This document shows positions 1 through 47,564 of a stretch of 47,564 nt of DNA, in pieces (position 1 is the stretch's first letter; the number at the start of each line of letters is the position of its first letter). Origin of the DNA: a virus. The notes under the pieces were generated by a model. It was given only the letters and a program-made list of their open reading frames with translations, had not been told where the DNA came from and did not search any database. The position numbers and the translations under genes are program-made. Location: IMG/VR virus record IMGVR_UViG_3300046318_000570, positions 1 through 47,564 of that record; one strand, 5' to 3'.

Positions 1-2
1 GT

Positions 3-1484
3 TGGATGGAGTCTACAGTTGCACTTATCAATGCGTACCTAAAGCCAGAGCAGGTATCTCCAATCTTTGATTACTCGGAGATTCGCCCTTACGGTGCTCC
101 AATCAAAACTTTTGGTGGAACTGCTTCAGGACCTAAGCCTTTGGTGGACTTGCACAGAGCAATCGTAGGTATCTTTAACGGTCGTGCTGGTGAAAAGCTG
201 ACAACCGTTGACATCGCTGACCTCGGTAACTTGATTGGTCGCTGTGTTGTTTCGGGTAACGTTCGTCGTTCAGCTGAGCTTTTGGTTGGTCGCATTGGCG
301 ATGATAACTTCCTAAACCTCAAGAACGCTAAGGTTTTTCCTGAGCGTAACTCTTACGACTCGGAGAACCCTGGTTGGGGTTGGATGTCTAACAACTCAGT
401 TATGGTAAACGTAGGTACCGACTTCTCGAAGATCATTGACGGTATTGTTCGTAATGGTGAGCCTGGAGTTATCTGGGAAGACATGTCAAAGCAGTATGGT
501 CGTCTAGCTGACCCAATCAATAACAAGGACTGGCGTATTGCTGGGTACAACCCTTGTGCTGAGCAGTCACTTGAGTCTTATGAGATGTGTACTCTTGTTG
601 AGACTTACCTAAACCGTCACGATGACCTAGAAGATTTTAAGCGCACTCTTAAGTTTGCTTATCTCTATGCCAAGACCGTTACCTTGTTGCCAACCCACTG
701 GGAAGAAACAAACGCCATTATGCAGCGTAACCGTCGCATTGGTACTTCCATCTCTGGTATTGCCAACTTTGCCGATAACAAGGGTCTTCCAGTTCTACGT
801 CAGTGGATGGATGAGGGCTACGCAGTTATTAAGAAGTATGACAACATCTACTCGGAGTGGTTGGGTGTTCGTGAGTCAATCAAGACCACAACCGTAAAGC
901 CGTCAGGTACTGTATCAATTCTTGCTGGTGAGAGCCCAGGTGCTCACTGGTCTCCAGGTGGTCAGTACTTTAACCGTGCTATCCGCTTTGGTAATGATGA
1001 CCCACAGCTTGCTCTATTCAAGATGGCTAACTACACAGTTGAGCCAGCATCTGAGAACCCAGAGCACACTTCTGTTGTCTACTTCCCTATTAAGGCAAAT
1101 GCTAAGCGTGCCGAGAAGGATGTAAGCATCTACGAGAAGATGAACCTAGCTGCAACTGCTCAGCGTTACTGGTCTGACAACTCGGTTTCAGTAACTATCT
1201 CATTCAACCCAGAAACTGAGGGTAATGATGTCGAGAAGGTTCTTCACATGTATGACGGAAGCTTGAAGACTGTTTCATTCTTGCCTTCTGGTAACTACAC
1301 CTACCCACAGATGCCATATACCCAGATCACTGAGGAAGAATATGTAGCGGCAACTGAGAAGTTGTTCCCTATTGACTTCGCTGGTATCTATGACGGTATG
1401 GGGATTGACGCAATTGGTGAGATGTACTGCACTACGGACGCATGTGAAATCAAACTTATTACTGAAAATTTAAAAGATAAGTAG
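3..1484 (+). CDS. nrdJ: Adenosylcobalamin-dependent (class II) ribonucleotide reductase, C-terminal part; cut by the window edge
   Basis: Reduces ribonucleotides to deoxyribonucleotides for phage DNA synthesis. The frame is open to the left edge, so about the first third of the protein is outside. Counting from the ATG at 6, NPCAE at 182-186 gives the thiyl-radical Cys184 and Glu186, with Cys195 eleven residues on. This is exactly the Cys408/Glu410/Cys419 spacing of the monomeric Lactobacillus leichmannii enzyme. The C-terminal CTTDAC (Cys475, Cys480) matches the Cys731/Cys736 pair that passes electrons from thioredoxin, and a thioredoxin gene lies at 15158. The SGNVRRSAE stretch at 83-91 is also typical. 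No NrdB partner is needed for this class. It is followed by a hairpin terminator. Confidence 0.93.
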   Translation, partial: WMESTVALINAYLKPEQVSPIFDYSEIRPYGAPIKTFGGTASGPKPLVDLHRAIVGIFNGRAGEKLTTVDIADLGNLIGRCVVSGNVRRSAELLVGRIGDDNFLNLKNAKVFPERNSYDSENPGWGWMSNNSVMVNVGTDFSKIIDGIVRNGEPGVIWEDMSKQYGRLADPINNKDWRIAGYNPCAEQSLESYEMCTLVETYLNRHDDLEDFKRTLKFAYLYAKTVTLLPTHWEETNAIMQRNRRIGTSISGIANFADNKGLPVLRQWMDEGYAVIKKYDNIYSEWLGVRESIKTTTVKPSGTVSILAGESPGAHWSPGGQYFNRAIRFGNDDPQLALFKMANYTVEPASENPEHTSVVYFPIKANAKRAEKDVSIYEKMNLAATAQRYWSDNSVSVTISFNPETEGNDVEKVLHMYDGSLKTVSFLPSGNYTYPQMPYTQITEEEYVAATEKLFPIDFAGIYDGMGIDAIGEMYCTTDACEIKLITENLKDK

Positions 1485-1502
1485 TAGTTAGAAAAAAGAT
1501 TG

Positions 1503-1526
1503 GCCATCCGAAAGGGTGGCTTTTCT
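1503..1526 (+). terminator. Rho-independent terminator of the RNR gene
   Basis: Seven-base-pair stem GCCATCC/GGGTGGC (one G-T pair) with a GAAA loop and a following T-rich tract. The promoter of the next gene begins within its T tract. Confidence 0.8.
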
Positions 1527-1539
1527 TTTATCTAAAAGA

Positions 1540-1545
1540 TATAAT
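1540..1545 (+). promoter_or_regulatory. -10 box of a leaderless promoter
   Basis: A perfect TATAAT ends 6 nt before the ATG at 1552, so the transcript probably begins at or next to the start codon. No ribosome binding site precedes that ATG. The -35 is weak and overlaps the preceding terminator. Confidence 0.6.
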
Positions 1546-1551
1546 CCTAAG

Positions 1552-2121
1552 ATGGAAAACTTATGGACTGAATACACTCTTAGCACTTATGAAGAGGGTC
1601 GCTGCTGTGAAATAGGTTATGAGCGTCAAAAACCTTATTTTGGTGACCCATCTCATAATAGAAACTACTTTGAGGGTGACCGATGGGAGCTTTTTCAACA
1701 TATTCAATGTGCAGAAGCTGAGCTAGCTGCAGCTCGTATTTTGGGTTATACCGAGTTTTATCCGCACTTTAATAAGTGGAAGACTGAGTTAGATATCCCA
1801 GGATTTGAAGTGAGATATTACAGAACTAAGGATGATGGTAGAGACCCTTGTTTAAGAATATCTACAAGAGCTGATTCTAATATTGAAAATATCCCCTATA
1901 TTCTCATGGCTAAGGGACCTGAAAAACGTTCTATGAGATTTGCATCCAAAGGCTACATGGGGGAGCCTTATGTCGCTCTTGGTTGGATATATCTACATGA
2001 TGCAATATCTGACCAATATCGATCATCTATGAGCCAGACTAAATATGAAATACCTCTTTCCCAGCTGAGGAGTATGGAAGAACTTCTACCTATTCGAAAA
2101 TTTAATCTGGGAGTAGAATAG
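1552..2121 (+). CDS. Conserved phage protein of unknown function (189 aa)
   Basis: I do not recognise a family. The protein is soluble, rich in Tyr, Arg and Glu, with no membrane segment and no obvious catalytic motif. An in-frame GTG at 1516 exists but lies inside the upstream terminator. ATG 1552, placed 6 nt after TATAAT, is the better start and implies a leaderless message. The FmdB-type zinc ribbon gene follows 4 nt after the stop, so the two are probably cotranscribed. Confidence 0.75.
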   Translation: MENLWTEYTLSTYEEGRCCEIGYERQKPYFGDPSHNRNYFEGDRWELFQHIQCAEAELAAARILGYTEFYPHFNKWKTELDIPGFEVRYYRTKDDGRDPCLRISTRADSNIENIPYILMAKGPEKRSMRFASKGYMGEPYVALGWIYLHDAISDQYRSSMSQTKYEIPLSQLRSMEELLPIRKFNLGVE

Positions 2122-2125
2122 TAGG

Positions 2126-2311
2126 ATGCCAACATATGAATATAAATGTTCTATAAATCCAGAACATAAATACATAGATATTCGTGGAATGAACGATGAA
2201 GCGACAAGATCGACTTGCGCTGAAGAGGGTTGCGAAGGTAGACTTATGAGAGTATTCAGCGCACCTCCAATAACTTTTAAGGGTAGTGGATTTAGTGCAA
2301 AGAATGGTTAA
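2126..2311 (+). CDS. FmdB-type zinc ribbon protein
   Basis: A 61-residue protein opening with MPTYEYKC, the standard start of FmdB-family zinc ribbons, with further cysteines at TCAEEGCEG, giving the four-cysteine pattern. The tail SAPPITFKGSGF also matches the family. Members are small putative regulators or nucleic-acid-associated proteins of unclear function. It starts 4 nt after the previous stop with a GTAGGATG context and is in line with the WhiB gene downstream. Confidence 0.85.
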   Translation: MPTYEYKCSINPEHKYIDIRGMNDEATRSTCAEEGCEGRLMRVFSAPPITFKGSGFSAKNG

Positions 2312-2334
2312 CTAAACATAAAGGACTCGTATTA

Positions 2335-2658
2335 ATGGCTAACTTTGCTTTGTCTAACTATCCAGAATTTTTAATAGCTGAGCCACCCTGTTCACAGACT
2401 GACCCTGAGGCATTCTTTGCTCAAGAAATATATGATGCTAGTGGCAAAGTACTGGGTGCTAGATATTACAATGAAGCTGGTGCTAAGGCTATATGTAATT
2501 CTTGCCCTTTAATTACTGAATGCCTAAGTTATGCCATGGAGTATAAAGACCTTCTTGGCATCTGGGGTGGCACTACTGAGCATGAAAGATCCAATATGCG
2601 CCGTCGACTTAATAGAAGAGCTATAAAGACTGGCAGACAAACCAATGTGCTAAAATAG
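2335..2658 (+). CDS. whiB: WhiB-family Fe-S transcription factor
   Basis: WhiB-like proteins bind a [4Fe-4S] cluster and act on the principal sigma factor; they are almost confined to actinobacteria and their phages. The four cluster cysteines are visible at residues 19, 54, 57 and 63 (C-X34-C-X2-C-X5-C). The family turn GIWGG is at 75-79, followed by an Arg/Lys-rich DNA-binding tail (RRRLNRR). Length (107 aa) is normal. The spacing between the first and second Cys is long for the family, which is acceptable but notable. Phage copies can antagonise host WhiB proteins; whether this one does is not shown here. Confidence 0.92.
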   Translation: MANFALSNYPEFLIAEPPCSQTDPEAFFAQEIYDASGKVLGARYYNEAGAKAICNSCPLITECLSYAMEYKDLLGIWGGTTEHERSNMRRRLNRRAIKTGRQTNVLK

Positions 2659-2709
2659 TAATACCTGGGGAGAAGTTAGATATAACTGTCTAATTCCTAA
2701 GGAGACCAC

Positions 2710-2979
2710 ATGGAAATAGTAAAAAAGATTCTCAAGCGTACAGTCGCTTTAGTAATCCTAAAGGTAAGTGGTGTTCTTGCTGCTGGTTCGATTGCTGGAG
2801 TTGAACTCTGGCAGTCAGCACTTGTAGCCGCTTTCGTAGGTGTTATGGAAGTTGCTGAGTCACTAGCACGTGCCTACGTTGTAGACGGTGTGCTTGATGA
2901 CGAAGAAATTGACATTGCATTTGCTTCCTCAGCTGAAGCTGAAGTTGCAAAGAGCAGAAAGAAACCTTCAGAGTTGTAA
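2710..2979 (+). CDS. Small membrane protein, holin-like
   Basis: An 89-residue protein with a basic N-terminus (KKILKR), two closely spaced hydrophobic segments (about 10-30 and 34-55) and an acidic then charged C-terminal tail. This resembles small actinophage holins or membrane proteins in shape only. A strong ribosome site (AAGGAG) lies 8 nt before the ATG. The endolysin and a better-placed holin candidate are 13 kb away, so the role here is uncertain. Confidence 0.65.
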   Translation: MEIVKKILKRTVALVILKVSGVLAAGSIAGVELWQSALVAAFVGVMEVAESLARAYVVDGVLDDEEIDIAFASSAEAEVAKSRKKPSEL

Positions 2980-2993
2980 AAAGAACCAGCAAG

Positions 2994-3018
2994 TCCCTCC
3001 AAGAAATTGGGGGGATTT
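2994..3018 (+). terminator. Rho-independent terminator
   Basis: Nine-base-pair stem TCCCTCCAA/TTGGGGGGA with a GAAA loop and a short T run, just after the membrane protein gene. Confidence 0.8.
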
Positions 3019-3042
3019 GTTGCATTTGTAGTGATTATTGAC

Positions 3043-3048
3043 TATAGT
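3043..3048 (+). promoter_or_regulatory. -10 box of a leaderless promoter
   Basis: TATAGT ends 7 nt before ATG 3056; no Shine-Dalgarno sequence is present. The preceding hairpin isolates this unit from upstream reading. Confidence 0.55.
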
Positions 3049-3055
3049 TCTATAT

Positions 3056-3298
3056 ATGAATGAAATTGACTTTGAAGCATGGCTTCAAACTGGTATTGCA
3101 AACGGGTGGTGTGGTCCAGCAGTGTGTTATACACATGACGGTCTACCAACATCGGAAGCAGAAGAACTAGAGTTTGACGATTCTGACCCGTGTATCCATA
3201 TAATTAGACTTTATGAAGATAAAGACAATAAAATTGCTGTAGAGCAAAACCATGCTCCAAGTATTTGGAGAGCAACTAATAGAGGAATGGAAATATAA
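3056..3298 (+). CDS. Hypothetical acidic protein (80 aa)
   Basis: No recognised family. It is acidic, with three cysteines (WCGP, VCY, PCIH). A TTG at 3038 is in frame but lies in the promoter; ATG 3056 is the likely start because TATAGT sits 7 nt before it. The 45-residue gene at 3301 follows 2 nt after the stop. Confidence 0.65.
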   Translation: MNEIDFEAWLQTGIANGWCGPAVCYTHDGLPTSEAEELEFDDSDPCIHIIRLYEDKDNKIAVEQNHAPSIWRATNRGMEI

Positions 3299-3300
3299 AA

Positions 3301-3438
3301 ATGGCAAAAGGTAGCAACGGTGGTGGAAAGCCAGCACCAGTAAAGGGTAACTCAGATCGCCCTAATCAGAAAGCTAGTAAAAAGCGTCCAAAGATGTTTG
3401 ATGCAATCAAGCGTCGTTTGGTTACTGTAACTAAATAG
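3301..3438 (+). CDS. Small basic protein (45 aa)
   Basis: An ATG-initiated frame of 45 codons directly after the preceding stop. The product is rich in Lys, Gly and Arg (MAKGSNGGGK at the start, KASKKRPK in the middle) and ends KRRLVTVTK. Such basic peptides often bind nucleic acid, but no family is recognised. Its 3' end carries the -35 of the tmRNA promoter. Confidence 0.5.
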   Translation: MAKGSNGGGKPAPVKGNSDRPNQKASKKRPKMFDAIKRRLVTVTK

Positions 3439-3446
3439 TGTATAAT
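3418..3446 (+). promoter_or_regulatory. Promoter of the tmRNA gene
   Basis: TTGGTT (3418-3423), a 17 bp spacer and TATAAT (3441-3446). The expected transcription start lies a few bases before the mature tmRNA 5' end at 3466. Confidence 0.7.
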
Positions 3447-3465
3447 AAAAATATAATTAAATAGA

Positions 3466-3785
3466 GGGGATGATCGGATTCGACGGTCGTCTTGAGAAAA
3501 TAGTGAAGCAAGCAGGAACGGCAACATATCCCTTGAAATGTTGCAACAAAATAAATGCTGAATCTCGTTCTGCATTCGCTCTAGCTGCGTAATAGTGGTT
3601 AGAACCCCTGGAAAAGCACAAGTCCTATGTGGGCATCCAGGTTTTAAATAAATAGGATAAACCAAAAAGGTTGCAGCAGGAGACCTTAAGATCCCGCCTT
3701 CGTAGTACCGTGGTTGGTAAAACCTAAGCTTGTAGAAGAATAGTTTCCCGATGATCGGACGGGGGTTCAATTCCCCCCATCTCCA
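3466..3785 (+). ncRNA. ssrA: tmRNA (transfer-messenger RNA)
   Basis: Rescues stalled ribosomes and tags nascent proteins for proteolysis. The 5' end GGGGATGATCGGATTCGACG and the 3' end with the T-arm GGGGGTTCAATTCCCCC followed by CATCTCCA form the tRNA-like acceptor domain. CCA is not encoded. The tag frame ends with codons for AESRSAFALAA and a TAA at 3590-3592. ALAA is the usual protease-recognised end, and the AFALAA ending resembles actinobacterial tags. The resume codon is not certain: the codon in the usual place reads TGC AAC rather than GCx. Confidence 0.95.
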
Positions 3786-3845
3786 CGCAGCATTAGAAAT
3801 AATGCCGCCTTGCCACTTAGCGGGTATCTTCCGTTAAGTGTGCAT

Positions 3846-3917
3846 TGCCCCTTAGCTCAATGGCAGAGCAGAGAGCTGTTAACTCTAAGGTTGTTGGTTC
3901 GAATCCAGCAGGGGCAG
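3846..3917 (+). tRNA. tRNA-Asn (GTT)
   Basis: Acceptor TGCCCCT/AGGGGCA, anticodon loop CTGTTAA with anticodon GTT, T-loop TTCGAAT and discriminator G, as expected for Asn. CCA is not encoded. It lies 60 nt after the tmRNA and probably shares its transcript. Confidence 0.93.
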
Positions 3918-3974
3918 CAAACAGCAGTTCCCTTCATGGGACGGGAGTACTCGTCCGACCTACGGAATTGTTGG

Positions 3975-4020
3975 GGGTCAGACCCTTTGCTGCGGCAGGT
4001 CTGGCCCTATTTTATTTTTT
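3975..4020 (+). terminator. Terminator of the tmRNA/tRNA transcript
   Basis: Ten-base-pair stem GGGTCAGACC/GGTCTGGCCC (one G-T pair) followed by TATTTTATTTTTT. Between the tRNA and this hairpin there is a further small dyad (GGACGGGAG/CTCGTCC) of unknown meaning. Confidence 0.85.
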
Positions 4021-4035
4021 GTTTTTTGTATATAT

Positions 4036-4062
4036 TTGACTAAATCTGTGTTAGAGTATAAG
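4036..4062 (+). promoter_or_regulatory. Promoter of a structured RNA
   Basis: TTGACT at 4036 with TATAAG at 4057 (15 bp spacer) or TAAGCA at 4059 (17 bp). It lies between a strong terminator and a hairpin-rich non-coding segment. Confidence 0.45.
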
Positions 4063-4065
4063 CAA

Positions 4066-4298
4066 CAAGATTCCGACGGGAGTCTTGGAGTATGGCTGAA
4101 TAACCTGCAAAGCTATATGGGGCAGGTAAGGCACTATCGGACATTAGCGTGTCGTCTTAGCGGATAAACGATAGGTGGGCTCAAAAGCGGATCTACTGAG
4201 AACCGTAATAGCTAGGCCCTGGTGGTAAAAAGCACTCCACCTATTCATTATTTATGGAAACCCCCTGCAAACTCGAAAGAGCCAGTCAGGGGGTTTTC
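4066..4298 (+). ncRNA. Candidate structured non-coding RNA, about 230 nt, class unknown
   Basis: There is no credible frame in this stretch. It has a promoter, ends in a terminator (CCCCCTG/CAGGGGG plus TTTT) and folds by eye into several good helices: a perfect 9 bp hairpin at 4066-4087 with loop GACG, CCTGC/GCAGG, CTATCG/CGATAG enclosing GACA/TGTC, GATAGGTGG pairing with CCACCTATT, and GGTGG/CCACC. It does not show RNase P, 6S, SRP or hammerhead core motifs. Position next to tmRNA and the RNA repair genes suggests a role in translation or RNA biology, but that is inference. Confidence 0.5.
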
Positions 4299-4299
4299 A
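4259..4299 (+). terminator. Rho-independent terminator
   Basis: Stem AACCCCCTG/CAGGGGGTT followed by TTTTC; ends the structured RNA just before the kinase promoter. Confidence 0.85.
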
Positions 4300-4307
4300 A
4301 TTTTTAC

Positions 4308-4336
4308 TTGACAATAGAGATTTATATGTGTATCTT
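4308..4336 (+). promoter_or_regulatory. Consensus promoter giving a leaderless kinase message
   Basis: TTGACA (4308-4313), 17 bp, TATCTT (4331-4336), then 7 nt to ATG 4344. No ribosome binding site is present. Confidence 0.75.
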
Positions 4337-4343
4337 TATAAAT

Positions 4344-5252
4344 ATGAAAAAAGTAATTATTCCACGAGGAATTCCTGGGTCTGGTAAAACTACCTGGGTC
4401 AAGCATCAGTTGGCTACACACACTGCTGGTACTGCTGTACGCATTAGTAATGACGACCTATCTTTCATGCTTTATGGACAGCCATGGGGTACATTCTTTT
4501 TCTCTGATGCTACCCGTGAAACCTTGCATAATCTTCGTATTGCCATGCTTGAAACTTTCCTAAAGCAGGATGCAATTACTCATATCTACGTAGATAACAC
4601 CAACCTTGCTGTTCAAACTGTGAAGTCTCTACAAGATGTTGCTTTGCGTTACGGTGCTGACTTTATTGTTGATGACCAGTTTTTAGAAGTTGACATTGAG
4701 ATATGTATTGAACGTGACTCTAAGCGTGATGCTCCTGTAGGTGTTGATGTTATTCGTAAAATGGCTAAGCAGATGCATAAGATTAAGCCTTGGAAGGTTC
4801 CAGTAATCTCTAAAATTGAAAAGTACAATAATGACTCATCGTTGACTCCAGCAATAATTGTAGATATTGATGGCACTCTTGCGCATATGCGTGATCGCTC
4901 TCCTTATGATTGGTCTCGTGTTAGTGAAGATATTGTAGATGAAAACATTAAGCGCATAATTAATCTTGAGTCCTCTCATGGGTTAGTGATTATTCTTTCT
5001 GGTCGCGATGGCTCTTGCTACAATGAAACTAAGCAGTGGTTATTGGATAACAATGTTAAGTTCTTTCACTTATATATGCGTGAAGCTGGAGATTCTCGTC
5101 CAGACTGGATTATCAAGAATGAAATCTTCCAGCAGGAAATCGCTGGGAAGTACTTTATTCGATATGTATTAGATGATAGAGATCAGGTTGTAGATCTGTG
5201 GCGTAATAAGCTTGGACTACCTACTTATCAAGTTGCAGAAGGCACCTTCTAA
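4344..5252 (+). CDS. pnkp: Polynucleotide 5'-kinase / 3'-phosphatase
   Basis: Heals broken RNA ends for ligation, as T4 Pnkp does after host anticodon nucleases cut tRNA. The N-terminal kinase has the P-loop GIPGSGKTTW at 9-18. The C-terminal phosphatase has the acyl-phosphatase motif DIDGTLAHM and later SGRDGS and DDRDQVVDLW. Length, 302 residues, equals that of the T4 enzyme (301), and the domain order is the same. An upstream in-frame ATG at 4254 lies in the terminator and is rejected. Its partner RNA ligase is at 6286, and the phage tRNAs and tmRNA flank the pair. Confidence 0.95.
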   Translation: MKKVIIPRGIPGSGKTTWVKHQLATHTAGTAVRISNDDLSFMLYGQPWGTFFFSDATRETLHNLRIAMLETFLKQDAITHIYVDNTNLAVQTVKSLQDVALRYGADFIVDDQFLEVDIEICIERDSKRDAPVGVDVIRKMAKQMHKIKPWKVPVISKIEKYNNDSSLTPAIIVDIDGTLAHMRDRSPYDWSRVSEDIVDENIKRIINLESSHGLVIILSGRDGSCYNETKQWLLDNNVKFFHLYMREAGDSRPDWIIKNEIFQQEIAGKYFIRYVLDDRDQVVDLWRNKLGLPTYQVAEGTF

Positions 5253-5270
5253 GCGCAAAGGAGAGAACAA

Positions 5271-5522
5271 GTGAAACTTATAGAAACGTTTGAGCATATC
5301 TGTGAAGTATGCGATAAAACTGAAATGCTCACCGCAAGACAAGCCCACGAGGCGGGTTGGGATTACCCGCCATTTATCGGTGTATGGGGTGTAATTTCTC
5401 AACGCACTTGTGGAAATTGCCCTATGACCAAGACTGCTTGGTGGGCAGTACAAACTGGTGCTGAACTTACAGAAAAACACTTAGCAACTATTAAACGTAT
5501 TAAGGAAGAAACAGTACAGTGA
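5271..5522 (+). CDS. Hypothetical protein with zinc-ribbon cysteines (83 aa)
   Basis: Starts at GTG after a good site (AAGGAGAG). Cysteine pairs CEVC and CGNC, about 35 residues apart, suggest a single zinc ribbon. Otherwise unrecognised. It belongs to a tightly overlapping run of genes from the kinase to the RNA ligase, so it is expressed with the RNA repair enzymes. Confidence 0.7.
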   Translation: MKLIETFEHICEVCDKTEMLTARQAHEAGWDYPPFIGVWGVISQRTCGNCPMTKTAWWAVQTGAELTEKHLATIKRIKEETVQ

Positions 5523-5782
5523 GCTACGCTAGATTTCGTGAAGGCTACAGTGATATCTATATGTACCACCACTATGCTGGATTTATTGAGTGCTGTGGTT
5601 GCTCCCTAGTTAATCCTGAAGACGGAGAAACATTTGGATTCTTCCATGCCTACACTGCTAGAGCAGTATTGGAACATCTAGATTTTCACCGTGATAGGGG
5701 GGACCTAGTTCCTGACCGTACATATGAGCGTATCAAAGAAGAGTATCAAAACTTAGACTCAAAGATAGAGGAATACAAATGA
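5519..5782 (+). CDS. Hypothetical protein (87 aa)
   Basis: GTG start overlapping the previous stop (GTGA). Rich in Tyr, His and Asp/Glu, with ECCGC near residue 25. No family recognised. Translational coupling to both neighbours. Confidence 0.65.
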   Translation: MSYARFREGYSDIYMYHHYAGFIECCGCSLVNPEDGETFGFFHAYTARAVLEHLDFHRDRGDLVPDRTYERIKEEYQNLDSKIEEYK

Positions 5783-6063
5783 AAATTACAACTGAATCTG
5801 GCTCTATTTATGATATAGATAGCCATGGTATTTGTAGAAAGTTTAACAAAACTGGAGACTGCATTGACTCATTTAAAGTTTTTGTCATTAAACCTGTTAC
5901 TGTTAGTGACAAGAATATTAAGACATGGGATGATCTTAGAGCTCTACCTGAAGGTAACTTAGAGGTTGGTAAAAGACTATACATAGGTGGTAGAGACACT
6001 TGGTGGATTTCTACCCCTATTGTATCTATTGAAGAAAGTATATATGGTGAGATAAATGAGTAA
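5779..6063 (+). CDS. Hypothetical protein (94 aa)
   Basis: ATG overlaps the previous stop by four bases. A soluble, probably beta-rich small protein; no motif recognised. Part of the kinase-ligase operon. Confidence 0.65.
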   Translation: MKITTESGSIYDIDSHGICRKFNKTGDCIDSFKVFVIKPVTVSDKNIKTWDDLRALPEGNLEVGKRLYIGGRDTWWISTPIVSIEESIYGEINE

Positions 6064-6289
6064 TGAACCTATGGCATACACCCCTAATATAGAGTCTTTA
6101 GATAATATTGTCTCCCCTGATGTTGCTGCCTATTGGACCTCTGTCGGGGCAGCTAATGCTGAAGAACGTATTATCAAACTTCTTCTAGAGCTTGATGTAA
6201 TTCGTAAAGATGTCTTTGGCCATTGGGTTGCATTTGATACTTATGGTGAAAAAGTTGTCTACCTAGATGGACTAGAAAGTAAGAAATGA
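6056..6289 (+). CDS. Hypothetical protein (77 aa)
   Basis: Overlaps both neighbours by a few bases. Mostly helical and acidic; the middle (EERIIKLLLELDVIRKD) looks like an amphipathic helix. No family recognised. It lies directly before the RNA ligase gene. Confidence 0.65.
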   Translation: MSNEPMAYTPNIESLDNIVSPDVAAYWTSVGAANAEERIIKLLLELDVIRKDVFGHWVAFDTYGEKVVYLDGLESKK

Positions 6290-7380
6290 CAAAACTATTC
6301 GATTTATTTGATGACCGTAGTTTTTATATGATGGTAGAGAATGGCTATGTTAAGGCTCAGCAAAGCCCTGATGCTTTATACACCATTTATAACTACACTG
6401 ATGCCTGTACTTGGGATCAGGCATGGAATGAGGTAACTCTTCAGTGTCGTGGGCTTATTGTAGATGAGACTACTGATGAGATTATTGCTCGTGGTATGCC
6501 TAAATTCTTCAACTCTGATCAAGATCAGGCCCCGACGTTCTTACTAGATGATGAGGTTATCGTCTCTGATAAGATGGATGGATCTCTGGGTATCCTATAC
6601 TACCTACCTGACTATACTGAAGCTATTGCTACCCGTGGATCTTTTACTTCTGACCAAGCAGTATGGGCAACTAATTGGTGGCGTACTAATCGACCAGACA
6701 TTGCTCTAGAGGCTGGTAAAACCTATTTGTTTGAAATTATCTATCCTGAAAACCGTATTGTGGTTGACTATGGAGGTAAGGAGGGTTTAGTTTGGTTAGG
6801 TACTGTAGATAATGAAACTGGTAAGTTTGAACCAGGATGGAGTTTACCTATTGATTCGGCATCTCGCTATAACTATAAAACTTGGGGTGAAGTTCTTTCT
6901 GCTCCTGAACGTGCTAATGCTGAGGGATTTGTAGTTACTCGTATCTCTGATGGTGAAATGGTAAAGATTAAGTATGAAGACTATAAGCGTCTTCATAAAT
7001 ATATGACTCGTGTAACTGAACGTCATGTTTGGGAGTGCTTATTGCAGGATCGTAGATTAATAGATGAGTTTGCTGGAGCACCAGATGAATTCCATCACTG
7101 GGTACTTGAAGTTGCTAAAGACTTAGAAGAAAAGTTTGCCACTAGACATATTAGTCTTATTCTTAACTATCGAAGTATCCGCTTTGGTAAAGATGAAGCT
7201 AAGTTTGAAGTTGAAGATCCTCGTGAAGCAAAAAAGAACTTTGCATTAGCAGTAAAAGATGAGAAAGATAAATCCTATTTCTTTAGCTTTTTTGAGGAGA
7301 GAACTGTTATTCCTCAGATTTGGAAAGAATTAAAGCCAGAAGCTAAGACATTTAAGGTAGTTAACTCGGATGCAGATTAA
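6286..7380 (+). CDS. rnlA: T4 Rnl1-type RNA ligase
   Basis: Seals RNA ends healed by the kinase-phosphatase. The nucleotidyltransferase motif I SDKMDGS places the adenylated lysine at residue 96 (99 in T4 Rnl1). Motif Ia ATRGSF, motif III YLFEIIYPENR, motif IV NAEGFVV and motif V MVKIKYEDY follow in order. Length 364 residues against 374 in T4. It overlaps the preceding stop (ATGA) and closes an operon that begins with the kinase. Together they form the classical phage defence against host anticodon nucleases. Confidence 0.95.
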   Translation: MTKLFDLFDDRSFYMMVENGYVKAQQSPDALYTIYNYTDACTWDQAWNEVTLQCRGLIVDETTDEIIARGMPKFFNSDQDQAPTFLLDDEVIVSDKMDGSLGILYYLPDYTEAIATRGSFTSDQAVWATNWWRTNRPDIALEAGKTYLFEIIYPENRIVVDYGGKEGLVWLGTVDNETGKFEPGWSLPIDSASRYNYKTWGEVLSAPERANAEGFVVTRISDGEMVKIKYEDYKRLHKYMTRVTERHVWECLLQDRRLIDEFAGAPDEFHHWVLEVAKDLEEKFATRHISLILNYRSIRFGKDEAKFEVEDPREAKKNFALAVKDEKDKSYFFSFFEERTVIPQIWKELKPEAKTFKVVNSDAD

Positions 7381-7606
7381 ATCAGAAGATATTGTACTTT
7401 TATGGTCAAAAGACCAGAAGTGGCATCTATGGTCATATACGCAGAGAAATGGTGAAGATTCTAAAAAGCATAAGCATTATGTACTCTGTGGTCAAACATT
7501 TATTGGTGGTTACCACTCTAACTCTACAAAACAATACTCTGAGGCTATTAGAAACCAGTCTTTCGGTATATGCGAGGAATGTAAAAAGGTACGTTCAGAG
7601 GACTAG
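7370..7606 (+). CDS. Hypothetical protein (78 aa)
   Basis: Overlaps the ligase end by 11 nt. Contains HYVLCG and, further on, CEECKK, which together could bind one zinc. Aromatic- and charge-rich, with no membrane segment. No family recognised. Confidence 0.6.
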   Translation: MQIKSEDIVLLWSKDQKWHLWSYTQRNGEDSKKHKHYVLCGQTFIGGYHSNSTKQYSEAIRNQSFGICEECKKVRSED

Positions 7607-7657
7607 GTATATTTTGTGTACAAACTTAACCCTAAGTATGTACGATAAACTTGGTCT

Positions 7658-7897
7658 ATGGAGCAACTTCAGAACACTTTAGTCGTCAGCGGTATGCTGT
7701 TAACAGTTATCGCCTTCCTCTGGTCAAGTACTAGAGAGTCAAAGTACATCCGAGCTCAGTCGAAGCGTATAGAGCGAAAAGCCATATTAGACATAGTTAC
7801 TGGATATAAGCCTATGTCTGCTGATCCAGATGTTAATGACTTTAGACGCTACCTTATAAACGCCATTAAGGATAGAACTCCTAATGATGATGTCTGA
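7658..7897 (+). CDS. Small single-span membrane protein (79 aa)
   Basis: Hydrophobic segment at about residues 8-24 (LVVSGMLLTVIAFLW), then a basic linker and an acidic end; likely N-out or N-in single-span. It overlaps the start of the recombinase gene by 14 nt. Function unknown. Confidence 0.6.
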   Translation: MEQLQNTLVVSGMLLTVIAFLWSSTRESKYIRAQSKRIERKAILDIVTGYKPMSADPDVNDFRRYLINAIKDRTPNDDV

Positions 7898-8591
7898 AGA
7901 AGAAGACCCTGGATTAGCTCTGCTCTACGCTAGAGTCTCTACATCCATGCAGGTGAACGATGGAGTCTCGCTGGATGTACAGGAGAGGACTCTAATCAAT
8001 GCTGCCGAGTTCCATGGCTTCTCGAAATGGGAAATGGTGAGAGAAGAGGGTCGTTCTGGTAAAAGCATTACTGGTAGACCTGCTCTGACAGACGCTCTTA
8101 AGCGATTAGCAGCTGGTGAAGCAAACGCCCTTATTGTTACAAGAATCGACAGACTTGCCAGAAGCACTACTGACTTCTTAGATATTGTCGATAGAGCCCA
8201 TGTGCAAAAGTGGCGACTTATTATGTTGGACCTAAACCTAGATACTTCCAGCTATCAAGGACGCTTTGTTGTGACAATCATGTCTGCGCTCGCCGAGATG
8301 GAGCGAGGCATCATTGCTTCTCGTCAGAAGGACATCCACAAAGATAGAAGAGAGCGTGGAATTGTCTGGGGAGTCGACATGGGACCTAAAAATAAAACTC
8401 CGCTTGACATCAAGGAGCGTATTATGATAGAAAGAAGTAATGGACGCAGTTATCGTAAGATAGCTGACGGACTTAATTCGGATAGCATACCTACACAGAA
8501 TGGAAAAGTGTGGTACGCTTCCACCATAAAAAATATCGTAGACGCCAGTATTGGAGAAGATAGTGAGCCGAAAGAAGAAGGTAGTATTTGA
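7884..8591 (+). CDS. Small serine recombinase (resolvase/invertase type)
   Basis: Catalyses site-specific strand exchange through a 5' phosphoserine. YARVST places the nucleophile at Ser19, with GRSGKS, the GRPAL arginine and RIDRLARST active-site segments following. The end (YRKIADGLN...WYASTIKNIV) is the helix-turn-helix of the recombinase family. At 235 residues it is far shorter than large phage serine integrases, so it is more likely a resolvase, invertase or mobile-element enzyme than a lysogeny integrase. No terminal inverted repeats were found. Its last codons contain one copy of the dispersed GACGCCAGTATT word. Confidence 0.88.
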   Translation: MMMSEEEDPGLALLYARVSTSMQVNDGVSLDVQERTLINAAEFHGFSKWEMVREEGRSGKSITGRPALTDALKRLAAGEANALIVTRIDRLARSTTDFLDIVDRAHVQKWRLIMLDLNLDTSSYQGRFVVTIMSALAEMERGIIASRQKDIHKDRRERGIVWGVDMGPKNKTPLDIKERIMIERSNGRSYRKIADGLNSDSIPTQNGKVWYASTIKNIVDASIGEDSEPKEEGSI

Positions 8592-8919
8592 GGATGTTCC
8601 CCGACCTAATGACGGATGGACATATACTACAGAGCTTCAGATACACGGGAGAAATGTATCCCCTGGAACAGAACTAAAGATTGAAGGAGAGCGTGGACGC
8701 TTTCGTTTTATAAAGCACGTCATTACAGAGCTCGGGGTTGAGTGGATTGATGTGTGGGGTGGACCTAAGGGAGCTGAGAACATTAGAAGCTTTCGACCAG
8801 ATAGAGTCAAGCGAGTACATTACAAGAATCAAACCGTAGGAAACCTTGCCGCAGAGCATAAGCAAAAGATGAAAGACAAGAAGGCTGAAGCCCAGTCAGA
8901 GAGTTCAAATGAAAAGTAG
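8563..8919 (+). CDS. Conserved actinophage-type hypothetical protein (118 aa)
   Basis: Compact beta-rich protein with a patterned core (FRFIKHV, EWIDVWGG, RSFRPDRVKRVH) followed by a Lys/Glu-rich helical tail. A TTG at 8551 is in frame, but GTG 8563 follows GGAGAAG and is the better start; it overlaps the recombinase stop. Function unknown. Confidence 0.7.
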   Translation: MSRKKKVVFEDVPRPNDGWTYTTELQIHGRNVSPGTELKIEGERGRFRFIKHVITELGVEWIDVWGGPKGAENIRSFRPDRVKRVHYKNQTVGNLAAEHKQKMKDKKAEAQSESSNEK

Positions 8920-9028
8920 TAGACGCCAGTATGGATATCCTTGTCGGAAACATAGGATTTGGTTTAGAGGTAGTTACTGTCCAAGTTGTTACAAAGAGAG
9001 AAGAAGTAAGGAGAGAGCTAATGGGTAA
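8909..9028 (+). CDS. Tiny basic zinc-finger-like protein (39 aa)
   Basis: An ATG frame overlapping both neighbours (11 nt and 8 nt). The product is very basic with PCRKHR and, 12 residues on, CPSC, enough for one zinc site. Its codons fit the local style, and the overlaps look like translational coupling. It contains a copy of the GACGCCAGTA word. Alternative: a longer frame starting at ATG 8931 in another phase, which has a worse start. Confidence 0.5.
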   Translation: MKSSRRQYGYPCRKHRIWFRGSYCPSCYKERRSKERANG

Positions 9029-9140
9029 GAAAAAGACTATTGATGAGATCATCTATATCCTGCGTAATCAGCAGGCAGAGCATGGTGACTTGGCTAGTAT
9101 TGAAGATCTTATCGACTTGATTTTGAAAAAGACTAAGTAG
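9021..9140 (+). CDS. Tiny helical protein (39 aa)
   Basis: ATG 9021 follows AAGGAGAG with good spacing. The product starts with a Lys run and continues as amphipathic helices (IDEIIYILRNQQAE, IEDLIDLILKK). The frame extends up to ATG 8931, which lacks a ribosome site and would make 69 residues; the shorter form is preferred. Confidence 0.5.
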   Translation: MGKKKTIDEIIYILRNQQAEHGDLASIEDLIDLILKKTK

Positions 9141-9169
9141 TCTGTAAGATGTATCTATAACTTAATATT

Positions 9170-9241
9170 GCCCCAATAGCTCAACGGTAGAGCATCGCTC
9201 TTGTAAAGCGAAGGTTGTGATCTCGGAATTCACTTGGGGCT
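9170..9241 (+). tRNA. tRNA-Thr (TGT)
   Basis: Acceptor GCCCCAA/TTGGGGC, anticodon loop CTTGTAA with anticodon TGT, discriminator T. The T-arm is odd: GTGAT/TTCAC with loop CTCGGAA in place of TTCGAAT. CCA is not encoded. Confidence 0.88.
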
Positions 9242-9343
9242 CAATGCAGAGGTGTAGCGTCAACTAACTCAGCCGATGCAGAGCAGGGATGCGAAAGAAC
9301 AGAAAGTGTTAGTAATTATCTAAGTACGCAAGTCCCTGCGTAT
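9242..9343 (+). other. 102 nt spacer inside the tRNA cluster, possible hairpin
   Basis: No tRNA is recognisable. GCAGGGA (from about 9285) can pair with TCCCTGC (about 9332) around a 40 nt loop. The loop holds AAAGTGTTAGTA, the same word that is repeated in the control region near 19760. Confidence 0.3.
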
Positions 9344-9431
9344 GGAAGCGTGACCGAGCGGCCTAAGGTGGCAGTCTTGAAAACTGTTGAGGTGAGAGCC
9401 TCCGTGGGTTCAAATCCTACCGCTTCCGCCA
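9344..9431 (+). tRNA. tRNA-Ser (TGA), CCA encoded
   Basis: Acceptor GGAAGCG/CGCTTCC, anticodon loop CTTGAAA with anticodon TGA, long variable arm typical of Ser, T-loop TTCAAAT, discriminator G and encoded CCA at 9429-9431. Confidence 0.93.
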
Positions 9432-9505
9432 CGAGACTTAGCTCAGCAGGTTAGAGCAGCGGACTCATAATCCGTCGGTCGTGGGTTCAAGTCCCACAGT
9501 CTCGA
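9432..9505 (+). tRNA. tRNA with CAT anticodon (elongator Met or Ile2)
   Basis: Acceptor CGAGACT/AGTCTCG, anticodon loop CTCATAA, T-arm GTGGG/CCCAC, discriminator A. The anticodon stem lacks the three G-C pairs of initiators, so it is elongator Met or a lysidine-modified Ile tRNA. It abuts the tRNA-Ser gene. Confidence 0.9.
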
Positions 9506-9517
9506 CAAGGAGTAACT

Positions 9518-9796
9518 ATGACTAAAAATAAAAATGAAACTAGTATAGAAAATAAAGTGGCTATCCTAGCTGAGCTTTGGTTAGAATACAGAAATGATGA
9601 CGAGTTTTCTGACTTTGTTGAATACAATGACCTGGGACTTCCACTTGCTTATGCTGTAGACGCCAGTATTGTTGAAATAACTCCACTGGCAAAAAACTTT
9701 ATTGAAGAGACTTTTGAGTTACTACTTGCTAGTCTTGATATTAAAGATGTAGGGTATGAGAGCCTAGATGAAATATTGGATGGTATAGGTGACTGA
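9518..9796 (+). CDS. Acidic hypothetical protein (92 aa)
   Basis: Starts at ATG 9518 after AAGGAG. Strongly acidic and helical; no family recognised. Its middle codons (VDASI) carry a copy of the GACGCCAGTATTG word. Confidence 0.65.
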   Translation: MTKNKNETSIENKVAILAELWLEYRNDDEFSDFVEYNDLGLPLAYAVDASIVEITPLAKNFIEETFELLLASLDIKDVGYESLDEILDGIGD

Positions 9797-9902
9797 CGAA
9801 GAACTTAAAGCTTTAAAGTTAGCATTGATTGATAGACGTAAGAGACAATACGAAGAAGCTAAACGCAAGCGGAAAGCCGAGAGTACTAATGACAAACCCT
9901 AA
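9789..9902 (+). CDS. Tiny charged protein (37 aa)
   Basis: GTG start overlapping the previous stop by 8 nt, and its 3' end overlaps the next ATG. The product is a single highly charged helix (EELKALKLALIDRRKRQYEEAKRKRK cannot hold a fold alone; basic second half). Probably a coupled small gene; no function assigned. Confidence 0.4.
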   Translation: MTDEELKALKLALIDRRKRQYEEAKRKRKAESTNDKP

Positions 9903-10269
9903 GATTCCAGTAAGTACTTGGACCATGCATAACTGCGATAAGTCGCATAGAGATGCTAAATCATTTATTAAGTGTTGTTTGAATAAGTATTACTATAACG
10001 GGGAGAATGCTCATAAGCCTTCTATTAGAAGTTATGGTAGTGGCTCTTGGGCAGTTATCCGAGAGATGTGGTCTGATGTTTACTACACGGAGCACAACGG
10101 TAAGCGTAATAACCAGCAGTACAAAATATTTGAGATAACTACATATACAACATATGAAGAAGCCACTAACTACTACAGCAAACTCGCAGCTGGGTGCTGG
10201 GATTGTGACAATTGTCGTGGTGGGTATTGCTTGAATCTTCAGAGTTCTATAGTTAAAGTAACTATATAA
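9889..10269 (+). CDS. Hypothetical Cys-containing protein (126 aa)
   Basis: The frame is open from 9829, but ATG 9889 overlaps the preceding small gene and is the likelier start. Several Cys (HNCDKSH, KCCLN, GCWDCDNC, GYCLN) and many Tyr/Asn residues. CWDCDNC could bind metal. No family recognised. Confidence 0.6.
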   Translation: MTNPKIPVSTWTMHNCDKSHRDAKSFIKCCLNKYYYNGENAHKPSIRSYGSGSWAVIREMWSDVYYTEHNGKRNNQQYKIFEITTYTTYEEATNYYSKLAAGCWDCDNCRGGYCLNLQSSIVKVTI

Positions 10270-10274
10270 CCCTG

Positions 10275-10351
10275 CTCCCAGTATCGGCTCACTCTTATAA
10301 GGTGTAGAAACCGTAGTTGGTGACACGTTGGTTCAAGTCCAACCTGGGGGA
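10275..10351 (+). tRNA. Unusual tRNA or tRNA-like element
   Basis: The 3' side is a normal tRNA: T-arm GTTGG-TTCAAGT-CCAAC and acceptor CTCCCAG/CTGGGGG with discriminator A. The rest does not fold canonically. The only anticodon-like arm is CACT-CTTATAA-GGTG (would read TAT, Ile), but it leaves no D-arm on its 5' side and about 20 extra nt after it. It may be degraded or a tRNA mimic. The same T-arm word recurs in the structured RNA at 42.5 kb. Confidence 0.4.
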
Positions 10352-10377
10352 CTTAACAACAATAATGATAGGAAAAG

Positions 10378-10563
10378 ATGAAACTCGTATTCCATGTATG
10401 GAAAGAAAAATGGCTACCAGATTGGTCTGACCGTCTGTATCAGGTATTTCACTTCTATAGCCCAGAGGGTTCTGGTTTGCCATCATACATAAGGGTCCAT
10501 GGTTTCGGGGTAGTTATCCTGAGCGTAGAGTTTGCTGTATTCTTCTACAAAGATCAAATTTAA
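10378..10563 (+). CDS. Hypothetical protein (61 aa)
   Basis: ATG 10378 after TAGGAAA. Aromatic-rich (VFHVWKEKWLPDW) with a hydrophobic stretch near the end (VVILSVEFAVFF); could be a peripheral membrane protein. Sits between two tRNA-type elements. No family recognised. Confidence 0.55.
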   Translation: MKLVFHVWKEKWLPDWSDRLYQVFHFYSPEGSGLPSYIRVHGFGVVILSVEFAVFFYKDQI

Positions 10564-10573
10564 TAAGTAGCAA

Positions 10574-10646
10574 CCTCCTGTATCCCAATGGCAGAGGAAG
10601 TCGACTTAAAATCGATTCAGTGTCAGTTCGAGTCTGACCAGGAGGA
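10574..10646 (+). tRNA. tRNA with TAA anticodon (nominally Leu) and short variable loop
   Basis: Acceptor CCTCCTG/CAGGAGG, anticodon arm GTCGA-CTTAAAA-TCGAT (anticodon TAA), variable loop TCAGT, T-arm GTCAG-TTCGAGT-CTGAC, discriminator A. Leu tRNAs normally carry a long variable arm; this has the short five-base kind. Confidence 0.85.
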
Positions 10647-10648
10647 CT

Positions 10649-11401
10649 TTATTCCAGCCAAGGTTCGACTGGGTAGTCTTCGTCGTCTAGGTCTTGGATG
10701 TTGAGGCTATTTATAATAGACGCCATTATTGGTGACATAGCAGAAGCTTCACTAGACCTAGGGTGCATCTTAGGAAGCAAGTCATTGTCGGTAACGTACT
10801 TCTTGTTCTTAGGTGAGCCAGTCTTTACTAAGTGTAGGAAAGCGTTGACGCGAGCCATAGCCCATGAGTTTCGGTTCTGGTCTGGACGGTGTGAGCTAGA
10901 GAAAGCTCCAGCACCTCGGCGATAGACTGCCTTCAACTTAGCAAGAGTAACCTTGCGACCAGTAGGTGCTTTCTCGTTGTGGTCAGCAACCTTCTTCTCT
11001 AGGGAAGTAATGATAGCTTCTGTAAACTCGACGCCCTTACCTGAAGCAGCAGAACCTTTAGCGTTCTTACTAGAGCCGTAAATCTTGTCTTTCTTAGGAG
11101 CTGGTTTAGAGCCAGCAGTTGCAGTAACCGCTCCGTCTGGAAGAACAGCAAAACGGCAAAGTCCACCATCTTCAACTTCTGCTTCGATAATCTGGCAACC
11201 ATTAGGTGCATTATAGAAAACGCAGTTTCCGCACTTTACGCCAATCTTGGCATTCTCTTCATTTTCAGCTGCAGGAGTGTACCCAGCCCAGACGCCAGTA
11301 TTGTCATCATTAAACCTGCCATACTTGTTGGCAATAAGAAGTAGGGCGTCAGCAAGTTCTTGTTCTTCTGGAACAAGATTGTGTTCATTACTTGGGTACA
11401 T
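10649..11401 (-). CDS. Conserved phage protein with Cys cluster and basic C-terminal domain (250 aa)
   Basis: The only leftward gene in the first 15 kb. Residues 56-82 hold KCGNCVFY, NGCQI and GGLCRF, a four-Cys set like small Fe-S or zinc domains. After a Lys/Ala/Gly linker, a C-terminal module (YRRGAGAFSSSHRP, WAMARVNAFLHL, KYVTDNDLLP) resembles a domain seen in phage structural or maturation proteins, but I cannot name it. The gene carries two copies of the GACGCC-type word on the opposite strand. Confidence 0.7.
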   Translation of the reverse strand: MYPSNEHNLVPEEQELADALLLIANKYGRFNDDNTGVWAGYTPAAENEENAKIGVKCGNCVFYNAPNGCQIIEAEVEDGGLCRFAVLPDGAVTATAGSKPAPKKDKIYGSSKNAKGSAASGKGVEFTEAIITSLEKKVADHNEKAPTGRKVTLAKLKAVYRRGAGAFSSSHRPDQNRNSWAMARVNAFLHLVKTGSPKNKKYVTDNDLLPKMHPRSSEASAMSPIMASIINSLNIQDLDDEDYPVEPWLE

Positions 11402-11437
11402 GAATCAATTTTACTATAGAATCAATTTATCAATTAT

Positions 11438-11510
11438 CCCCGCGTAGCTCAGTGGATAGAGCAAAGGCCTTCTAATCCTTTGGTCGCAGGTTCGATTCCT
11501 GCCGCGGGGG
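11438..11510 (+). tRNA. tRNA-Arg (TCT)
   Basis: Acceptor CCCCGCG/CGCGGGG, anticodon arm AAGGC-CTTCTAA-TCCTT with anticodon TCT (one C-T mismatch next to the loop), T-arm GCAGG-TTCGATT-CCTGC, discriminator G. Reads AGA, a codon used often in this window. Confidence 0.92.
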
Positions 11511-11513
11511 CTG

Positions 11514-11519
11514 TATACT
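11514..11519 (+). promoter_or_regulatory. -10 box of the leaderless thyX promoter
   Basis: TATACT ends 6 nt before the thyX ATG and only 4 nt after the tRNA-Arg end; no Shine-Dalgarno sequence precedes the ATG. Confidence 0.6.
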
Positions 11520-11525
11520 TTAGGT

Positions 11526-12224
11526 ATGTTACCTATCGAATTTCGTAGCGATATGACTGTCGAGTTAATCCAGTCAATGGCATCTGATGAAGCAGTTACT
11601 ATGGCAGCTCGTGTTTCAACTGGGGCAGGTAGTGGTAATCCTGACCGTGAGGCTGGACTTATTAATTACTTGATGCGTGATCGCCACGGTTCACCATTCG
11701 AGCACAATGCTTTTACCTTTTATATAGAAGCACCTATCTTTGTGTTCCGTGAGTTTATGCGTCACCGAATTGCTTCTTATAATGAAGAGAGTGGACGCTA
11801 CAAGGAACTTAACCCTACCTTCTATATTCCAGATGCTGAGCGTAAGCTAATTCAGATTGGTAAGACTGGTGCTTATGAGTTTGTAGAGGGTACTTCAATC
11901 CAGTTTGGTGTCACTAAGACTGAGATATATTCAAGTAGTAAACGCGCCTATGAATCTTATAAGGTGATGCTGGATGGTGGTATTGCTCGTGAAGTAGCTC
12001 GTGCAGTACTTCCAGTAAATATCTACTCTTCTATGTACGTTACGATGAACGCCCGTAGTTTGATGAACTTCCTATCACTACGTACCACTCGTGAGGGTAC
12101 GCACTTCCCTAGTTTCCCGCAACGTGAGATTGAAATGGTTGCAGAAAAAATGGAAGAAATATTTGCAGAAAAGATGCCTTTGACATATGATTGTTTTAAT
12201 AAGAATGGTCGAGTAGCTCCATAA
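11526..12224 (+). CDS. thyX: Flavin-dependent thymidylate synthase
   Basis: Makes dTMP from dUMP with methylene-tetrahydrofolate, FAD and NADPH. The signature RHRIASYNEESGRY is complete at 79-92 (family pattern RHRxxSxNExSxRY). Length 232 residues is normal. The end region (VNIYSSMYVTMNARSLMNFLSLR) also matches the family. It supplies dTTP together with the RNR and the dNMP kinase at 13248. Confidence 0.97.
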   Translation: MLPIEFRSDMTVELIQSMASDEAVTMAARVSTGAGSGNPDREAGLINYLMRDRHGSPFEHNAFTFYIEAPIFVFREFMRHRIASYNEESGRYKELNPTFYIPDAERKLIQIGKTGAYEFVEGTSIQFGVTKTEIYSSSKRAYESYKVMLDGGIAREVARAVLPVNIYSSMYVTMNARSLMNFLSLRTTREGTHFPSFPQREIEMVAEKMEEIFAEKMPLTYDCFNKNGRVAP

Positions 12225-12248
12225 GCTACATCTATAGTTAGGCAAACA

Positions 12249-12452
12249 ATGCGTGCTATTAAAGTGAATCGTCAGGCTGTAGAAGCATTAGTCTTCTGGC
12301 TTATCTATCACGAGATGATTGCAACAATCATTTCTCTAATCGGAAACATTGAATGGTGGTGGCTACAACCGTTTGTAGTCATAATGTCACTGTTCACTTT
12401 GTCAATAACCCTAGGCAGTCAAACTCGAGAGGAACATGATGGACGCCAGTAA
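12249..12452 (+). CDS. Small membrane protein (67 aa)
   Basis: Two hydrophobic segments at about 12-31 and 38-57 joined by a short EWWW turn; charged C-terminus. A TATAGT lies about 11 nt before the ATG, so the leader is very short. It overlaps the next gene by 17 nt. Function unknown. Confidence 0.6.
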   Translation: MRAIKVNRQAVEALVFWLIYHEMIATIISLIGNIEWWWLQPFVVIMSLFTLSITLGSQTREEHDGRQ

Positions 12453-12726
12453 TTCTGAATCAGACGTAACAATAGAGGTAGAGTCTGATGACCCCCAGAT
12501 TAAAAGTGAAATGGGTAAGGCAATCAATAAAGCACTAAAGGCTAAGGTTGCTTTAGAGTATGCTGTCTCTGAATCTTTGGACGCCGCTAGTGAGTTTGGT
12601 TTTGCTCTAGGTGCTTTAGATGTTAAAGAAGAGTTTGTAGAGAAACTTCGTGAAGAGCAAGAGAAAACAAAACTAGGATTTATTCAGTATAAAAGACTGT
12701 CCGAGTTGCTCGGCATAGATATCTAA
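12436..12726 (+). CDS. Acidic helical protein (96 aa)
   Basis: Two adjacent ATGs (12436, 12439) follow GAGAGGAAC. Acidic N-terminus, then helices with Ala/Glu/Lys periodicity, possibly coiled coil. The first codons contain a copy of the GACGCCAGTAA word. No family recognised. Confidence 0.6.
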   Translation: MMDASNSESDVTIEVESDDPQIKSEMGKAINKALKAKVALEYAVSESLDAASEFGFALGALDVKEEFVEKLREEQEKTKLGFIQYKRLSELLGIDI

Positions 12727-12735
12727 CTACTAGTA

Positions 12736-13248
12736 ATGAATGACAAAGAGATGCGACTATACCGTTACGAATACACCATGCCTGTTGATGTCTATGATGG
12801 GGACGACGATATCGAAGTAGAGCTGGAAGAAGAAGAGAATATTGAAGACTTCTTATTTCCTGAAGAGAAGTCCGATATTGAAACTTTTGTTGACTGGGTG
12901 TATGCCAAGGATGAATTTGAAGTTCTTGACCATGGTTCTGTTTATGAGAACAAAATAAGTTTCAACATAAGACTGGCAACTATTGATGAAGCTAGTGCTT
13001 ATGAAGATGGATTTATTGAGGGTCGAATGCTTGCGCAAGCGAGTGAGCGAATGATGAACTGGGATGGTGTGGGTTACAGACTTGACAGTTTTAACCCAAT
13101 GATAACCGTTAAGACTTTTATCTGTGGAATCTGTGATGGGTCATATGACTTTACTAATGCTGCTATGCATAAAGATTTCTTCCTAATGATGGAGAAAGAT
13201 AACGGAACCGCTGAAACTAATTGGCACATATGTAAGGGATGCTCTTGA
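12736..13248 (+). CDS. Acidic protein with C-terminal zinc ribbon (170 aa)
   Basis: A very acidic patch at 21-45 (DGDDDIEVELEEEE), then a mixed fold and a C-terminal pair CGIC and CKGC that can hold one zinc. The gene overlaps the next ATG by one base (TGATG), so the two are coupled. Function unknown. Confidence 0.65.
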   Translation: MNDKEMRLYRYEYTMPVDVYDGDDDIEVELEEEENIEDFLFPEEKSDIETFVDWVYAKDEFEVLDHGSVYENKISFNIRLATIDEASAYEDGFIEGRMLAQASERMMNWDGVGYRLDSFNPMITVKTFICGICDGSYDFTNAAMHKDFFLMMEKDNGTAETNWHICKGCS

Positions 13249-14156
13249 TGGGTAAACGTAAAAAACTCTCTGTATACATCGCTGGTCCAATGACTGGCTA
13301 TGATGACTGGAACTTTTCAGCATTCTTCGAGGCAGAGAAACAATTAAAAGAACTTGGGTATTGGGTTCTAAATCCAGCTCATAATGATGGAACTACTGTA
13401 AAGGCTGCTTTGCTGAGTGCAGGTAGTCCAGACAGACCTAATCACTCGTGGGCTTATTACATGAAGCGAGACCTCCCTCATGTTATGGAAGCTGACATGC
13501 TATGTGTACTTCCAGGGTGGAAGGAATCTAAAGGTGCTTCGTTAGAAGTTCATGTAGCTAAGGCCCTTGGACTTCCAATCATGGTTCTTAAAGATGGAAA
13601 GCTAATTCCACGAGTTACTGCAATTGGTCTTAGTGGTTGGGCACGAGCAGGTAAGGATACTGCTGCTGACCATTTAGTTGCCGACTATGGCTACACTAAA
13701 ATGTCTTTTGCTGACCCTATGCGTGAGGCTCTTATCAGATTAAATCCTCTTATTCATATTGGTGGTCATGTAGCTCACCTTGCTCCTATCGTTGAGAAAA
13801 CAGGATGGGAAGATCTAAAAACTATTAGTTCAGACATCCGACCACTACTACAACGTTTTGGTACTGAAGTTGGTCGCGAAATGTTTGGTGAGAACTTCTG
13901 GGTAGACGCCGCTATTGATAGAATCCCTGATGGCGGAAAAGTTGTTTTTGCTGATGTTAGATTCCCTAATGAGGCAGATGCTATTCGTGAGCTTGGTGGA
14001 TTTGTTATCCGAGTAGAGCGTGATGGTTTTGGTCCAGCTAATGACCATATCTCCGAGCATGCTCTTGACAACTATGACTTTGACGGTAGATTATTTAATA
14101 ACGGAACTATCGAAGATTTGAATAAGTTAGTTGACGTTATCTTTTCGAAGGAGTAG
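13248..14156 (+). CDS. Fusion of DUF4406 domain and deoxynucleoside monophosphate kinase
   Basis: The N-terminal half (about 5-115) is a DUF4406/nucleoside deoxyribosyltransferase-like fold with YIAGPMTGYDDWNF and a later GWKESKGASLEVHVA. The C-terminal half is a phage dNMP kinase of the T4 gp1 kind: P-loop GLSGWARAGKDT at 127-138, FADPMREALIRLNP after it, and FADVRFPNEADAI. It would phosphorylate dNMPs, perhaps after salvage or trimming by the first domain. ATG 13248 follows AAGGGA by 8 nt; ATG 13239 also lies in frame. Confidence 0.88.
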   Translation: MGKRKKLSVYIAGPMTGYDDWNFSAFFEAEKQLKELGYWVLNPAHNDGTTVKAALLSAGSPDRPNHSWAYYMKRDLPHVMEADMLCVLPGWKESKGASLEVHVAKALGLPIMVLKDGKLIPRVTAIGLSGWARAGKDTAADHLVADYGYTKMSFADPMREALIRLNPLIHIGGHVAHLAPIVEKTGWEDLKTISSDIRPLLQRFGTEVGREMFGENFWVDAAIDRIPDGGKVVFADVRFPNEADAIRELGGFVIRVERDGFGPANDHISEHALDNYDFDGRLFNNGTIEDLNKLVDVIFSKE

Positions 14157-14158
14157 CT

Positions 14159-14425
14159 ATGGCAGATGAAGCCAAAGAAGAATACAAAACAATAACGCTG
14201 GATGACTTGACCGAAGAGCAAACACTAGTTATTAAGATGTTTATGTTTAACGGTGTACTAAATGAGCGTGAGCGTCTTACTGAACTTTTGGACGCCCTTA
14301 TTAGTAGTAGAAGAAAAGCTGCTGAAGCTAGTGGTAGTTCTTCATACTCGAAAACTATAACCTTTGATGAAGTTAAAAAACTCATTTGGGATAGTGAAGT
14401 TGACAAGTCAGAAGATAGTGAGTAA
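14159..14425 (+). CDS. Hypothetical acidic protein (88 aa)
   Basis: ATG 14159 after GAAGGAG. Acidic and helical (ERERLTELLDALISSRRKAAE), with a Ser-rich linker. No family recognised. Rightward operon continuing from the kinase fusion. Confidence 0.65.
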   Translation: MADEAKEEYKTITLDDLTEEQTLVIKMFMFNGVLNERERLTELLDALISSRRKAAEASGSSSYSKTITFDEVKKLIWDSEVDKSEDSE

Positions 14426-14434
14426 GGTTTAAAT

Positions 14435-14749
14435 ATGAACATTCCAGATGATATTTCAAACATTAACAGCTCGCCAGTTATGGTCGAGGTAAACACTAAC
14501 TCTTTCCATGCAATTGGTAAACCACTACTGAGTCTTCCTATGGAGACTCTTCTTGGTGTGTCACTTGCAATGAAGTCAGACGACATGACTGTAACTCTTG
14601 TTGCTCTACACAAAGCAATGTCGCAGGCTTTCTCGGAGGAGGACTTCAAATCTATTGTAAAATTGAACATGAAGGATTTCTTCTCTGTGCTAGAAGCATG
14701 GACTAAAGCTGGTATTGAAAGTAGAGAAAATGGAGCAGAATCAGACTGA
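14435..14749 (+). CDS. Hypothetical protein (104 aa)
   Basis: ATG 14435 after GTAAGG. Soluble; no motif recognised. Its last 20 nt overlap the start of a 53-residue gene. Confidence 0.65.
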   Translation: MNIPDDISNINSSPVMVEVNTNSFHAIGKPLLSLPMETLLGVSLAMKSDDMTVTLVALHKAMSQAFSEEDFKSIVKLNMKDFFSVLEAWTKAGIESRENGAESD

Positions 14750-14891
14750 GTATGCTAAAGGCTACTCTGATGCAGTTGACAATTTCATAGACCTTATCAA
14801 GACTGAGCTTCTCTGGAAGACTCAGGATGAAGGATTCATTGGGGCACTTCACTGGATGTTAGGTGAGCTCAATGATTACAAAAATAAATAA
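14730..14891 (+). CDS. Small acidic protein (53 aa)
   Basis: ATG start within the end of the preceding gene (after GTAGAGAAA). The product begins MEQNQTEYAKGYSDAV and ends GELNDYKNK; one long amphipathic helix with Trp residues. Local codon use supports it. No function known. Confidence 0.6.
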   Translation: MEQNQTEYAKGYSDAVDNFIDLIKTELLWKTQDEGFIGALHWMLGELNDYKNK

Positions 14892-14926
14892 CCAATAAAC
14901 AACTAAGAGATTAGGAAGTTATCATC

Positions 14927-15139
14927 ATGGCAACTCTTGATGCTATTTCTGCAAGTGAATTAAAAGATGCATACAACGAAGGTGTATCTGATCAGGCTAA
15001 GAAAATGTTAAAGACCATCAAGGAATTTATTCCTCAGGTTGGGGACGCTGTAAATCTGGTTAACTACAACGGTGAGCTGGCAATTGTCACTCGTGACGGT
15101 GTTGTTATCTTGAATGACCTGATTGTGAATCTCAAGTAA
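14927..15139 (+). CDS. Hypothetical protein (70 aa)
   Basis: ATG 14927 after TTAGGAAG. Helical first half, beta-hairpin-like second half (NGELAIVTRDGVVILND). No family recognised. Confidence 0.6.
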   Translation: MATLDAISASELKDAYNEGVSDQAKKMLKTIKEFIPQVGDAVNLVNYNGELAIVTRDGVVILNDLIVNLK

Positions 15140-15151
15140 TTCGTGTAGAAT
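15123..15151 (+). promoter_or_regulatory. Leaderless promoter of the thioredoxin gene
   Basis: TTGTGA (15123-15128), exactly 17 bp, TAGAAT (15146-15151), then 6 nt to ATG 15158. The -35 lies inside the end of the upstream gene. Confidence 0.7.
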
Positions 15152-15157
15152 GGTTTC

Positions 15158-15475
15158 ATGGCTATTGAAAATTTAACCACTGAGACCTTCGACAATCTAA
15201 ACGAGCGCAGTAATCCTGTGCTCGTTTATTTTTGGGCGGAGTGGTGTGGTCCTTGTAAAATGATGAAACCAGTGTTGGAAGGTATTGCTTCTGACTACGA
15301 AGGTAAGCTTGACATCGTGAAGATTAATGCTGATGAAGAGCCTGACATTGTTGGGCGTTATGGCATCAGTTCAATCCCAGCGATGATTGTACTTCAGAGT
15401 GGTGAAGAGGCGAAGCGTATTAATGGTGCTAAGCCTAAGCCAGCTTTGATAAAAGAGCTGTCAGAGTTTATCTAA
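15158..15475 (+). CDS. trxA: Thioredoxin
   Basis: Dithiol electron carrier. Active site WCGPC at 29-33 within YFWAEWCGPCKMMKP, and the cis-Pro loop SSIPAM later. 105 residues, the usual size. It probably re-reduces the C-terminal cysteines of the phage class II RNR. The message appears leaderless. Confidence 0.97.
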   Translation: MAIENLTTETFDNLNERSNPVLVYFWAEWCGPCKMMKPVLEGIASDYEGKLDIVKINADEEPDIVGRYGISSIPAMIVLQSGEEAKRINGAKPKPALIKELSEFI

Positions 15476-15495
15476 TAGAAATCTAGGAAGAGAGC

Positions 15496-15780
15496 ATGAA
15501 AGAGCGCTACATAAGAAAGCTACAGAAAGAACGTCATCTCTCTGAGATTTCATTCAACTTATTATCTAATCCAACATTTAAAAACTTATCTCGTCGTGAA
15601 CGTGATGTTATGGCAAAGCTTATTTATAAAGCTGAACTAATCGAACTTGAGATTAAGAGTAAAGATGTTCAGCGAGTTATGACATCTTTCCAAGATATGA
15701 TTGCAAACATTGCTATGCAGTTAGAAATCGAGGATGATGAAGATGAAGATGGTCCTGAAGATTTTTTCAGAAAAGGTTGA
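15496..15780 (+). CDS. Hypothetical protein (94 aa)
   Basis: ATG 15496 after TAGGAAGAGAG. Basic N-terminal half and a very acidic tail (EDDEDEDGPEDFF). Helical. Last gene of the rightward operon; it converges on the endolysin gene. Confidence 0.65.
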   Translation: MKERYIRKLQKERHLSEISFNLLSNPTFKNLSRRERDVMAKLIYKAELIELEIKSKDVQRVMTSFQDMIANIAMQLEIEDDEDEDGPEDFFRKG

Positions 15781-15861
15781 CAAAGTTTCTAAACATGGTC
15801 TAGAATAATAAGTGGATCAAGGTTTCGTTCATTTCCTATGATTCTCCTTTCGGTAAAGGAA

Positions 15862-15898
15862 AACCCCCGCGAAGTTTCATCTCCAGCGGGGGTTTTTC
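15862..15898. terminator. Bidirectional terminator between convergent genes
   Basis: Stem AACCCCCGC/GCGGGGGTT with T runs on the right and A runs on the left, so it can stop both the rightward operon and the leftward lysis block. Confidence 0.85.
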
Positions 15899-15909
15899 TA
15901 TTGGGTTAT

Positions 15910-16806
15910 TTAGCCGAGCTTATTCCAAGTTAACTGACCAACTACCCCGTCAACCGCTAGCTTGTGCTTTTTCTGTAGAGCCTTAACCGCTCTATCTGTA
16001 GCCTCGTCAAAGACGCCAGTAACTCCAACACGAACTTGCTGTTGAACATACTTAACGTGAGTTCCCTTGTCACCCTTCTTAATATACTTTCCTGGGTAGC
16101 CTGGGTTCTTAATCTTTGCAGCAACTACTGGCTTAGCTACTGGTTTAATTACAGCAGGTGGGGTTGGGGCAGAGGCAGCTGGGACTACTGGAGCCGAACT
16201 CTCTGCAGCCTTTGCAGCCAAACGTGCTGCTTCCAAAGCATCTGCTGCTTCCTCGGAGTGGACTGGAGCTGGTGCAACAGGGGTGTCTTCGGTAATTACA
16301 GTCTGGATAGGTGCAGTGGCGATAGCTTTTTCCTTAGCAATAAGAGCCTTGAAGAACGCGATTGGTTCGATGTATCCCTCGCCAGTTGCAGACCAGATGT
16401 GCTTCTTACCTTTGTGAAGCTCCCAGTGGAGGTGCTTACCAGTTGACATACCAGTTGTACCCATCTTGCCAAGAATGGTTCCAGCATCTACCTTCTGGCC
16501 CTTCTTAACTTTCAATGAGCCGTCAGCCATGTGAGCGTATAAAGTGGTGTAATCCTTACCATCAATCTTGTGAAGAAGAATTACAAAGTTACCAAAGCCA
16601 CCACCAGCGGCAGTAGACTTACGTGCTTCGATAACCTTTCCAGCGTAAGGTGCTTCAATCCAGCATGGTTCGTGCTTAGACCAAATGTCTGTTCCGTTGT
16701 GGAACTGCTTCTTGTGCGTAACTGGGTTGATTCGAGGACCTGCACTACAAGTTACCTTGAAGTCCTTACCTAGTTTCCCGTCAATCGGGAATTGAGCTTT
16801 AGCCAT
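15910..16806 (-). CDS. lysA: Endolysin: M23 peptidase with peptidoglycan-binding domain
   Basis: Cleaves cell wall peptide cross-links at lysis. The M23 (LytM) zinc ligands are visible: H36 and D40 in HNGTD, and H125/H127 in HLHWE, with the YAHM histidine at 92. A Pro/Ala/Val linker follows at about 165-235. The C-terminal PG_binding_1 domain (about 238-298) has YIKKGDKGTHVKYVQQQ and VDGVVGQLTWNKLG. There is no signal peptide, so export would need the holin. First gene in the leftward lysis block at its 3' end. Confidence 0.93.
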   Translation of the reverse strand: MAKAQFPIDGKLGKDFKVTCSAGPRINPVTHKKQFHNGTDIWSKHEPCWIEAPYAGKVIEARKSTAAGGGFGNFVILLHKIDGKDYTTLYAHMADGSLKVKKGQKVDAGTILGKMGTTGMSTGKHLHWELHKGKKHIWSATGEGYIEPIAFFKALIAKEKAIATAPIQTVITEDTPVAPAPVHSEEAADALEAARLAAKAAESSAPVVPAASAPTPPAVIKPVAKPVVAAKIKNPGYPGKYIKKGDKGTHVKYVQQQVRVGVTGVFDEATDRAVKALQKKHKLAVDGVVGQLTWNKLG

Positions 16807-16820
16807 TGACTATCTCTTCC

Positions 16821-17069
16821 TTAGTTAGTAGTTGTAGCTGTCATCACTACTGCGTAGTTGTGACACCTTTGGTTGATGTATCCACGCTGATAAGCCTGGA
16901 ACTCTGATTTACGTACTTCATAATCAATAACCGATGGTCTTGGATTGGATGAAGTAAGCATTGGCTTATTTGCATAGAATTGCTTAGCTGACTCTAGAGC
17001 TTCAGCACGTAGAGTTTTAGTCTCAAAGCTGTGAAAATAATACACAAACTTGAAGAATCTAAGCATCAT
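16821..17069 (-). CDS. Hypothetical protein in lysis block (82 aa)
   Basis: Starts at ATG 17069 after GGAAGG; a GTG at 17075 is in frame but abuts that site. Aromatic N-terminus (LRFFKFVYYFHSF), otherwise basic and helical. Overlaps the upstream gene by about 10 nt. Could assist lysis; no family recognised. Confidence 0.6.
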   Translation of the reverse strand: MMLRFFKFVYYFHSFETKTLRAEALESAKQFYANKPMLTSSNPRPSVIDYEVRKSEFQAYQRGYINQRCHNYAVVMTATTTN

Positions 17070-17271
17070 CTTCACCTTCCAATTTTACCACTGCGTCATT
17101 TTCTGATTTTGAATGAGACCTCATGTAGTCGACAACATAGTTGTTGATGAAGGTAGATCTCTCCCTCCAGTCAAGCTGGAACCCTTGCTCTATCTCTACC
17201 TTGCCTAATGCGTAGTGGGCCATCTGAATGGCTTCACTTCTTAATAAGGCTTCTCTATTATTTTGAGTCAT
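17059..17271 (-). CDS. Hypothetical protein in lysis block (70 aa)
   Basis: ATG 17271 follows AAAGAAG; an in-frame ATG at 17295 overlaps the holin gene further. Contains a conserved-looking WRERSTFINNYVVDYMR stretch and an acidic end. No family recognised. Confidence 0.6.
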   Translation of the reverse strand: MTQNNREALLRSEAIQMAHYALGKVEIEQGFQLDWRERSTFINNYVVDYMRSHSKSENDAVVKLEGEDDA

Positions 17272-17461
17272 CTTCTTTAGATTCTGGTTTTTCATAACGG
17301 ATAGGGAAAGTTACTATCCATACTGTGAGTGTGCATACAATCAAGATTCCTGTAAGGTCTCTCGCAGAACCTTCTAGTACTAACCAAGCAATAGCCATTC
17401 CTAGGAGTGTCCATGACTGGTCGATTAAATCTTTTAGTAGTGCTTTTAGAAATGCTTTCAT
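17258..17461 (-). CDS. Probable holin (67 aa)
   Basis: Small protein with two predicted membrane spans (about 16-32 and 38-53), a basic amphipathic start (MKAFLKALLKDLIDQ) and a charged tail (KPESKEDDSK). Size, topology and position two genes before the endolysin fit a class II-type holin. A clear site (AAGGAAAC) precedes the ATG. Family assignment is by context only. Confidence 0.65.
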   Translation of the reverse strand: MKAFLKALLKDLIDQSWTLLGMAIAWLVLEGSARDLTGILIVCTLTVWIVTFPIRYEKPESKEDDSK

Positions 17462-17481
17462 TTTTGTTTCCTTTTCTTCGG

Positions 17482-19416
17482 TTATTGTGTTCTTCTAACT
17501 GCAGCGGAACTTGCGCTCGCGGCAGCTGCTGATACTGCAACCTGTGCAACTTGCGATGCAACAATTGCGGCAACAACTATTTTCTTAGACTCTTCTCTAG
17601 CTTTCGGAGACATGTCAGAGCCTGCGTTTCCCAGGAAGTTGATTGCATCTGTAATACCTTGAACGGCTACACCTAAGACTGGTATTGATGCAATCTCTTC
17701 TGGAACCTGTATATCGTCTTCTTGGGCAATTAAGAATAGCTGGTCTAGAGCTGCTTGATATTCTGGTGAACCCTCTTTGGCAGTATCTAGGACTTCATAA
17801 GCCTGCTGCTTTGCTATATCTACTTCTGGTGTTGGTTCAGGTTCAGGTTTAGGAGCAGGTGCAGGTGATGGCGAAGGCTCTATTACTACCTCCTTTTCTG
17901 GTGCTGGAGGCTCTGGAAGTGATTCTAGGTAGGCAATTCGGACTTCAGTAGTTGAAATATCGGCAGAAATAGTGGTCACCTGAGCTTCTGCTTCAAAAAC
18001 TAGAGAAGTTTTTGTGTTGACATTCTCTACAGATGTTGTATATTCCGCTTCTGCTGTAGCTTTAGCCTCTAATAGGGTGTTGTATTTAGCCTGTGCTGAT
18101 TGATATACTTTGCTTGCATCATTGTAGCCTTCTAGATATTGGTTATAAGAAGACTGTGCCGAGTCCAATTCAGCCTGCTTGGTTCCTAGTTTGGAAGCTG
18201 CTGACCGTACACCAGATATTGCAGATGCAACGGCTGCCTGTGCATTGAGTACTAGCTGATAAAGCTCTGGGTCTTTACCTTGTATATAGGCTGGCTGTGT
18301 TGTGAACAAGTGGGATGGCACTGGGGTCCAACTTTGCTCTACTCCACTTGGTATGTAGTTGAGGCTATTACAAGCTGAGCCACCCCACTCATACATCCAA
18401 GCGTCGATGTAATAAGAAGTATTTGCTGAGAAGCTAAACGAGCCAGTGTTACCACCTAAACAACCTTTTAAGTACCAGTCATTAATGATTGTGTTGCCAC
18501 CTATAGATAGGTAGAATCCATCGTCAGCATAGGCATAAAACATTGCTTGTATGTCAGCAGACATTGTTATGTAACCTGTGTAGTGAAGCATGATGAAATC
18601 TGAACCACACCCGTAGATGTCACCTCCACCCCAATCATTATTGATTGCTTGAGTTCTAGTCGTCTTACAGAGGTTGTAGGCAGAGGTAGAACGTACTGGT
18701 GGATTGCCTAGTGAGTCAACTCCTGTATAAACTTCAACGGTTAAGCCTGAACTAGCTTCTGGGTTTGGGGTAGTGATGTTTGATTCGTTGTAGTTATATT
18801 CGGCAACTGATAGTGCTGACTGTGCGCTGGATAGTTTGTCAGTTGCTGATGTGTATGCTGCGTAGGCTGAAGCGTAAGAACTCTCTGCTGATGCTAAGTC
18901 TGATGCGGCATTGTTGAGCTTAGCTAGAGCTACGTTTAACGAACCTTCTGAAGTTTGCAAGATCTGAGTTTGATCCGTCAGAGACGCGTCAGCTTGATTT
19001 AAAGTTGTCTTGGTAGTTTCGTATTGACTTTCTGCTTCAGATAAGCTAGACTGAGTAGTAACTAAGTTCGACTTTGCAATAGATAACTTCTCTTGAAGCT
19101 CCTGTAGAGTAGTTCTTAAAGTACTTATTTCTTGAGAGGTTGTTGAATCGCGATATGGTAGTGAACTTTGTAATTGACCTTGGGAGCTTCCTAATGGGCT
19201 TTGGCGTAGGAATTCTTTCAGTGTTCCTGAGTATGTTTGTAGTTGGCTTTGTGCGCTTTGTGAAGGCAAATAAGAAGCCCTAGCAGACTCTGCCAGATAG
19301 ATTGGGTAGACTAAAAGCAAGAAAGCCATTACTCCTAGTAGTGGCTTTTTTAGTCTTTGGACGGTGGTTCTAACTGCTTTGTAACGCTCTCCCTCGTTGG
19401 CGTTACGGGACGACAC
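17482..19416 (-). CDS. Membrane-anchored coiled-coil protein with PA14-like domain (644 aa)
   Basis: Order: basic start; membrane segment about 25-42; Ser/Thr/Ala/Gln-rich coiled coil about 95-215; a beta domain about 225-370 with PA14 hallmarks (MFYAYADDGFYLSIGG, NTIINDWY, SYYIDAWMYEWGG) and several Cys; second coiled coil about 385-500; Pro/Glu-rich linker 503-530; Ala/Val-rich C-terminal hydrophobic stretch about 610-635. PA14 domains bind carbohydrate. The layout suggests a surface-exposed or wall-spanning protein rather than a virion part. It lies directly upstream of the holin and could act in lysis, adhesion or exclusion. Confidence 0.75.
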   Translation of the reverse strand: MSSRNANEGERYKAVRTTVQRLKKPLLGVMAFLLLVYPIYLAESARASYLPSQSAQSQLQTYSGTLKEFLRQSPLGSSQGQLQSSLPYRDSTTSQEISTLRTTLQELQEKLSIAKSNLVTTQSSLSEAESQYETTKTTLNQADASLTDQTQILQTSEGSLNVALAKLNNAASDLASAESSYASAYAAYTSATDKLSSAQSALSVAEYNYNESNITTPNPEASSGLTVEVYTGVDSLGNPPVRSTSAYNLCKTTRTQAINNDWGGGDIYGCGSDFIMLHYTGYITMSADIQAMFYAYADDGFYLSIGGNTIINDWYLKGCLGGNTGSFSFSANTSYYIDAWMYEWGGSACNSLNYIPSGVEQSWTPVPSHLFTTQPAYIQGKDPELYQLVLNAQAAVASAISGVRSAASKLGTKQAELDSAQSSYNQYLEGYNDASKVYQSAQAKYNTLLEAKATAEAEYTTSVENVNTKTSLVFEAEAQVTTISADISTTEVRIAYLESLPEPPAPEKEVVIEPSPSPAPAPKPEPEPTPEVDIAKQQAYEVLDTAKEGSPEYQAALDQLFLIAQEDDIQVPEEIASIPVLGVAVQGITDAINFLGNAGSDMSPKAREESKKIVVAAIVASQVAQVAVSAAAASASSAAVRRTQ

Positions 19417-19427
19417 TTATGACTCCT

Positions 19428-19652
19428 TTAGTCGTTGTCTTCTTCTTGAGTGTCTCCCCAGACGTATCGTTTTGTTGTCTGTAGTAGCCCTAAAACTTCC
19501 CCTGTAAGGTCTTCAACGGTTAGCAAAAGGTCTGCTTTTCGTTCTGGATCGTCAGGTTGTTCGAGCTCTATATGTATCTTTTGGATGGTTTCAGAGCAGA
19601 GCGTGAGCATTGTTAGGGCATGCTCTAGGCTGTTATTAGACCTGAAATCCAT
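19428..19652 (-). CDS. Hypothetical helical protein (74 aa)
   Basis: First gene of the leftward block. Acidic, helical; no family recognised. On its strand TATAAT lies 6 nt before the ATG with no ribosome site, another leaderless start. Eleven nt separate it from the PA14 gene. Confidence 0.7.
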   Translation of the reverse strand: MDFRSNNSLEHALTMLTLCSETIQKIHIELEQPDDPERKADLLLTVEDLTGEVLGLLQTTKRYVWGDTQEEDND

Positions 19653-20003
19653 GGTTCAATTATACTCCATGGGGAGCTGGGGGAGTTGTCGGGGTGGACG
19701 TCAGTAAGGTGTGTAGATGGAGAAGTCTGAGAAAATGCTGAGAGTGGCAACAATCAAAAAGTGTTAGTATGTCTAAAAATGGGAAAAAGATACTAACAAG
19801 AAATGATGTTCAGAACATGCGAAAAAAGTGTTAGTATCTGGGTAAAATGTTATGATACAAGTATGTTAACTATTATCTCTATACGCGTATAGAAATTTTT
19901 TCCCTAGGTGATGTAAAATATAGTTTACATACGTGTTTCATAATCATTCATAAAAAGGTGTATGATGGACTTGACATTTGACATTAGGAAATTGGAGGTT
20001 GGA
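19653..20003. promoter_or_regulatory. Divergent control region with inverted and direct repeats
   Basis: A 350 bp AT-rich spacer between leftward and rightward operons. It holds the leftward -10 (minus-strand TATAAT, 19659-19664); the word AAAAAGTGTTAGTAT at 19756-19770, repeated at about 19824-19837 and in inverse as GATACTAACA at 19789-19798; a perfect 14 bp palindrome CTATACGCGTATAG at 19879-19892; a perfect dyad ATGTAAA-N6-TTTACAT at 19911-19930; and a rightward -10 TATGAT near 19960. These look like operators for a repressor or activator. An origin is possible, but no iteron array is seen. Confidence 0.6.
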
Positions 20004-20486
20004 ATGTCTGAAGACGAAATGAAGAAAGAGAAAGCTTTTGAGCTTTTGGATTTTGGATTCGATGAAGCTGAGGAAGCGGATCGAGATGCTATGGAACGTG
20101 ATGGGCGTTTTCGAGATAGAGACAGAAGAATCTGTGCTTGTGGACATCCGTTTAGTAGACACCATACTTTGAGTGGGCGTTTGGAATGTAAGCCATCGAA
20201 GATGTACTGTAAGTGTAAGAACCAGAAGGCAGTACTTGAGTCTGACGATACTCGCTTCTTTTTGCGTAAGACTATGGGAGCTGGAGCACTACATGCTTTG
20301 GGTCGAGGACTTAAAGCAACTGTTGAGCGAGGCATTGAGATTCGTTGGGTGATTGAGCCTAACTGCGAGAAGTGTGGCGAAGTAGATAAGCTAAGCCCAG
20401 TGCCAGTAACTCAACATGGAATTGCGCAAAGCTATGACACTGGGTATACTGCTATGTTGTGCCGTAAATGTCGAGAGAGTGTGTAA
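20004..20486 (+). CDS. Zinc-binding protein (160 aa)
   Basis: ATG 20004 follows a strong GGAGGT; earlier in-frame ATGs at 19962/19965 lie in the promoter. Acidic N-terminus, then a first metal cluster CACGHPFSRHH with ECKPS and YCKCK, and a second ribbon CEKCGE with CRKCRE at the end. The pattern suggests two zinc sites and nucleic acid contact, but I cannot name the family. Confidence 0.75.
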   Translation: MSEDEMKKEKAFELLDFGFDEAEEADRDAMERDGRFRDRDRRICACGHPFSRHHTLSGRLECKPSKMYCKCKNQKAVLESDDTRFFLRKTMGAGALHALGRGLKATVERGIEIRWVIEPNCEKCGEVDKLSPVPVTQHGIAQSYDTGYTAMLCRKCRESV

Positions 20487-20487
20487 C

Positions 20488-21063
20488 ATGGAAATGCCTG
20501 TAGTAGCAGAGAACTATTTGTTTCAGACTGTTATGACGTTTTCTAGAAATATGGATTACGCTCGTGATGAAGATGGGACTCTACAGTTTGGTGTGCTAGA
20601 TGAAGTACTTGTATTTATCAAGCAGAGCATAACCGCTAGATTTAAGAGCGATGAAGATATTGAGATTGATGCCACTTGGAGAATCCTTAACGATTACAAG
20701 ACTGTGGCATACGATATTTTCGTTACTGAGACTGCGAGAAGTGTTGGTGGAACCAACACTTATCACAATCTCCATGCTGTATTCACTGAGACTAGTTTGA
20801 TGTTTGAGGGTTTTGATGAAGAGTGTTCTGTGGAAGAGTTGGACACATACATGACTGGTATCTGGATTGCATGTACTGCCTGCCGTGGTCGAGGATATAC
20901 AACTCACTACAGTAATGGCGGAAGATATGAGGAAACAGTGACTTGCCCGAAGTGTCAGGACATGTATGGAAATGTCTTGAGCCAAACTAATGACACGTCT
21001 GTAGATTTTTACTCTCTACGAAATCGAGTGATGAACAAGAAGTCAATCTTTGCCACCACGTAA
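20488..21063 (+). CDS. Protein with DnaJ-like zinc repeat (191 aa)
   Basis: ATG 20488 directly after the previous stop; the frame is open upstream to 20416 but that overlaps the first gene. The N-terminal 120 residues are acidic and unrecognised. The C-terminal part has CTACRGRGYTTHY and CPKCQDMYG, the CxxCxGxG type zinc pair. Confidence 0.7.
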   Translation: MEMPVVAENYLFQTVMTFSRNMDYARDEDGTLQFGVLDEVLVFIKQSITARFKSDEDIEIDATWRILNDYKTVAYDIFVTETARSVGGTNTYHNLHAVFTETSLMFEGFDEECSVEELDTYMTGIWIACTACRGRGYTTHYSNGGRYEETVTCPKCQDMYGNVLSQTNDTSVDFYSLRNRVMNKKSIFATT

Positions 21064-21259
21064 GAAACCGATAGATGACCCAAGTTCTTGGAACGGTAAA
21101 CGGACAGTGATTCGTTTAACTTCTAAGTGTGGGTGGTGCAATACTGGAGATTGTGTAGACTGCAATCACCAGCAAGCGTGGTACGATAAACTTTGGATTT
21201 GTGGATGTAGTTGCAATTCCGAGTGGGAACCTGTAGAATCAAATGCTGAGGAGCAATAA
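21050..21259 (+). CDS. Cys-rich small protein (69 aa)
   Basis: TTG start overlapping the previous gene by 14 nt. Seven cysteines in CGWC, DCVDC and CGCSC form at least one zinc site. Basic start, acidic end. Similar pieces occur in actinophages as unnamed proteins. Confidence 0.65.
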   Translation: MPPRKKPIDDPSSWNGKRTVIRLTSKCGWCNTGDCVDCNHQQAWYDKLWICGCSCNSEWEPVESNAEEQ

Positions 21260-21531
21260 TGGATTTTGAAGGAAAGACAATTCGCAACATAGACCTACCT
21301 CATGTGGGCCGTGTGCGAATCGTAGATTTCGACGAGATTGATAACAGAGCAGATATTGATGCTCGTGCTGCTGTTCGTGGTATCACTAGAGAAGAACTAA
21401 TGGATTTGATGCGAGAAGTAGTTAGCACCAATGTTCTTGACGAAGCAGATCGAGTGGCTATAAATAATCTTGGCAGTCAACAGATAATTGCAGTCCATCG
21501 AGAATGGATGCTTGGAAGTAGGCTAAAATGA
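21259..21531 (+). CDS. Hypothetical protein (90 aa)
   Basis: TAATG coupling with the previous gene. Helical and charged (DARAAVRGITREELMDLMREV). No family recognised. Confidence 0.65.
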   Translation: MDFEGKTIRNIDLPHVGRVRIVDFDEIDNRADIDARAAVRGITREELMDLMREVVSTNVLDEADRVAINNLGSQQIIAVHREWMLGSRLK

Positions 21532-21620
21532 TTATCCTAAAACTATATAGAAAAATTAAAGGCAGACCACTGCCTACTGAGTTTGGACCACAATTTCGGT
21601 TCAAAAGAGGAGAGAAATAA
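21528..21620 (+). CDS. Tiny basic protein (30 aa)
   Basis: ATGA overlap with the preceding gene and TAATG overlap with the next. Basic (LKLYRKIKGR, FRFKRGEK). The precise fit between two coupled genes is the main support. Confidence 0.5.
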   Translation: MIILKLYRKIKGRPLPTEFGPQFRFKRGEK

Positions 21621-21871
21621 TGGGTTGGTTCAAGAACCTATTCCGTAAGAAATCCGCTAAGCCTGTCTTGGCGGTAGAACGTGACGAGACTGGGCGCTGG
21701 GTTGAAACACCAAAGCCAACCCTTCGCCATGCGGTTCACCAAGTAACAAAGTTGGAAGCTGAAGCTGAGAAGCCAAAGCCAAAGCCAAAGCCAAAGGCGG
21801 CTCCAAAGCCAAAGGCAGAACTACCTGCTGCAGCAAAGAAGCCAGCAACTCCTAAGAAGAAAGAAAACTAA
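21620..21871 (+). CDS. Lys/Pro repeat-tailed protein (83 aa)
   Basis: ATG 21620 after GAGGAGAG. A short N-terminal amphipathic part (MGWFKNLFRKK) is followed by a tandem KP repeat with Ala (51-75). The DNA encoding it is a tandem GCCAAA repeat. Possibly membrane- or DNA-associated. No function known. Confidence 0.6.
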   Translation: MGWFKNLFRKKSAKPVLAVERDETGRWVETPKPTLRHAVHQVTKLEAEAEKPKPKPKPKAAPKPKAELPAAAKKPATPKKKEN

Positions 21872-22167
21872 TGAATAAATTAGCATTAGAATCATACCTA
21901 CGCAATTTGCTAGGTCAGGCTATTGGAGCAGTTGTCATTGTCAGTCAGACAAGTGGCATTGTATCTCCACTAGATTTCACACTTGGCGAGTGGCTACTCG
22001 TAGCTAATGCTCTCTGGGCATCGGTAATTCCAACTGCCATCCGCTGGGTAAACTCAAAAGACCCAGCATTTGGTAGAGTGGCAGAAGTTGTAGCAGCTGA
22101 AGTATCTACAAAGCTAACTTCAACTGCTGCTAAAGCTAAGAAGCCTGCAGCTGGGGAGAAGAAGTAA
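21871..22167 (+). CDS. Membrane protein, second holin-like candidate (98 aa)
   Basis: Starts in the previous stop. Two hydrophobic segments (about 12-33 and 38-57), then a Lys/Ala-rich tail (AAKAKKPAAGEKK). The shape fits small actinophage membrane proteins, sometimes annotated as holins, but it is away from the endolysin. Confidence 0.65.
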   Translation: MNKLALESYLRNLLGQAIGAVVIVSQTSGIVSPLDFTLGEWLLVANALWASVIPTAIRWVNSKDPAFGRVAEVVAAEVSTKLTSTAAKAKKPAAGEKK

Positions 22168-22180
22168 TATCTTCTAACGG

Positions 22181-22234
22181 TTGACTGGGGAGGCAAAACT
22201 CTCTACAATAGACTTAGGTCCTTTGTAGAGAGTT
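22181..22234 (+). promoter_or_regulatory. Promoter overlapping a perfect terminator hairpin
   Basis: TTGACT (22181-22186), 17 bp, TACAAT (22204-22209) drive the HTH gene at 22244. The same bases form an 11 bp perfect hairpin ACTCTCTACAA/TTGTAGAGAGT (22198-22233) followed by TTTTTG, which terminates the upstream operon. Confidence 0.7.
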
Positions 22235-22243
22235 TTTGTTTTT

Positions 22244-22492
22244 ATGAGTGAAAAAGAACAGCCAGTGAAAATCGTAGTCGTAGCAGAACGGCTTGGTGTA
22301 ACTAGTAAGACGGTCTATAACTGGATCGAGAATGAGTACCTTGTAACGGTCAAACCTGGATATGTTCTAGAATCTCAAGCACGGCGTGCTCAAGTCATAG
22401 CCCATGATATGAAAGTCGACGGAGCAAAACAGCGAAGTAGTATGTTCGCTAGAGACCGTTCAGGACACTTCAGTTTCCTAAAACACAAGTAG
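22244..22492 (+). CDS. MerR/excisionase-like helix-turn-helix protein (82 aa)
   Basis: Residues 9-32 (VVVAERLGVTSKTVYNWIENEYL in parts) form a winged HTH like those of excisionases and small MerR-type regulators. The C-terminal half is basic (RDRSGHFSF). It could direct a recombinase such as the one at 7884, or regulate transcription; the context does not decide. Confidence 0.7.
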   Translation: MSEKEQPVKIVVVAERLGVTSKTVYNWIENEYLVTVKPGYVLESQARRAQVIAHDMKVDGAKQRSSMFARDRSGHFSFLKHK

Positions 22493-22682
22493 GGTATAGT
22501 TCAACGGATATCATTTCGTTGTTAATGATAAGAGAAATACCTTCCGTCACCCTCTCCGCGAGCAAAAATTCGTTCCAACTCCAACAGATAACTCACACGA
22601 TTTGACTTCGGGTAAAATTACTACTGGCGTCTACTTAGTCACAGACCTCTCCCCAGCTGGCTAGGTAGGCGTCTTTTAATCT

Positions 22683-22706
22683 CAATAGCGGCGTGCATCT
22701 AGTACG
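22683..22706 (+). repeat. 24 bp direct repeat, copy 1
   Basis: Matches 22821-22844 with one mismatch (core GGCGTGCATCTAGTACG), 138 bp apart. Confidence 0.8.
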
Positions 22707-22820
22707 CGCTACACTGCTAATAAATAATAAAAGCACAAACTTAACAATCCTCAACTTCTCACTAATACTTCGAAGTTAACCGACGGATCTAGATTTCAAT
22801 AACTCAACCTCTTTTGAAAT

Positions 22821-22844
22821 CAATAACGGCGTGCATCTAGTACG
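22821..22844 (+). repeat. 24 bp direct repeat, copy 2
   Basis: Second copy of the repeat at 22683. Both lie in the non-coding stretch before the terminase-like gene and could be binding sites for packaging or regulation. Confidence 0.8.
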
Positions 22845-23020
22845 GTAGCTCTGACTTCCTATCAACAGTTAATCCTTAAAACGGCGAGCGCGTCTTCGAT
22901 CTTTTGAACAAATAAATAAACTATAATAAGCTTTATAAGTTCAACTTCTAATCAACCGTTAAAAGCTTTGTTATCATTAACACCAGGACCTTACCACCCA
23001 ACGGAGGAGTTACAAGTCAC

Positions 23021-23935
23021 ATGTTCGAGAAAGATGATGAGCATCCTGAATACACAATCGACGAGACTTTAGATCTAAGACCAGATCTAAGCTTGATCGG
23101 CCTGGAAGAAGTAGAGAAGGGTGTATGCGAGGACAACTATCAAAACCGTGCTATCCTTCGAAAAGCAAAGCTGAGCTGGGACCCCGTCTATTCAGACAAC
23201 GGAGTTCCAACGGGTCTCATCAGAGCTCGATCAAAAGAAACAACCATCGAGCGACGTATACAGTCTTTAGCCGAGAAGCGACCGATCATGGTTGTTCCAA
23301 CCGACCACAACTCAGATTTCTTAACAGGCCTGGATCTTCTAGCTGAAGAAGCAACGGACTATTTAGTTCCACCATGGGTGATGCACTCAACCCGCCTCTA
23401 CTTAAAAGAACAAGAAGAGGGTTACAACAATCCAAAGCGTCAACCGCTATGTCAACCTCATCGCTGCAGACACATCAAAGATGACGGTATTCGTTGTATG
23501 TTATGGAGCTCGGGACGTCCAAAGGATGACGGCCTGTGCCGCATTCACTTAAGATCAACTCAACATAAAACTAGTGATGACATCGAACGGGCCCGCAACA
23601 AGTTGATGCAAGCTGCACCGTATGCTGTAGACAAGCTTGAGGAGTTGATGGAGTTCGCGGAGTCAGAACCTGTTAAGCTCAAAGCTGCAACGGAGATCCT
23701 GGATCGAGCTGGTGTACGTGGTGGAATTGAGATAGACTCGAATATTAATATCGACGTGCGGCCTGCAGCTTCTGTAATCGCGGAACGTTTAAACCGCTTA
23801 GCCTCAGGTGCCGTCGAGTCTGCTGCTAGACTTGCGAATGCAGGTGTTACGGTTGAGCCTGATAAAGAGATCCTGGATGCTGAAGTTGTTGAAGACGGAG
23901 AGCTCCAGGAAGAGACAACAACAACAAAGGATTAA
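23021..23935 (+). CDS. Small-terminase-like protein (304 aa)
   Basis: The C-terminal half has the helical pattern AAPYAVDKLEELMEFA, EPVKLKAATEILDRAG and a beta-turn with DVRPAASVIAERL, as in many actinophage small terminase subunits that bind DNA and recruit the large subunit. A Cys/His cluster (CQPHRCRH, RCMLW, LCRIH) at about 143-176 suggests a zinc knuckle. No large subunit is in the window. Repeats upstream would suit a packaging site, but this is inference. Confidence 0.55.
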   Translation: MFEKDDEHPEYTIDETLDLRPDLSLIGLEEVEKGVCEDNYQNRAILRKAKLSWDPVYSDNGVPTGLIRARSKETTIERRIQSLAEKRPIMVVPTDHNSDFLTGLDLLAEEATDYLVPPWVMHSTRLYLKEQEEGYNNPKRQPLCQPHRCRHIKDDGIRCMLWSSGRPKDDGLCRIHLRSTQHKTSDDIERARNKLMQAAPYAVDKLEELMEFAESEPVKLKAATEILDRAGVRGGIEIDSNINIDVRPAASVIAERLNRLASGAVESAARLANAGVTVEPDKEILDAEVVEDGELQEETTTTKD

Positions 23936-23936
23936 T

Positions 23937-24167
23937 GTGAACTTCGATGAGATCATAGAGCTGGCCAGACTCCATCTGCTGAATGCATTAGCGGACATCA
24001 ACAATGCATCAACCAGGATCGAACACATTCGATTAACGGCCCTTGCCCAGGAAGCCGAGATGTTGTATCATGAGCTTGAGAGATTCAACAACGGCCTGAG
24101 TTACTCACATGTGAAGACCGACGGGCCCGCAGCATCTGATGACATGCTTCCACTAATTGAAAGTTAG
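23937..24167 (+). CDS. Hypothetical helical protein (76 aa)
   Basis: GTG 23937 right after the previous stop. Helical (LARLHLLNALADINNA, EAEMLYHELERF); no family recognised. The frame is open further upstream but only as an overlap of the terminase-like gene. Confidence 0.55.
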   Translation: MNFDEIIELARLHLLNALADINNASTRIEHIRLTALAQEAEMLYHELERFNNGLSYSHVKTDGPAASDDMLPLIES

Positions 24168-24208
24168 AGCTGCAGATCCAGATCCAGATCCAGGGAGACA
24201 AACAACGG

Positions 24209-25036
24209 ATGATTAAAAGACAGCAGCGGCCAGTACCCGAACAGGTCCAGGTATTTATAGCAACGGCGCGTAAGTACATCGGATATCAATCCGAATCCCT
24301 GGGACGTAACCAATTCGGTGCGAAGGTTGGGTACGACACCAAACCATGGGACGGCGCGTTCATTGACGTCGTCGCTCGAGAGAGTGGCCTACGTCTACCA
24401 TCTTTGGTTTATACGCCAGCTGCGCTCGCGGAATTCATACGTAACCGAGAGGTCCAAACTCAACCGCGGCCTGGAGATCTAGTCTTCTTCAACTTCTCAA
24501 CAGAGCTAGACGGATTCGGTCCCCCGCATGTCGGCCTGGTGGTAGATGTCCGCAACTTCGAATCAACGGGTGAGTTCCTCGCGATCGAAGGAAACGTTGT
24601 AGGTCCCACTAATTACTCGCAGCAAGATGGCGTGCATCAGAGACTGCGACATTTAACGGATGTTCTCATCTTCGCCCGCCCCGCTGAGCTGCAGGCCTGG
24701 AAGCTATCGACGGATGAACTTCGCACTAAGCTTCGTAAGTTCTTCAGGATCCGCGGCCAGGTAGACTCAACCGAACTTGCTGCCAGCACATTGGTGAAAG
24801 CTGATGCAGTCAAGCCTGGACTTCGTAATAAGAACATCGAACTAGTTCAGATCGCATTGGGCCTGGTAACCGATATCGAAGGTGCCGAACGCGGGAAGTG
24901 GGATATCCCGACGGCGAGCGCGTTTGCTCGCTTCCAACGAAACATTGGAAGAGTTGGCCAGGATGCTGATGGCCTTCCCGACGTCCCAACACTGAACCGA
25001 CTTGGGAAAGAAACGGGCCTCTTCGAATTAAGTTAA
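24209..25036 (+). CDS. CHAP-fold protein with peptidoglycan-binding-like C-terminus; catalytic Cys replaced by Asp (275 aa)
   Basis: Residues about 12-155 follow the CHAP (NlpC/P60-like) amidase layout: KPWDGAFIDVV at 45-55, PRPGDLVFFNF, PPHVGLVVD with His107, then FLAIEGN. In active enzymes the residue after Trp in the first motif is Cys; here it is Asp48. The C-terminal part (about 200-275) resembles a peptidoglycan-binding helix bundle (VQIALG, DGLPDVPTLNRLG). It may bind wall without cutting, or use another nucleophile. RBS GGAG is present. Confidence 0.7.
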   Translation: MIKRQQRPVPEQVQVFIATARKYIGYQSESLGRNQFGAKVGYDTKPWDGAFIDVVARESGLRLPSLVYTPAALAEFIRNREVQTQPRPGDLVFFNFSTELDGFGPPHVGLVVDVRNFESTGEFLAIEGNVVGPTNYSQQDGVHQRLRHLTDVLIFARPAELQAWKLSTDELRTKLRKFFRIRGQVDSTELAASTLVKADAVKPGLRNKNIELVQIALGLVTDIEGAERGKWDIPTASAFARFQRNIGRVGQDADGLPDVPTLNRLGKETGLFELS

Positions 25037-25054
25037 CGGGAAGCTGGAAGCTCT

Positions 25055-25077
25055 CGAGCTCAGATCCAGGTCAACTT
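25055..25077 (+). repeat. 23 bp repeat, copy 1
   Basis: Identical to 25373-25395 (core GAGCTCAGATCCAGGTCAA). This copy is in the spacer after the CHAP-like gene. Confidence 0.85.
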
Positions 25078-25169
25078 TTAACGAATCATTTCATGAAGAC
25101 CCGCGGCCAGTCTTCCTGGCGGCGAGCGCTTTACTTGACATAACGGCATGCCTCAGGTAGGGTTGTCTC

Positions 25170-25463
25170 ATGATTATCAAACCGATGCTGCAAGCACTGC
25201 GGCGTGCACCGCTACACGTAAAACTTCTAACGGTCCTGGCCTGCTTGTACTTGTTGAGTCCGATCGATCTGATCCCCGACTTCATACCAGTGATTGGACA
25301 AACGGATGACCTCGTCGTAATTGGCCTGGTCTTCAGAATGCTGCAGAAGTACTCAACGGATGAGGACCTGGCGAGCTCAGATCCAGGTCAACTTCTCACT
25401 AAGCTTCGAAAGAAGAAGGACTCATCCGCGGGACCTGGTGGCCAGGATGCTGCCAACTTTTAA
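25170..25463 (+). CDS. DUF1232 (YkvA-type) small membrane protein (97 aa)
   Basis: Core motif LLSPIDLIPDFIPVIGQTDD at 29-48 is the signature of DUF1232, followed by a hydrophobic stretch (LVVIGLVFRML). Basic start and charged tail. The function of the family is unknown; it is membrane-associated. The second copy of the 23 bp repeat lies in its coding sequence. Confidence 0.85.
   Translation: MIIKPMLQALRRAPLHVKLLTVLACLYLLSPIDLIPDFIPVIGQTDDLVVIGLVFRMLQKYSTDEDLASSDPGQLLTKLRKKKDSSAGPGGQDAANF
25373..25395 (+). repeat. 23 bp repeat, copy 2
   Basis: Identical to 25055-25077 but inside a gene, where it encodes part of the tail of the DUF1232 protein. Confidence 0.85.
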
Positions 25464-25493
25464 TTAACGGTTCGAAGCTAGCTGAAGGCGGGC

Positions 25494-25522
25494 TTGCACT
25501 GAACGGACCTAAGTGCTATAGT
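25494..25522 (+). promoter_or_regulatory. Leaderless promoter
   Basis: TTGCAC, exactly 17 bp, TATAGT (25517-25522), then 6 nt to ATG 25529. Confidence 0.7.
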
Positions 25523-25528
25523 GGACCC

Positions 25529-25831
25529 ATGAAGAAGAACCGCTCAGAATTTGAATGCCAGGTTGTTTACTGCGACGGAGATTGCTCAGCATTTATATGC
25601 TGGGACTGTGGAGTCAATACGATGCACATCGATGAGTACTACATGGTGCATGACGGGTTGTGGGATGTCGCGACCGAAGACTTCGGCGGGGACGGCATGC
25701 TATGCGTAGGCTGCCTTGAGAACCGCATCGGTGGAAAGCTTGTAGCTAGCGACTTTACGGATGCTCCAATTAACAAAGGAATCTACGGCTTGTCGGCCCG
25801 CTTAGCTCAGCGTCTGTCAACTTTTGATTAA
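25529..25831 (+). CDS. Cys-rich hypothetical protein (100 aa)
   Basis: Cys at ECQVVYCDGDCSAFICWDCG and CVGCLENRIG suggest one or two zinc sites. The second half (HDGLWDVA...GGDGMLCVGC) resembles unnamed phage proteins. Leaderless start. Last part of the palindrome-rich island. Confidence 0.7.
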   Translation: MKKNRSEFECQVVYCDGDCSAFICWDCGVNTMHIDEYYMVHDGLWDVATEDFGGDGMLCVGCLENRIGGKLVASDFTDAPINKGIYGLSARLAQRLSTFD

Positions 25832-25947
25832 GACGGCTTGGGAGTCGAAGATAGCCCGCGGATCCGAAACAACGCACTAACGGTGAAAAGTTCGCAGCGA
25901 TCTGAGCTCATCAAATCACACCACAAAACTTGTTGTACGCTAACCGT

Positions 25948-26250
25948 ATGAAGTCATTTGAATTGCATCTAATACGCGGCGAGCACGATGTCGAGCTTGC
26001 CATCCTCGCTGGTCTGATGGAACGGGAGCATGTCCCAACGGACTGCGCGAACTGCACCGACGAGGTGGGACCGCTGGTTGGTGAGTTCTACAGTTACGCC
26101 TTCATACTGTCCGACGAAGAAGAGTGGGCCGTGTGTATTGATTGTGCTGCCAGCGTGCTGGAGCCTGAGGGTGATGACGGGTATGTCGAGGACACTTCTT
26201 ATGAACTAGATGCTTACGCATTCTTTGATAAAGAAGATGACAAAGAATAA
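25948..26250 (+). CDS. Acidic zinc-ribbon protein (100 aa)
   Basis: CANCTDE and CIDCAAS give a four-Cys ribbon; strongly acidic C-terminus. A TTG at 25930 is in frame, but ATG 25948 lies 6 nt after a possible -10 (TACGCT), consistent with a leaderless start. The first upstream box of region C directly follows the stop. Confidence 0.65.
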   Translation: MKSFELHLIRGEHDVELAILAGLMEREHVPTDCANCTDEVGPLVGEFYSYAFILSDEEEWAVCIDCAASVLEPEGDDGYVEDTSYELDAYAFFDKEDDKE

Positions 26251-26313
26251 GTTTTCACTTTTTCAAAAAACTTCATAAAACCGATTTGAAATGTCACGGG
26301 GATGTGCTACTGT
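26249..26313 (+). promoter_or_regulatory. Boxed promoter 1
   Basis: Upstream box 26249-26268; TTGAAA 26286-26291; 16 bp; TACTGT 26308-26313. Drives 26345. Confidence 0.65.
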
Positions 26314-26344
26314 TTGAGTATCCAATGAAAGGACGGATACACAA

Positions 26345-26887
26345 ATGCACGTATGCCAAATCATGCTTGTCGAAGCAGACACTGCCTTAGAGGCGTTTGA
26401 GAAAATCTACGAGAAACTATCTGGCGAGAGCCAACCTAACTGGTCAGACTGGCACAATGTTGGCAACCCTGAAAGCCTCAACTACGCAGGTCGCTGGACT
26501 AATCATGTGTTCAAACTAGATGGCGCGATTGAGGATGGGACTGAACTTTCACCTAACTACTTACAGTATTCAGATGACACTGCTCTTGCTGAAAAAGTCA
26601 TTGATGACTATCTAGCCCAACGCAAGAAAGACATGGACGACTGTCGTAAAGAGATGGTTGACCTATCTACTGCTCCGTATGACCCACTTATAAGTGAGTG
26701 GAAAGACCCAAACCACATGGGCATTTATTACGCAAAGAAGCTCGCCCAACTTCTGAGCAATGAGTGGACACCAGATACTGGTATCTACGACCTAGATAGT
26801 TGGACTGCCTCTCTCGCTTACTTTATAGAGCGTGTCAAAAAAGCACCTGAGAAGCAGTGGCTAATCCCAGTGGACTTCCACTTTTAG
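26345..26887 (+). CDS. Hypothetical protein (180 aa)
   Basis: ATG 26345 after AAAGGA. Trp- and Asp-rich soluble protein (NWSDWHNVGN, YAGRWTNHVF). No family recognised. First gene of region C, under boxed promoter 1. Confidence 0.7.
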   Translation: MHVCQIMLVEADTALEAFEKIYEKLSGESQPNWSDWHNVGNPESLNYAGRWTNHVFKLDGAIEDGTELSPNYLQYSDDTALAEKVIDDYLAQRKKDMDDCRKEMVDLSTAPYDPLISEWKDPNHMGIYYAKKLAQLLSNEWTPDTGIYDLDSWTASLAYFIERVKKAPEKQWLIPVDFHF

Positions 26888-26935
26888 AGCGTTACCATTT
26901 CGTTATAAAAAATCTAAAAAAATACCTAGCAGGAT

Positions 26936-26964
26936 TTGACAACTTCAAAACACTCGTGTAATGT
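26936..26964 (+). promoter_or_regulatory. Consensus promoter without box
   Basis: TTGACA, 17 bp, TAATGT (26959-26964). Drives 27011 and probably the ATPase at 27529, 26 nt further on. Confidence 0.8.
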
Positions 26965-27010
26965 CGGTCTTGTTGGAAAACCAACGAACCAAAAAAATAG
27001 GACGGAAACT

Positions 27011-27502
27011 ATGAACCCGATTGAAACAGAAGCAACCACTTCTGCTGGCAAGATTGTCGGCAAGGGGCTTTATCTGGAACTTATCCCAGAGGGTGACAAC
27101 CCAAACAACAAGACCACTCAAATCTTGTTCACTCCAGAGGGCTTTGATGAAAAGGGCAACTATGTGCCTTTCACTCTCCACTCTCGCACTGTGGCTGATT
27201 ACTCACCACGCAAGCAGTGGCGACTATCGAAGTCACCTACTGACAACAAGACACTATTCCTATCAAGCGAGCCAATCTCTGCCGAGATTGCGACTAGCAC
27301 TGCTAATGGAATGGCAACTCGCTTTGAGAGCCTGTTGAAGCGTCAGGTTGCTTATGGTCTTGTCGTTCGCAACAAGCCTATCGTTGTAGAGATTACTTCG
27401 ATTGACCTGTCAGATGTTACTGACTGGAAAACACCACCTGCGGCTCTACGCCGTATTCAGAAAGCACGAGTATCTTTGGGTTTCCCAGAGAAACTGGTAT
27501 AG
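27011..27502 (+). CDS. Hypothetical protein in ATPase operon (163 aa)
   Basis: ATG 27011 after GGACGGAA; an in-frame start at 26936 lies inside the promoter. Soluble alpha/beta protein without a recognised motif. Its position before the MoxR-type ATPase suggests a partner or substrate of that module. Confidence 0.7.
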   Translation: MNPIETEATTSAGKIVGKGLYLELIPEGDNPNNKTTQILFTPEGFDEKGNYVPFTLHSRTVADYSPRKQWRLSKSPTDNKTLFLSSEPISAEIATSTANGMATRFESLLKRQVAYGLVVRNKPIVVEITSIDLSDVTDWKTPPAALRRIQKARVSLGFPEKLV

Positions 27503-27528
27503 TCAAAAAGAAAAGGACGGAAAATAAA

Positions 27529-28554
27529 ATGACTATCTCACCTGTAACCACCACTGAACCAGACCTTGATACACTGTATCCAGAACTATCCAAGTTGGTC
27601 TTTGGTGTCGCTGTTCAAGCCTTGAACCCTAGCGAGCCACTTATCGCTGGTCTTGACCCACTGCTACCAGTAGCAGGACGAGCCAACCTGCGAGCAAAGG
27701 CTGGCTCTGGGGCAACCAAGAAAGCAACCAAGTCTATGCCTGTAAATGTCGAAGCCCTATCTGGCGAGGCAAAATACTCACGACCTAATGGCGAGGATTA
27801 CTACTCTCGCACTTGGGGCGACCACTCTGATGTAGAGGTTCTACGCACTGCCCGAAGCAACAACAAGTTTGTGTTGCTCTATGGCAACCCAGGGTGCGGT
27901 AAGACTGCTCTAGTTGAAGCCGCTTACCCTGACGAACTTTACACCATTCTTGGTTCGGGCGACACCGAAGTTAGCGACCTTGTTGGTGGCTATGTTCAAA
28001 CTCCTAGTGGAAACTACGAGTGGGTGGACGGAGCATTGGTGCGAGCCGCCGAGGAGGGTAAGGTCTTGCTGATTGACGAAATCGGTTTGATTGACCCAAA
28101 GGTTCTCTCGGTTGTCTATGGTCTTATGGACGGACGCAAGGAGTTGGCTGTAACTGCTAACCCAGAGCGAGGCACTATTCACGCCCAAGAGGGATTTTAT
28201 GTAGTTGCGGCTACTAACCCTAATGCGGCTGGTGTCATTCTGTCAGAGGCTCTACTCTCTCGTTTCACTATCCACGCTGAAATGACAACTGACTGGGGTC
28301 TTGCTAAGAAGTTGGGCGTTCCTGCTCCTGCTGTAACTGCGGCTCAAAACCTTGCTAAGAAGCAAGCCTCTGGTGAAGTTTCGTGGTCGCCTCAAATGCG
28401 TGAACTCCTAGCGTTCCGTGATGTGACTAGCCTGTTCGGTCAGAAGTGGGCTATCCAAAACCTAATCGCTGTTGCTCCAGAAATGGATAGACCAGTGGTT
28501 GTAGATGTGTTCAATCGTGTGTTCGGCGAAACTTACTTGCCAGCCAAGATTTAG
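27529..28554 (+). CDS. MoxR/CobS-type AAA+ ATPase (341 aa)
   Basis: Walker A GNPGCGKT at 119-126, Walker B LLIDEIG at 180-186, sensor-like VVAATNPNA, and an arginine-finger-like LLSRF. The N-terminal about 85 residues are low-complexity and specific to this protein. MoxR ATPases work as chaperones that insert metal or remodel complexes together with a VWA protein, and one follows at 28683. RBS AAAAGGACGG. Confidence 0.9.
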   Translation: MTISPVTTTEPDLDTLYPELSKLVFGVAVQALNPSEPLIAGLDPLLPVAGRANLRAKAGSGATKKATKSMPVNVEALSGEAKYSRPNGEDYYSRTWGDHSDVEVLRTARSNNKFVLLYGNPGCGKTALVEAAYPDELYTILGSGDTEVSDLVGGYVQTPSGNYEWVDGALVRAAEEGKVLLIDEIGLIDPKVLSVVYGLMDGRKELAVTANPERGTIHAQEGFYVVAATNPNAAGVILSEALLSRFTIHAEMTTDWGLAKKLGVPAPAVTAAQNLAKKQASGEVSWSPQMRELLAFRDVTSLFGQKWAIQNLIAVAPEMDRPVVVDVFNRVFGETYLPAKI

Positions 28555-28611
28555 CACTATCCGTCCAGTGCTAATGGGTGGGTGGGTGTCAAAAGTTTTT
28601 TGAGAATGAAC

Positions 28612-28641
28612 TTGACACCCACCAAACACCTGTGCTAGTTT
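28612..28641 (+). promoter_or_regulatory. Consensus promoter without box
   Basis: TTGACA, 18 bp, TAGTTT (28636-28641), 42 nt before ATG 28683. Confidence 0.8.
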
Positions 28642-28682
28642 TCTAACTGGAACGAAACAAACCCAATCGAAAGGAAATAGAA

Positions 28683-30503
28683 ATGGGTCACTTTTCAAGA
28701 ATGTCGGAACGCAAGAGCGAAACTCCGACTGAATGGCTAAAGGTCTGTGCTGACATTGGTCGCCTCGCTAACGAGTGGGCTGGTCGTAATGACCTAGCAA
28801 TCTATGGTGGTAGCGACACTGCTAATGGTGAAGCCCTTGCCGCTTTTTACGCTGATGTTGCGGAAATCGAAATCAACCTGCCTGTGGCTTTTGGTAGCAC
28901 CACTCGCCCAGAAATCGTTGGCGACTTGAATGAGCGTAGCCAGCAGTATGAGTTTCCAGAGGCGACTGGCGTTATCTTACACGAAGCAACTCACGCTCGT
29001 TGCTCGCTCTGGAATGTCAAGTCTTTTGACGAAGTGCCAGACCTAGAGCGTCAGGCGTTTTGGCTTTTGGAGGAGGGTCGCATTGAGCGTCTTGCTGTAA
29101 TCGCCTACCCAAAGAATGTGCTATTCCTACGCTCGTCTGCTTTGAACCTTGCTCTCGCTGACACCAAAGACAATCTTGAAAACTTGTCAGAGGTGCGAGG
29201 TGCGGCTCTACTCGCCGCTTTGTGTATGTCACGAGTGGACGCTGGCGTTTTGGAAATGTCAGATGTTTCAACTATCTACAAGAAGTTGATTGACATTCTT
29301 GGTCAGGAACTTTTTGACAACCTGCGTAGCGTCTGGATTGACTTTCAGAAACTCCAGCACTTCTCTCACGCTGACCTAGACACTGGCAAGGCACTTGCTA
29401 AGAAGTGGGTTGAACTTTTGCGTGAGGCTGACCCAGAGGGCGAGCCACAAGAGGGTGGCTCTGGTTCTGCTGGCGAGGGTGACGAGGGTAACGAGGGTGG
29501 CTCTGGTTCTGCCCTGTCTGAACTTATGGAGGCTTTGGCAGAAGCAAGCGAACAAACTGCTAGTGAAACTTCTGGCGACCTAGAGAGCCAAGAGCGTAAA
29601 GAGAAGTGGGAGCAAGAGGCTAAGGTTCGCTCCAACCAGACCAAGACTTCTAACAAGAACAAGGAAACTGCTAACAAGGTATTTAGCACTTCGTCTGGTG
29701 CTGGTGGCGAAAAGACCAGTCGCTCAAAACTGGTAGAGGTTCGCAAGCCAACTGGTCAAGAGCGAGCCGCCGCTGTCACAATCGCCAAGATGTTAGAGCG
29801 AGCCAAGTATCGTGATAGAAGCAAGACTGCTGTCAAGACCCACTTGCCAGAGGGTCGCCTAAAAACTCGTGTGGCTATTCAGAACGCCGCTTTGAAGTCT
29901 ATGGGTATCCACGCCGAACAACCTGCTTGGCGTAAGACTGCTCGCAAGCGAACTGAAAACCCTACGCTGACTGTCGGCGTTATGGTGGACATTTCTGGCT
30001 CTATGTCGTCTGCTATGAACCCTATGGCTACTACTGCTTGGGTCTTGTCAGAGGCAGGTCGCCGTATCCAAGCCAAGACTGCTATGGTCTATTATGGCGA
30101 GGGCGTTTTCCCAACCCTAAAGGCAGGGCAACACTTGTCGGAGGTTCGTGTCTATAACGCACCTGACGGCACGGAGGAGTTTGCGACTGGCTTTGAGGCT
30201 CTGGACGGCTCTCTCAACTTGCTCTACGGAACTGGTGCGAGAATGTTGGTTGTGGTATCGGACGGCAACTACCGAAGCGACCAACACGAAAAGGCAACCG
30301 AGTATGTTCGCCAGTGCCAGCAACGAGGCGTTGCGGTTCTATGGATTAGCCCAGAGAACGGCTACTGGTCAAGCGGTGCTAAGTCAATCGTGGCTGGAAC
30401 TAATGCGGCTTATGTGGAGGGGCTGTCGGCTGACGGCTTTGCCCTAGAGATTGGCAAGGCGGCTACCCAAGCACTAGAGGCGGTTGGCAAGAGCCAACGC
30501 TAA
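28683..30503 (+). CDS. Metallopeptidase-like plus VWA protein (DUF2201-type, 606 aa)
   Basis: The N-terminal half has HEATH at 100-104, a zincin HExxH motif, with a possible third ligand in LLEEGRIE near 131. A Gly/Glu/Ser-rich and charged linker (250-345) follows. The C-terminal VWA domain carries the MIDAS motif VDISGSMS (D436, S438, S440) and a later VVVSDGNYRSD. This order matches DUF2201/COG3864 proteins, which pair with MoxR ATPases, as here. The module could remodel or proteolyse a host or phage complex; the target is unknown. Confidence 0.85.
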   Translation: MGHFSRMSERKSETPTEWLKVCADIGRLANEWAGRNDLAIYGGSDTANGEALAAFYADVAEIEINLPVAFGSTTRPEIVGDLNERSQQYEFPEATGVILHEATHARCSLWNVKSFDEVPDLERQAFWLLEEGRIERLAVIAYPKNVLFLRSSALNLALADTKDNLENLSEVRGAALLAALCMSRVDAGVLEMSDVSTIYKKLIDILGQELFDNLRSVWIDFQKLQHFSHADLDTGKALAKKWVELLREADPEGEPQEGGSGSAGEGDEGNEGGSGSALSELMEALAEASEQTASETSGDLESQERKEKWEQEAKVRSNQTKTSNKNKETANKVFSTSSGAGGEKTSRSKLVEVRKPTGQERAAAVTIAKMLERAKYRDRSKTAVKTHLPEGRLKTRVAIQNAALKSMGIHAEQPAWRKTARKRTENPTLTVGVMVDISGSMSSAMNPMATTAWVLSEAGRRIQAKTAMVYYGEGVFPTLKAGQHLSEVRVYNAPDGTEEFATGFEALDGSLNLLYGTGARMLVVVSDGNYRSDQHEKATEYVRQCQQRGVAVLWISPENGYWSSGAKSIVAGTNAAYVEGLSADGFALEIGKAATQALEAVGKSQR

Positions 30504-30574
30504 CAAGAAGTCTGGTAGGGTAAGGCGAGCCTGTTTCGTTCCCCCATTTCTCAAAGGTTCGTCCTGCCAGATAG

Positions 30575-30620
30575 AAACCCACCAGTAATCCTTTCGGCTG
30601 GTGGGTTTCGCTTTCCCCGA
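30575..30620 (+). terminator. Strong terminator after the VWA gene
   Basis: Perfect stem AAACCCACCAG/CTGGTGGGTTT at 30575-30608, followed by a T-containing tract. Confidence 0.75.
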
Positions 30621-30650
30621 AAAAAACCAGAAAAAACTTTTCGTTAGAAG

Positions 30651-30680
30651 TTGAATAATGTCGCAGACCTATGCTAAGGT
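30651..30680 (+). promoter_or_regulatory. Promoter without box
   Basis: TTGAAT, 18 bp, TAAGGT (30675-30680). Drives the four-gene run from 30708. Confidence 0.65.
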
Positions 30681-30707
30681 AGAACTACCGAACGAAAGGA
30701 AAACGGA

Positions 30708-30983
30708 ATGTGCGACAAGTGCGAAAACCAGATTGACGGTCAAGATTTAGACGACCACGAAATCGCTGGCATTGCTCTAGCAATCATTGGAGGAATGATT
30801 GAGGGCTATTGCGAGGAGGGCTACTGCGACCCAACAATGTATCAAGCATTGGAAATGGCGGAGAAGTTGGCTCGCAAGATGAACGAAACTGGTCTGGCAG
30901 AACGCCTGACTATCGCCAAGATTTTTGCTGGCGAAACTATCAACACCCTGATTGCCGAACACGAAGCCGAGGAGGCGAACTAA
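30708..30983 (+). CDS. Hypothetical protein (91 aa)
   Basis: ATG after GAAAGGAAA. CDKC at the start and EGYCEEGYCD in the middle; helical second half (ALEMAEKLARKMNE). Similar in style to the next gene. No family recognised. Confidence 0.7.
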   Translation: MCDKCENQIDGQDLDDHEIAGIALAIIGGMIEGYCEEGYCDPTMYQALEMAEKLARKMNETGLAERLTIAKIFAGETINTLIAEHEAEEAN

Positions 30984-31234
30984 TGGTTTTCCCAGAGAAC
31001 ACCGAGCGTGAACAAGAACTGCGTGAAGCACTCCTGTCACTTGCGGCTGGCATTGCCAGTATCGCAGAAGCCGAGGCTGGCTTAGACATGCCAACGGAAA
31101 CCGCTGACATGATTCTCGGCGAGGCTATTGAGATTCTTGGTAAGTTGTTTATCGGCGAGGAGCAAGACCTTTTGAACGGTCTGGTCGAAGCCAAGATTAC
31201 GATTCAGGATTCACTAGAGGAGTTTGTTTACTAA
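30983..31234 (+). CDS. Acidic helical protein (83 aa)
   Basis: TAATG coupling to the previous gene. Ala/Glu-rich helices (SLAAGIASIAEAEAG). The second half parallels the preceding protein, so the pair may be distant duplicates. Function unknown. Confidence 0.65.
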   Translation: MVFPENTEREQELREALLSLAAGIASIAEAEAGLDMPTETADMILGEAIEILGKLFIGEEQDLLNGLVEAKITIQDSLEEFVY

Positions 31235-31497
31235 TGAGCAAGTTTTATTTCGCCGAGGACGGCAACTGGGGTAGTGCTGACGGATTGGCCATTGTGGACA
31301 CGGCTGGGCTAGACGAACACTTCATGGACTACATTGACTCCATTCGTGAGTATCACCTCTCGGCTTGGGCGGCTTGGTTTGTGGACAATAACCACCCAGA
31401 GCCAGCGGACTTTGACGGCGAGTGTCACTACTGCGAGAGTTACGAGTCTGGTTCACTCGCCGAGATTGACGCTATCAACGCAAGCGAGGAGGAGTAG
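31234..31497 (+). CDS. Acidic protein (87 aa)
   Basis: TAATG coupling. Asp/Glu- and Trp-rich, with CHYC near the end. No family recognised. Confidence 0.65.
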   Translation: MSKFYFAEDGNWGSADGLAIVDTAGLDEHFMDYIDSIREYHLSAWAAWFVDNNHPEPADFDGECHYCESYESGSLAEIDAINASEEE

Positions 31498-31500
31498 CCC

Positions 31501-31683
31501 ATGCCAACATTCGCTGTAAAAATCTACGAAACCGTCATTCACATGGTTGATGTCGAAGCTGCTGATTCCAGTGACGCTTACAACAAAGCCTACGAGATTG
31601 TGACCAACGGACAGCAGGACGAATACGATACCGAAGCCGAGGGCTTCACTGGTGACTATTCTGTCGTTCAGATTTCTGACTGA
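31501..31683 (+). CDS. Small beta-rich protein (60 aa)
   Basis: ATG three bases after the previous stop. Resembles a short DpdA/DUF-like beta-alpha-beta module (FAVKIYETVIHMVDVEAAD, then YNKAYEIV), as also seen at 40894 and in the C-terminal part of 31748. No name assigned. Confidence 0.6.
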   Translation: MPTFAVKIYETVIHMVDVEAADSSDAYNKAYEIVTNGQQDEYDTEAEGFTGDYSVVQISD

Positions 31684-31688
31684 AGGAT

Positions 31689-31718
31689 TTGACAAACTTC
31701 AAAAGACTGGTGTAAAGT
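31689..31718 (+). promoter_or_regulatory. Consensus promoter without box
   Basis: TTGACA, 18 bp, TAAAGT (31713-31718), 29 nt before ATG 31748. Confidence 0.8.
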
Positions 31719-31747
31719 CGAACTATCACCAAACGAAAGGGGCAGTA

Positions 31748-32755
31748 ATGCCAAACTGGGTAGACAACTGGGTAGGTATTTCAGGAACAGAAGCAGACCT
31801 AACTGCGTTCTTGGAAAAGGCTGGAAAGCCTTACCCAACTAAGCACTCCAACTACAATCCTGAAACCAAAGAGTATGAGCAGGTAGACGCTACCAACGAA
31901 AGCCCATTCTCATTCTGGAACTTCATTGAGCCAGAGGACAAAGAGGCTTACTTTGGTAGCCCAAGTGGCAACAAGCCAGAGGGTTACGAGGGTTGGACTT
32001 CGGAGCAGAAAATGGCACACGACCTAAAGTTCACTGGCAATGGTTGGTATGACTGGAATGTTCGCAACTGGGGAACTAAGTGGGACGCTAATGATGTCAA
32101 TGTAGACGAGGTTGTTACTGACGGAAAAGGCAACGCTTCTGTGTCCATTACTTTCAACACGGCGTGGTCTATTCCAGAGCCGATTTTCAAGGCTATGGTC
32201 GAACAGCACCAGACACTCTCATTCGACTTTGAGTGCGAGGAGGAGCAGGGCTGGGGAGCAAAGTTCACTGCCACTGACGAGGACGGCGAGCGTTCTCTAA
32301 CTATGATTGAGGAGTGGGACATCCCCGACTGCCACGCTGACTACGACTCTCGTGGTCGTGAGTGTGTCTGCTCTTGGGACGACGACGAGGAGAACTGGTA
32401 TGAGGACTGCCCAGCACTGGTGAAAGAGTTTGCCGTAGTTGTATCTCGCACCTACTCAATCAAGGCTACAAGTGCCGAGCGTGCTTGGGAACTTGCCCAA
32501 GACCAGTTACTAAACGGCGAGGGCAATCTGCCAGACGGCGTGGAGGTTTTGGACGAGGACACGGTGTTCGTCAAAGACTTGCTAACCAACGAGCGTATCT
32601 TTCCAACAACGGTGGAGGGCGAGGTAGTTGAGAAAGTCTGTAACCACCACTATGTCCCAGTATCAACTTCTAAAGACGGCGTGATTGTAGACACTGGATA
32701 CACCCAGTGCGTCCACTGTAACGACAAGATTATCAAAGACGGCGTGGAGGTCTAG
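31748..32755 (+). CDS. Api92-like protein (335 aa)
   Basis: ATG 31748 after GAAAGGGG; earlier in-frame starts lie in the promoter. The start MPNWVDNWVGISG, the FIEP segment and NVRNWGTKWDA match the ferredoxin-like domain of Api92/YubB-type proteins found in phages and plasmids (function unknown). After about residue 215 a second module (EFAVVVSRTYSIKATSAERAWELA) and a C-terminal CNHHYVP...CVHCND zinc pair follow. Confidence 0.75.
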   Translation: MPNWVDNWVGISGTEADLTAFLEKAGKPYPTKHSNYNPETKEYEQVDATNESPFSFWNFIEPEDKEAYFGSPSGNKPEGYEGWTSEQKMAHDLKFTGNGWYDWNVRNWGTKWDANDVNVDEVVTDGKGNASVSITFNTAWSIPEPIFKAMVEQHQTLSFDFECEEEQGWGAKFTATDEDGERSLTMIEEWDIPDCHADYDSRGRECVCSWDDDEENWYEDCPALVKEFAVVVSRTYSIKATSAERAWELAQDQLLNGEGNLPDGVEVLDEDTVFVKDLLTNERIFPTTVEGEVVEKVCNHHYVPVSTSKDGVIVDTGYTQCVHCNDKIIKDGVEV

Positions 32756-32756
32756 T

Positions 32757-32996
32757 ATGCCAAAGCACTACACGGAGCGAACCGAAACAACCTACGAGGT
32801 AGTAACGAACTTCGGACAGGTTGTCCAGATAACCCACAATCCGTCTGTCAAGACCGTAGGTCTTGCCCTGATACACGCTAACGGTGAAATCGCTGGTGAG
32901 ATAGAGTTCACTGTGCGTCACGCCGCCGAAGCACTCGCAGAGATTTTTGGTGACCTTGTGACCAATCAAGAAATCTACGAGGACGACAACCGATAG
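32757..32996 (+). CDS. Hypothetical protein (79 aa)
   Basis: ATG two bases after the previous stop. Thr/Glu/Val-rich beta start, helical end. No family recognised. Confidence 0.65.
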   Translation: MPKHYTERTETTYEVVTNFGQVVQITHNPSVKTVGLALIHANGEIAGEIEFTVRHAAEALAEIFGDLVTNQEIYEDDNR

Positions 32997-33005
32997 CAAA
33001 AGGAT

Positions 33006-33035
33006 TTGACACGAACTAAACATTCGTGCTAAGTT
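33006..33035 (+). promoter_or_regulatory. Consensus promoter without box
   Basis: TTGACA, 18 bp, TAAGTT (33030-33035). Drives 33075. Confidence 0.8.
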
Positions 33036-33074
33036 GGATTTGTTAGCCCACTGATGTAACTGAAAGGACTTCTA

Positions 33075-33449
33075 ATGGCAAACAAGAGCGAGGCAGCAAA
33101 GACTGTTCTCACCAGCACCACCAGTGACAACCTTGTTGTCCTAACCCCTGCTATCCAGCGTCAGGTGAAAGCCTTGCGTGAGGGTCGCAACCTTGCCAAG
33201 CAAGCCAAAGCAATGAGCGACCCTGCTCGTCTAGCAATCTTGGACTTTCTTGGTTTGGTATCTACCAACCTGATTGGAACTGACGCAAAGGGAAAGCGTT
33301 TGATTTCAGTCAAGGTCGTTGAAAGTTCAGAGAAGTTTGACTGGGAGGCTTTTGCCAAAGACCAGCCAGAGCTTCACGAGGCTCTCGTCAAGCAATACAC
33401 CATTCCCAAAGGTGCTGGCGACCCACAACTCCGAGTTGATGTAATCTAA
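33075..33449 (+). CDS. Hypothetical protein, paralogue of 43739 (124 aa)
   Basis: Shares TSTTSDNLVVL, ALREGRNLA and DAKGKRLISVK with the protein at 43739, plus the same length and order. Helical N-terminal half, beta centre. No family name. One of very few duplicated genes in the window; it has a consensus promoter, whereas its paralogue has a boxed one. Confidence 0.75.
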   Translation: MANKSEAAKTVLTSTTSDNLVVLTPAIQRQVKALREGRNLAKQAKAMSDPARLAILDFLGLVSTNLIGTDAKGKRLISVKVVESSEKFDWEAFAKDQPELHEALVKQYTIPKGAGDPQLRVDVI

Positions 33450-33466
33450 ACTCGGTTCACAAAGAA

Positions 33467-33515
33467 AACGCTGACAGGCTCTTTCCCCCCCTTTCACCCT
33501 GTCAGCGTTTTTCTT
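33467..33515 (+). terminator. Strong terminator
   Basis: Perfect 12 bp stem AACGCTGACAGG/CCTGTCAGCGTT (33467-33478 with 33498-33509), then TTTCTTTTT. Confidence 0.9.
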
Positions 33516-33534
33516 TTTGTCTGGAGGACTCCAG

Positions 33535-33620
33535 CAAGTTTTCACTTTTTCAAACTACAAAAGAAAATGCCATTCCACTTTTGATTAGTTGTTGAAAGTT
33601 GTAGGAAAGTATGCTAGATT
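33535..33620 (+). promoter_or_regulatory. Boxed promoter 2
   Basis: Box 33535-33554; dyad C-AAAAG/CTTTT-G (33558-33563 with 33578-33583); TTGAAA 33592; 17 bp; TAGATT 33615-33620. Drives 33649. Confidence 0.65.
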
Positions 33621-33648
33621 CAATAGTGACCTGATGAAAGGGGTTCAA

Positions 33649-34110
33649 ATGAAAATCAAAGAATACGATTTGAATGTGTATGTCGTGGACGGCGTGGCTC
33701 GTCTATCTGCCTACCAATACCAATACAGCGACCACCCAACTAACCCTGAACCTATCTCAACCAAGATGGACAATGACAGTTGGATTACCCTCTCCCTGCC
33801 ACTCGAACCTATGTATCACGAGGAGATGTCTTATCTACTCGGTGATAAGGATTGGCAATCGCAGGATTGGCAAGACTACGACAGCCCTTGGGAAAGCGTG
33901 GAGTGGCTCGACTGTGATGAAGCACCTGCTACTCTGCGTGCTTGGGTGAATGGCCTGCCTGAATACGAGCCAGAGGTTGTCCACGATTGGGGAGACCACA
34001 ACCTAGACTTCCCACGCGGTAGTATCTTGGCCGTCCCCTGTAAGAACTGTGACGCGACCTATGATGTTCGCCGTCTATCGTTTGACGAGATGAACGGCTT
34101 GGGTATCTGA
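33649..34110 (+). CDS. Hypothetical protein (153 aa)
   Basis: ATG 33649 after GAAAGGGG. Trp/Asp-rich (WQSQDWQDYDSPWESVEW), C-terminal CKNCD. No family recognised. Overlaps the next gene by one base. Confidence 0.7.
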   Translation: MKIKEYDLNVYVVDGVARLSAYQYQYSDHPTNPEPISTKMDNDSWITLSLPLEPMYHEEMSYLLGDKDWQSQDWQDYDSPWESVEWLDCDEAPATLRAWVNGLPEYEPEVVHDWGDHNLDFPRGSILAVPCKNCDATYDVRRLSFDEMNGLGI

Positions 34111-34478
34111 TGTCTACGAAGCAGGAGAGTGCGTTCTATCAAACGGATAAATCACCAGAGTGTGTCTGGAGTCGCTGGGATGATAGCGACCCATACTCCG
34201 TCTATCGTTGCGGGGAAATGTTGATTATCTACACCGACACAAACGGCGTGGTGACTTACCTGCGAACAACTGATGACCTAGCCGAAGTTGGAATAACGGA
34301 TGACGAGGCGCTCGCCGAATACACCGCTAAGGGCGAGGAAGTCTTTTGCTGGCGTAATAACTCTTGGTTTGAAATCTGGGACGAGCGCAACGGCGTGTTC
34401 CTAGATGATGTTTACCACGAACTTGACGAAGCCGTTGAAAGAGCAATACACTTGAATGACCGAGAGAAAGGGTTGTGA
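34110..34478 (+). CDS. Hypothetical protein (122 aa)
   Basis: TGATG coupling to both neighbours. Acidic, aromatic-rich, soluble. No family recognised. Confidence 0.7.
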   Translation: MSTKQESAFYQTDKSPECVWSRWDDSDPYSVYRCGEMLIIYTDTNGVVTYLRTTDDLAEVGITDDEALAEYTAKGEEVFCWRNNSWFEIWDERNGVFLDDVYHELDEAVERAIHLNDREKGL

Positions 34479-34768
34479 TGTTGAACTATCACGAAGCATT
34501 GGGACAAGTTATCCGAGAGAAGCGTTTGGACTTAGGTCTGAGTATGCGACAGGTAACTGAATACATTTCAATAGGACACTTGTCTGAAGTTGAACGAGGC
34601 AAGAAAGAACTGTCAAGCCGACACCTGCCGTTAGTGGCACGAGGTCTTGGAATAGAGGCGCACGAGTTGGTTCTGCTTGCTGGGTATCGTATGGCTGGCT
34701 GGGACATTCCAGACACGGCAAGCGAGTTGTTTGACGAATACGCCGACCTTATGGTAAAGTCGAACTAA
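34478..34768 (+). CDS. XRE/Cro-CI family regulator (96 aa)
   Basis: HTH of the XRE type at about 8-62: ALGQVIREKRLDLGLSMRQV, then the recognition part YISIGHLSEVERGKKE and LPLVARGLGI. A GTG at 34475 directly precedes the ATG. It may control the boxed promoters or be an early regulator; no operator is assigned. Confidence 0.85.
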   Translation: MLNYHEALGQVIREKRLDLGLSMRQVTEYISIGHLSEVERGKKELSSRHLPLVARGLGIEAHELVLLAGYRMAGWDIPDTASELFDEYADLMVKSN

Positions 34769-34789
34769 CCACAGATGAAAGGCGTGGAA

Positions 34790-34921
34790 ATGGAAAAGAC
34801 AGATTGCTACAAGTGCGGCACGGAGATTGAAGCACCGCAGGGTTCGGTTCACCCACTCTGCTCGGATTGCGAAACTTCGTTTGACGCTTGGTTCGCTCTA
34901 GCACTTCAGGGAAAGGCATAG
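34790..34921 (+). CDS. Small zinc-ribbon protein (43 aa)
   Basis: ATG 34790 after GAAAGGCG; ATG 34775 is in frame. CYKCGTE and CSDCETS form one four-Cys ribbon. Ends two bases before the next ATG. Confidence 0.6.
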   Translation: MEKTDCYKCGTEIEAPQGSVHPLCSDCETSFDAWFALALQGKA

Positions 34922-34923
34922 AG

Positions 34924-35292
34924 ATGTCGGAAGAAACTTACACGGAACGAACTGTGTGTCTTGGCTACTGTGCCGTGGACAGCGGACAGATTCTAATAAC
35001 CGACCCAGGCTACCTAAACGGCTGGGGGACAGAGGGATACGGCGAGGCTTACATTGGTCACTACTCATACGGTGGTGCTTGTGCGACTACTCTCGCTGAA
35101 CACAAACACCCAAACGGACAACTAGAGTTTTCTGGTGGTCGTGCTGGGGCTGGCGTGGTTTCTAACTCTGGTCTTGGTGACGGATACTATCCTGTCTACG
35201 CAACCATTCGTAACATTGACGGCTGGGGCGAGCGTGTGACTAAACTTGAAATCGTGTTCATTGACGACGACGGCGAGGACGAGGACGAATAA
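34924..35292 (+). CDS. DUF4241-like phage protein (122 aa)
   Basis: ATG 34924. AVDSGQILITDPGYL and GAGVVSNSGLGDGYYPVYA are typical of DUF4241-related phage and bacterial proteins of unknown function. Acidic tail (DDDGEDEDE). Last protein gene of the operon begun at 33649. Confidence 0.7.
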   Translation: MSEETYTERTVCLGYCAVDSGQILITDPGYLNGWGTEGYGEAYIGHYSYGGACATTLAEHKHPNGQLEFSGGRAGAGVVSNSGLGDGYYPVYATIRNIDGWGERVTKLEIVFIDDDGEDEDE

Positions 35293-35555
35293 TAGACTTG
35301 CCTAGCACGGATTGCCCCGAGGGACGCCGAGGTCTGCTGGTTCTGTGTGTGTTCTAGACACCGCATACAGAGTTGGACGCAGTTGCCTACAATGCTAGGG
35401 AAACCGACAGAAGTGTCGCTAAACACGGAGAGCCACTCTTGAACCTGAATGTCAGTAGCGAAATGGACTTGTCCACAAAGCGAACGCTAACCAGAAACAA
35501 GTAGTGGCTTTCCCCCTCTAGGGTGAGATAACGCATTGTGCTTTTCTCACCCTTT
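35293..35555 (+). ncRNA. Possible structured RNA or 3' leader segment with terminator
   Basis: A 263 bp stretch without a frame. CCTAGCA (about 35302) pairs with TGCTAGG (about 35393), enclosing TCTGT/ACAGA and GTGT/ACAC helices. It ends in the stem AGGGTGAGA/TCTCACCCT (35520-35553). It may be a processed 3' region of the operon. No known class. Confidence 0.35.
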
Positions 35556-35576
35556 AGGCTTCTCGGGGGTCGGAGA

Positions 35577-35653
35577 AGTTTTCACTTTTTCAAAAGACAC
35601 CAACAAAGAACTAATCATTAGAAGTTGTATTTTTTATCATCAACTGCTAAACT
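35577..35653 (+). promoter_or_regulatory. Boxed promoter 3
   Basis: Box 35577-35597; small dyad CTAAT-C-ATTAG; TTGTAT 35625-35630; 17 bp; TAAACT 35648-35653. Drives 35701. Confidence 0.65.
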
Positions 35654-35700
35654 GAATCCGTCAGCAATACCGCTGGCATTAGGGAAAGGACACCTGCCTT

Positions 35701-36219
35701 ATGGGTATGGATGTTTATGGGAAAAAGCCTACTGACAAAGTTGGCAAGTATTTTCGTGCCAGTGTTTGGTATTGGCATCCGCTCTGGTCTTTCTGCGAGA
35801 ACAAGTTTCCAGAGTTGGCTGGCAAAGTCAAACACGGACATAGCAACGATGGCGATGGCTTGAACGGCGAGGACAGCATACTTCTTGCTGAACTAATCAA
35901 GACGGCTCTCAACAACGGCGAGGCTAAGGAATACCTAGACGAATACAACAAGTATCTGTCTGAACTTGACCGACCAGATTGTTCTATCTGCGAGGGAACG
36001 GGTATTCGAACTGACGCTATCGGAGTAGAGAGTGGCTGGCCTGAAAAGGAACTGTCGCCAGAGATTGCTATTCTCACGGGTCGCACTCACGGGTCTTGTA
36101 ATGCCTGTGCTGGCGAGGGTAAGAGAGACGCTTGGGAAAGCAACTACCCATTCGACCTAGAACTTCTGGCAGAGTTTGCCGAGTTTCTAGCGAACTGCGG
36201 TGGTTTCAAAATCCGCTAA
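35701..36219 (+). CDS. Conserved phage protein with DnaJ-like zinc repeats (172 aa)
   Basis: Opens MGMDVYGKKP, a start seen in widespread unnamed phage proteins, then FRASVWYWHPLW. Two CxxCxGxG pieces (CSICEGTGIR and CNACAGEGKR) form a zinc site around residues 95-140. Function unknown. Confidence 0.75.
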   Translation: MGMDVYGKKPTDKVGKYFRASVWYWHPLWSFCENKFPELAGKVKHGHSNDGDGLNGEDSILLAELIKTALNNGEAKEYLDEYNKYLSELDRPDCSICEGTGIRTDAIGVESGWPEKELSPEIAILTGRTHGSCNACAGEGKRDAWESNYPFDLELLAEFAEFLANCGGFKIR

Positions 36220-36286
36220 TCACGGATTGAGATACGGCTGGGTCATAACGACCTAGCCGTTTTCTCTGCTCGGCGAGGTCTGCGAG

Positions 36287-36363
36287 AAGTTTTCACTTTT
36301 TCAAAAGCAAGATAAAAAATAAACACGGCACGGCTTGCGTAATAACCGAGAGTGCGATAGGGT
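36287..36363 (+). promoter_or_regulatory. Boxed promoter 4
   Basis: Box 36287-36307; TTGCGT 36335; 17 bp; TAGGGT 36358-36363. Weak dyad GCAAG/CTTGC. Drives 36392. Confidence 0.6.
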
Positions 36364-36391
36364 TGGAGTATCCCTTACGAAAGGAAACGAA

Positions 36392-36739
36392 ATGGGAAAC
36401 CGAGCATTTATTCAGGTGACGAGTGAATCGTTCCCTACACCGCTACACCTATACGGTCACTGGTCAGGCGAGGATAATCTTGAGGCTGTCAAGAATGTTC
36501 TAACCCGAACCGACCGCATTGGCGACCCAACATACCTAGCGGCTCAACTGTTCCACGAGTTTGCGGTTGCTCTTGGTGGCTATGACGGAAACCTATCATT
36601 CGGTATCGGCGTGGGTGAGATTGACGAGAGCGATTGGGTGAACGCCCCGACCGTCTATGTGAACGCTGATACAGGTGAAGTGACGGTAGACGGTGAGGAA
36701 ATCGTCATACCTAAGCAACCGCACCAGATAGCCAAATAA
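36392..36739 (+). CDS. Conserved phage hypothetical protein (115 aa)
   Basis: ATG 36392 after GAAAGGAAA. MGNRAFIQV and LHLYGHWSGEDN are typical of a common phage and plasmid family of unknown role. Beta-rich end (VYVNADTGEVTVDGE). Confidence 0.7.
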   Translation: MGNRAFIQVTSESFPTPLHLYGHWSGEDNLEAVKNVLTRTDRIGDPTYLAAQLFHEFAVALGGYDGNLSFGIGVGEIDESDWVNAPTVYVNADTGEVTVDGEEIVIPKQPHQIAK

Positions 36740-36775
36740 GTTTCGCTACTACTCACCCCCCCCTAGTGGTAGCGA

Positions 36776-36885
36776 ATACGCAGGGACAGACTTAGCCCCC
36801 CTAGTGTCTGTCCCTGCCCCCTAACGGGTGGTAGCACGAACCGCAACTCAACTTGCTGGAACTTGCTACTGCCCGTTTTTTCTTT
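36776..36885 (+). terminator. Two stacked hairpins, the second a terminator
   Basis: First a perfect GCAGGGACAGAC/GTCTGTCCCTGC hairpin without a T run; then AACGGG-GGTAGCA/TGCTAC-CCCGTT followed by TTTTTTC. Confidence 0.7.
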
Positions 36886-36897
36886 CCGACTCTCGGA

Positions 36898-36973
36898 CAA
36901 GTTTTCACTTTTTCAAAAGCCCTTCACAACTTTCAACGAACCGTTTGACTTTAGACGGCACGGCTAGTAAACT
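36898..36973 (+). promoter_or_regulatory. Boxed promoter 5
   Basis: Box 36898-36919; TTGACT 36945; 17 bp; TAAACT 36968-36973. Drives 37017. Confidence 0.65.
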
Positions 36974-37016
36974 CGAAGTGTGGTGATTATCCACGCAAAT
37001 AGATAAGGGGTTATTT

Positions 37017-37424
37017 ATGACCGAGATTCAGATTATTGAAACGGAACTCTCAAGCAACTGTGTTTGTGAGGACTATGATGAGGACACGGATACGACAACG
37101 GCAAGCACCGAGTGTTGGGGTTGCTGGAGTGACGGCGTGGCTGACTTCAAGGACAACCTTTTACAACCGTGGCTTGACGCTAACGGTTGGGACTTGGACA
37201 CCGCTATCCGTATCAATGGCACGGCTATGGGTTGGCAACGCCGTAGCGGATACAAGGACACAACGGCAAGCGAACTACTTGACGGCTTGACGCTCAACGG
37301 TGACTTCACCTTGCGTTTCAAGTTTGACGGCAAGGACTTGGCGTGCGTTCGCTCAAGCCACGATGAACCGACGGGTGCGTCTTTTGAGTTTGGACTAGCA
37401 CCTGACGACGACGGCGAGGAGTAG
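37017..37424 (+). CDS. Hypothetical acidic protein (135 aa)
   Basis: CVCED and CWGCW near the start could bind zinc; acidic end (PDDDGEE). No family recognised. Followed after 2 nt by a GTG-start gene. Confidence 0.7.
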   Translation: MTEIQIIETELSSNCVCEDYDEDTDTTTASTECWGCWSDGVADFKDNLLQPWLDANGWDLDTAIRINGTAMGWQRRSGYKDTTASELLDGLTLNGDFTLRFKFDGKDLACVRSSHDEPTGASFEFGLAPDDDGEE

Positions 37425-37426
37425 GA

Positions 37427-37648
37427 GTGAACCGTGACTACTTCTCGCTGTCCGAAGTCGAACTGAACCGCTTAGTCGCGACGCTGAACCGAGATAGCGT
37501 TCACGGACACTTGCTAGTCAATGACGCATACGAAGTCGAGTGCCGTTTGTGTGGACACGCAACCGTAGTGAGTGAACACGCTCAAGCACGATACTCACGC
37601 AACGGGATAGACGGAGCCGACTTGACCTTGCCTAAGCACGATTGCTAA
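37427..37648 (+). CDS. Hypothetical protein (73 aa)
   Basis: GTG start after GGAG. CRLCGH in the centre and a C-terminal HDC could make one metal site. No family recognised. Confidence 0.6.
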   Translation: MNRDYFSLSEVELNRLVATLNRDSVHGHLLVNDAYEVECRLCGHATVVSEHAQARYSRNGIDGADLTLPKHDC

Positions 37649-37742
37649 CGCCTAGCAAGAGCCGATACCGAACGCCGAACGATAGCCGAATGGTTGCCGT
37701 TCGGTTTTCGGTTTTCGGTTTTCGGGTTTCAGGGGTTTCCGA

Positions 37743-37815
37743 CAAGTTTTCACTTTTTCAAAAGATTAGCCAAAACTATCTTTTAGTTGTCGGCGGTGCG
37801 TGATAGTTTTAGAGT
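37743..37815 (+). promoter_or_regulatory. Boxed promoter 6
   Basis: Box 37743-37764; dyad AAAAGAT/ATCTTTT (37760-37784); TTGTCG 37787-37792; 17 bp; TAGAGT 37810-37815. Preceded by CCGAACG/CGTTCGG and three TTTTCGG repeats that probably terminate the upstream unit. Drives 37851. Confidence 0.7.
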
Positions 37816-37850
37816 GCGGGATTATGTTCACACGATAGATAGGGGAAACT

Positions 37851-38087
37851 ATGTCCAGCAACTATCCAGAAGGCTCAATGCGTGGCTCTGGTATCTACGC
37901 CCAAGAGTTCGAGCGTGAAGTCGATTGCGACGAATGCGGTAAAGTCACCTTGACTTTTATCACCGACGATTGGGGTTATGACGCTACTGCCGAGTGTGAT
38001 TGCGGTAACACTTTTGAATACGAAGTGCCAGAGCGTGACGAAGATGCCGACTACGACCAATGGCGTGACGAACAGTTAGGCGACTAA
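37851..38087 (+). CDS. Acidic zinc-ribbon protein (78 aa)
   Basis: CDECGK and ECDCGN form a ribbon like those of small phage proteins; acidic tail. Single-gene unit ending in a hairpin. Confidence 0.7.
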   Translation: MSSNYPEGSMRGSGIYAQEFEREVDCDECGKVTLTFITDDWGYDATAECDCGNTFEYEVPERDEDADYDQWRDEQLGD

Positions 38088-38090
38088 ACA

Positions 38091-38116
38091 AGGGCTAGGG
38101 AAACCTAGCCCTTTTC
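38091..38116 (+). terminator. Terminator
   Basis: Stem AGGGCTAGG/CCTAGCCCT with loop GAAA, then TTTTC. Confidence 0.85.
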
Positions 38117-38148
38117 GCTTGCCCAAATCAAGGAGGCAAGGTTCGGGG

Positions 38149-38217
38149 CAAGTTTTCACTTTTTCAAAAGTCACACACGATAATCACTTGTAATGAATAC
38201 GAATGGCGTGCTACTGT
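38149..38217 (+). promoter_or_regulatory. Boxed promoter 7
   Basis: Box 38149-38170; TTGTAA 38188; 18 bp; TACTGT 38212-38217. Drives 38267. Confidence 0.6.
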
Positions 38218-38266
38218 AATCTTGGGCGATACCATTCGCTCACACGACTGCCTGAAAGGGGTAGAG

Positions 38267-38470
38267 ATGTCAGATGTAAAGTATCCAGAAGTTGAAGTCC
38301 AACTTTCTGGAAATGATGGAAACGCTTTTGCGATTATGGGTGCTGTCCAAAAAGCACTCAAGCGACACGGCGTAGACAAGTCAGAGATTGACGAATACAT
38401 TCACGACTCAATGAGTGGCGATTACAACCACTTGCTTCAAGTTGCTATGGCTTGGGTCACAGTTGAATAA
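38267..38470 (+). CDS. Widely conserved small phage/plasmid protein (67 aa)
   Basis: ATG 38267 after AAAGGGG. The pattern VEVQLSGNDGNAFAIMGAV, RHGVDKSEIDEY and SGDYNHLLQVAMAWV is a common, unnamed small family in actinobacteria and their phages. Function unknown. Confidence 0.75.
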   Translation: MSDVKYPEVEVQLSGNDGNAFAIMGAVQKALKRHGVDKSEIDEYIHDSMSGDYNHLLQVAMAWVTVE

Positions 38471-38509
38471 AAACTTCGGTTGGTCGGCTATACGATAGCC
38501 ACACCGAAA

Positions 38510-38548
38510 CTAGGCAGGTAAGTCCCCCCTTACCTGCCTAGACTTTTT
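38510..38548 (+). terminator. Terminator
   Basis: Perfect 13 bp stem CTAGGCAGGTAAG/CTTACCTGCCTAG with a C-rich loop, then ACTTTTTT. Confidence 0.9.
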
Positions 38549-38560
38549 TGCGAGGCGAGG

Positions 38561-38634
38561 CAAGTTTTCACTTTTTCAAAAGTTTCACTAGCCAAACACC
38601 GACAGATGTCGGTGGCTAGTGCTACCTTGGTAGT
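38561..38634 (+). promoter_or_regulatory. Boxed promoter 8
   Basis: Box 38561-38582; perfect dyad CACCGACA-GA-TGTCGGTG (38597-38614), extended by outer CTAGCC/GGCTAG and containing the -35 ATGTCG (38606); 17 bp; GGTAGT. Drives 38675. Confidence 0.65.
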
Positions 38635-38674
38635 GTGGCGAGTATTGTGCCGTCACGGAAAGTGGGTGGTTTAG

Positions 38675-38884
38675 ATGTGTCAATGTGAAGATAGACCTTG
38701 TTGCGGTTGCGACGCTGATGTTTATCAACCAGCAAGTGACTATGACGCTGGGGACTATGCCGACAGTATGCGTGAGCGTGCCGAGTATGACCCCGAAGGT
38801 TGCGACCTATGTAACACCGCTTGGAATGACCAAGACAATGAAGATGACATTGTTCAAGGTTTCCACGCCGATTGCGTAGAGTAG
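38675..38884 (+). CDS. Cys-rich acidic protein (69 aa)
   Basis: Starts MCQCEDRPCCGCDAD, with a second pair CDLCN and a final C. Probably binds zinc or Fe-S. No family recognised. Confidence 0.65.
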   Translation: MCQCEDRPCCGCDADVYQPASDYDAGDYADSMRERAEYDPEGCDLCNTAWNDQDNEDDIVQGFHADCVE

Positions 38885-38896
38885 CAAAACACGAAA

Positions 38897-38930
38897 ACTT
38901 AGTTTGGGTTGCCCAAACTAAGTCTTTCGT
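38897..38930 (+). terminator. Terminator
   Basis: Perfect 12 bp stem ACTTAGTTTGGG/CCCAAACTAAGT with loop TTG, then CTTTCGTTTT. Confidence 0.85.
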
Positions 38931-38946
38931 TTTCCTCGCCGTCTGG

Positions 38947-39030
38947 CAAGTTTTCACTTTTTCAAAAGTGAGTGTCAGACTATTTTGCCCAAAGGGCAAA
39001 AATGTCGGTGGTCGGTTATAGTCTGGTATT
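38947..39030 (+). promoter_or_regulatory. Boxed promoter 9
   Basis: Box 38947-38968; perfect dyad TTTTGCCC-AAA-GGGCAAAA (38983-39001) abutting the -35 ATGTCG (39002); 17 bp; GGTATT 39025. Drives 39100. Confidence 0.7.
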
Positions 39031-39099
39031 GTCGGGATAGGGCTAATGTGTCTATCGTGCCACACCCATAAACACCCGACAACAAAGGTGGTGGTCGTC

Positions 39100-39450
39100 G
39101 TGAACAACGGCGAAAACACGGCAAAAGCGACAGCCGCAATGGTCGCTACTATCGAACAACTTACTGATGTTCGTGCTGAAATCGCCCGTCTTGAGAAAAT
39201 CAAGAAGTCGCTGGTTAGCGAAATCGAACAAGCGTTCGGTGAAGCAACTACCCTTATTCACCGCAACCTTGAAGTTGCTCGCCTAGATTGGCGTTCACGC
39301 TCAAACTTCGACAACAAGAAGTTTGCTGAAGTGCTGGAAACCACGAATCCAGAAATCTGGAAAATCGTCAAGCCACTCTTTGACAACTGCGTGAGCGTTA
39401 GCACCTACTCGGTAATCACTTCGCTATTCAAGCGAGAAATCACCAAGTAG
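39100..39450 (+). CDS. Helical hypothetical protein (116 aa)
   Basis: GTG 39100 lies 8 nt after AAAGGTGG; the frame is open upstream to 39046. Likely coiled coil at 12-45 (IEQLTDVRAEIARLEKIKK), then a compact domain. No family recognised, although it resembles small host-nuclease inhibitor-type helical proteins. Confidence 0.65.
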   Translation: MNNGENTAKATAAMVATIEQLTDVRAEIARLEKIKKSLVSEIEQAFGEATTLIHRNLEVARLDWRSRSNFDNKKFAEVLETTNPEIWKIVKPLFDNCVSVSTYSVITSLFKREITK

Positions 39451-39459
39451 CCAGACACG

Positions 39460-39490
39460 GAAACCCCTAGCCGAAAGGTTGGGGGTTTCT
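39460..39490 (+). terminator. Terminator
   Basis: GAAACCCC...GGGGTTTC stem with inner CC/GG and a GAAA loop. Confidence 0.7.
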
Positions 39491-39521
39491 AGGCTGAACT
39501 CAAAAAAGCCGAACCCCGTAG

Positions 39522-39606
39522 CAAGTTTTCACTTTTTCAAAAGTTGTATCAAAAACCAACTTTCAATGAGCGTCAAAATGTCGGGGGGTAGTCATAGGCT
39601 AGAAGT
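39522..39606 (+). promoter_or_regulatory. Boxed promoter 10
   Basis: Box 39522-39543; dyad AAAGTTG/CAACTTT (39540-39563); ATGTCG 39578; 16-17 bp; TAGAAG/AGAAGT. Drives 39642. Confidence 0.65.
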
Positions 39607-39641
39607 GTAGAAGTATTCACCGATAAGTTAGGGGTTGGGCT

Positions 39642-39878
39642 ATGTCCAGCAGTAACAGAAAAGAAGTCACTACGCTTATCCGTATCGCCACCAAGTGCGG
39701 TTGGATAGTCATAATGACTAAAAGCGGACACTACAAGTGGACAGCACCGAATGGCGACTTTTTGTTTTCGTCAAGCACTCCAAGTGATTGGCGTGGACTT
39801 GAACGCCTAAAGCAAGACCTACGCCGTAGGGGGCTAGATGTTCGCAAAGAAACCGAGAAAAAGGGGAAACAAAAGTGA
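39642..39878 (+). CDS. HicA/YcfA-like protein (78 aa)
   Basis: The line RIATKCGWIVIMTKSGHYKWTAP in parts (CGW, GHYKW, APNGDFLFSSSTPSDW) follows the small dsRNA-binding-like fold of HicA mRNA interferases, with the conserved His in SGHYK. No HicB antitoxin is adjacent; the next genes are a 40-residue zinc ribbon and a helical protein. It may be an RNA-binding relative rather than a toxin. Confidence 0.65.
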   Translation: MSSSNRKEVTTLIRIATKCGWIVIMTKSGHYKWTAPNGDFLFSSSTPSDWRGLERLKQDLRRRGLDVRKETEKKGKQK

Positions 39879-39997
39879 CCACAATCTACACCGTTTGTGG
39901 CAAGTGTGGGGCAGTAATGCCCTACACTCGCAACCTATCATTCTGCCCAACTTGCGGTGATGATAGCCAACTAATAGAAACAAAAAAGGACAAGTGA
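39875..39997 (+). CDS. Tiny zinc-ribbon protein (40 aa)
   Basis: GTGA overlap with the previous stop and GTGA overlap with the next start. CGKCGAV and CPTCGDD form a complete ribbon in 40 residues. Good support from the coupled overlaps. Confidence 0.65.
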   Translation: MTTIYTVCGKCGAVMPYTRNLSFCPTCGDDSQLIETKKDK

Positions 39998-40200
39998 AAC
40001 AAGTGAAACCACAAGAAACCAAAGAGATTATTGATGCTCTTATGTTCAACGCCGAAGCCATTTCCAATGTGAAGTGGGAACACGCTCTAAGCAATACCCA
40101 AAACCTGCGTAACGCTCTCTTTACCCTTGACCGCATTACTATGCTCACGACCGAAGTCGTGGCACAGATACGGCAGCAGATAGCAACGCTGAACGACTAG
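39994..40200 (+). CDS. Helical hypothetical protein (68 aa)
   Basis: GTG start in the previous stop. Mostly helical; no family recognised. Third gene of the HicA-like unit. Confidence 0.6.
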   Translation: MKQVKPQETKEIIDALMFNAEAISNVKWEHALSNTQNLRNALFTLDRITMLTTEVVAQIRQQIATLND

Positions 40201-40210
40201 CCACAGACAG

Positions 40211-40253
40211 ACTAGCCCCTTGCCTTAGGAAAGCAGGGGGCTAGTTTTTTTTG
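40211..40253 (+). terminator. Terminator
   Basis: Stem ACTAGCCCC/GGGGCTAGT (40211-40219 with 40237-40245), then TTTTTTT. Confidence 0.9.
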
Positions 40254-40264
40254 GCGGGATAGGG

Positions 40265-40349
40265 CAAGTTTTCACTTTTTCAAAAATACAACATTGAACG
40301 AATGTTTTGACTTACGCCGTTTGTCGGTGGTGGCTAGTAGACTTGAATC
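40265..40349 (+). promoter_or_regulatory. Boxed promoter 11
   Basis: Box 40265-40286; dyad AACATT-GAACG-AATGTT (40290-40306); TTGTCG 40321; 17 bp; TGAATC 40344. A nearby TTGACT at 40307 is an alternative. Drives 40381. Confidence 0.6.
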
Positions 40350-40380
40350 GTGGGACTATTCAACGCCGAAAGGGGCAACT

Positions 40381-40695
40381 ATGTCACGCATACCAAACCA
40401 CAAGATTGACGAAAAGTTATCAGACTTTTCCGATTTCGTAAACTACAACGGCACGATTCACGCCGTTCGTTCGGGAAACCGATACAGCATTATCCATTGG
40501 AACACCGTCATTTTTGAGTATGACCTATCCCGTCGTGAAGTTTCATTTTTGCGAACCGATTACATTTCGCAAACCACTAGCACGCTGGTCGGTCGTATCG
40601 TGAGAGCGTTACCAAATGACGCTTTGGAAAACTTGCTTTTTCAAATGACAGTGCCGAGTGACATCAAGCGTATCGCCAAAATGGCACGACGCTGA
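40381..40695 (+). CDS. Hypothetical protein (104 aa)
   Basis: ATG 40381 after GAAAGGGG. Basic, mixed alpha/beta; ends with KRIAKMARR. No family recognised. Similar size and start context to other single-gene units. Confidence 0.7.
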   Translation: MSRIPNHKIDEKLSDFSDFVNYNGTIHAVRSGNRYSIIHWNTVIFEYDLSRREVSFLRTDYISQTTSTLVGRIVRALPNDALENLLFQMTVPSDIKRIAKMARR

Positions 40696-40707
40696 CCCAA
40701 AAAGTCA

Positions 40708-40742
40708 AACCCCTAACCTTGATAGGTTGGGGGTTTCTTTTT
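40708..40742 (+). terminator. Terminator
   Basis: Stem AAACCCCTAACC/GGTTGGGGGTTT, then CTTTTTT. Confidence 0.85.
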
Positions 40743-40762
40743 TCCGCTGGGTCGGTGCTGGG

Positions 40763-40846
40763 CAAGTTTTCACTTTTTCAAAAGACTATGCCAAGACACG
40801 CTAGTCGAAGTGTTTGCTTTGTCGGTGATTAGGGGTAATCTAATAG
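40763..40846 (+). promoter_or_regulatory. Boxed promoter 12
   Basis: Box 40763-40784; weak dyad ACAC/GTGT; TTGTCG 40819; 16 bp; TAATAG 40841. Drives 40894. Confidence 0.6.
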
Positions 40847-40893
40847 TGTAGACACCCGTCTACACGAAACTGCCACTCGATAAGGGGATTATT

Positions 40894-41148
40894 ATGGCAA
40901 CTTTCAATGTCAAGGTCGTAGTCGAATACGAATACGAAGTTGAGTGTGACACCGCTGAAGAAGCGGAAAAGCAAGGTTGGAACTACGAAGATTATGCTCA
41001 CCACGCAAGTGTGGACAAAATCGAAGTTGAAGAAGTCGAAGAAGTCGAAGACGAACCCGACGACGAAACTGATGACGCTTATGCTTTAGCGTCTGCTGGT
41101 TTCGGAACTGACGAAGACTACGGCGGTTCTAACGATTACGATTACTAA
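40894..41148 (+). CDS. Highly acidic protein (84 aa)
   Basis: Beta start (FNVKVVVEYEYEVE) like 31501, then Glu/Asp-rich tail (EVEEVEEVEDEPDDE) and DYGGSNDYDY end. Could be a DNA mimic, but small acidic proteins are common here. No family recognised. Confidence 0.65.
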   Translation: MATFNVKVVVEYEYEVECDTAEEAEKQGWNYEDYAHHASVDKIEVEEVEEVEDEPDDETDDAYALASAGFGTDEDYGGSNDYDY

Positions 41149-41222
41149 TCGTTCAACGCTCCAAACTTGGCTAGGGCGAGTGCTTAGGCACTCGCTCTAG
41201 TCAGACTAACAAAGGAAAAAAA

Positions 41223-41447
41223 ATGAAGTTTATTATCCGTCGTGCTATTGCTGGTGCGGTTGTTGTTGCTCCGCTGGTCGCCGTTGCTTATGTTTTCGGT
41301 TGTGCCATTCTAATCGGGCTAGGTGCTGGAATAAGTTTTTATGTAGACACCGCTTGGGCTAATGGGTTTATGTTCGGTGGCTTGGTCGCCGTTTGGTTTA
41401 CCTTTGCTCCACAGATTGACGCTCTACTTGCTAAGTGGGTGAACTAA
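41223..41447 (+). CDS. Two-span membrane protein (74 aa)
   Basis: Basic start (MKFIIRR), hydrophobic segments at about 9-37 and 46-61. Coupled through TAATG to a 34-residue single-span protein. Confidence 0.65.
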   Translation: MKFIIRRAIAGAVVVAPLVAVAYVFGCAILIGLGAGISFYVDTAWANGFMFGGLVAVWFTFAPQIDALLAKWVN

Positions 41448-41551
41448 TGGATACTCAAACTTATCTGGCGATTGCTCTCGCTCTCTCGCTCTGCTCGGTT
41501 GCTGGACTAATCTGGACTGCCGTCTTGGCGTATCAGTATTACAATAAGTAA
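41447..41551 (+). CDS. Tiny single-span membrane protein (34 aa)
   Basis: ATG within the previous stop (TAATG). One hydrophobic helix (IALALSLCSVAGLIWTAVLA) and a short YNK tail. Good support from coupling. Confidence 0.6.
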   Translation: MDTQTYLAIALALSLCSVAGLIWTAVLAYQYYNK

Positions 41552-41562
41552 AGAAGTAACAC

Positions 41563-41596
41563 GGAAACCACTCACCGATTTGGTGGGTGGTTCTTC
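41563..41596 (+). terminator. Terminator
   Basis: Stem AACCACTCACC/GGTGGGTGGTT followed by a pyrimidine-rich CTTCC tract. Confidence 0.7.
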
Positions 41597-41624
41597 CGTT
41601 GGTTGGTGAAAAGTCGGGGTCGAG

Positions 41625-41698
41625 CAAGTTTTCACTTTTTCAAAAGTGTAGGCAAAAAAGTTTGCCTAAATGTCGGTGGTCGGAGATAGGCTTAGAGT
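41625..41698 (+). promoter_or_regulatory. Boxed promoter 13
   Basis: Box 41625-41646; perfect dyad TAGGCAAA-AAAG-TTTGCCTA (41649-41668); ATGTCG 41670; 17 bp; TAGAGT 41693-41698. Drives 41744. Confidence 0.7.
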
Positions 41699-41743
41699 GT
41701 CGGGGTATGCCCGACGCAAATCCGATTATTGGAGTTGATTGAA

Positions 41744-42121
41744 ATGGGAAAACAGGTTCTGTTTGTTGGCGAAGACTTCTTCGTCGAAAAACGAGAAATG
41801 CCTGAGCAGGGTGGTCTGGAGTTTTTACAGTCTGCCGTCAAGGGCTATGTTCAGAGCGTGGACTTGCGTGGCGAGTTTGAAGGTGTCACGCTCTGGGTGA
41901 ATGAAGAAGGCAAGTTTTTAGGGAACTCGTTCAACTTGGGTGCTACTTACATCTGGGAGAGCGTGTTCGGTAAGAACACCGATTACATTGTCGGCAACGC
42001 TATCTTTACAGGTGGTGCTGATGACGAGGGTGACACTCTGCCACTCACTCAAGAGCAGACACATAAACTAATGGTTGCTCTCGAAAGTGCCTTGCTCGCT
42101 TGGATAAACGACGAACTTTAG
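41744..42121 (+). CDS. DUF3846-like protein (125 aa)
   Basis: ATG 41744 after GGAG. The order LQSAVKGYVQSVDL, LWVNEEGKFLGNSFN, and IVGNAIFTGGADDEGD matches DUF3846 proteins of phages and mobile elements (function unknown). Confidence 0.75.
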   Translation: MGKQVLFVGEDFFVEKREMPEQGGLEFLQSAVKGYVQSVDLRGEFEGVTLWVNEEGKFLGNSFNLGATYIWESVFGKNTDYIVGNAIFTGGADDEGDTLPLTQEQTHKLMVALESALLAWINDEL

Positions 42122-42132
42122 TAGTCCACAGG

Positions 42133-42156
42133 TAAGCCCCCGAAAGGGGGCTTGCT
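42133..42156 (+). terminator. Terminator
   Basis: Stem AAGCCCCC/GGGGGCTT with a GAAA loop; T content downstream is modest. Confidence 0.7.
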
Positions 42157-42182
42157 TGCGTTCTCGGCTCGGCGGAGCGGAG

Positions 42183-42266
42183 CAAGTTTTCACTTTTTCA
42201 AAAGTATCATTCAAAAAAGTTCTCAACACGGCTTGACTTGTCGGTCGTCTATGGTAGCGTTGATAG
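42183..42266 (+). promoter_or_regulatory. Boxed promoter 14 (no protein gene downstream)
   Basis: Box 42183-42204; TTGTCG 42238-42243 (with a TTGACT at 42233); 17 bp; TGATAG 42261-42266. The unit it drives has no frame until 42665. Confidence 0.6.
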
Positions 42267-42309
42267 TGTAGGGAAGTCTAGTAGCCTAGGACACTAGCAC
42301 TTACCCTAC

Positions 42310-42336
42310 TAGCGAGCAGACAGCGAAATGGTCGCC
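42310..42336 (+). repeat. Direct repeat in the structured RNA, copy 1
   Basis: About 27 bp, matches 42354-42382 with one difference (GAAATGG against GAAGTGG in the hairpin loop). Confidence 0.85.
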
Positions 42337-42353
42337 CTTGGTATAGGTGAAAC

Positions 42354-42382
42354 CTAGCGAGCAGACAGCGAAGTGGTCGCCG
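42354..42382 (+). repeat. Direct repeat in the structured RNA, copy 2
   Basis: Second copy; the stem bases are kept and only the loop differs. Confidence 0.85.
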
Positions 42383-42664
42383 AAGTTATTCGTGAATAGC
42401 AGAGCAAGACATCTATAAGGTCGAAGTCGAACAGCGGGCTAGAACAGCGAGGACACGCCAGCCGAGAGCGTGGAGGATTACAACAAGGTTGTAGGCATAC
42501 AACTTGGGTTGGCTAAGGGTCGCTACTTTAGCGTTGGTTCAAGTCCAACTAATCCACGAAGTCCTAACCATACGCAAAACCCCCCCCCCCCCTGCGTAGG
42601 GCTAGGCAACACCTGAGTAAGTGTCTAAACTGCTCTACACTCAACCCTTTACGAAAGGTAAAAA

Positions 42665-42856
42665 ATGACCGAAAAGGTTTCCACGCTGGTTGCTACTGAC
42701 ACCGCTTCGCTATCGTGCGAGCGTTGCCTAAGCCGAGCAGCGAAAGTTGAAGTTGTCGTGCCTATCGGGCTAGGCGAAAACTATGGCTGGGCTTATTGCG
42801 AAATGTCACTCTGTGGCGGTTGCGTTGATGAAGTCCTGCCTAGCCTGAAAAGATAA
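42665..42856 (+). CDS. Cys-rich hypothetical protein (63 aa)
   Basis: ATG after CGAAAGG. CERCLS and LCGGCVD give a four-Cys site around a Gly-rich beta segment. No family recognised. It may share the transcript of the structured RNA. Confidence 0.65.
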   Translation: MTEKVSTLVATDTASLSCERCLSRAAKVEVVVPIGLGENYGWAYCEMSLCGGCVDEVLPSLKR

Positions 42857-42913
42857 TCTCTCCCCACCTGAGCAAGTGGCTAAACTGTTCAACTCTCTAG
42901 CCTCGCTCTGGAG

Positions 42914-42986
42914 CAAGTTTTCACTTTTTCAAAACTTATGACTAACACTCGATAGTGTTTGTCGGTGCTGGCGATTAGGCTAGTAG
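42914..42986 (+). promoter_or_regulatory. Boxed promoter 15
   Basis: Box 42914-42934; dyad AACACT-CGAT-AGTGTT (42944-42959); TTGTCG 42959; 16 bp; TAGTAG 42981. Drives 43034. Confidence 0.65.
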
Positions 42987-43033
42987 TGGGGTAGTGTCCG
43001 CTACTCCAACACCGTTTAGGTTAGGGGTTGATG

Positions 43034-43318
43034 ATGGCTAATAACCATACATTCACTTTTGTTTCAACGCTACCAGACTGCGACTTCTGTGGCGAAACTG
43101 CTCACTACGATACAAAGACTTCTTTTGGTGCGTGGGCTAACACCTGCTCCAACTGCTACTCAAGTTGGGGCGTGGGCGTGCTAGGTTTAGGGCTAGGTCA
43201 ATACCTAGTGCTAGAAGGTTCACCTGAGCCTGTGTTCTGTGCTGATGAACTGTGCTGGAACTTGCTCACTGACCCTGACTACCCAACAGTCTGTGAAGAC
43301 TGCGAGTGGGACTACTGA
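43034..43318 (+). CDS. Cys-rich protein (94 aa)
   Basis: ATG 43034 follows AGGGG; two more start codons directly precede it. CDFCGE, CSNCYS, a later C pair and CEDCEWD suggest two zinc sites. Overlaps the next gene by one base. Confidence 0.65.
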   Translation: MANNHTFTFVSTLPDCDFCGETAHYDTKTSFGAWANTCSNCYSSWGVGVLGLGLGQYLVLEGSPEPVFCADELCWNLLTDPDYPTVCEDCEWDY

Positions 43319-43542
43319 TGGCTAACGCCGTCTTGCTCCAAGATGTTTCGGGTGATGTAGTAGACGCTCTCTACTACTGCTCGGATACCTGTGCTAAGTC
43401 AAACCCTGCCTACGCTGGCTGGTATGGCTGTGTCGAACTTGACTTCGGTCAAGGGTGCGATAACTGTTCGGCTCAACTACACGGCATTGAATCTTGCTCG
43501 TGTGGCGAACAGACCTGTTTCGGATACCTCAAGTCCGAATAG
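43318..43542 (+). CDS. Cys-rich protein (74 aa)
   Basis: TGATG coupling. YYCSDTC, GCDNCSA and CSCGEQTC give eight cysteines. Probably zinc-binding, related in style to the preceding protein. Confidence 0.65.
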   Translation: MANAVLLQDVSGDVVDALYYCSDTCAKSNPAYAGWYGCVELDFGQGCDNCSAQLHGIESCSCGEQTCFGYLKSE

Positions 43543-43549
43543 CAACCTC

Positions 43550-43582
43550 GGTAAGCCCCTACTTCGGTAGGGGCTTTACCTT
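43550..43582 (+). terminator. Terminator
   Basis: Stem GGTAA-GCCCCTAC/GTAGGGGC-TTACC with loop TTCG, then TTTT. Confidence 0.85.
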
Positions 43583-43602
43583 TTGGCTGGCGTGGTCTGG
43601 GG

Positions 43603-43687
43603 CAAGTTTTCACTTTTTCAAGATGTGTGCCAAAAAAATACAAGGGAACTTGTATCTTTTGTCGGAACTAGGGTATAGACTTGACTT
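43603..43687 (+). promoter_or_regulatory. Boxed promoter 16
   Basis: Box 43603-43622; perfect dyad ATACAAG-GGAA-CTTGTAT (43638-43655); TTGTCG 43659; 17 bp; TGACTT 43682. Drives 43739. Confidence 0.65.
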
Positions 43688-43738
43688 GTCAGAAGCGTAG
43701 GATAAGCCGAAGCCTGACCGAGTGAAAGGGGAGCCGAA

Positions 43739-44107
43739 ATGGCTACCACTCAAAAAACCACTATTGCTAGCACCACCAACGACAACCTTGTCGTTCTACC
43801 ACCAAAGGTTCAGCGTCTGCTGACCGCCCTGCGTGAGGGTCGCAACTTGGCTTCACAGGCTAAGGAAATGAGCGACACCTCTCGTGACGCTATCCTTGCG
43901 TTCCTCGGTTCAGTCACCGCTGACCTCATTGGAGTAGACGCTAAGGGCAAGCGTTTGCTCTCCGTCAAGTTGGTCAAGAGCAGTCGCAAGTTTGACCTTG
44001 ACGCTCTCGAAAAGGAGCAACCTGAAATGTATGCCTCGCTCGTCAAGATGGGCTACATTGTCGAAACAGGTCAGGGCGAACCAACACCACGCCTCAACCT
44101 GCTCTAA
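43739..44107 (+). CDS. Hypothetical protein, paralogue of 33075 (122 aa)
   Basis: ATG after GAAAGGGG. Shares TTNDNLVVLPP, ALREGRNLA and DAKGKRLLSVKLV with 33075. The C-terminal thirds differ more. Function unknown. Confidence 0.75.
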   Translation: MATTQKTTIASTTNDNLVVLPPKVQRLLTALREGRNLASQAKEMSDTSRDAILAFLGSVTADLIGVDAKGKRLLSVKLVKSSRKFDLDALEKEQPEMYASLVKMGYIVETGQGEPTPRLNLL

Positions 44108-44117
44108 CCCCGAAGCC

Positions 44118-44155
44118 GAGTGCCGACAGACCCCCCTCTGTCGGCACTCTTTCGG
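44118..44155 (+). terminator. Terminator
   Basis: Perfect 13 bp stem GAGTGCCGACAGA/TCTGTCGGCACTC with a C-rich loop, then TTTC. Confidence 0.85.
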
Positions 44156-44198
44156 CTTGGGCTGGCTGGCTGGCTCGTTGTTTTTTTGCGGGGTGGAG

Positions 44199-44271
44199 CA
44201 AGTTTTCACTTTTTCAAAAGTTGTGCCTAAAATCCGTAGGATTTGTCGGTGGGCAAGAGTATGGTTGTATT
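44199..44271 (+). promoter_or_regulatory. Boxed promoter 17
   Basis: Box 44199-44220; dyad AAATCC-GTA-GGATTT (44230-44244) running into TTGTCG 44243; 17 bp; TGTATT 44266. Drives 44321. Confidence 0.65.
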
Positions 44272-44320
44272 GTGGGCAAGATACTAAGTTAGTTGAGTCT
44301 ACGGAAAGGGGTGCGTGGCT

Positions 44321-44614
44321 ATGTCCACCACTGAGTTCAAAGACGGCTCGAAAATCGAGTTCGCCGAGAATGGTGAAGCCGAGGCTTTTGTCGGCAAAAC
44401 CGCTGTGAGCGTTTACGCTCTCGCTACTGCCAAGGCATTCTTGGGTCTGGAAATCCGTCACCCTGGAATGAAGATGAGCAGACACGGCTCTGCCCTGAAC
44501 CTAGCCGAGAACCTATCGGGTATGTCGTTCGGTCGTGGGGTCAAGGGTCGCCAAAAGGCTCTTGATTGGGTAGAAGCAGAGTTGGCTCGTATCAAGTCCG
44601 ACGAAACTGCCTAG
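44321..44614 (+). CDS. Hypothetical protein (97 aa)
   Basis: ATG 44321, 9 nt after AAAGGGG; a GTG at 44315 is in frame. Mixed fold with a conserved-looking LEIRHPGMKMSRHG and a helical end. No family recognised. Confidence 0.7.
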   Translation: MSTTEFKDGSKIEFAENGEAEAFVGKTAVSVYALATAKAFLGLEIRHPGMKMSRHGSALNLAENLSGMSFGRGVKGRQKALDWVEAELARIKSDETA

Positions 44615-44621
44615 CACAAAA

Positions 44622-44665
44622 GTCAAGCAAGTCTGGCTCCGAAAGGGGTCAGGCTTGCTTTTTGC
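44622..44665 (+). terminator. Terminator
   Basis: AAGCAAG-CTG...CAG-CTTGCTT stem, then TTTTGC. Confidence 0.75.
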
Positions 44666-44723
44666 TTTCACGGAATGAGCTGGTCGCTGGCTGGCTGGCA
44701 AATCTGGCGGCTGGGTGGTGGGG

Positions 44724-44793
44724 CAAGTTTTCACTTTTTCAAAATCTATTGAAAACTTTCAATGGTTAGTCGGACTTCGTATTCTGGTAGTCT
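44724..44793 (+). promoter_or_regulatory. Boxed promoter 18
   Basis: Box 44724-44744; dyad ATTGAAA-AC-TTTCAAT (44748-44763); TTAGTC 44766; 16 bp; TAGTCT 44788. Drives 44830. Confidence 0.55.
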
Positions 44794-44829
44794 GGAATAA
44801 CAACACACTTCTAACGGAAAGATGTAAAA

Positions 44830-45048
44830 ATGAAAATGTTTTGGCGTGTTATGTATCGCTTCTGGCGTTCGGTAAAATCGTCTGCTCACACTCTCTATGC
44901 GTTCGCTTCTCAAGCCGAATACTCGGCGTATAAGCGTTCGGGTGGTCGCCGTGTTCAGCGAGAGATAGATTGGCAAAAGTATTTTGGTTGGCTAACTTCT
45001 CTGGTCAAAGGTTGGACTGCTTCGCTGGTCAAGGTAGTTAGCAAGTAA
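44830..45048 (+). CDS. Basic amphipathic protein (72 aa)
   Basis: Starts MKMFWRVMYRFWRSVK, strongly basic and aromatic; possible membrane-surface helix. C-terminal helix LVKGWTASLVKVVSK. No family recognised. Confidence 0.6.
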   Translation: MKMFWRVMYRFWRSVKSSAHTLYAFASQAEYSAYKRSGGRRVQREIDWQKYFGWLTSLVKGWTASLVKVVSK

Positions 45049-45053
45049 ACTTG

Positions 45054-45078
45054 AACCCCTGCTTCGGCAGGGGTTTCT
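45054..45078 (+). terminator. Terminator
   Basis: AACCCCTGC/GCAGGGGTT with loop TTCG, then TCTTG. Confidence 0.8.
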
Positions 45079-45082
45079 TGTT

Positions 45083-45111
45083 TTGCGTTCACGGCTATAA
45101 CACGGTAAGAT
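45083..45111 (+). promoter_or_regulatory. Promoter without box
   Basis: TTGCGT 45083, 17 bp, TAAGAT 45106-45111, right after a terminator. Drives 45151. Confidence 0.55.
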
Positions 45112-45150
45112 TGTGGGGATACTTGCTCAACAAAACGAAAGGGGTAGCCT

Positions 45151-45357
45151 GTGTCAAAAACCTATACTCTCGAAATCCGCAACACTTATGAAGTGAACGC
45201 TGACACTCTCGAAATGGCAGTTGAAAAACTAAACCTAAACCTGACTAATCGAAAGAGCCACGCAAGTAGCGTGAACCTGCTCGCTCAAGATACTTCGGTT
45301 GTTCACTCAATGTTTGGTGGATTACTCCGCTACACGAAAGACTTGGAAACAGAGTAA
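45151..45357 (+). CDS. Hypothetical protein (68 aa)
   Basis: GTG start after GAAAGGGG. Short beta start (TYTLEIRNTYEVNAD) as in 31501 and 40894, then a helix. No family recognised. Confidence 0.6.
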   Translation: MSKTYTLEIRNTYEVNADTLEMAVEKLNLNLTNRKSHASSVNLLAQDTSVVHSMFGGLLRYTKDLETE

Positions 45358-45380
45358 CCCCTAACCTGCGACAAGTCGGC

Positions 45381-45439
45381 AACCCCTAACCAAAAAGTTA
45401 GGGGTTGCTTTTGTCGGCGATAGGTGGTAAGGTTGTAGT
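45381..45439 (+). promoter_or_regulatory. Terminator hairpin abutting a promoter without box
   Basis: Stem AACCCCTAAC/GTTAGGGGTT (45381-45406), then TTGTCG 45411-45416, 17 bp, TGTAGT 45434-45439. The terminator takes the place occupied by the unit-specific dyad elsewhere. Drives 45482. Confidence 0.6.
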
Positions 45440-45481
45440 GTAGCCACAACCTAATCGGCTACCTGATAAAAGGGGTATCAA

Positions 45482-45709
45482 ATGCTAGAACAACTTGGAA
45501 CTGAAATCCGTATCTCTACCGTTGTAGTCACTTTCTACAACGGAAGCACTAAAGAGATTGGCGAACCTGTCTACGAGTGCTACTCGTGGGAAACTGTGGG
45601 CAAACTATACTCACACGCACAAGAGTGGGTGCTTGCTCAAGAGGGTCGCTTCGCTGTGGTAAGTGTTTACAACTACGGCGAGGTAGTCGCAACCCTGTTT
45701 GCTCGATAA
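45482..45709 (+). CDS. Hypothetical protein (75 aa)
   Basis: ATG after AAAAGGGG. Soluble beta-rich protein (IRISTVVVTFYNGST). No family recognised. Confidence 0.65.
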   Translation: MLEQLGTEIRISTVVVTFYNGSTKEIGEPVYECYSWETVGKLYSHAQEWVLAQEGRFAVVSVYNYGEVVATLFAR

Positions 45710-45733
45710 CGCAAACACGGCAATCCCTCAAGG

Positions 45734-45771
45734 CAGACTGCTGGCTTCGGCTGGCAGTCTGTCTTTTTTTG
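45734..45771 (+). terminator. Terminator
   Basis: CAGACTGC/GCAGTCTG stem, then TCTTTTTTT. Confidence 0.85.
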
Positions 45772-45786
45772 TGGGCGAGGGTGGGG

Positions 45787-45855
45787 CAAGTTTTCACTTT
45801 TTCAAAAACCTCCTGCCGAAAAGTTTTGTCAAAACTTGACTGACCCTGCTACGCT
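45787..45855 (+). promoter_or_regulatory. Boxed promoter 19
   Basis: Box 45787-45808; dyad AAGTTTT-GTC-AAAACTT (45821-45837) containing TTGTCA 45826; 18 bp; TACGCT 45850. Drives 45947 with a leader of about 85 nt. Confidence 0.6.
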
Positions 45856-45946
45856 GGAGAGGGGGGAGTGACAACCCAAAGGGTTGCCCCTACCCCCTAG
45901 CGTGACAACCGCCACGCTATCCCTGACGATTGCTAGGAGAAGCAAG

Positions 45947-46231
45947 ATGTCTGAAAAAGTTGTAAAGATTGAGTGGAAAGCGTTCGCTCGCTCTGGCAAG
46001 CCAACCGCTTCCGCTGAGGTGCGATTCGCTTTCGGTGAAAGCCTGTCTGACCTCGATGTGTGTGAGGTGCTGTTCCGTGACACTAACACCTACTCTGGTG
46101 ACTTCTGGTCGGTGCTAGAGCCTGCTCTACCTGCTGACCGTAGCCACACTGCCCTCAGTATCGGTGACGAGGTATCGCTTGACGGTATCACCTACCGCTG
46201 CGAGCCTATCGGCTGGGCATTAGTCGCCTAG
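45947..46231 (+). CDS. Hypothetical protein (94 aa)
   Basis: ATG 45947 after TAGGAGAAG; upstream in-frame codons lie in the leader. Beta-rich with conserved-looking IGDEVSLDGITYRCEPIGWA. No family recognised. Confidence 0.7.
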   Translation: MSEKVVKIEWKAFARSGKPTASAEVRFAFGESLSDLDVCEVLFRDTNTYSGDFWSVLEPALPADRSHTALSIGDEVSLDGITYRCEPIGWALVA

Positions 46232-46240
46232 TCACCGCTT

Positions 46241-46263
46241 GCCCCCTGCGAAAGTAGGGGGCA
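46241..46263 (+). terminator. GC hairpin without T run
   Basis: GCCCCCT/AGGGGGC stem after the preceding gene; no T tract, so termination is uncertain. Confidence 0.4.
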
Positions 46264-46300
46264 GGCAACCCCCTAACCCAACTACCCGAAAGGTAAAAAA

Positions 46301-46807
46301 ATGTCTGTTTCGTTCTACCCTGAGATAACCGACAACCCTGAGCCTCACTTCGTGGCTTGCTACTGCGAGGCTTGGAAAAGCGAGAGGGTCTACCCCTCAC
46401 GGCAGTCTGCTTATGAGGCAATCGCCTCTAAAGCCGAGGTATCTGCCTGCTCTGACCCTCGCTGTATGGGGGCATCGCCTGAGCCTGTGTTCCCTGAGCC
46501 AGAGGTGAACTTCGCTAACCTGCGTGCTGGCGAGGTGCTTGACCTGCTAGGTATCCAAGTAGGCGAGGACTTCTCTGACCGCTGTATCGGTAGCCTGCCT
46601 GCCTCTGACTTCAAAGGTCGGGTGCTTATGGCTATCGCTCTCGCTCCCAAAGACGAGGGTATGCCTGCCTACCAAGCAACCCTGCCTGTCTGGGGTGAGG
46701 TGACAGTCGCCCCTAGAGAGGCTGGCTACTACAACATTCGCCTAGAGTATCTACTTGAGGTGGCAGACTTCGCTCTGGCTAATGGCAGAGCGGTGGTCTG
46801 GGGCTGA
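46301..46807 (+). CDS. Hypothetical protein (168 aa)
   Basis: ATG after CGAAAGG. N-terminal Cys residues (VACYCEAW, ACSDPRCMG), an acidic centre and a well-folded second half. No family recognised. GC content rises here relative to earlier units. Confidence 0.7.
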   Translation: MSVSFYPEITDNPEPHFVACYCEAWKSERVYPSRQSAYEAIASKAEVSACSDPRCMGASPEPVFPEPEVNFANLRAGEVLDLLGIQVGEDFSDRCIGSLPASDFKGRVLMAIALAPKDEGMPAYQATLPVWGEVTVAPREAGYYNIRLEYLLEVADFALANGRAVVWG

Positions 46808-46826
46808 TTCTTAGCCTCACCTGATA

Positions 46827-46851
46827 CCCCCTAACAACACGGTTAGGGGGT
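46827..46851 (+). terminator. GC hairpin
   Basis: CCCCCTAAC/GTTAGGGGG stem, no T tract. Confidence 0.45.
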
Positions 46852-46916
46852 AAGCAAAACACGGTTGCCTGTCTGCTCGACAGGTGGCTAATCCTGACCC
46901 TTGAAAGGGGGCAACT

Positions 46917-47363
46917 ATGAGCAACCTAGCAACAGACAAACAGGTGGGGTTCATCACCTCGCTAATGGCAGAGCGTGACTTCGCTGACCCTGTGGACTTC
47001 GATACCCTGACGGTGAAAGAGGCTAGTGCCTTGATTGACCGCCTAATGGCTCTGGGCAAGTCACGCAACGCAAAGCCTCTGGTGGGTGCTGGTATGTATC
47101 AGACGGCAGACGGCACAATCTACAAGGTTCGCCTGAGCAAGACAAACGGCAACCCCTACGCCCTACGCCTTGACCCTGATAGCCGTTCGTTTGAGTATGA
47201 GCAAGGTGCGATTCGTAGCCTCTCTGCTGACAATCGCCTGACGGTTGAACAGGCAAAAGCGTTCGGTGCTGAACACGGTATCTGCTGTGTGTGTGGGGCA
47301 GACTTGACTGACCCTACAAGCGTGGCAAGAGGCATTGGACCAATCTGCGAGGGTCGCCTCTAA
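46917..47363 (+). CDS. DUF6011-like protein with C-terminal zinc motif (148 aa)
   Basis: ATG after GAAAGGGG. TDKQVGFITSLMAERD at the start and CCVCGADLTDPTSVARGIGP at the end are typical of small phage and actinobacterial proteins whose C-terminal Cys cluster is DUF6011-like. The centre (MYQTADGTIYKVRLSK, YALRLD) is a beta module. Function unknown. Confidence 0.75.
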   Translation: MSNLATDKQVGFITSLMAERDFADPVDFDTLTVKEASALIDRLMALGKSRNAKPLVGAGMYQTADGTIYKVRLSKTNGNPYALRLDPDSRSFEYEQGAIRSLSADNRLTVEQAKAFGAEHGICCVCGADLTDPTSVARGIGPICEGRL

Positions 47364-47377
47364 AGCCCTGCGGTAGC

Positions 47378-47406
47378 AACCCCTGACCCCTCTGGGTCGG
47401 GGGTTA
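47378..47406 (+). terminator. Terminator
   Basis: AACCCCTGACCC/GGGTCGGGGGTT stem, then ATTG; modest T content. Confidence 0.6.
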
Positions 47407-47431
47407 TTGCCGTTTGCGGTGACTTCACTAG

Positions 47432-47507
47432 ACACGGCTACCTACACGGCTAACACGGCTACCCCCTGCGGTGGGTATGCCTGCGGTGGGTATGCCTGCG
47501 GTGGGTC
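47432..47507 (+). repeat. Tandem short repeats near the right edge
   Basis: ACACGGCTA three times (47432-47461), then a 15 bp unit CTGCGGTGGGTATGC twice and a third partial copy (47466-47506). The segment from 47364 on holds no gene; it continues GC-rich to the edge. Confidence 0.8.
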
Positions 47508-47564
47508 GCTCTCTACCCTGCCCCCCTCTGCCTGCCTTGACCTCTGCCCTTGACCTTATGGATA

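Follow-up and report, generated by a model that had tools for sequence, protein, structure and literature searches.

Why should a phage genome keep a segment crowded with palindromes directly beside a domain purged of nearly all of them, and what could be carried by the short words that run through that segment on one strand? The window analysed here, 47,564 nucleotides long, is the entire record of this phage (IMG/VR record IMGVR_UViG_3300046318_000570), and in it a palindrome-packed island of 3.4 kb directly adjoins a palindrome desert of ~20 kb. The lineage is that of a large actinobacterial phage, and the island probably lies at the end of its linear DNA. Related phages retain island and desert side by side, and the arrangement resembles a control element for DNA entry into the cell or for packaging.

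The island (22493–25930) holds 95 six-base palindromes, or 27.6 per kb, compared with ~11 per kb in the left flank and 0.3 per kb in the desert. Relative to each zone's own dinucleotides, the observed/expected ratio for six-base palindromes is 1.84 in the island, 0.73 to its left, 0.15 in 25931–26930 and 0.02 in 26931–47564. The palindromes named in the preliminary description (AGATCT, CTCGAG, CCGCGG, GAGCTC and GGGCCC, with 3, 2, 5, 6 and 2 copies, respectively) are all concentrated here, and its ~30 GATC and ~27 CCWGG were recounted as 28 and 27, where length alone predicts ~4.7 and ~3.8. Its ~25 AACGG on the + strand also holds (24, with a single CCGTT, i.e. one copy on the − strand), with the correction that length predicts ~5.6 copies rather than ~3. 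The identical 23-bp piece, CGAGCTCAGATCCAGGTCAACTT, is indeed present twice, and the island repeat score lies at z 9.2–13.4. Neither island nor desert nor left arm contains the sequence CCGG.

Codon use does not produce this signature. None of 500 shuffles of synonymous codons in the island genes reached the observed number of CCWGG (23 vs 7.4 in shuffles), AACGG (14 vs 4.3), GATC (20 vs 11.1) or six-base palindromes (69 vs 44), which rules out a codon-use artefact, the correction by which the signature had been proposed to be refuted. Excess over expectation is also found in the spacers (AACGG 9 vs 1.3, GATC 8 vs 2.9, six-base palindromes 21 vs 12.8), so that genes and spacers share the signature, as first described. 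The compositional observation is confirmed as real, and it was understated.

The borders originally placed at 22493 and 25930 stand on the right only. On the left there is no sharp edge, with AACGG and other oriented words starting already at ~22176–22380, while on the right palindromes step down at ~25.9–26.1 kb, followed by an intermediate kilobase up to ~26.9 kb (25931–26930; observed/expected ratio of four-base palindromes 0.55). The desert then extends to the record end (26931–47564), with 13 of the 16 four-base palindromes nearly absent and CTAG and TCGA tolerated. A promoter-like intergenic repeat of AAGTTTTCACTTTTTCAAA type, confined to the desert and to the + strand, has 19 copies between 26246 and 45806. 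The step from island to desert is abrupt (e.g. from 68.6 to 3.9 palindromes per kb), and each desert is an early-type domain of 19–30 kb with small genes and its own intergenic repeat of 7–36 copies that is essentially missing elsewhere; in four of eight cases the first copy of this repeat lies at the step.

AACGG is a fragment of a larger oriented vocabulary of the island (+ strand, 22493–25930), which has ACGGCNNGC as its core and includes AACGGA, CGGCCTG and CTTNNAACG. Across 15 islands, ACGGCNNGC occurs 73 times on the + strand and twice on the − strand. The words all lie on the coding strand, in every frame and in the spacers too, and leave-one-out densities (73 per kb on the + strand of the island vs 4.7 per kb in the flank and 14 per kb on the − strand) rule out circularity in how the vocabulary was defined. 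A scan of viral contigs with the vocabulary gave matches mostly of chance type, the pattern being too unspecific, and was left out of the results. In the desert, ACGGCNNGC is also raised (50 on the + and 18 on the − strand vs ~8 and ~6 expected), and AACGG, at 18 copies, equals its codon expectation (16.3), which rules it out as a selected word there. Short, GC-containing and strongly polar words, confined to what is most likely a terminal repeat (see below) and with their core enriched in the desert as well, recall a Chi-like recombination or exonuclease signal, which would protect the terminus or join the two terminal repeats. We regard this as improbable, since Chi is a single word dispersed over genomes and not a 3-kb array of several words.

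At its left edge the island begins with a conserved non-coding leader (22493–22680, + strand), in which a DNA alignment of 15 relatives revealed a block common to close relatives (GTTGTTWATG...CCCTCTCC.CGCGCAAAA...). Within it lies a hairpin (22626–22673, + strand) with a stem of 13–25 pairs and the invariant loop word CCTCTCCCC at 22646–22654. Folding of 30 members showed many compensatory changes and G-U pairs in the stem (z −2.2 to −7.1), with the loop word exposed in all 30; an Rfam search with the hairpin gave no match, and no tRNA or known RNA was found at this edge. There follows a spacer (22681–23020, + strand), variable in the alignment and dense in oriented words by count, with two copies of CGGCGTGCATCTAGTACG. 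The first gene, 23021–23935 (304 aa), resembles a terminase small subunit (TerS), as the preliminary description had proposed: 15 of 21 members match PHROG 2538 (best E-value 5.9e-7), and the family profile matches the small terminase PDB 7joq (E 5.7e-4). Further genes, likewise on the + strand, are a small one of 76 aa without a match in family searches (23937–24167), a CHAP/NlpC-type endolysin of 275 aa (24209–25036; PHROG 21357, E 5e-9; PF05257 below cut-off) whose homologues are annotated as endolysin in DSL-LC01 and Microbacterium phages, a DUF1232 gene of 97 aa (25170–25463; PF06803, E 5e-16) and a small conserved gene of 100 aa (25529–25831; PHROG 6053, E 3.5e-16). Sigma-70 promoter clusters in this phage's island do not exceed chance.

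With every word on the sense strand of late genes (TerS, lysin), regardless of frame and in spacers too, and with a leader hairpin that is RNA-like in its G-U pairs, the words might act in the mRNA, for example as sites for an RNA-binding regulator or in late-mRNA stability. This is a serious rival to the reading preferred below, though we judge it rather unlikely: other late genes, structural ones included, are without the words, and a signal in RNA would leave the strand-symmetric enrichment of palindromes unexplained.

The same island, with its oriented words, is present at the same genes in ~20 related uncultured phages (TerS identity 71–83%), and two more distant relatives also carry it at those genes, which are core genes of the phage family. 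It occurs once per genome in relatives with contigs of 96–154 kb. The abrupt change of composition would suit a recently acquired insert from a donor with different modification habits, as first proposed, but the recurrence of the island with the same words, genes and place makes this very improbable. The modification habits as originally put do not hold either, given the absence of CCGG from island, desert and left arm and the behaviour of relatives in which GATC is missing genome-wide (G014, L026) and missing from their islands too. That such GATC-free relatives still have the island also rules out a GATC/Dam-type signal as in P1 pac. Positions of palindromic sites are not conserved among relatives (0.119 vs 0.148), so density is kept rather than place, and fixed palindromic sites are ruled out. 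The depth of the adjacent desert varies, with three relatives (G013, L023, L030) having a full island beside a weak desert.

Where the island lies on the physical genome is suggested by cultured Microbacterium relatives, in which gene 1 is the TerS-like homologue, placed 62 bp from the physical left end and inside direct terminal repeats (DTRs) of 17.7, 18.1 and 20.0 kb. Among the contigs, ends lying no more than 2.5 kb from the TerS-like gene number 9 and 7 (2.8 expected), and 16 lie 3–9 kb upstream of the large terminase gene, TerL (6.0 expected; 7 on the control side). In six relatives the desert ends 3–7 kb before TerL, and the DTR of Big4 ends there too (6.3 kb before). Since the Microbacterium DTRs start at these genes and contig ends pile up at both borders, island and desert together are most likely a long DTR, of which the island would be the left-terminal few kilobases; clade members are available as fragments and circularised contigs only, and the DTR is thus deduced from homologues and contig ends rather than directly seen. 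By analogy with the Microbacterium phages, the hairpin at 22626–22673 is the probable position of the genome terminus; in Pumpernickel the genome junction falls in a hairpin loop. A genome end at the island/desert step is disfavoured: the Microbacterium ends, like the contig ends close to the TerS-like gene, point to the hairpin instead.

In the Microbacterium phages Big4, Cece, Pumpernickel, Zooman and A3Wally, the genome begins with the same TerS-like gene and endolysin, and both recur at the opposite end (DTR ~18–20 kb in the three examined). Palindromes profiled along Big4, Cece and Pumpernickel show neither island nor desert, and the CobT-like gene of the Microbacterium phages precedes the right DTR copy instead of lying inside it. 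The metagenome-assembled Actinomycetia phage DSL-LC01 (OQ999401) shares the order TerS-like gene, endolysin, small genes, AAA, CobT-like gene and TerL, but lacks both oriented words and palindrome desert. The DTR of SPO1, taken as a second DTR comparator, has no such zones.

The other early suggestion, an oriented zone with a role in packaging or replication, gains support from the TerS-like gene at the island start, which lies in the DTR of cultured relatives; the zone may serve either packaging or DNA entry. For packaging, the zone would serve terminase recognition and processing, with words and hairpin forming a long redundant site from which TerS and TerL choose the packaging end and direction at the DTR border. 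The TerS-like gene and universally conserved hairpin at the left edge, the physical end at this spot in Microbacterium relatives, the Pumpernickel junction and the polarity of the words, which would suit directional packaging, make this a serious rival. We nevertheless consider it unlikely on balance. Known pac and cos sites are tens to hundreds of bases long, far short of a coding stretch of 3.4 kb; a general excess of palindromes whose sites turn over would be left unexplained; and in more distant relatives the TerS gene and the hairpin persist with the oriented words absent.

We tentatively prefer, at somewhat less than even confidence and by analogy with phage T5, a two-phase DNA entry in which the desert comes first and the island is held back as a stop-signal-like inner edge. 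The features to be accounted for, namely composition, orientation, conservation, codon independence, uniqueness per genome and the domain-specific repeat, are established by observation; the order of entry, the pause and the words as its cause are what we infer from them. Delivered in two phases as in T5, the desert, whose small genes of early type lie behind a repeat specific to the phage, would enter first and lie unprotected in the cytoplasm, and would therefore be purged of nearly every restriction-type palindrome. The island, as inner edge of the entering repeat, would wait at the envelope for the action of early proteins and so escape the purge; the stop or hold signal itself would consist of its many palindromes and oriented words. 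Several observations speak against two-phase entry: the full islands beside weak deserts in three relatives, the lack of such zones in the DTRs of SPO1 and the Microbacterium phages, the differences from the T5 iss (stop-signal segment) in length, coding content, palindromes and DnaA boxes detailed below, and the palindrome depletion, which is deepest 6–12 kb from the TerS-like gene and weaker rightward in most relatives, fitting left-end-first entry better than the required right-end-first order. That gradient, falling away from the island, would also suit a restriction bait, in which entry begins with the left end and restriction enzymes are soaked up by the island, a segment dispensable early and with a second copy at the far end. 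Generic site richness with site turnover agrees with such a bait, but the island, too, lacks whichever sites the genome as a whole avoids (CCGG here, GATC in G014 and L026), and the one-strand words would go unexplained; we think it quite improbable.

Two-phase entry as in T5 draws on a system whose stop-signal mechanism is still poorly understood (PMC13250531), and work on stop signals is dominated by that one model. If the proposal is true, a second, unrelated lineage offers an extreme, quantifiable T5-type layout whose motif is defined and whose natural variants, in their dozens, allow comparative tests, and restriction pressure can be limited to the genome part exposed first. If the words are instead a packaging or RNA code, it is no less unusual for a strand-specific code of 3 kb to overlie core genes of a phage. 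More generally, and with slightly more reserve than for two-phase entry, a strand-specific code of ACGGCNNGC and related words superimposed on a coding phage terminus may be a checkpoint for genome entry or end selection, evolved independently of T5 in actinobacteriophages and kept over long divergence beside a nearly palindrome-free early domain.

In T5, repeats, inverted repeats and palindromic motifs have been used to describe the stop-signal segment (iss), and restriction has been tied to sites in the first-step region (PMC13250531). In our analysis of the T5 record, the iss lies 70 bp from the DTR edge, contains a great many repeats in the same direction (z 13.8) and for palindromes ranks an unexceptional 38th of 157 windows, and first-step DNA is palindrome-poor (six-base ratio 0.64 vs 0.75–0.88 elsewhere in T5). 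T5 has a long DTR with small early genes, which is probable here from cultured relatives and contig ends, and both systems have a palindrome-depleted stretch ending in a repeat-rich segment at the (here probable) repeat edge, with repeats nearly all in one direction; here that segment is rich in both repeats and palindromes, and calling the edge inner assumes right-end-first entry. They differ in their unrelated genes and host phylum, and whereas the T5 iss is non-coding, ~1 kb long and reported to have clustered DnaA boxes, the island is coding, spans 3–4 kb, is 1.8-fold enriched in palindromes and has one single-mismatch TTGTCCACA-type site with no clustering. Depletion is mild in T5 and almost complete in the desert. 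Palindrome depletion is shared with restriction-site avoidance in other phages, but here it is limited to one genomic domain, nearly complete for most four-base palindromes and accompanied by enrichment next door.

The window (47,564 bases, the complete IMG/VR record) is a piece of a larger phage genome, and zone statistics resolve three composition regimes along it: a left arm (1–22.5 kb), a palindrome-rich island (22.5–25.9 kb; 22493–25930) and a palindrome-poor desert (from ~26.9 kb to the window end; 26931–47564). The ratio of observed six-base palindromes to dinucleotide expectation is 1.84 in the island, 0.73 in the left arm and 0.02 in the desert. The desert exceeds 20 kb, and of the 16 four-base palindromes 13 are almost lost from it, with CTAG and TCGA tolerated. 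The left arm is ordinary phage DNA, with ribonucleotide reductase, thymidylate synthase, tRNAs and a tmRNA. The phage-encoded tmRNA (3466–3788; predicted tag AESRSAFALAA) adjoins a tRNA-Asn, further tRNAs lie at 9170–9506, 10574 and 11438, and a manA RNA motif (RF01745; 4069–4251) is located immediately 5' of a polynucleotide-kinase-like gene at 4254.

Codon use does not account for the island signature. The preliminary description had proposed this check on its word counts, and the excess persisted when synonymous codons were shuffled within island genes: 23 CCWGG observed vs 7.4 after shuffling, 14 AACGG vs 4.3, 20 GATC vs 11.1 and 69 six-base palindromes vs 44. For desert genes, the same test set 72 four-base palindromes observed against 417 after shuffling. 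The preliminary description's view that genes and spacers bear the signature alike also holds, with palindrome densities of 28.0 per kb in genes and 26.5 per kb in spacers, which carry the same words (9 AACGG vs 1.3 expected). AACGG belongs to a wider oriented vocabulary. Across 15 pooled islands, CGGCCTG (74 on the + strand vs 1 on the − strand), CGGCGTG (42 vs 0) and CGGCGAG (55 vs 4) are strongly oriented, all being rare outside the islands of the same genomes; gapped-word analysis collapsed many oriented words to ACGGCNNGC (73 + vs 2 −) and gave CTTNNAACG as a second. A vocabulary built without the window and applied to it yielded 73 matches per kb on the island + strand; the opposite strand of the island had 14 per kb and the left arm 4.7. 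This vocabulary partly reflects homologous coding positions, yet it is present in spacers and in every reading frame. Palindrome positions in the island turn over, with conservation no better than that of other hexamers. The related contig G013 (L087–L093, ~132 kb) has a second AACGG burst, with 13 copies on the + strand within 2 kb, at a distance from its island and with no enrichment of palindromes.

Relatives were collected via the proteins of the terminase-small-subunit (TerS)-like gene (23021..23935, +) and the endolysin gene (24209..25036, +). The island occurs at the same genes in ~20 contigs with TerS identity of at least 71%, which excludes the recent insertion initially suggested, and AACGG-rich versions are found in two contigs at 58% identity (L066 and L072); it is absent from more distant relatives and from DSL-LC01, a metagenome-assembled Actinomycetia phage. 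It is present once per genome in 136–154 kb contigs whose 124–127 bp end overlaps mark circularised assemblies. On these comparisons, the island is old and constant in position. GATC was not found in the examined parts of G014, L026 and L072, and G014 and L026 have a palindrome-rich island despite this; CCGG was not found in any of the window's three zones. Sites avoided genome-wide are thus also avoided in the island. In the zones counted of DSL-LC01, ATAT is missing and TTAA almost so.

In cultured Microbacterium phages, the left physical end lies 62 bp from the homologue of the TerS-like gene, which is gene 1 there; this gene and the adjoining endolysin gene are duplicated at the right end within direct terminal repeats (DTRs) of 17,669 bp (Big4), ~18.1 kb (Cece) and ~20.0 kb (Pumpernickel). 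The Big4 repeat stops 6.3 kb before the terminase gene; in the window's clade, the desert stops 3–7 kb before the large terminase (TerL) gene. Contig ends pile up around the TerS-like gene (9 and 7 vs 2.8 expected, P ~0.003 and ~0.03) and 3–9 kb upstream of TerL (16 vs 6.0 expected, P ~0.0005; control side 7), positions at which assemblies would be cut short by a terminal repeat. We infer that island and desert together form the DTR. Near the position matching the physical end of the cultured relatives, just 5' of the TerS-like gene, is a hairpin (22626–22673) with the invariant loop CCTCTCCCC, which is present in 30/30 members folded, including DSL-LC01; its stem covaries freely, with G-U pairs, and it has no Rfam match.

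To our knowledge, and on a limited literature search, a code of strand-specific words superimposed on core genes next to a domain almost free of palindromes has not been reported before. The T5 terminal repeat is the first-entering DNA, is poorer in six-base palindromes than the remainder of T5 and carries at its inner edge, 70 bp from the repeat border, the injection stop signal (iss), which is exceptionally rich in same-direction repeats. The literature portrays this signal in terms of its palindromic motifs together with repeats and inverted repeats, and links restriction of T5-like phages to sites within the first-step region (PMC13250531). The BASEL paper records that T5 is generally resistant to restriction-modification (PMC8594841). 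Right-end-first entry would make the layout here a mirror image of that of T5: the desert would be purged of palindromes because it is exposed alone on entry, and the island at its inner edge would be the part held back. This arrangement as a whole is our best, though tentative, reading. In most relatives, however, palindrome depletion is deepest beside the island and becomes milder on the terminase side, a gradient suggesting that the island side enters first, which counts against right-end-first entry. Desert depth differs among relatives, and in some of them the desert is shallow although the island is complete, which shows the island to be independent of the desert. Moreover, the repeats of SPO1 and of Microbacterium phages have no such zones, the T5 iss is not exceptional in palindromes, and DnaA boxes, a reported T5 feature, do not cluster in the island. 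These misfits keep four other explanations in play: a terminase recognition zone, which we consider unlikely; an RNA-level signal, which is doubtful; a Chi-like signal, to which we give little credence; and restriction bait, which seems improbable. As a cluster of DnaA boxes is missing and the order of entry is a proposal from sequence, the layout may at most work like that of T5, short of established membership of its type.

Each desert examined has its own repeat, essentially missing from the rest of that genome. That of the window, AAGTTTTCACTTTTTCAAA, has 19 intergenic copies (26246–45806, all +), confined to the desert and not shared with relatives; GTATTTATTTTTT and GTATTCGTTTTTT have 36 copies each in the G011 and G007 deserts, respectively, and other contigs hold 25 (G003), 20 (G002), 15 (G016), 14 (G014) and 7 (G013) copies of theirs. 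In four of these (the window, G011, G014 and G016), the first copy is located at the step from island to desert. We interpret the desert as an early region whose small genes share a promoter-like element specific to the phage. At its start, a MoxR/CobS-like AAA ATPase adjoins a VWA (CobT-like) protein (27529–30503), a pair conserved family-wide.
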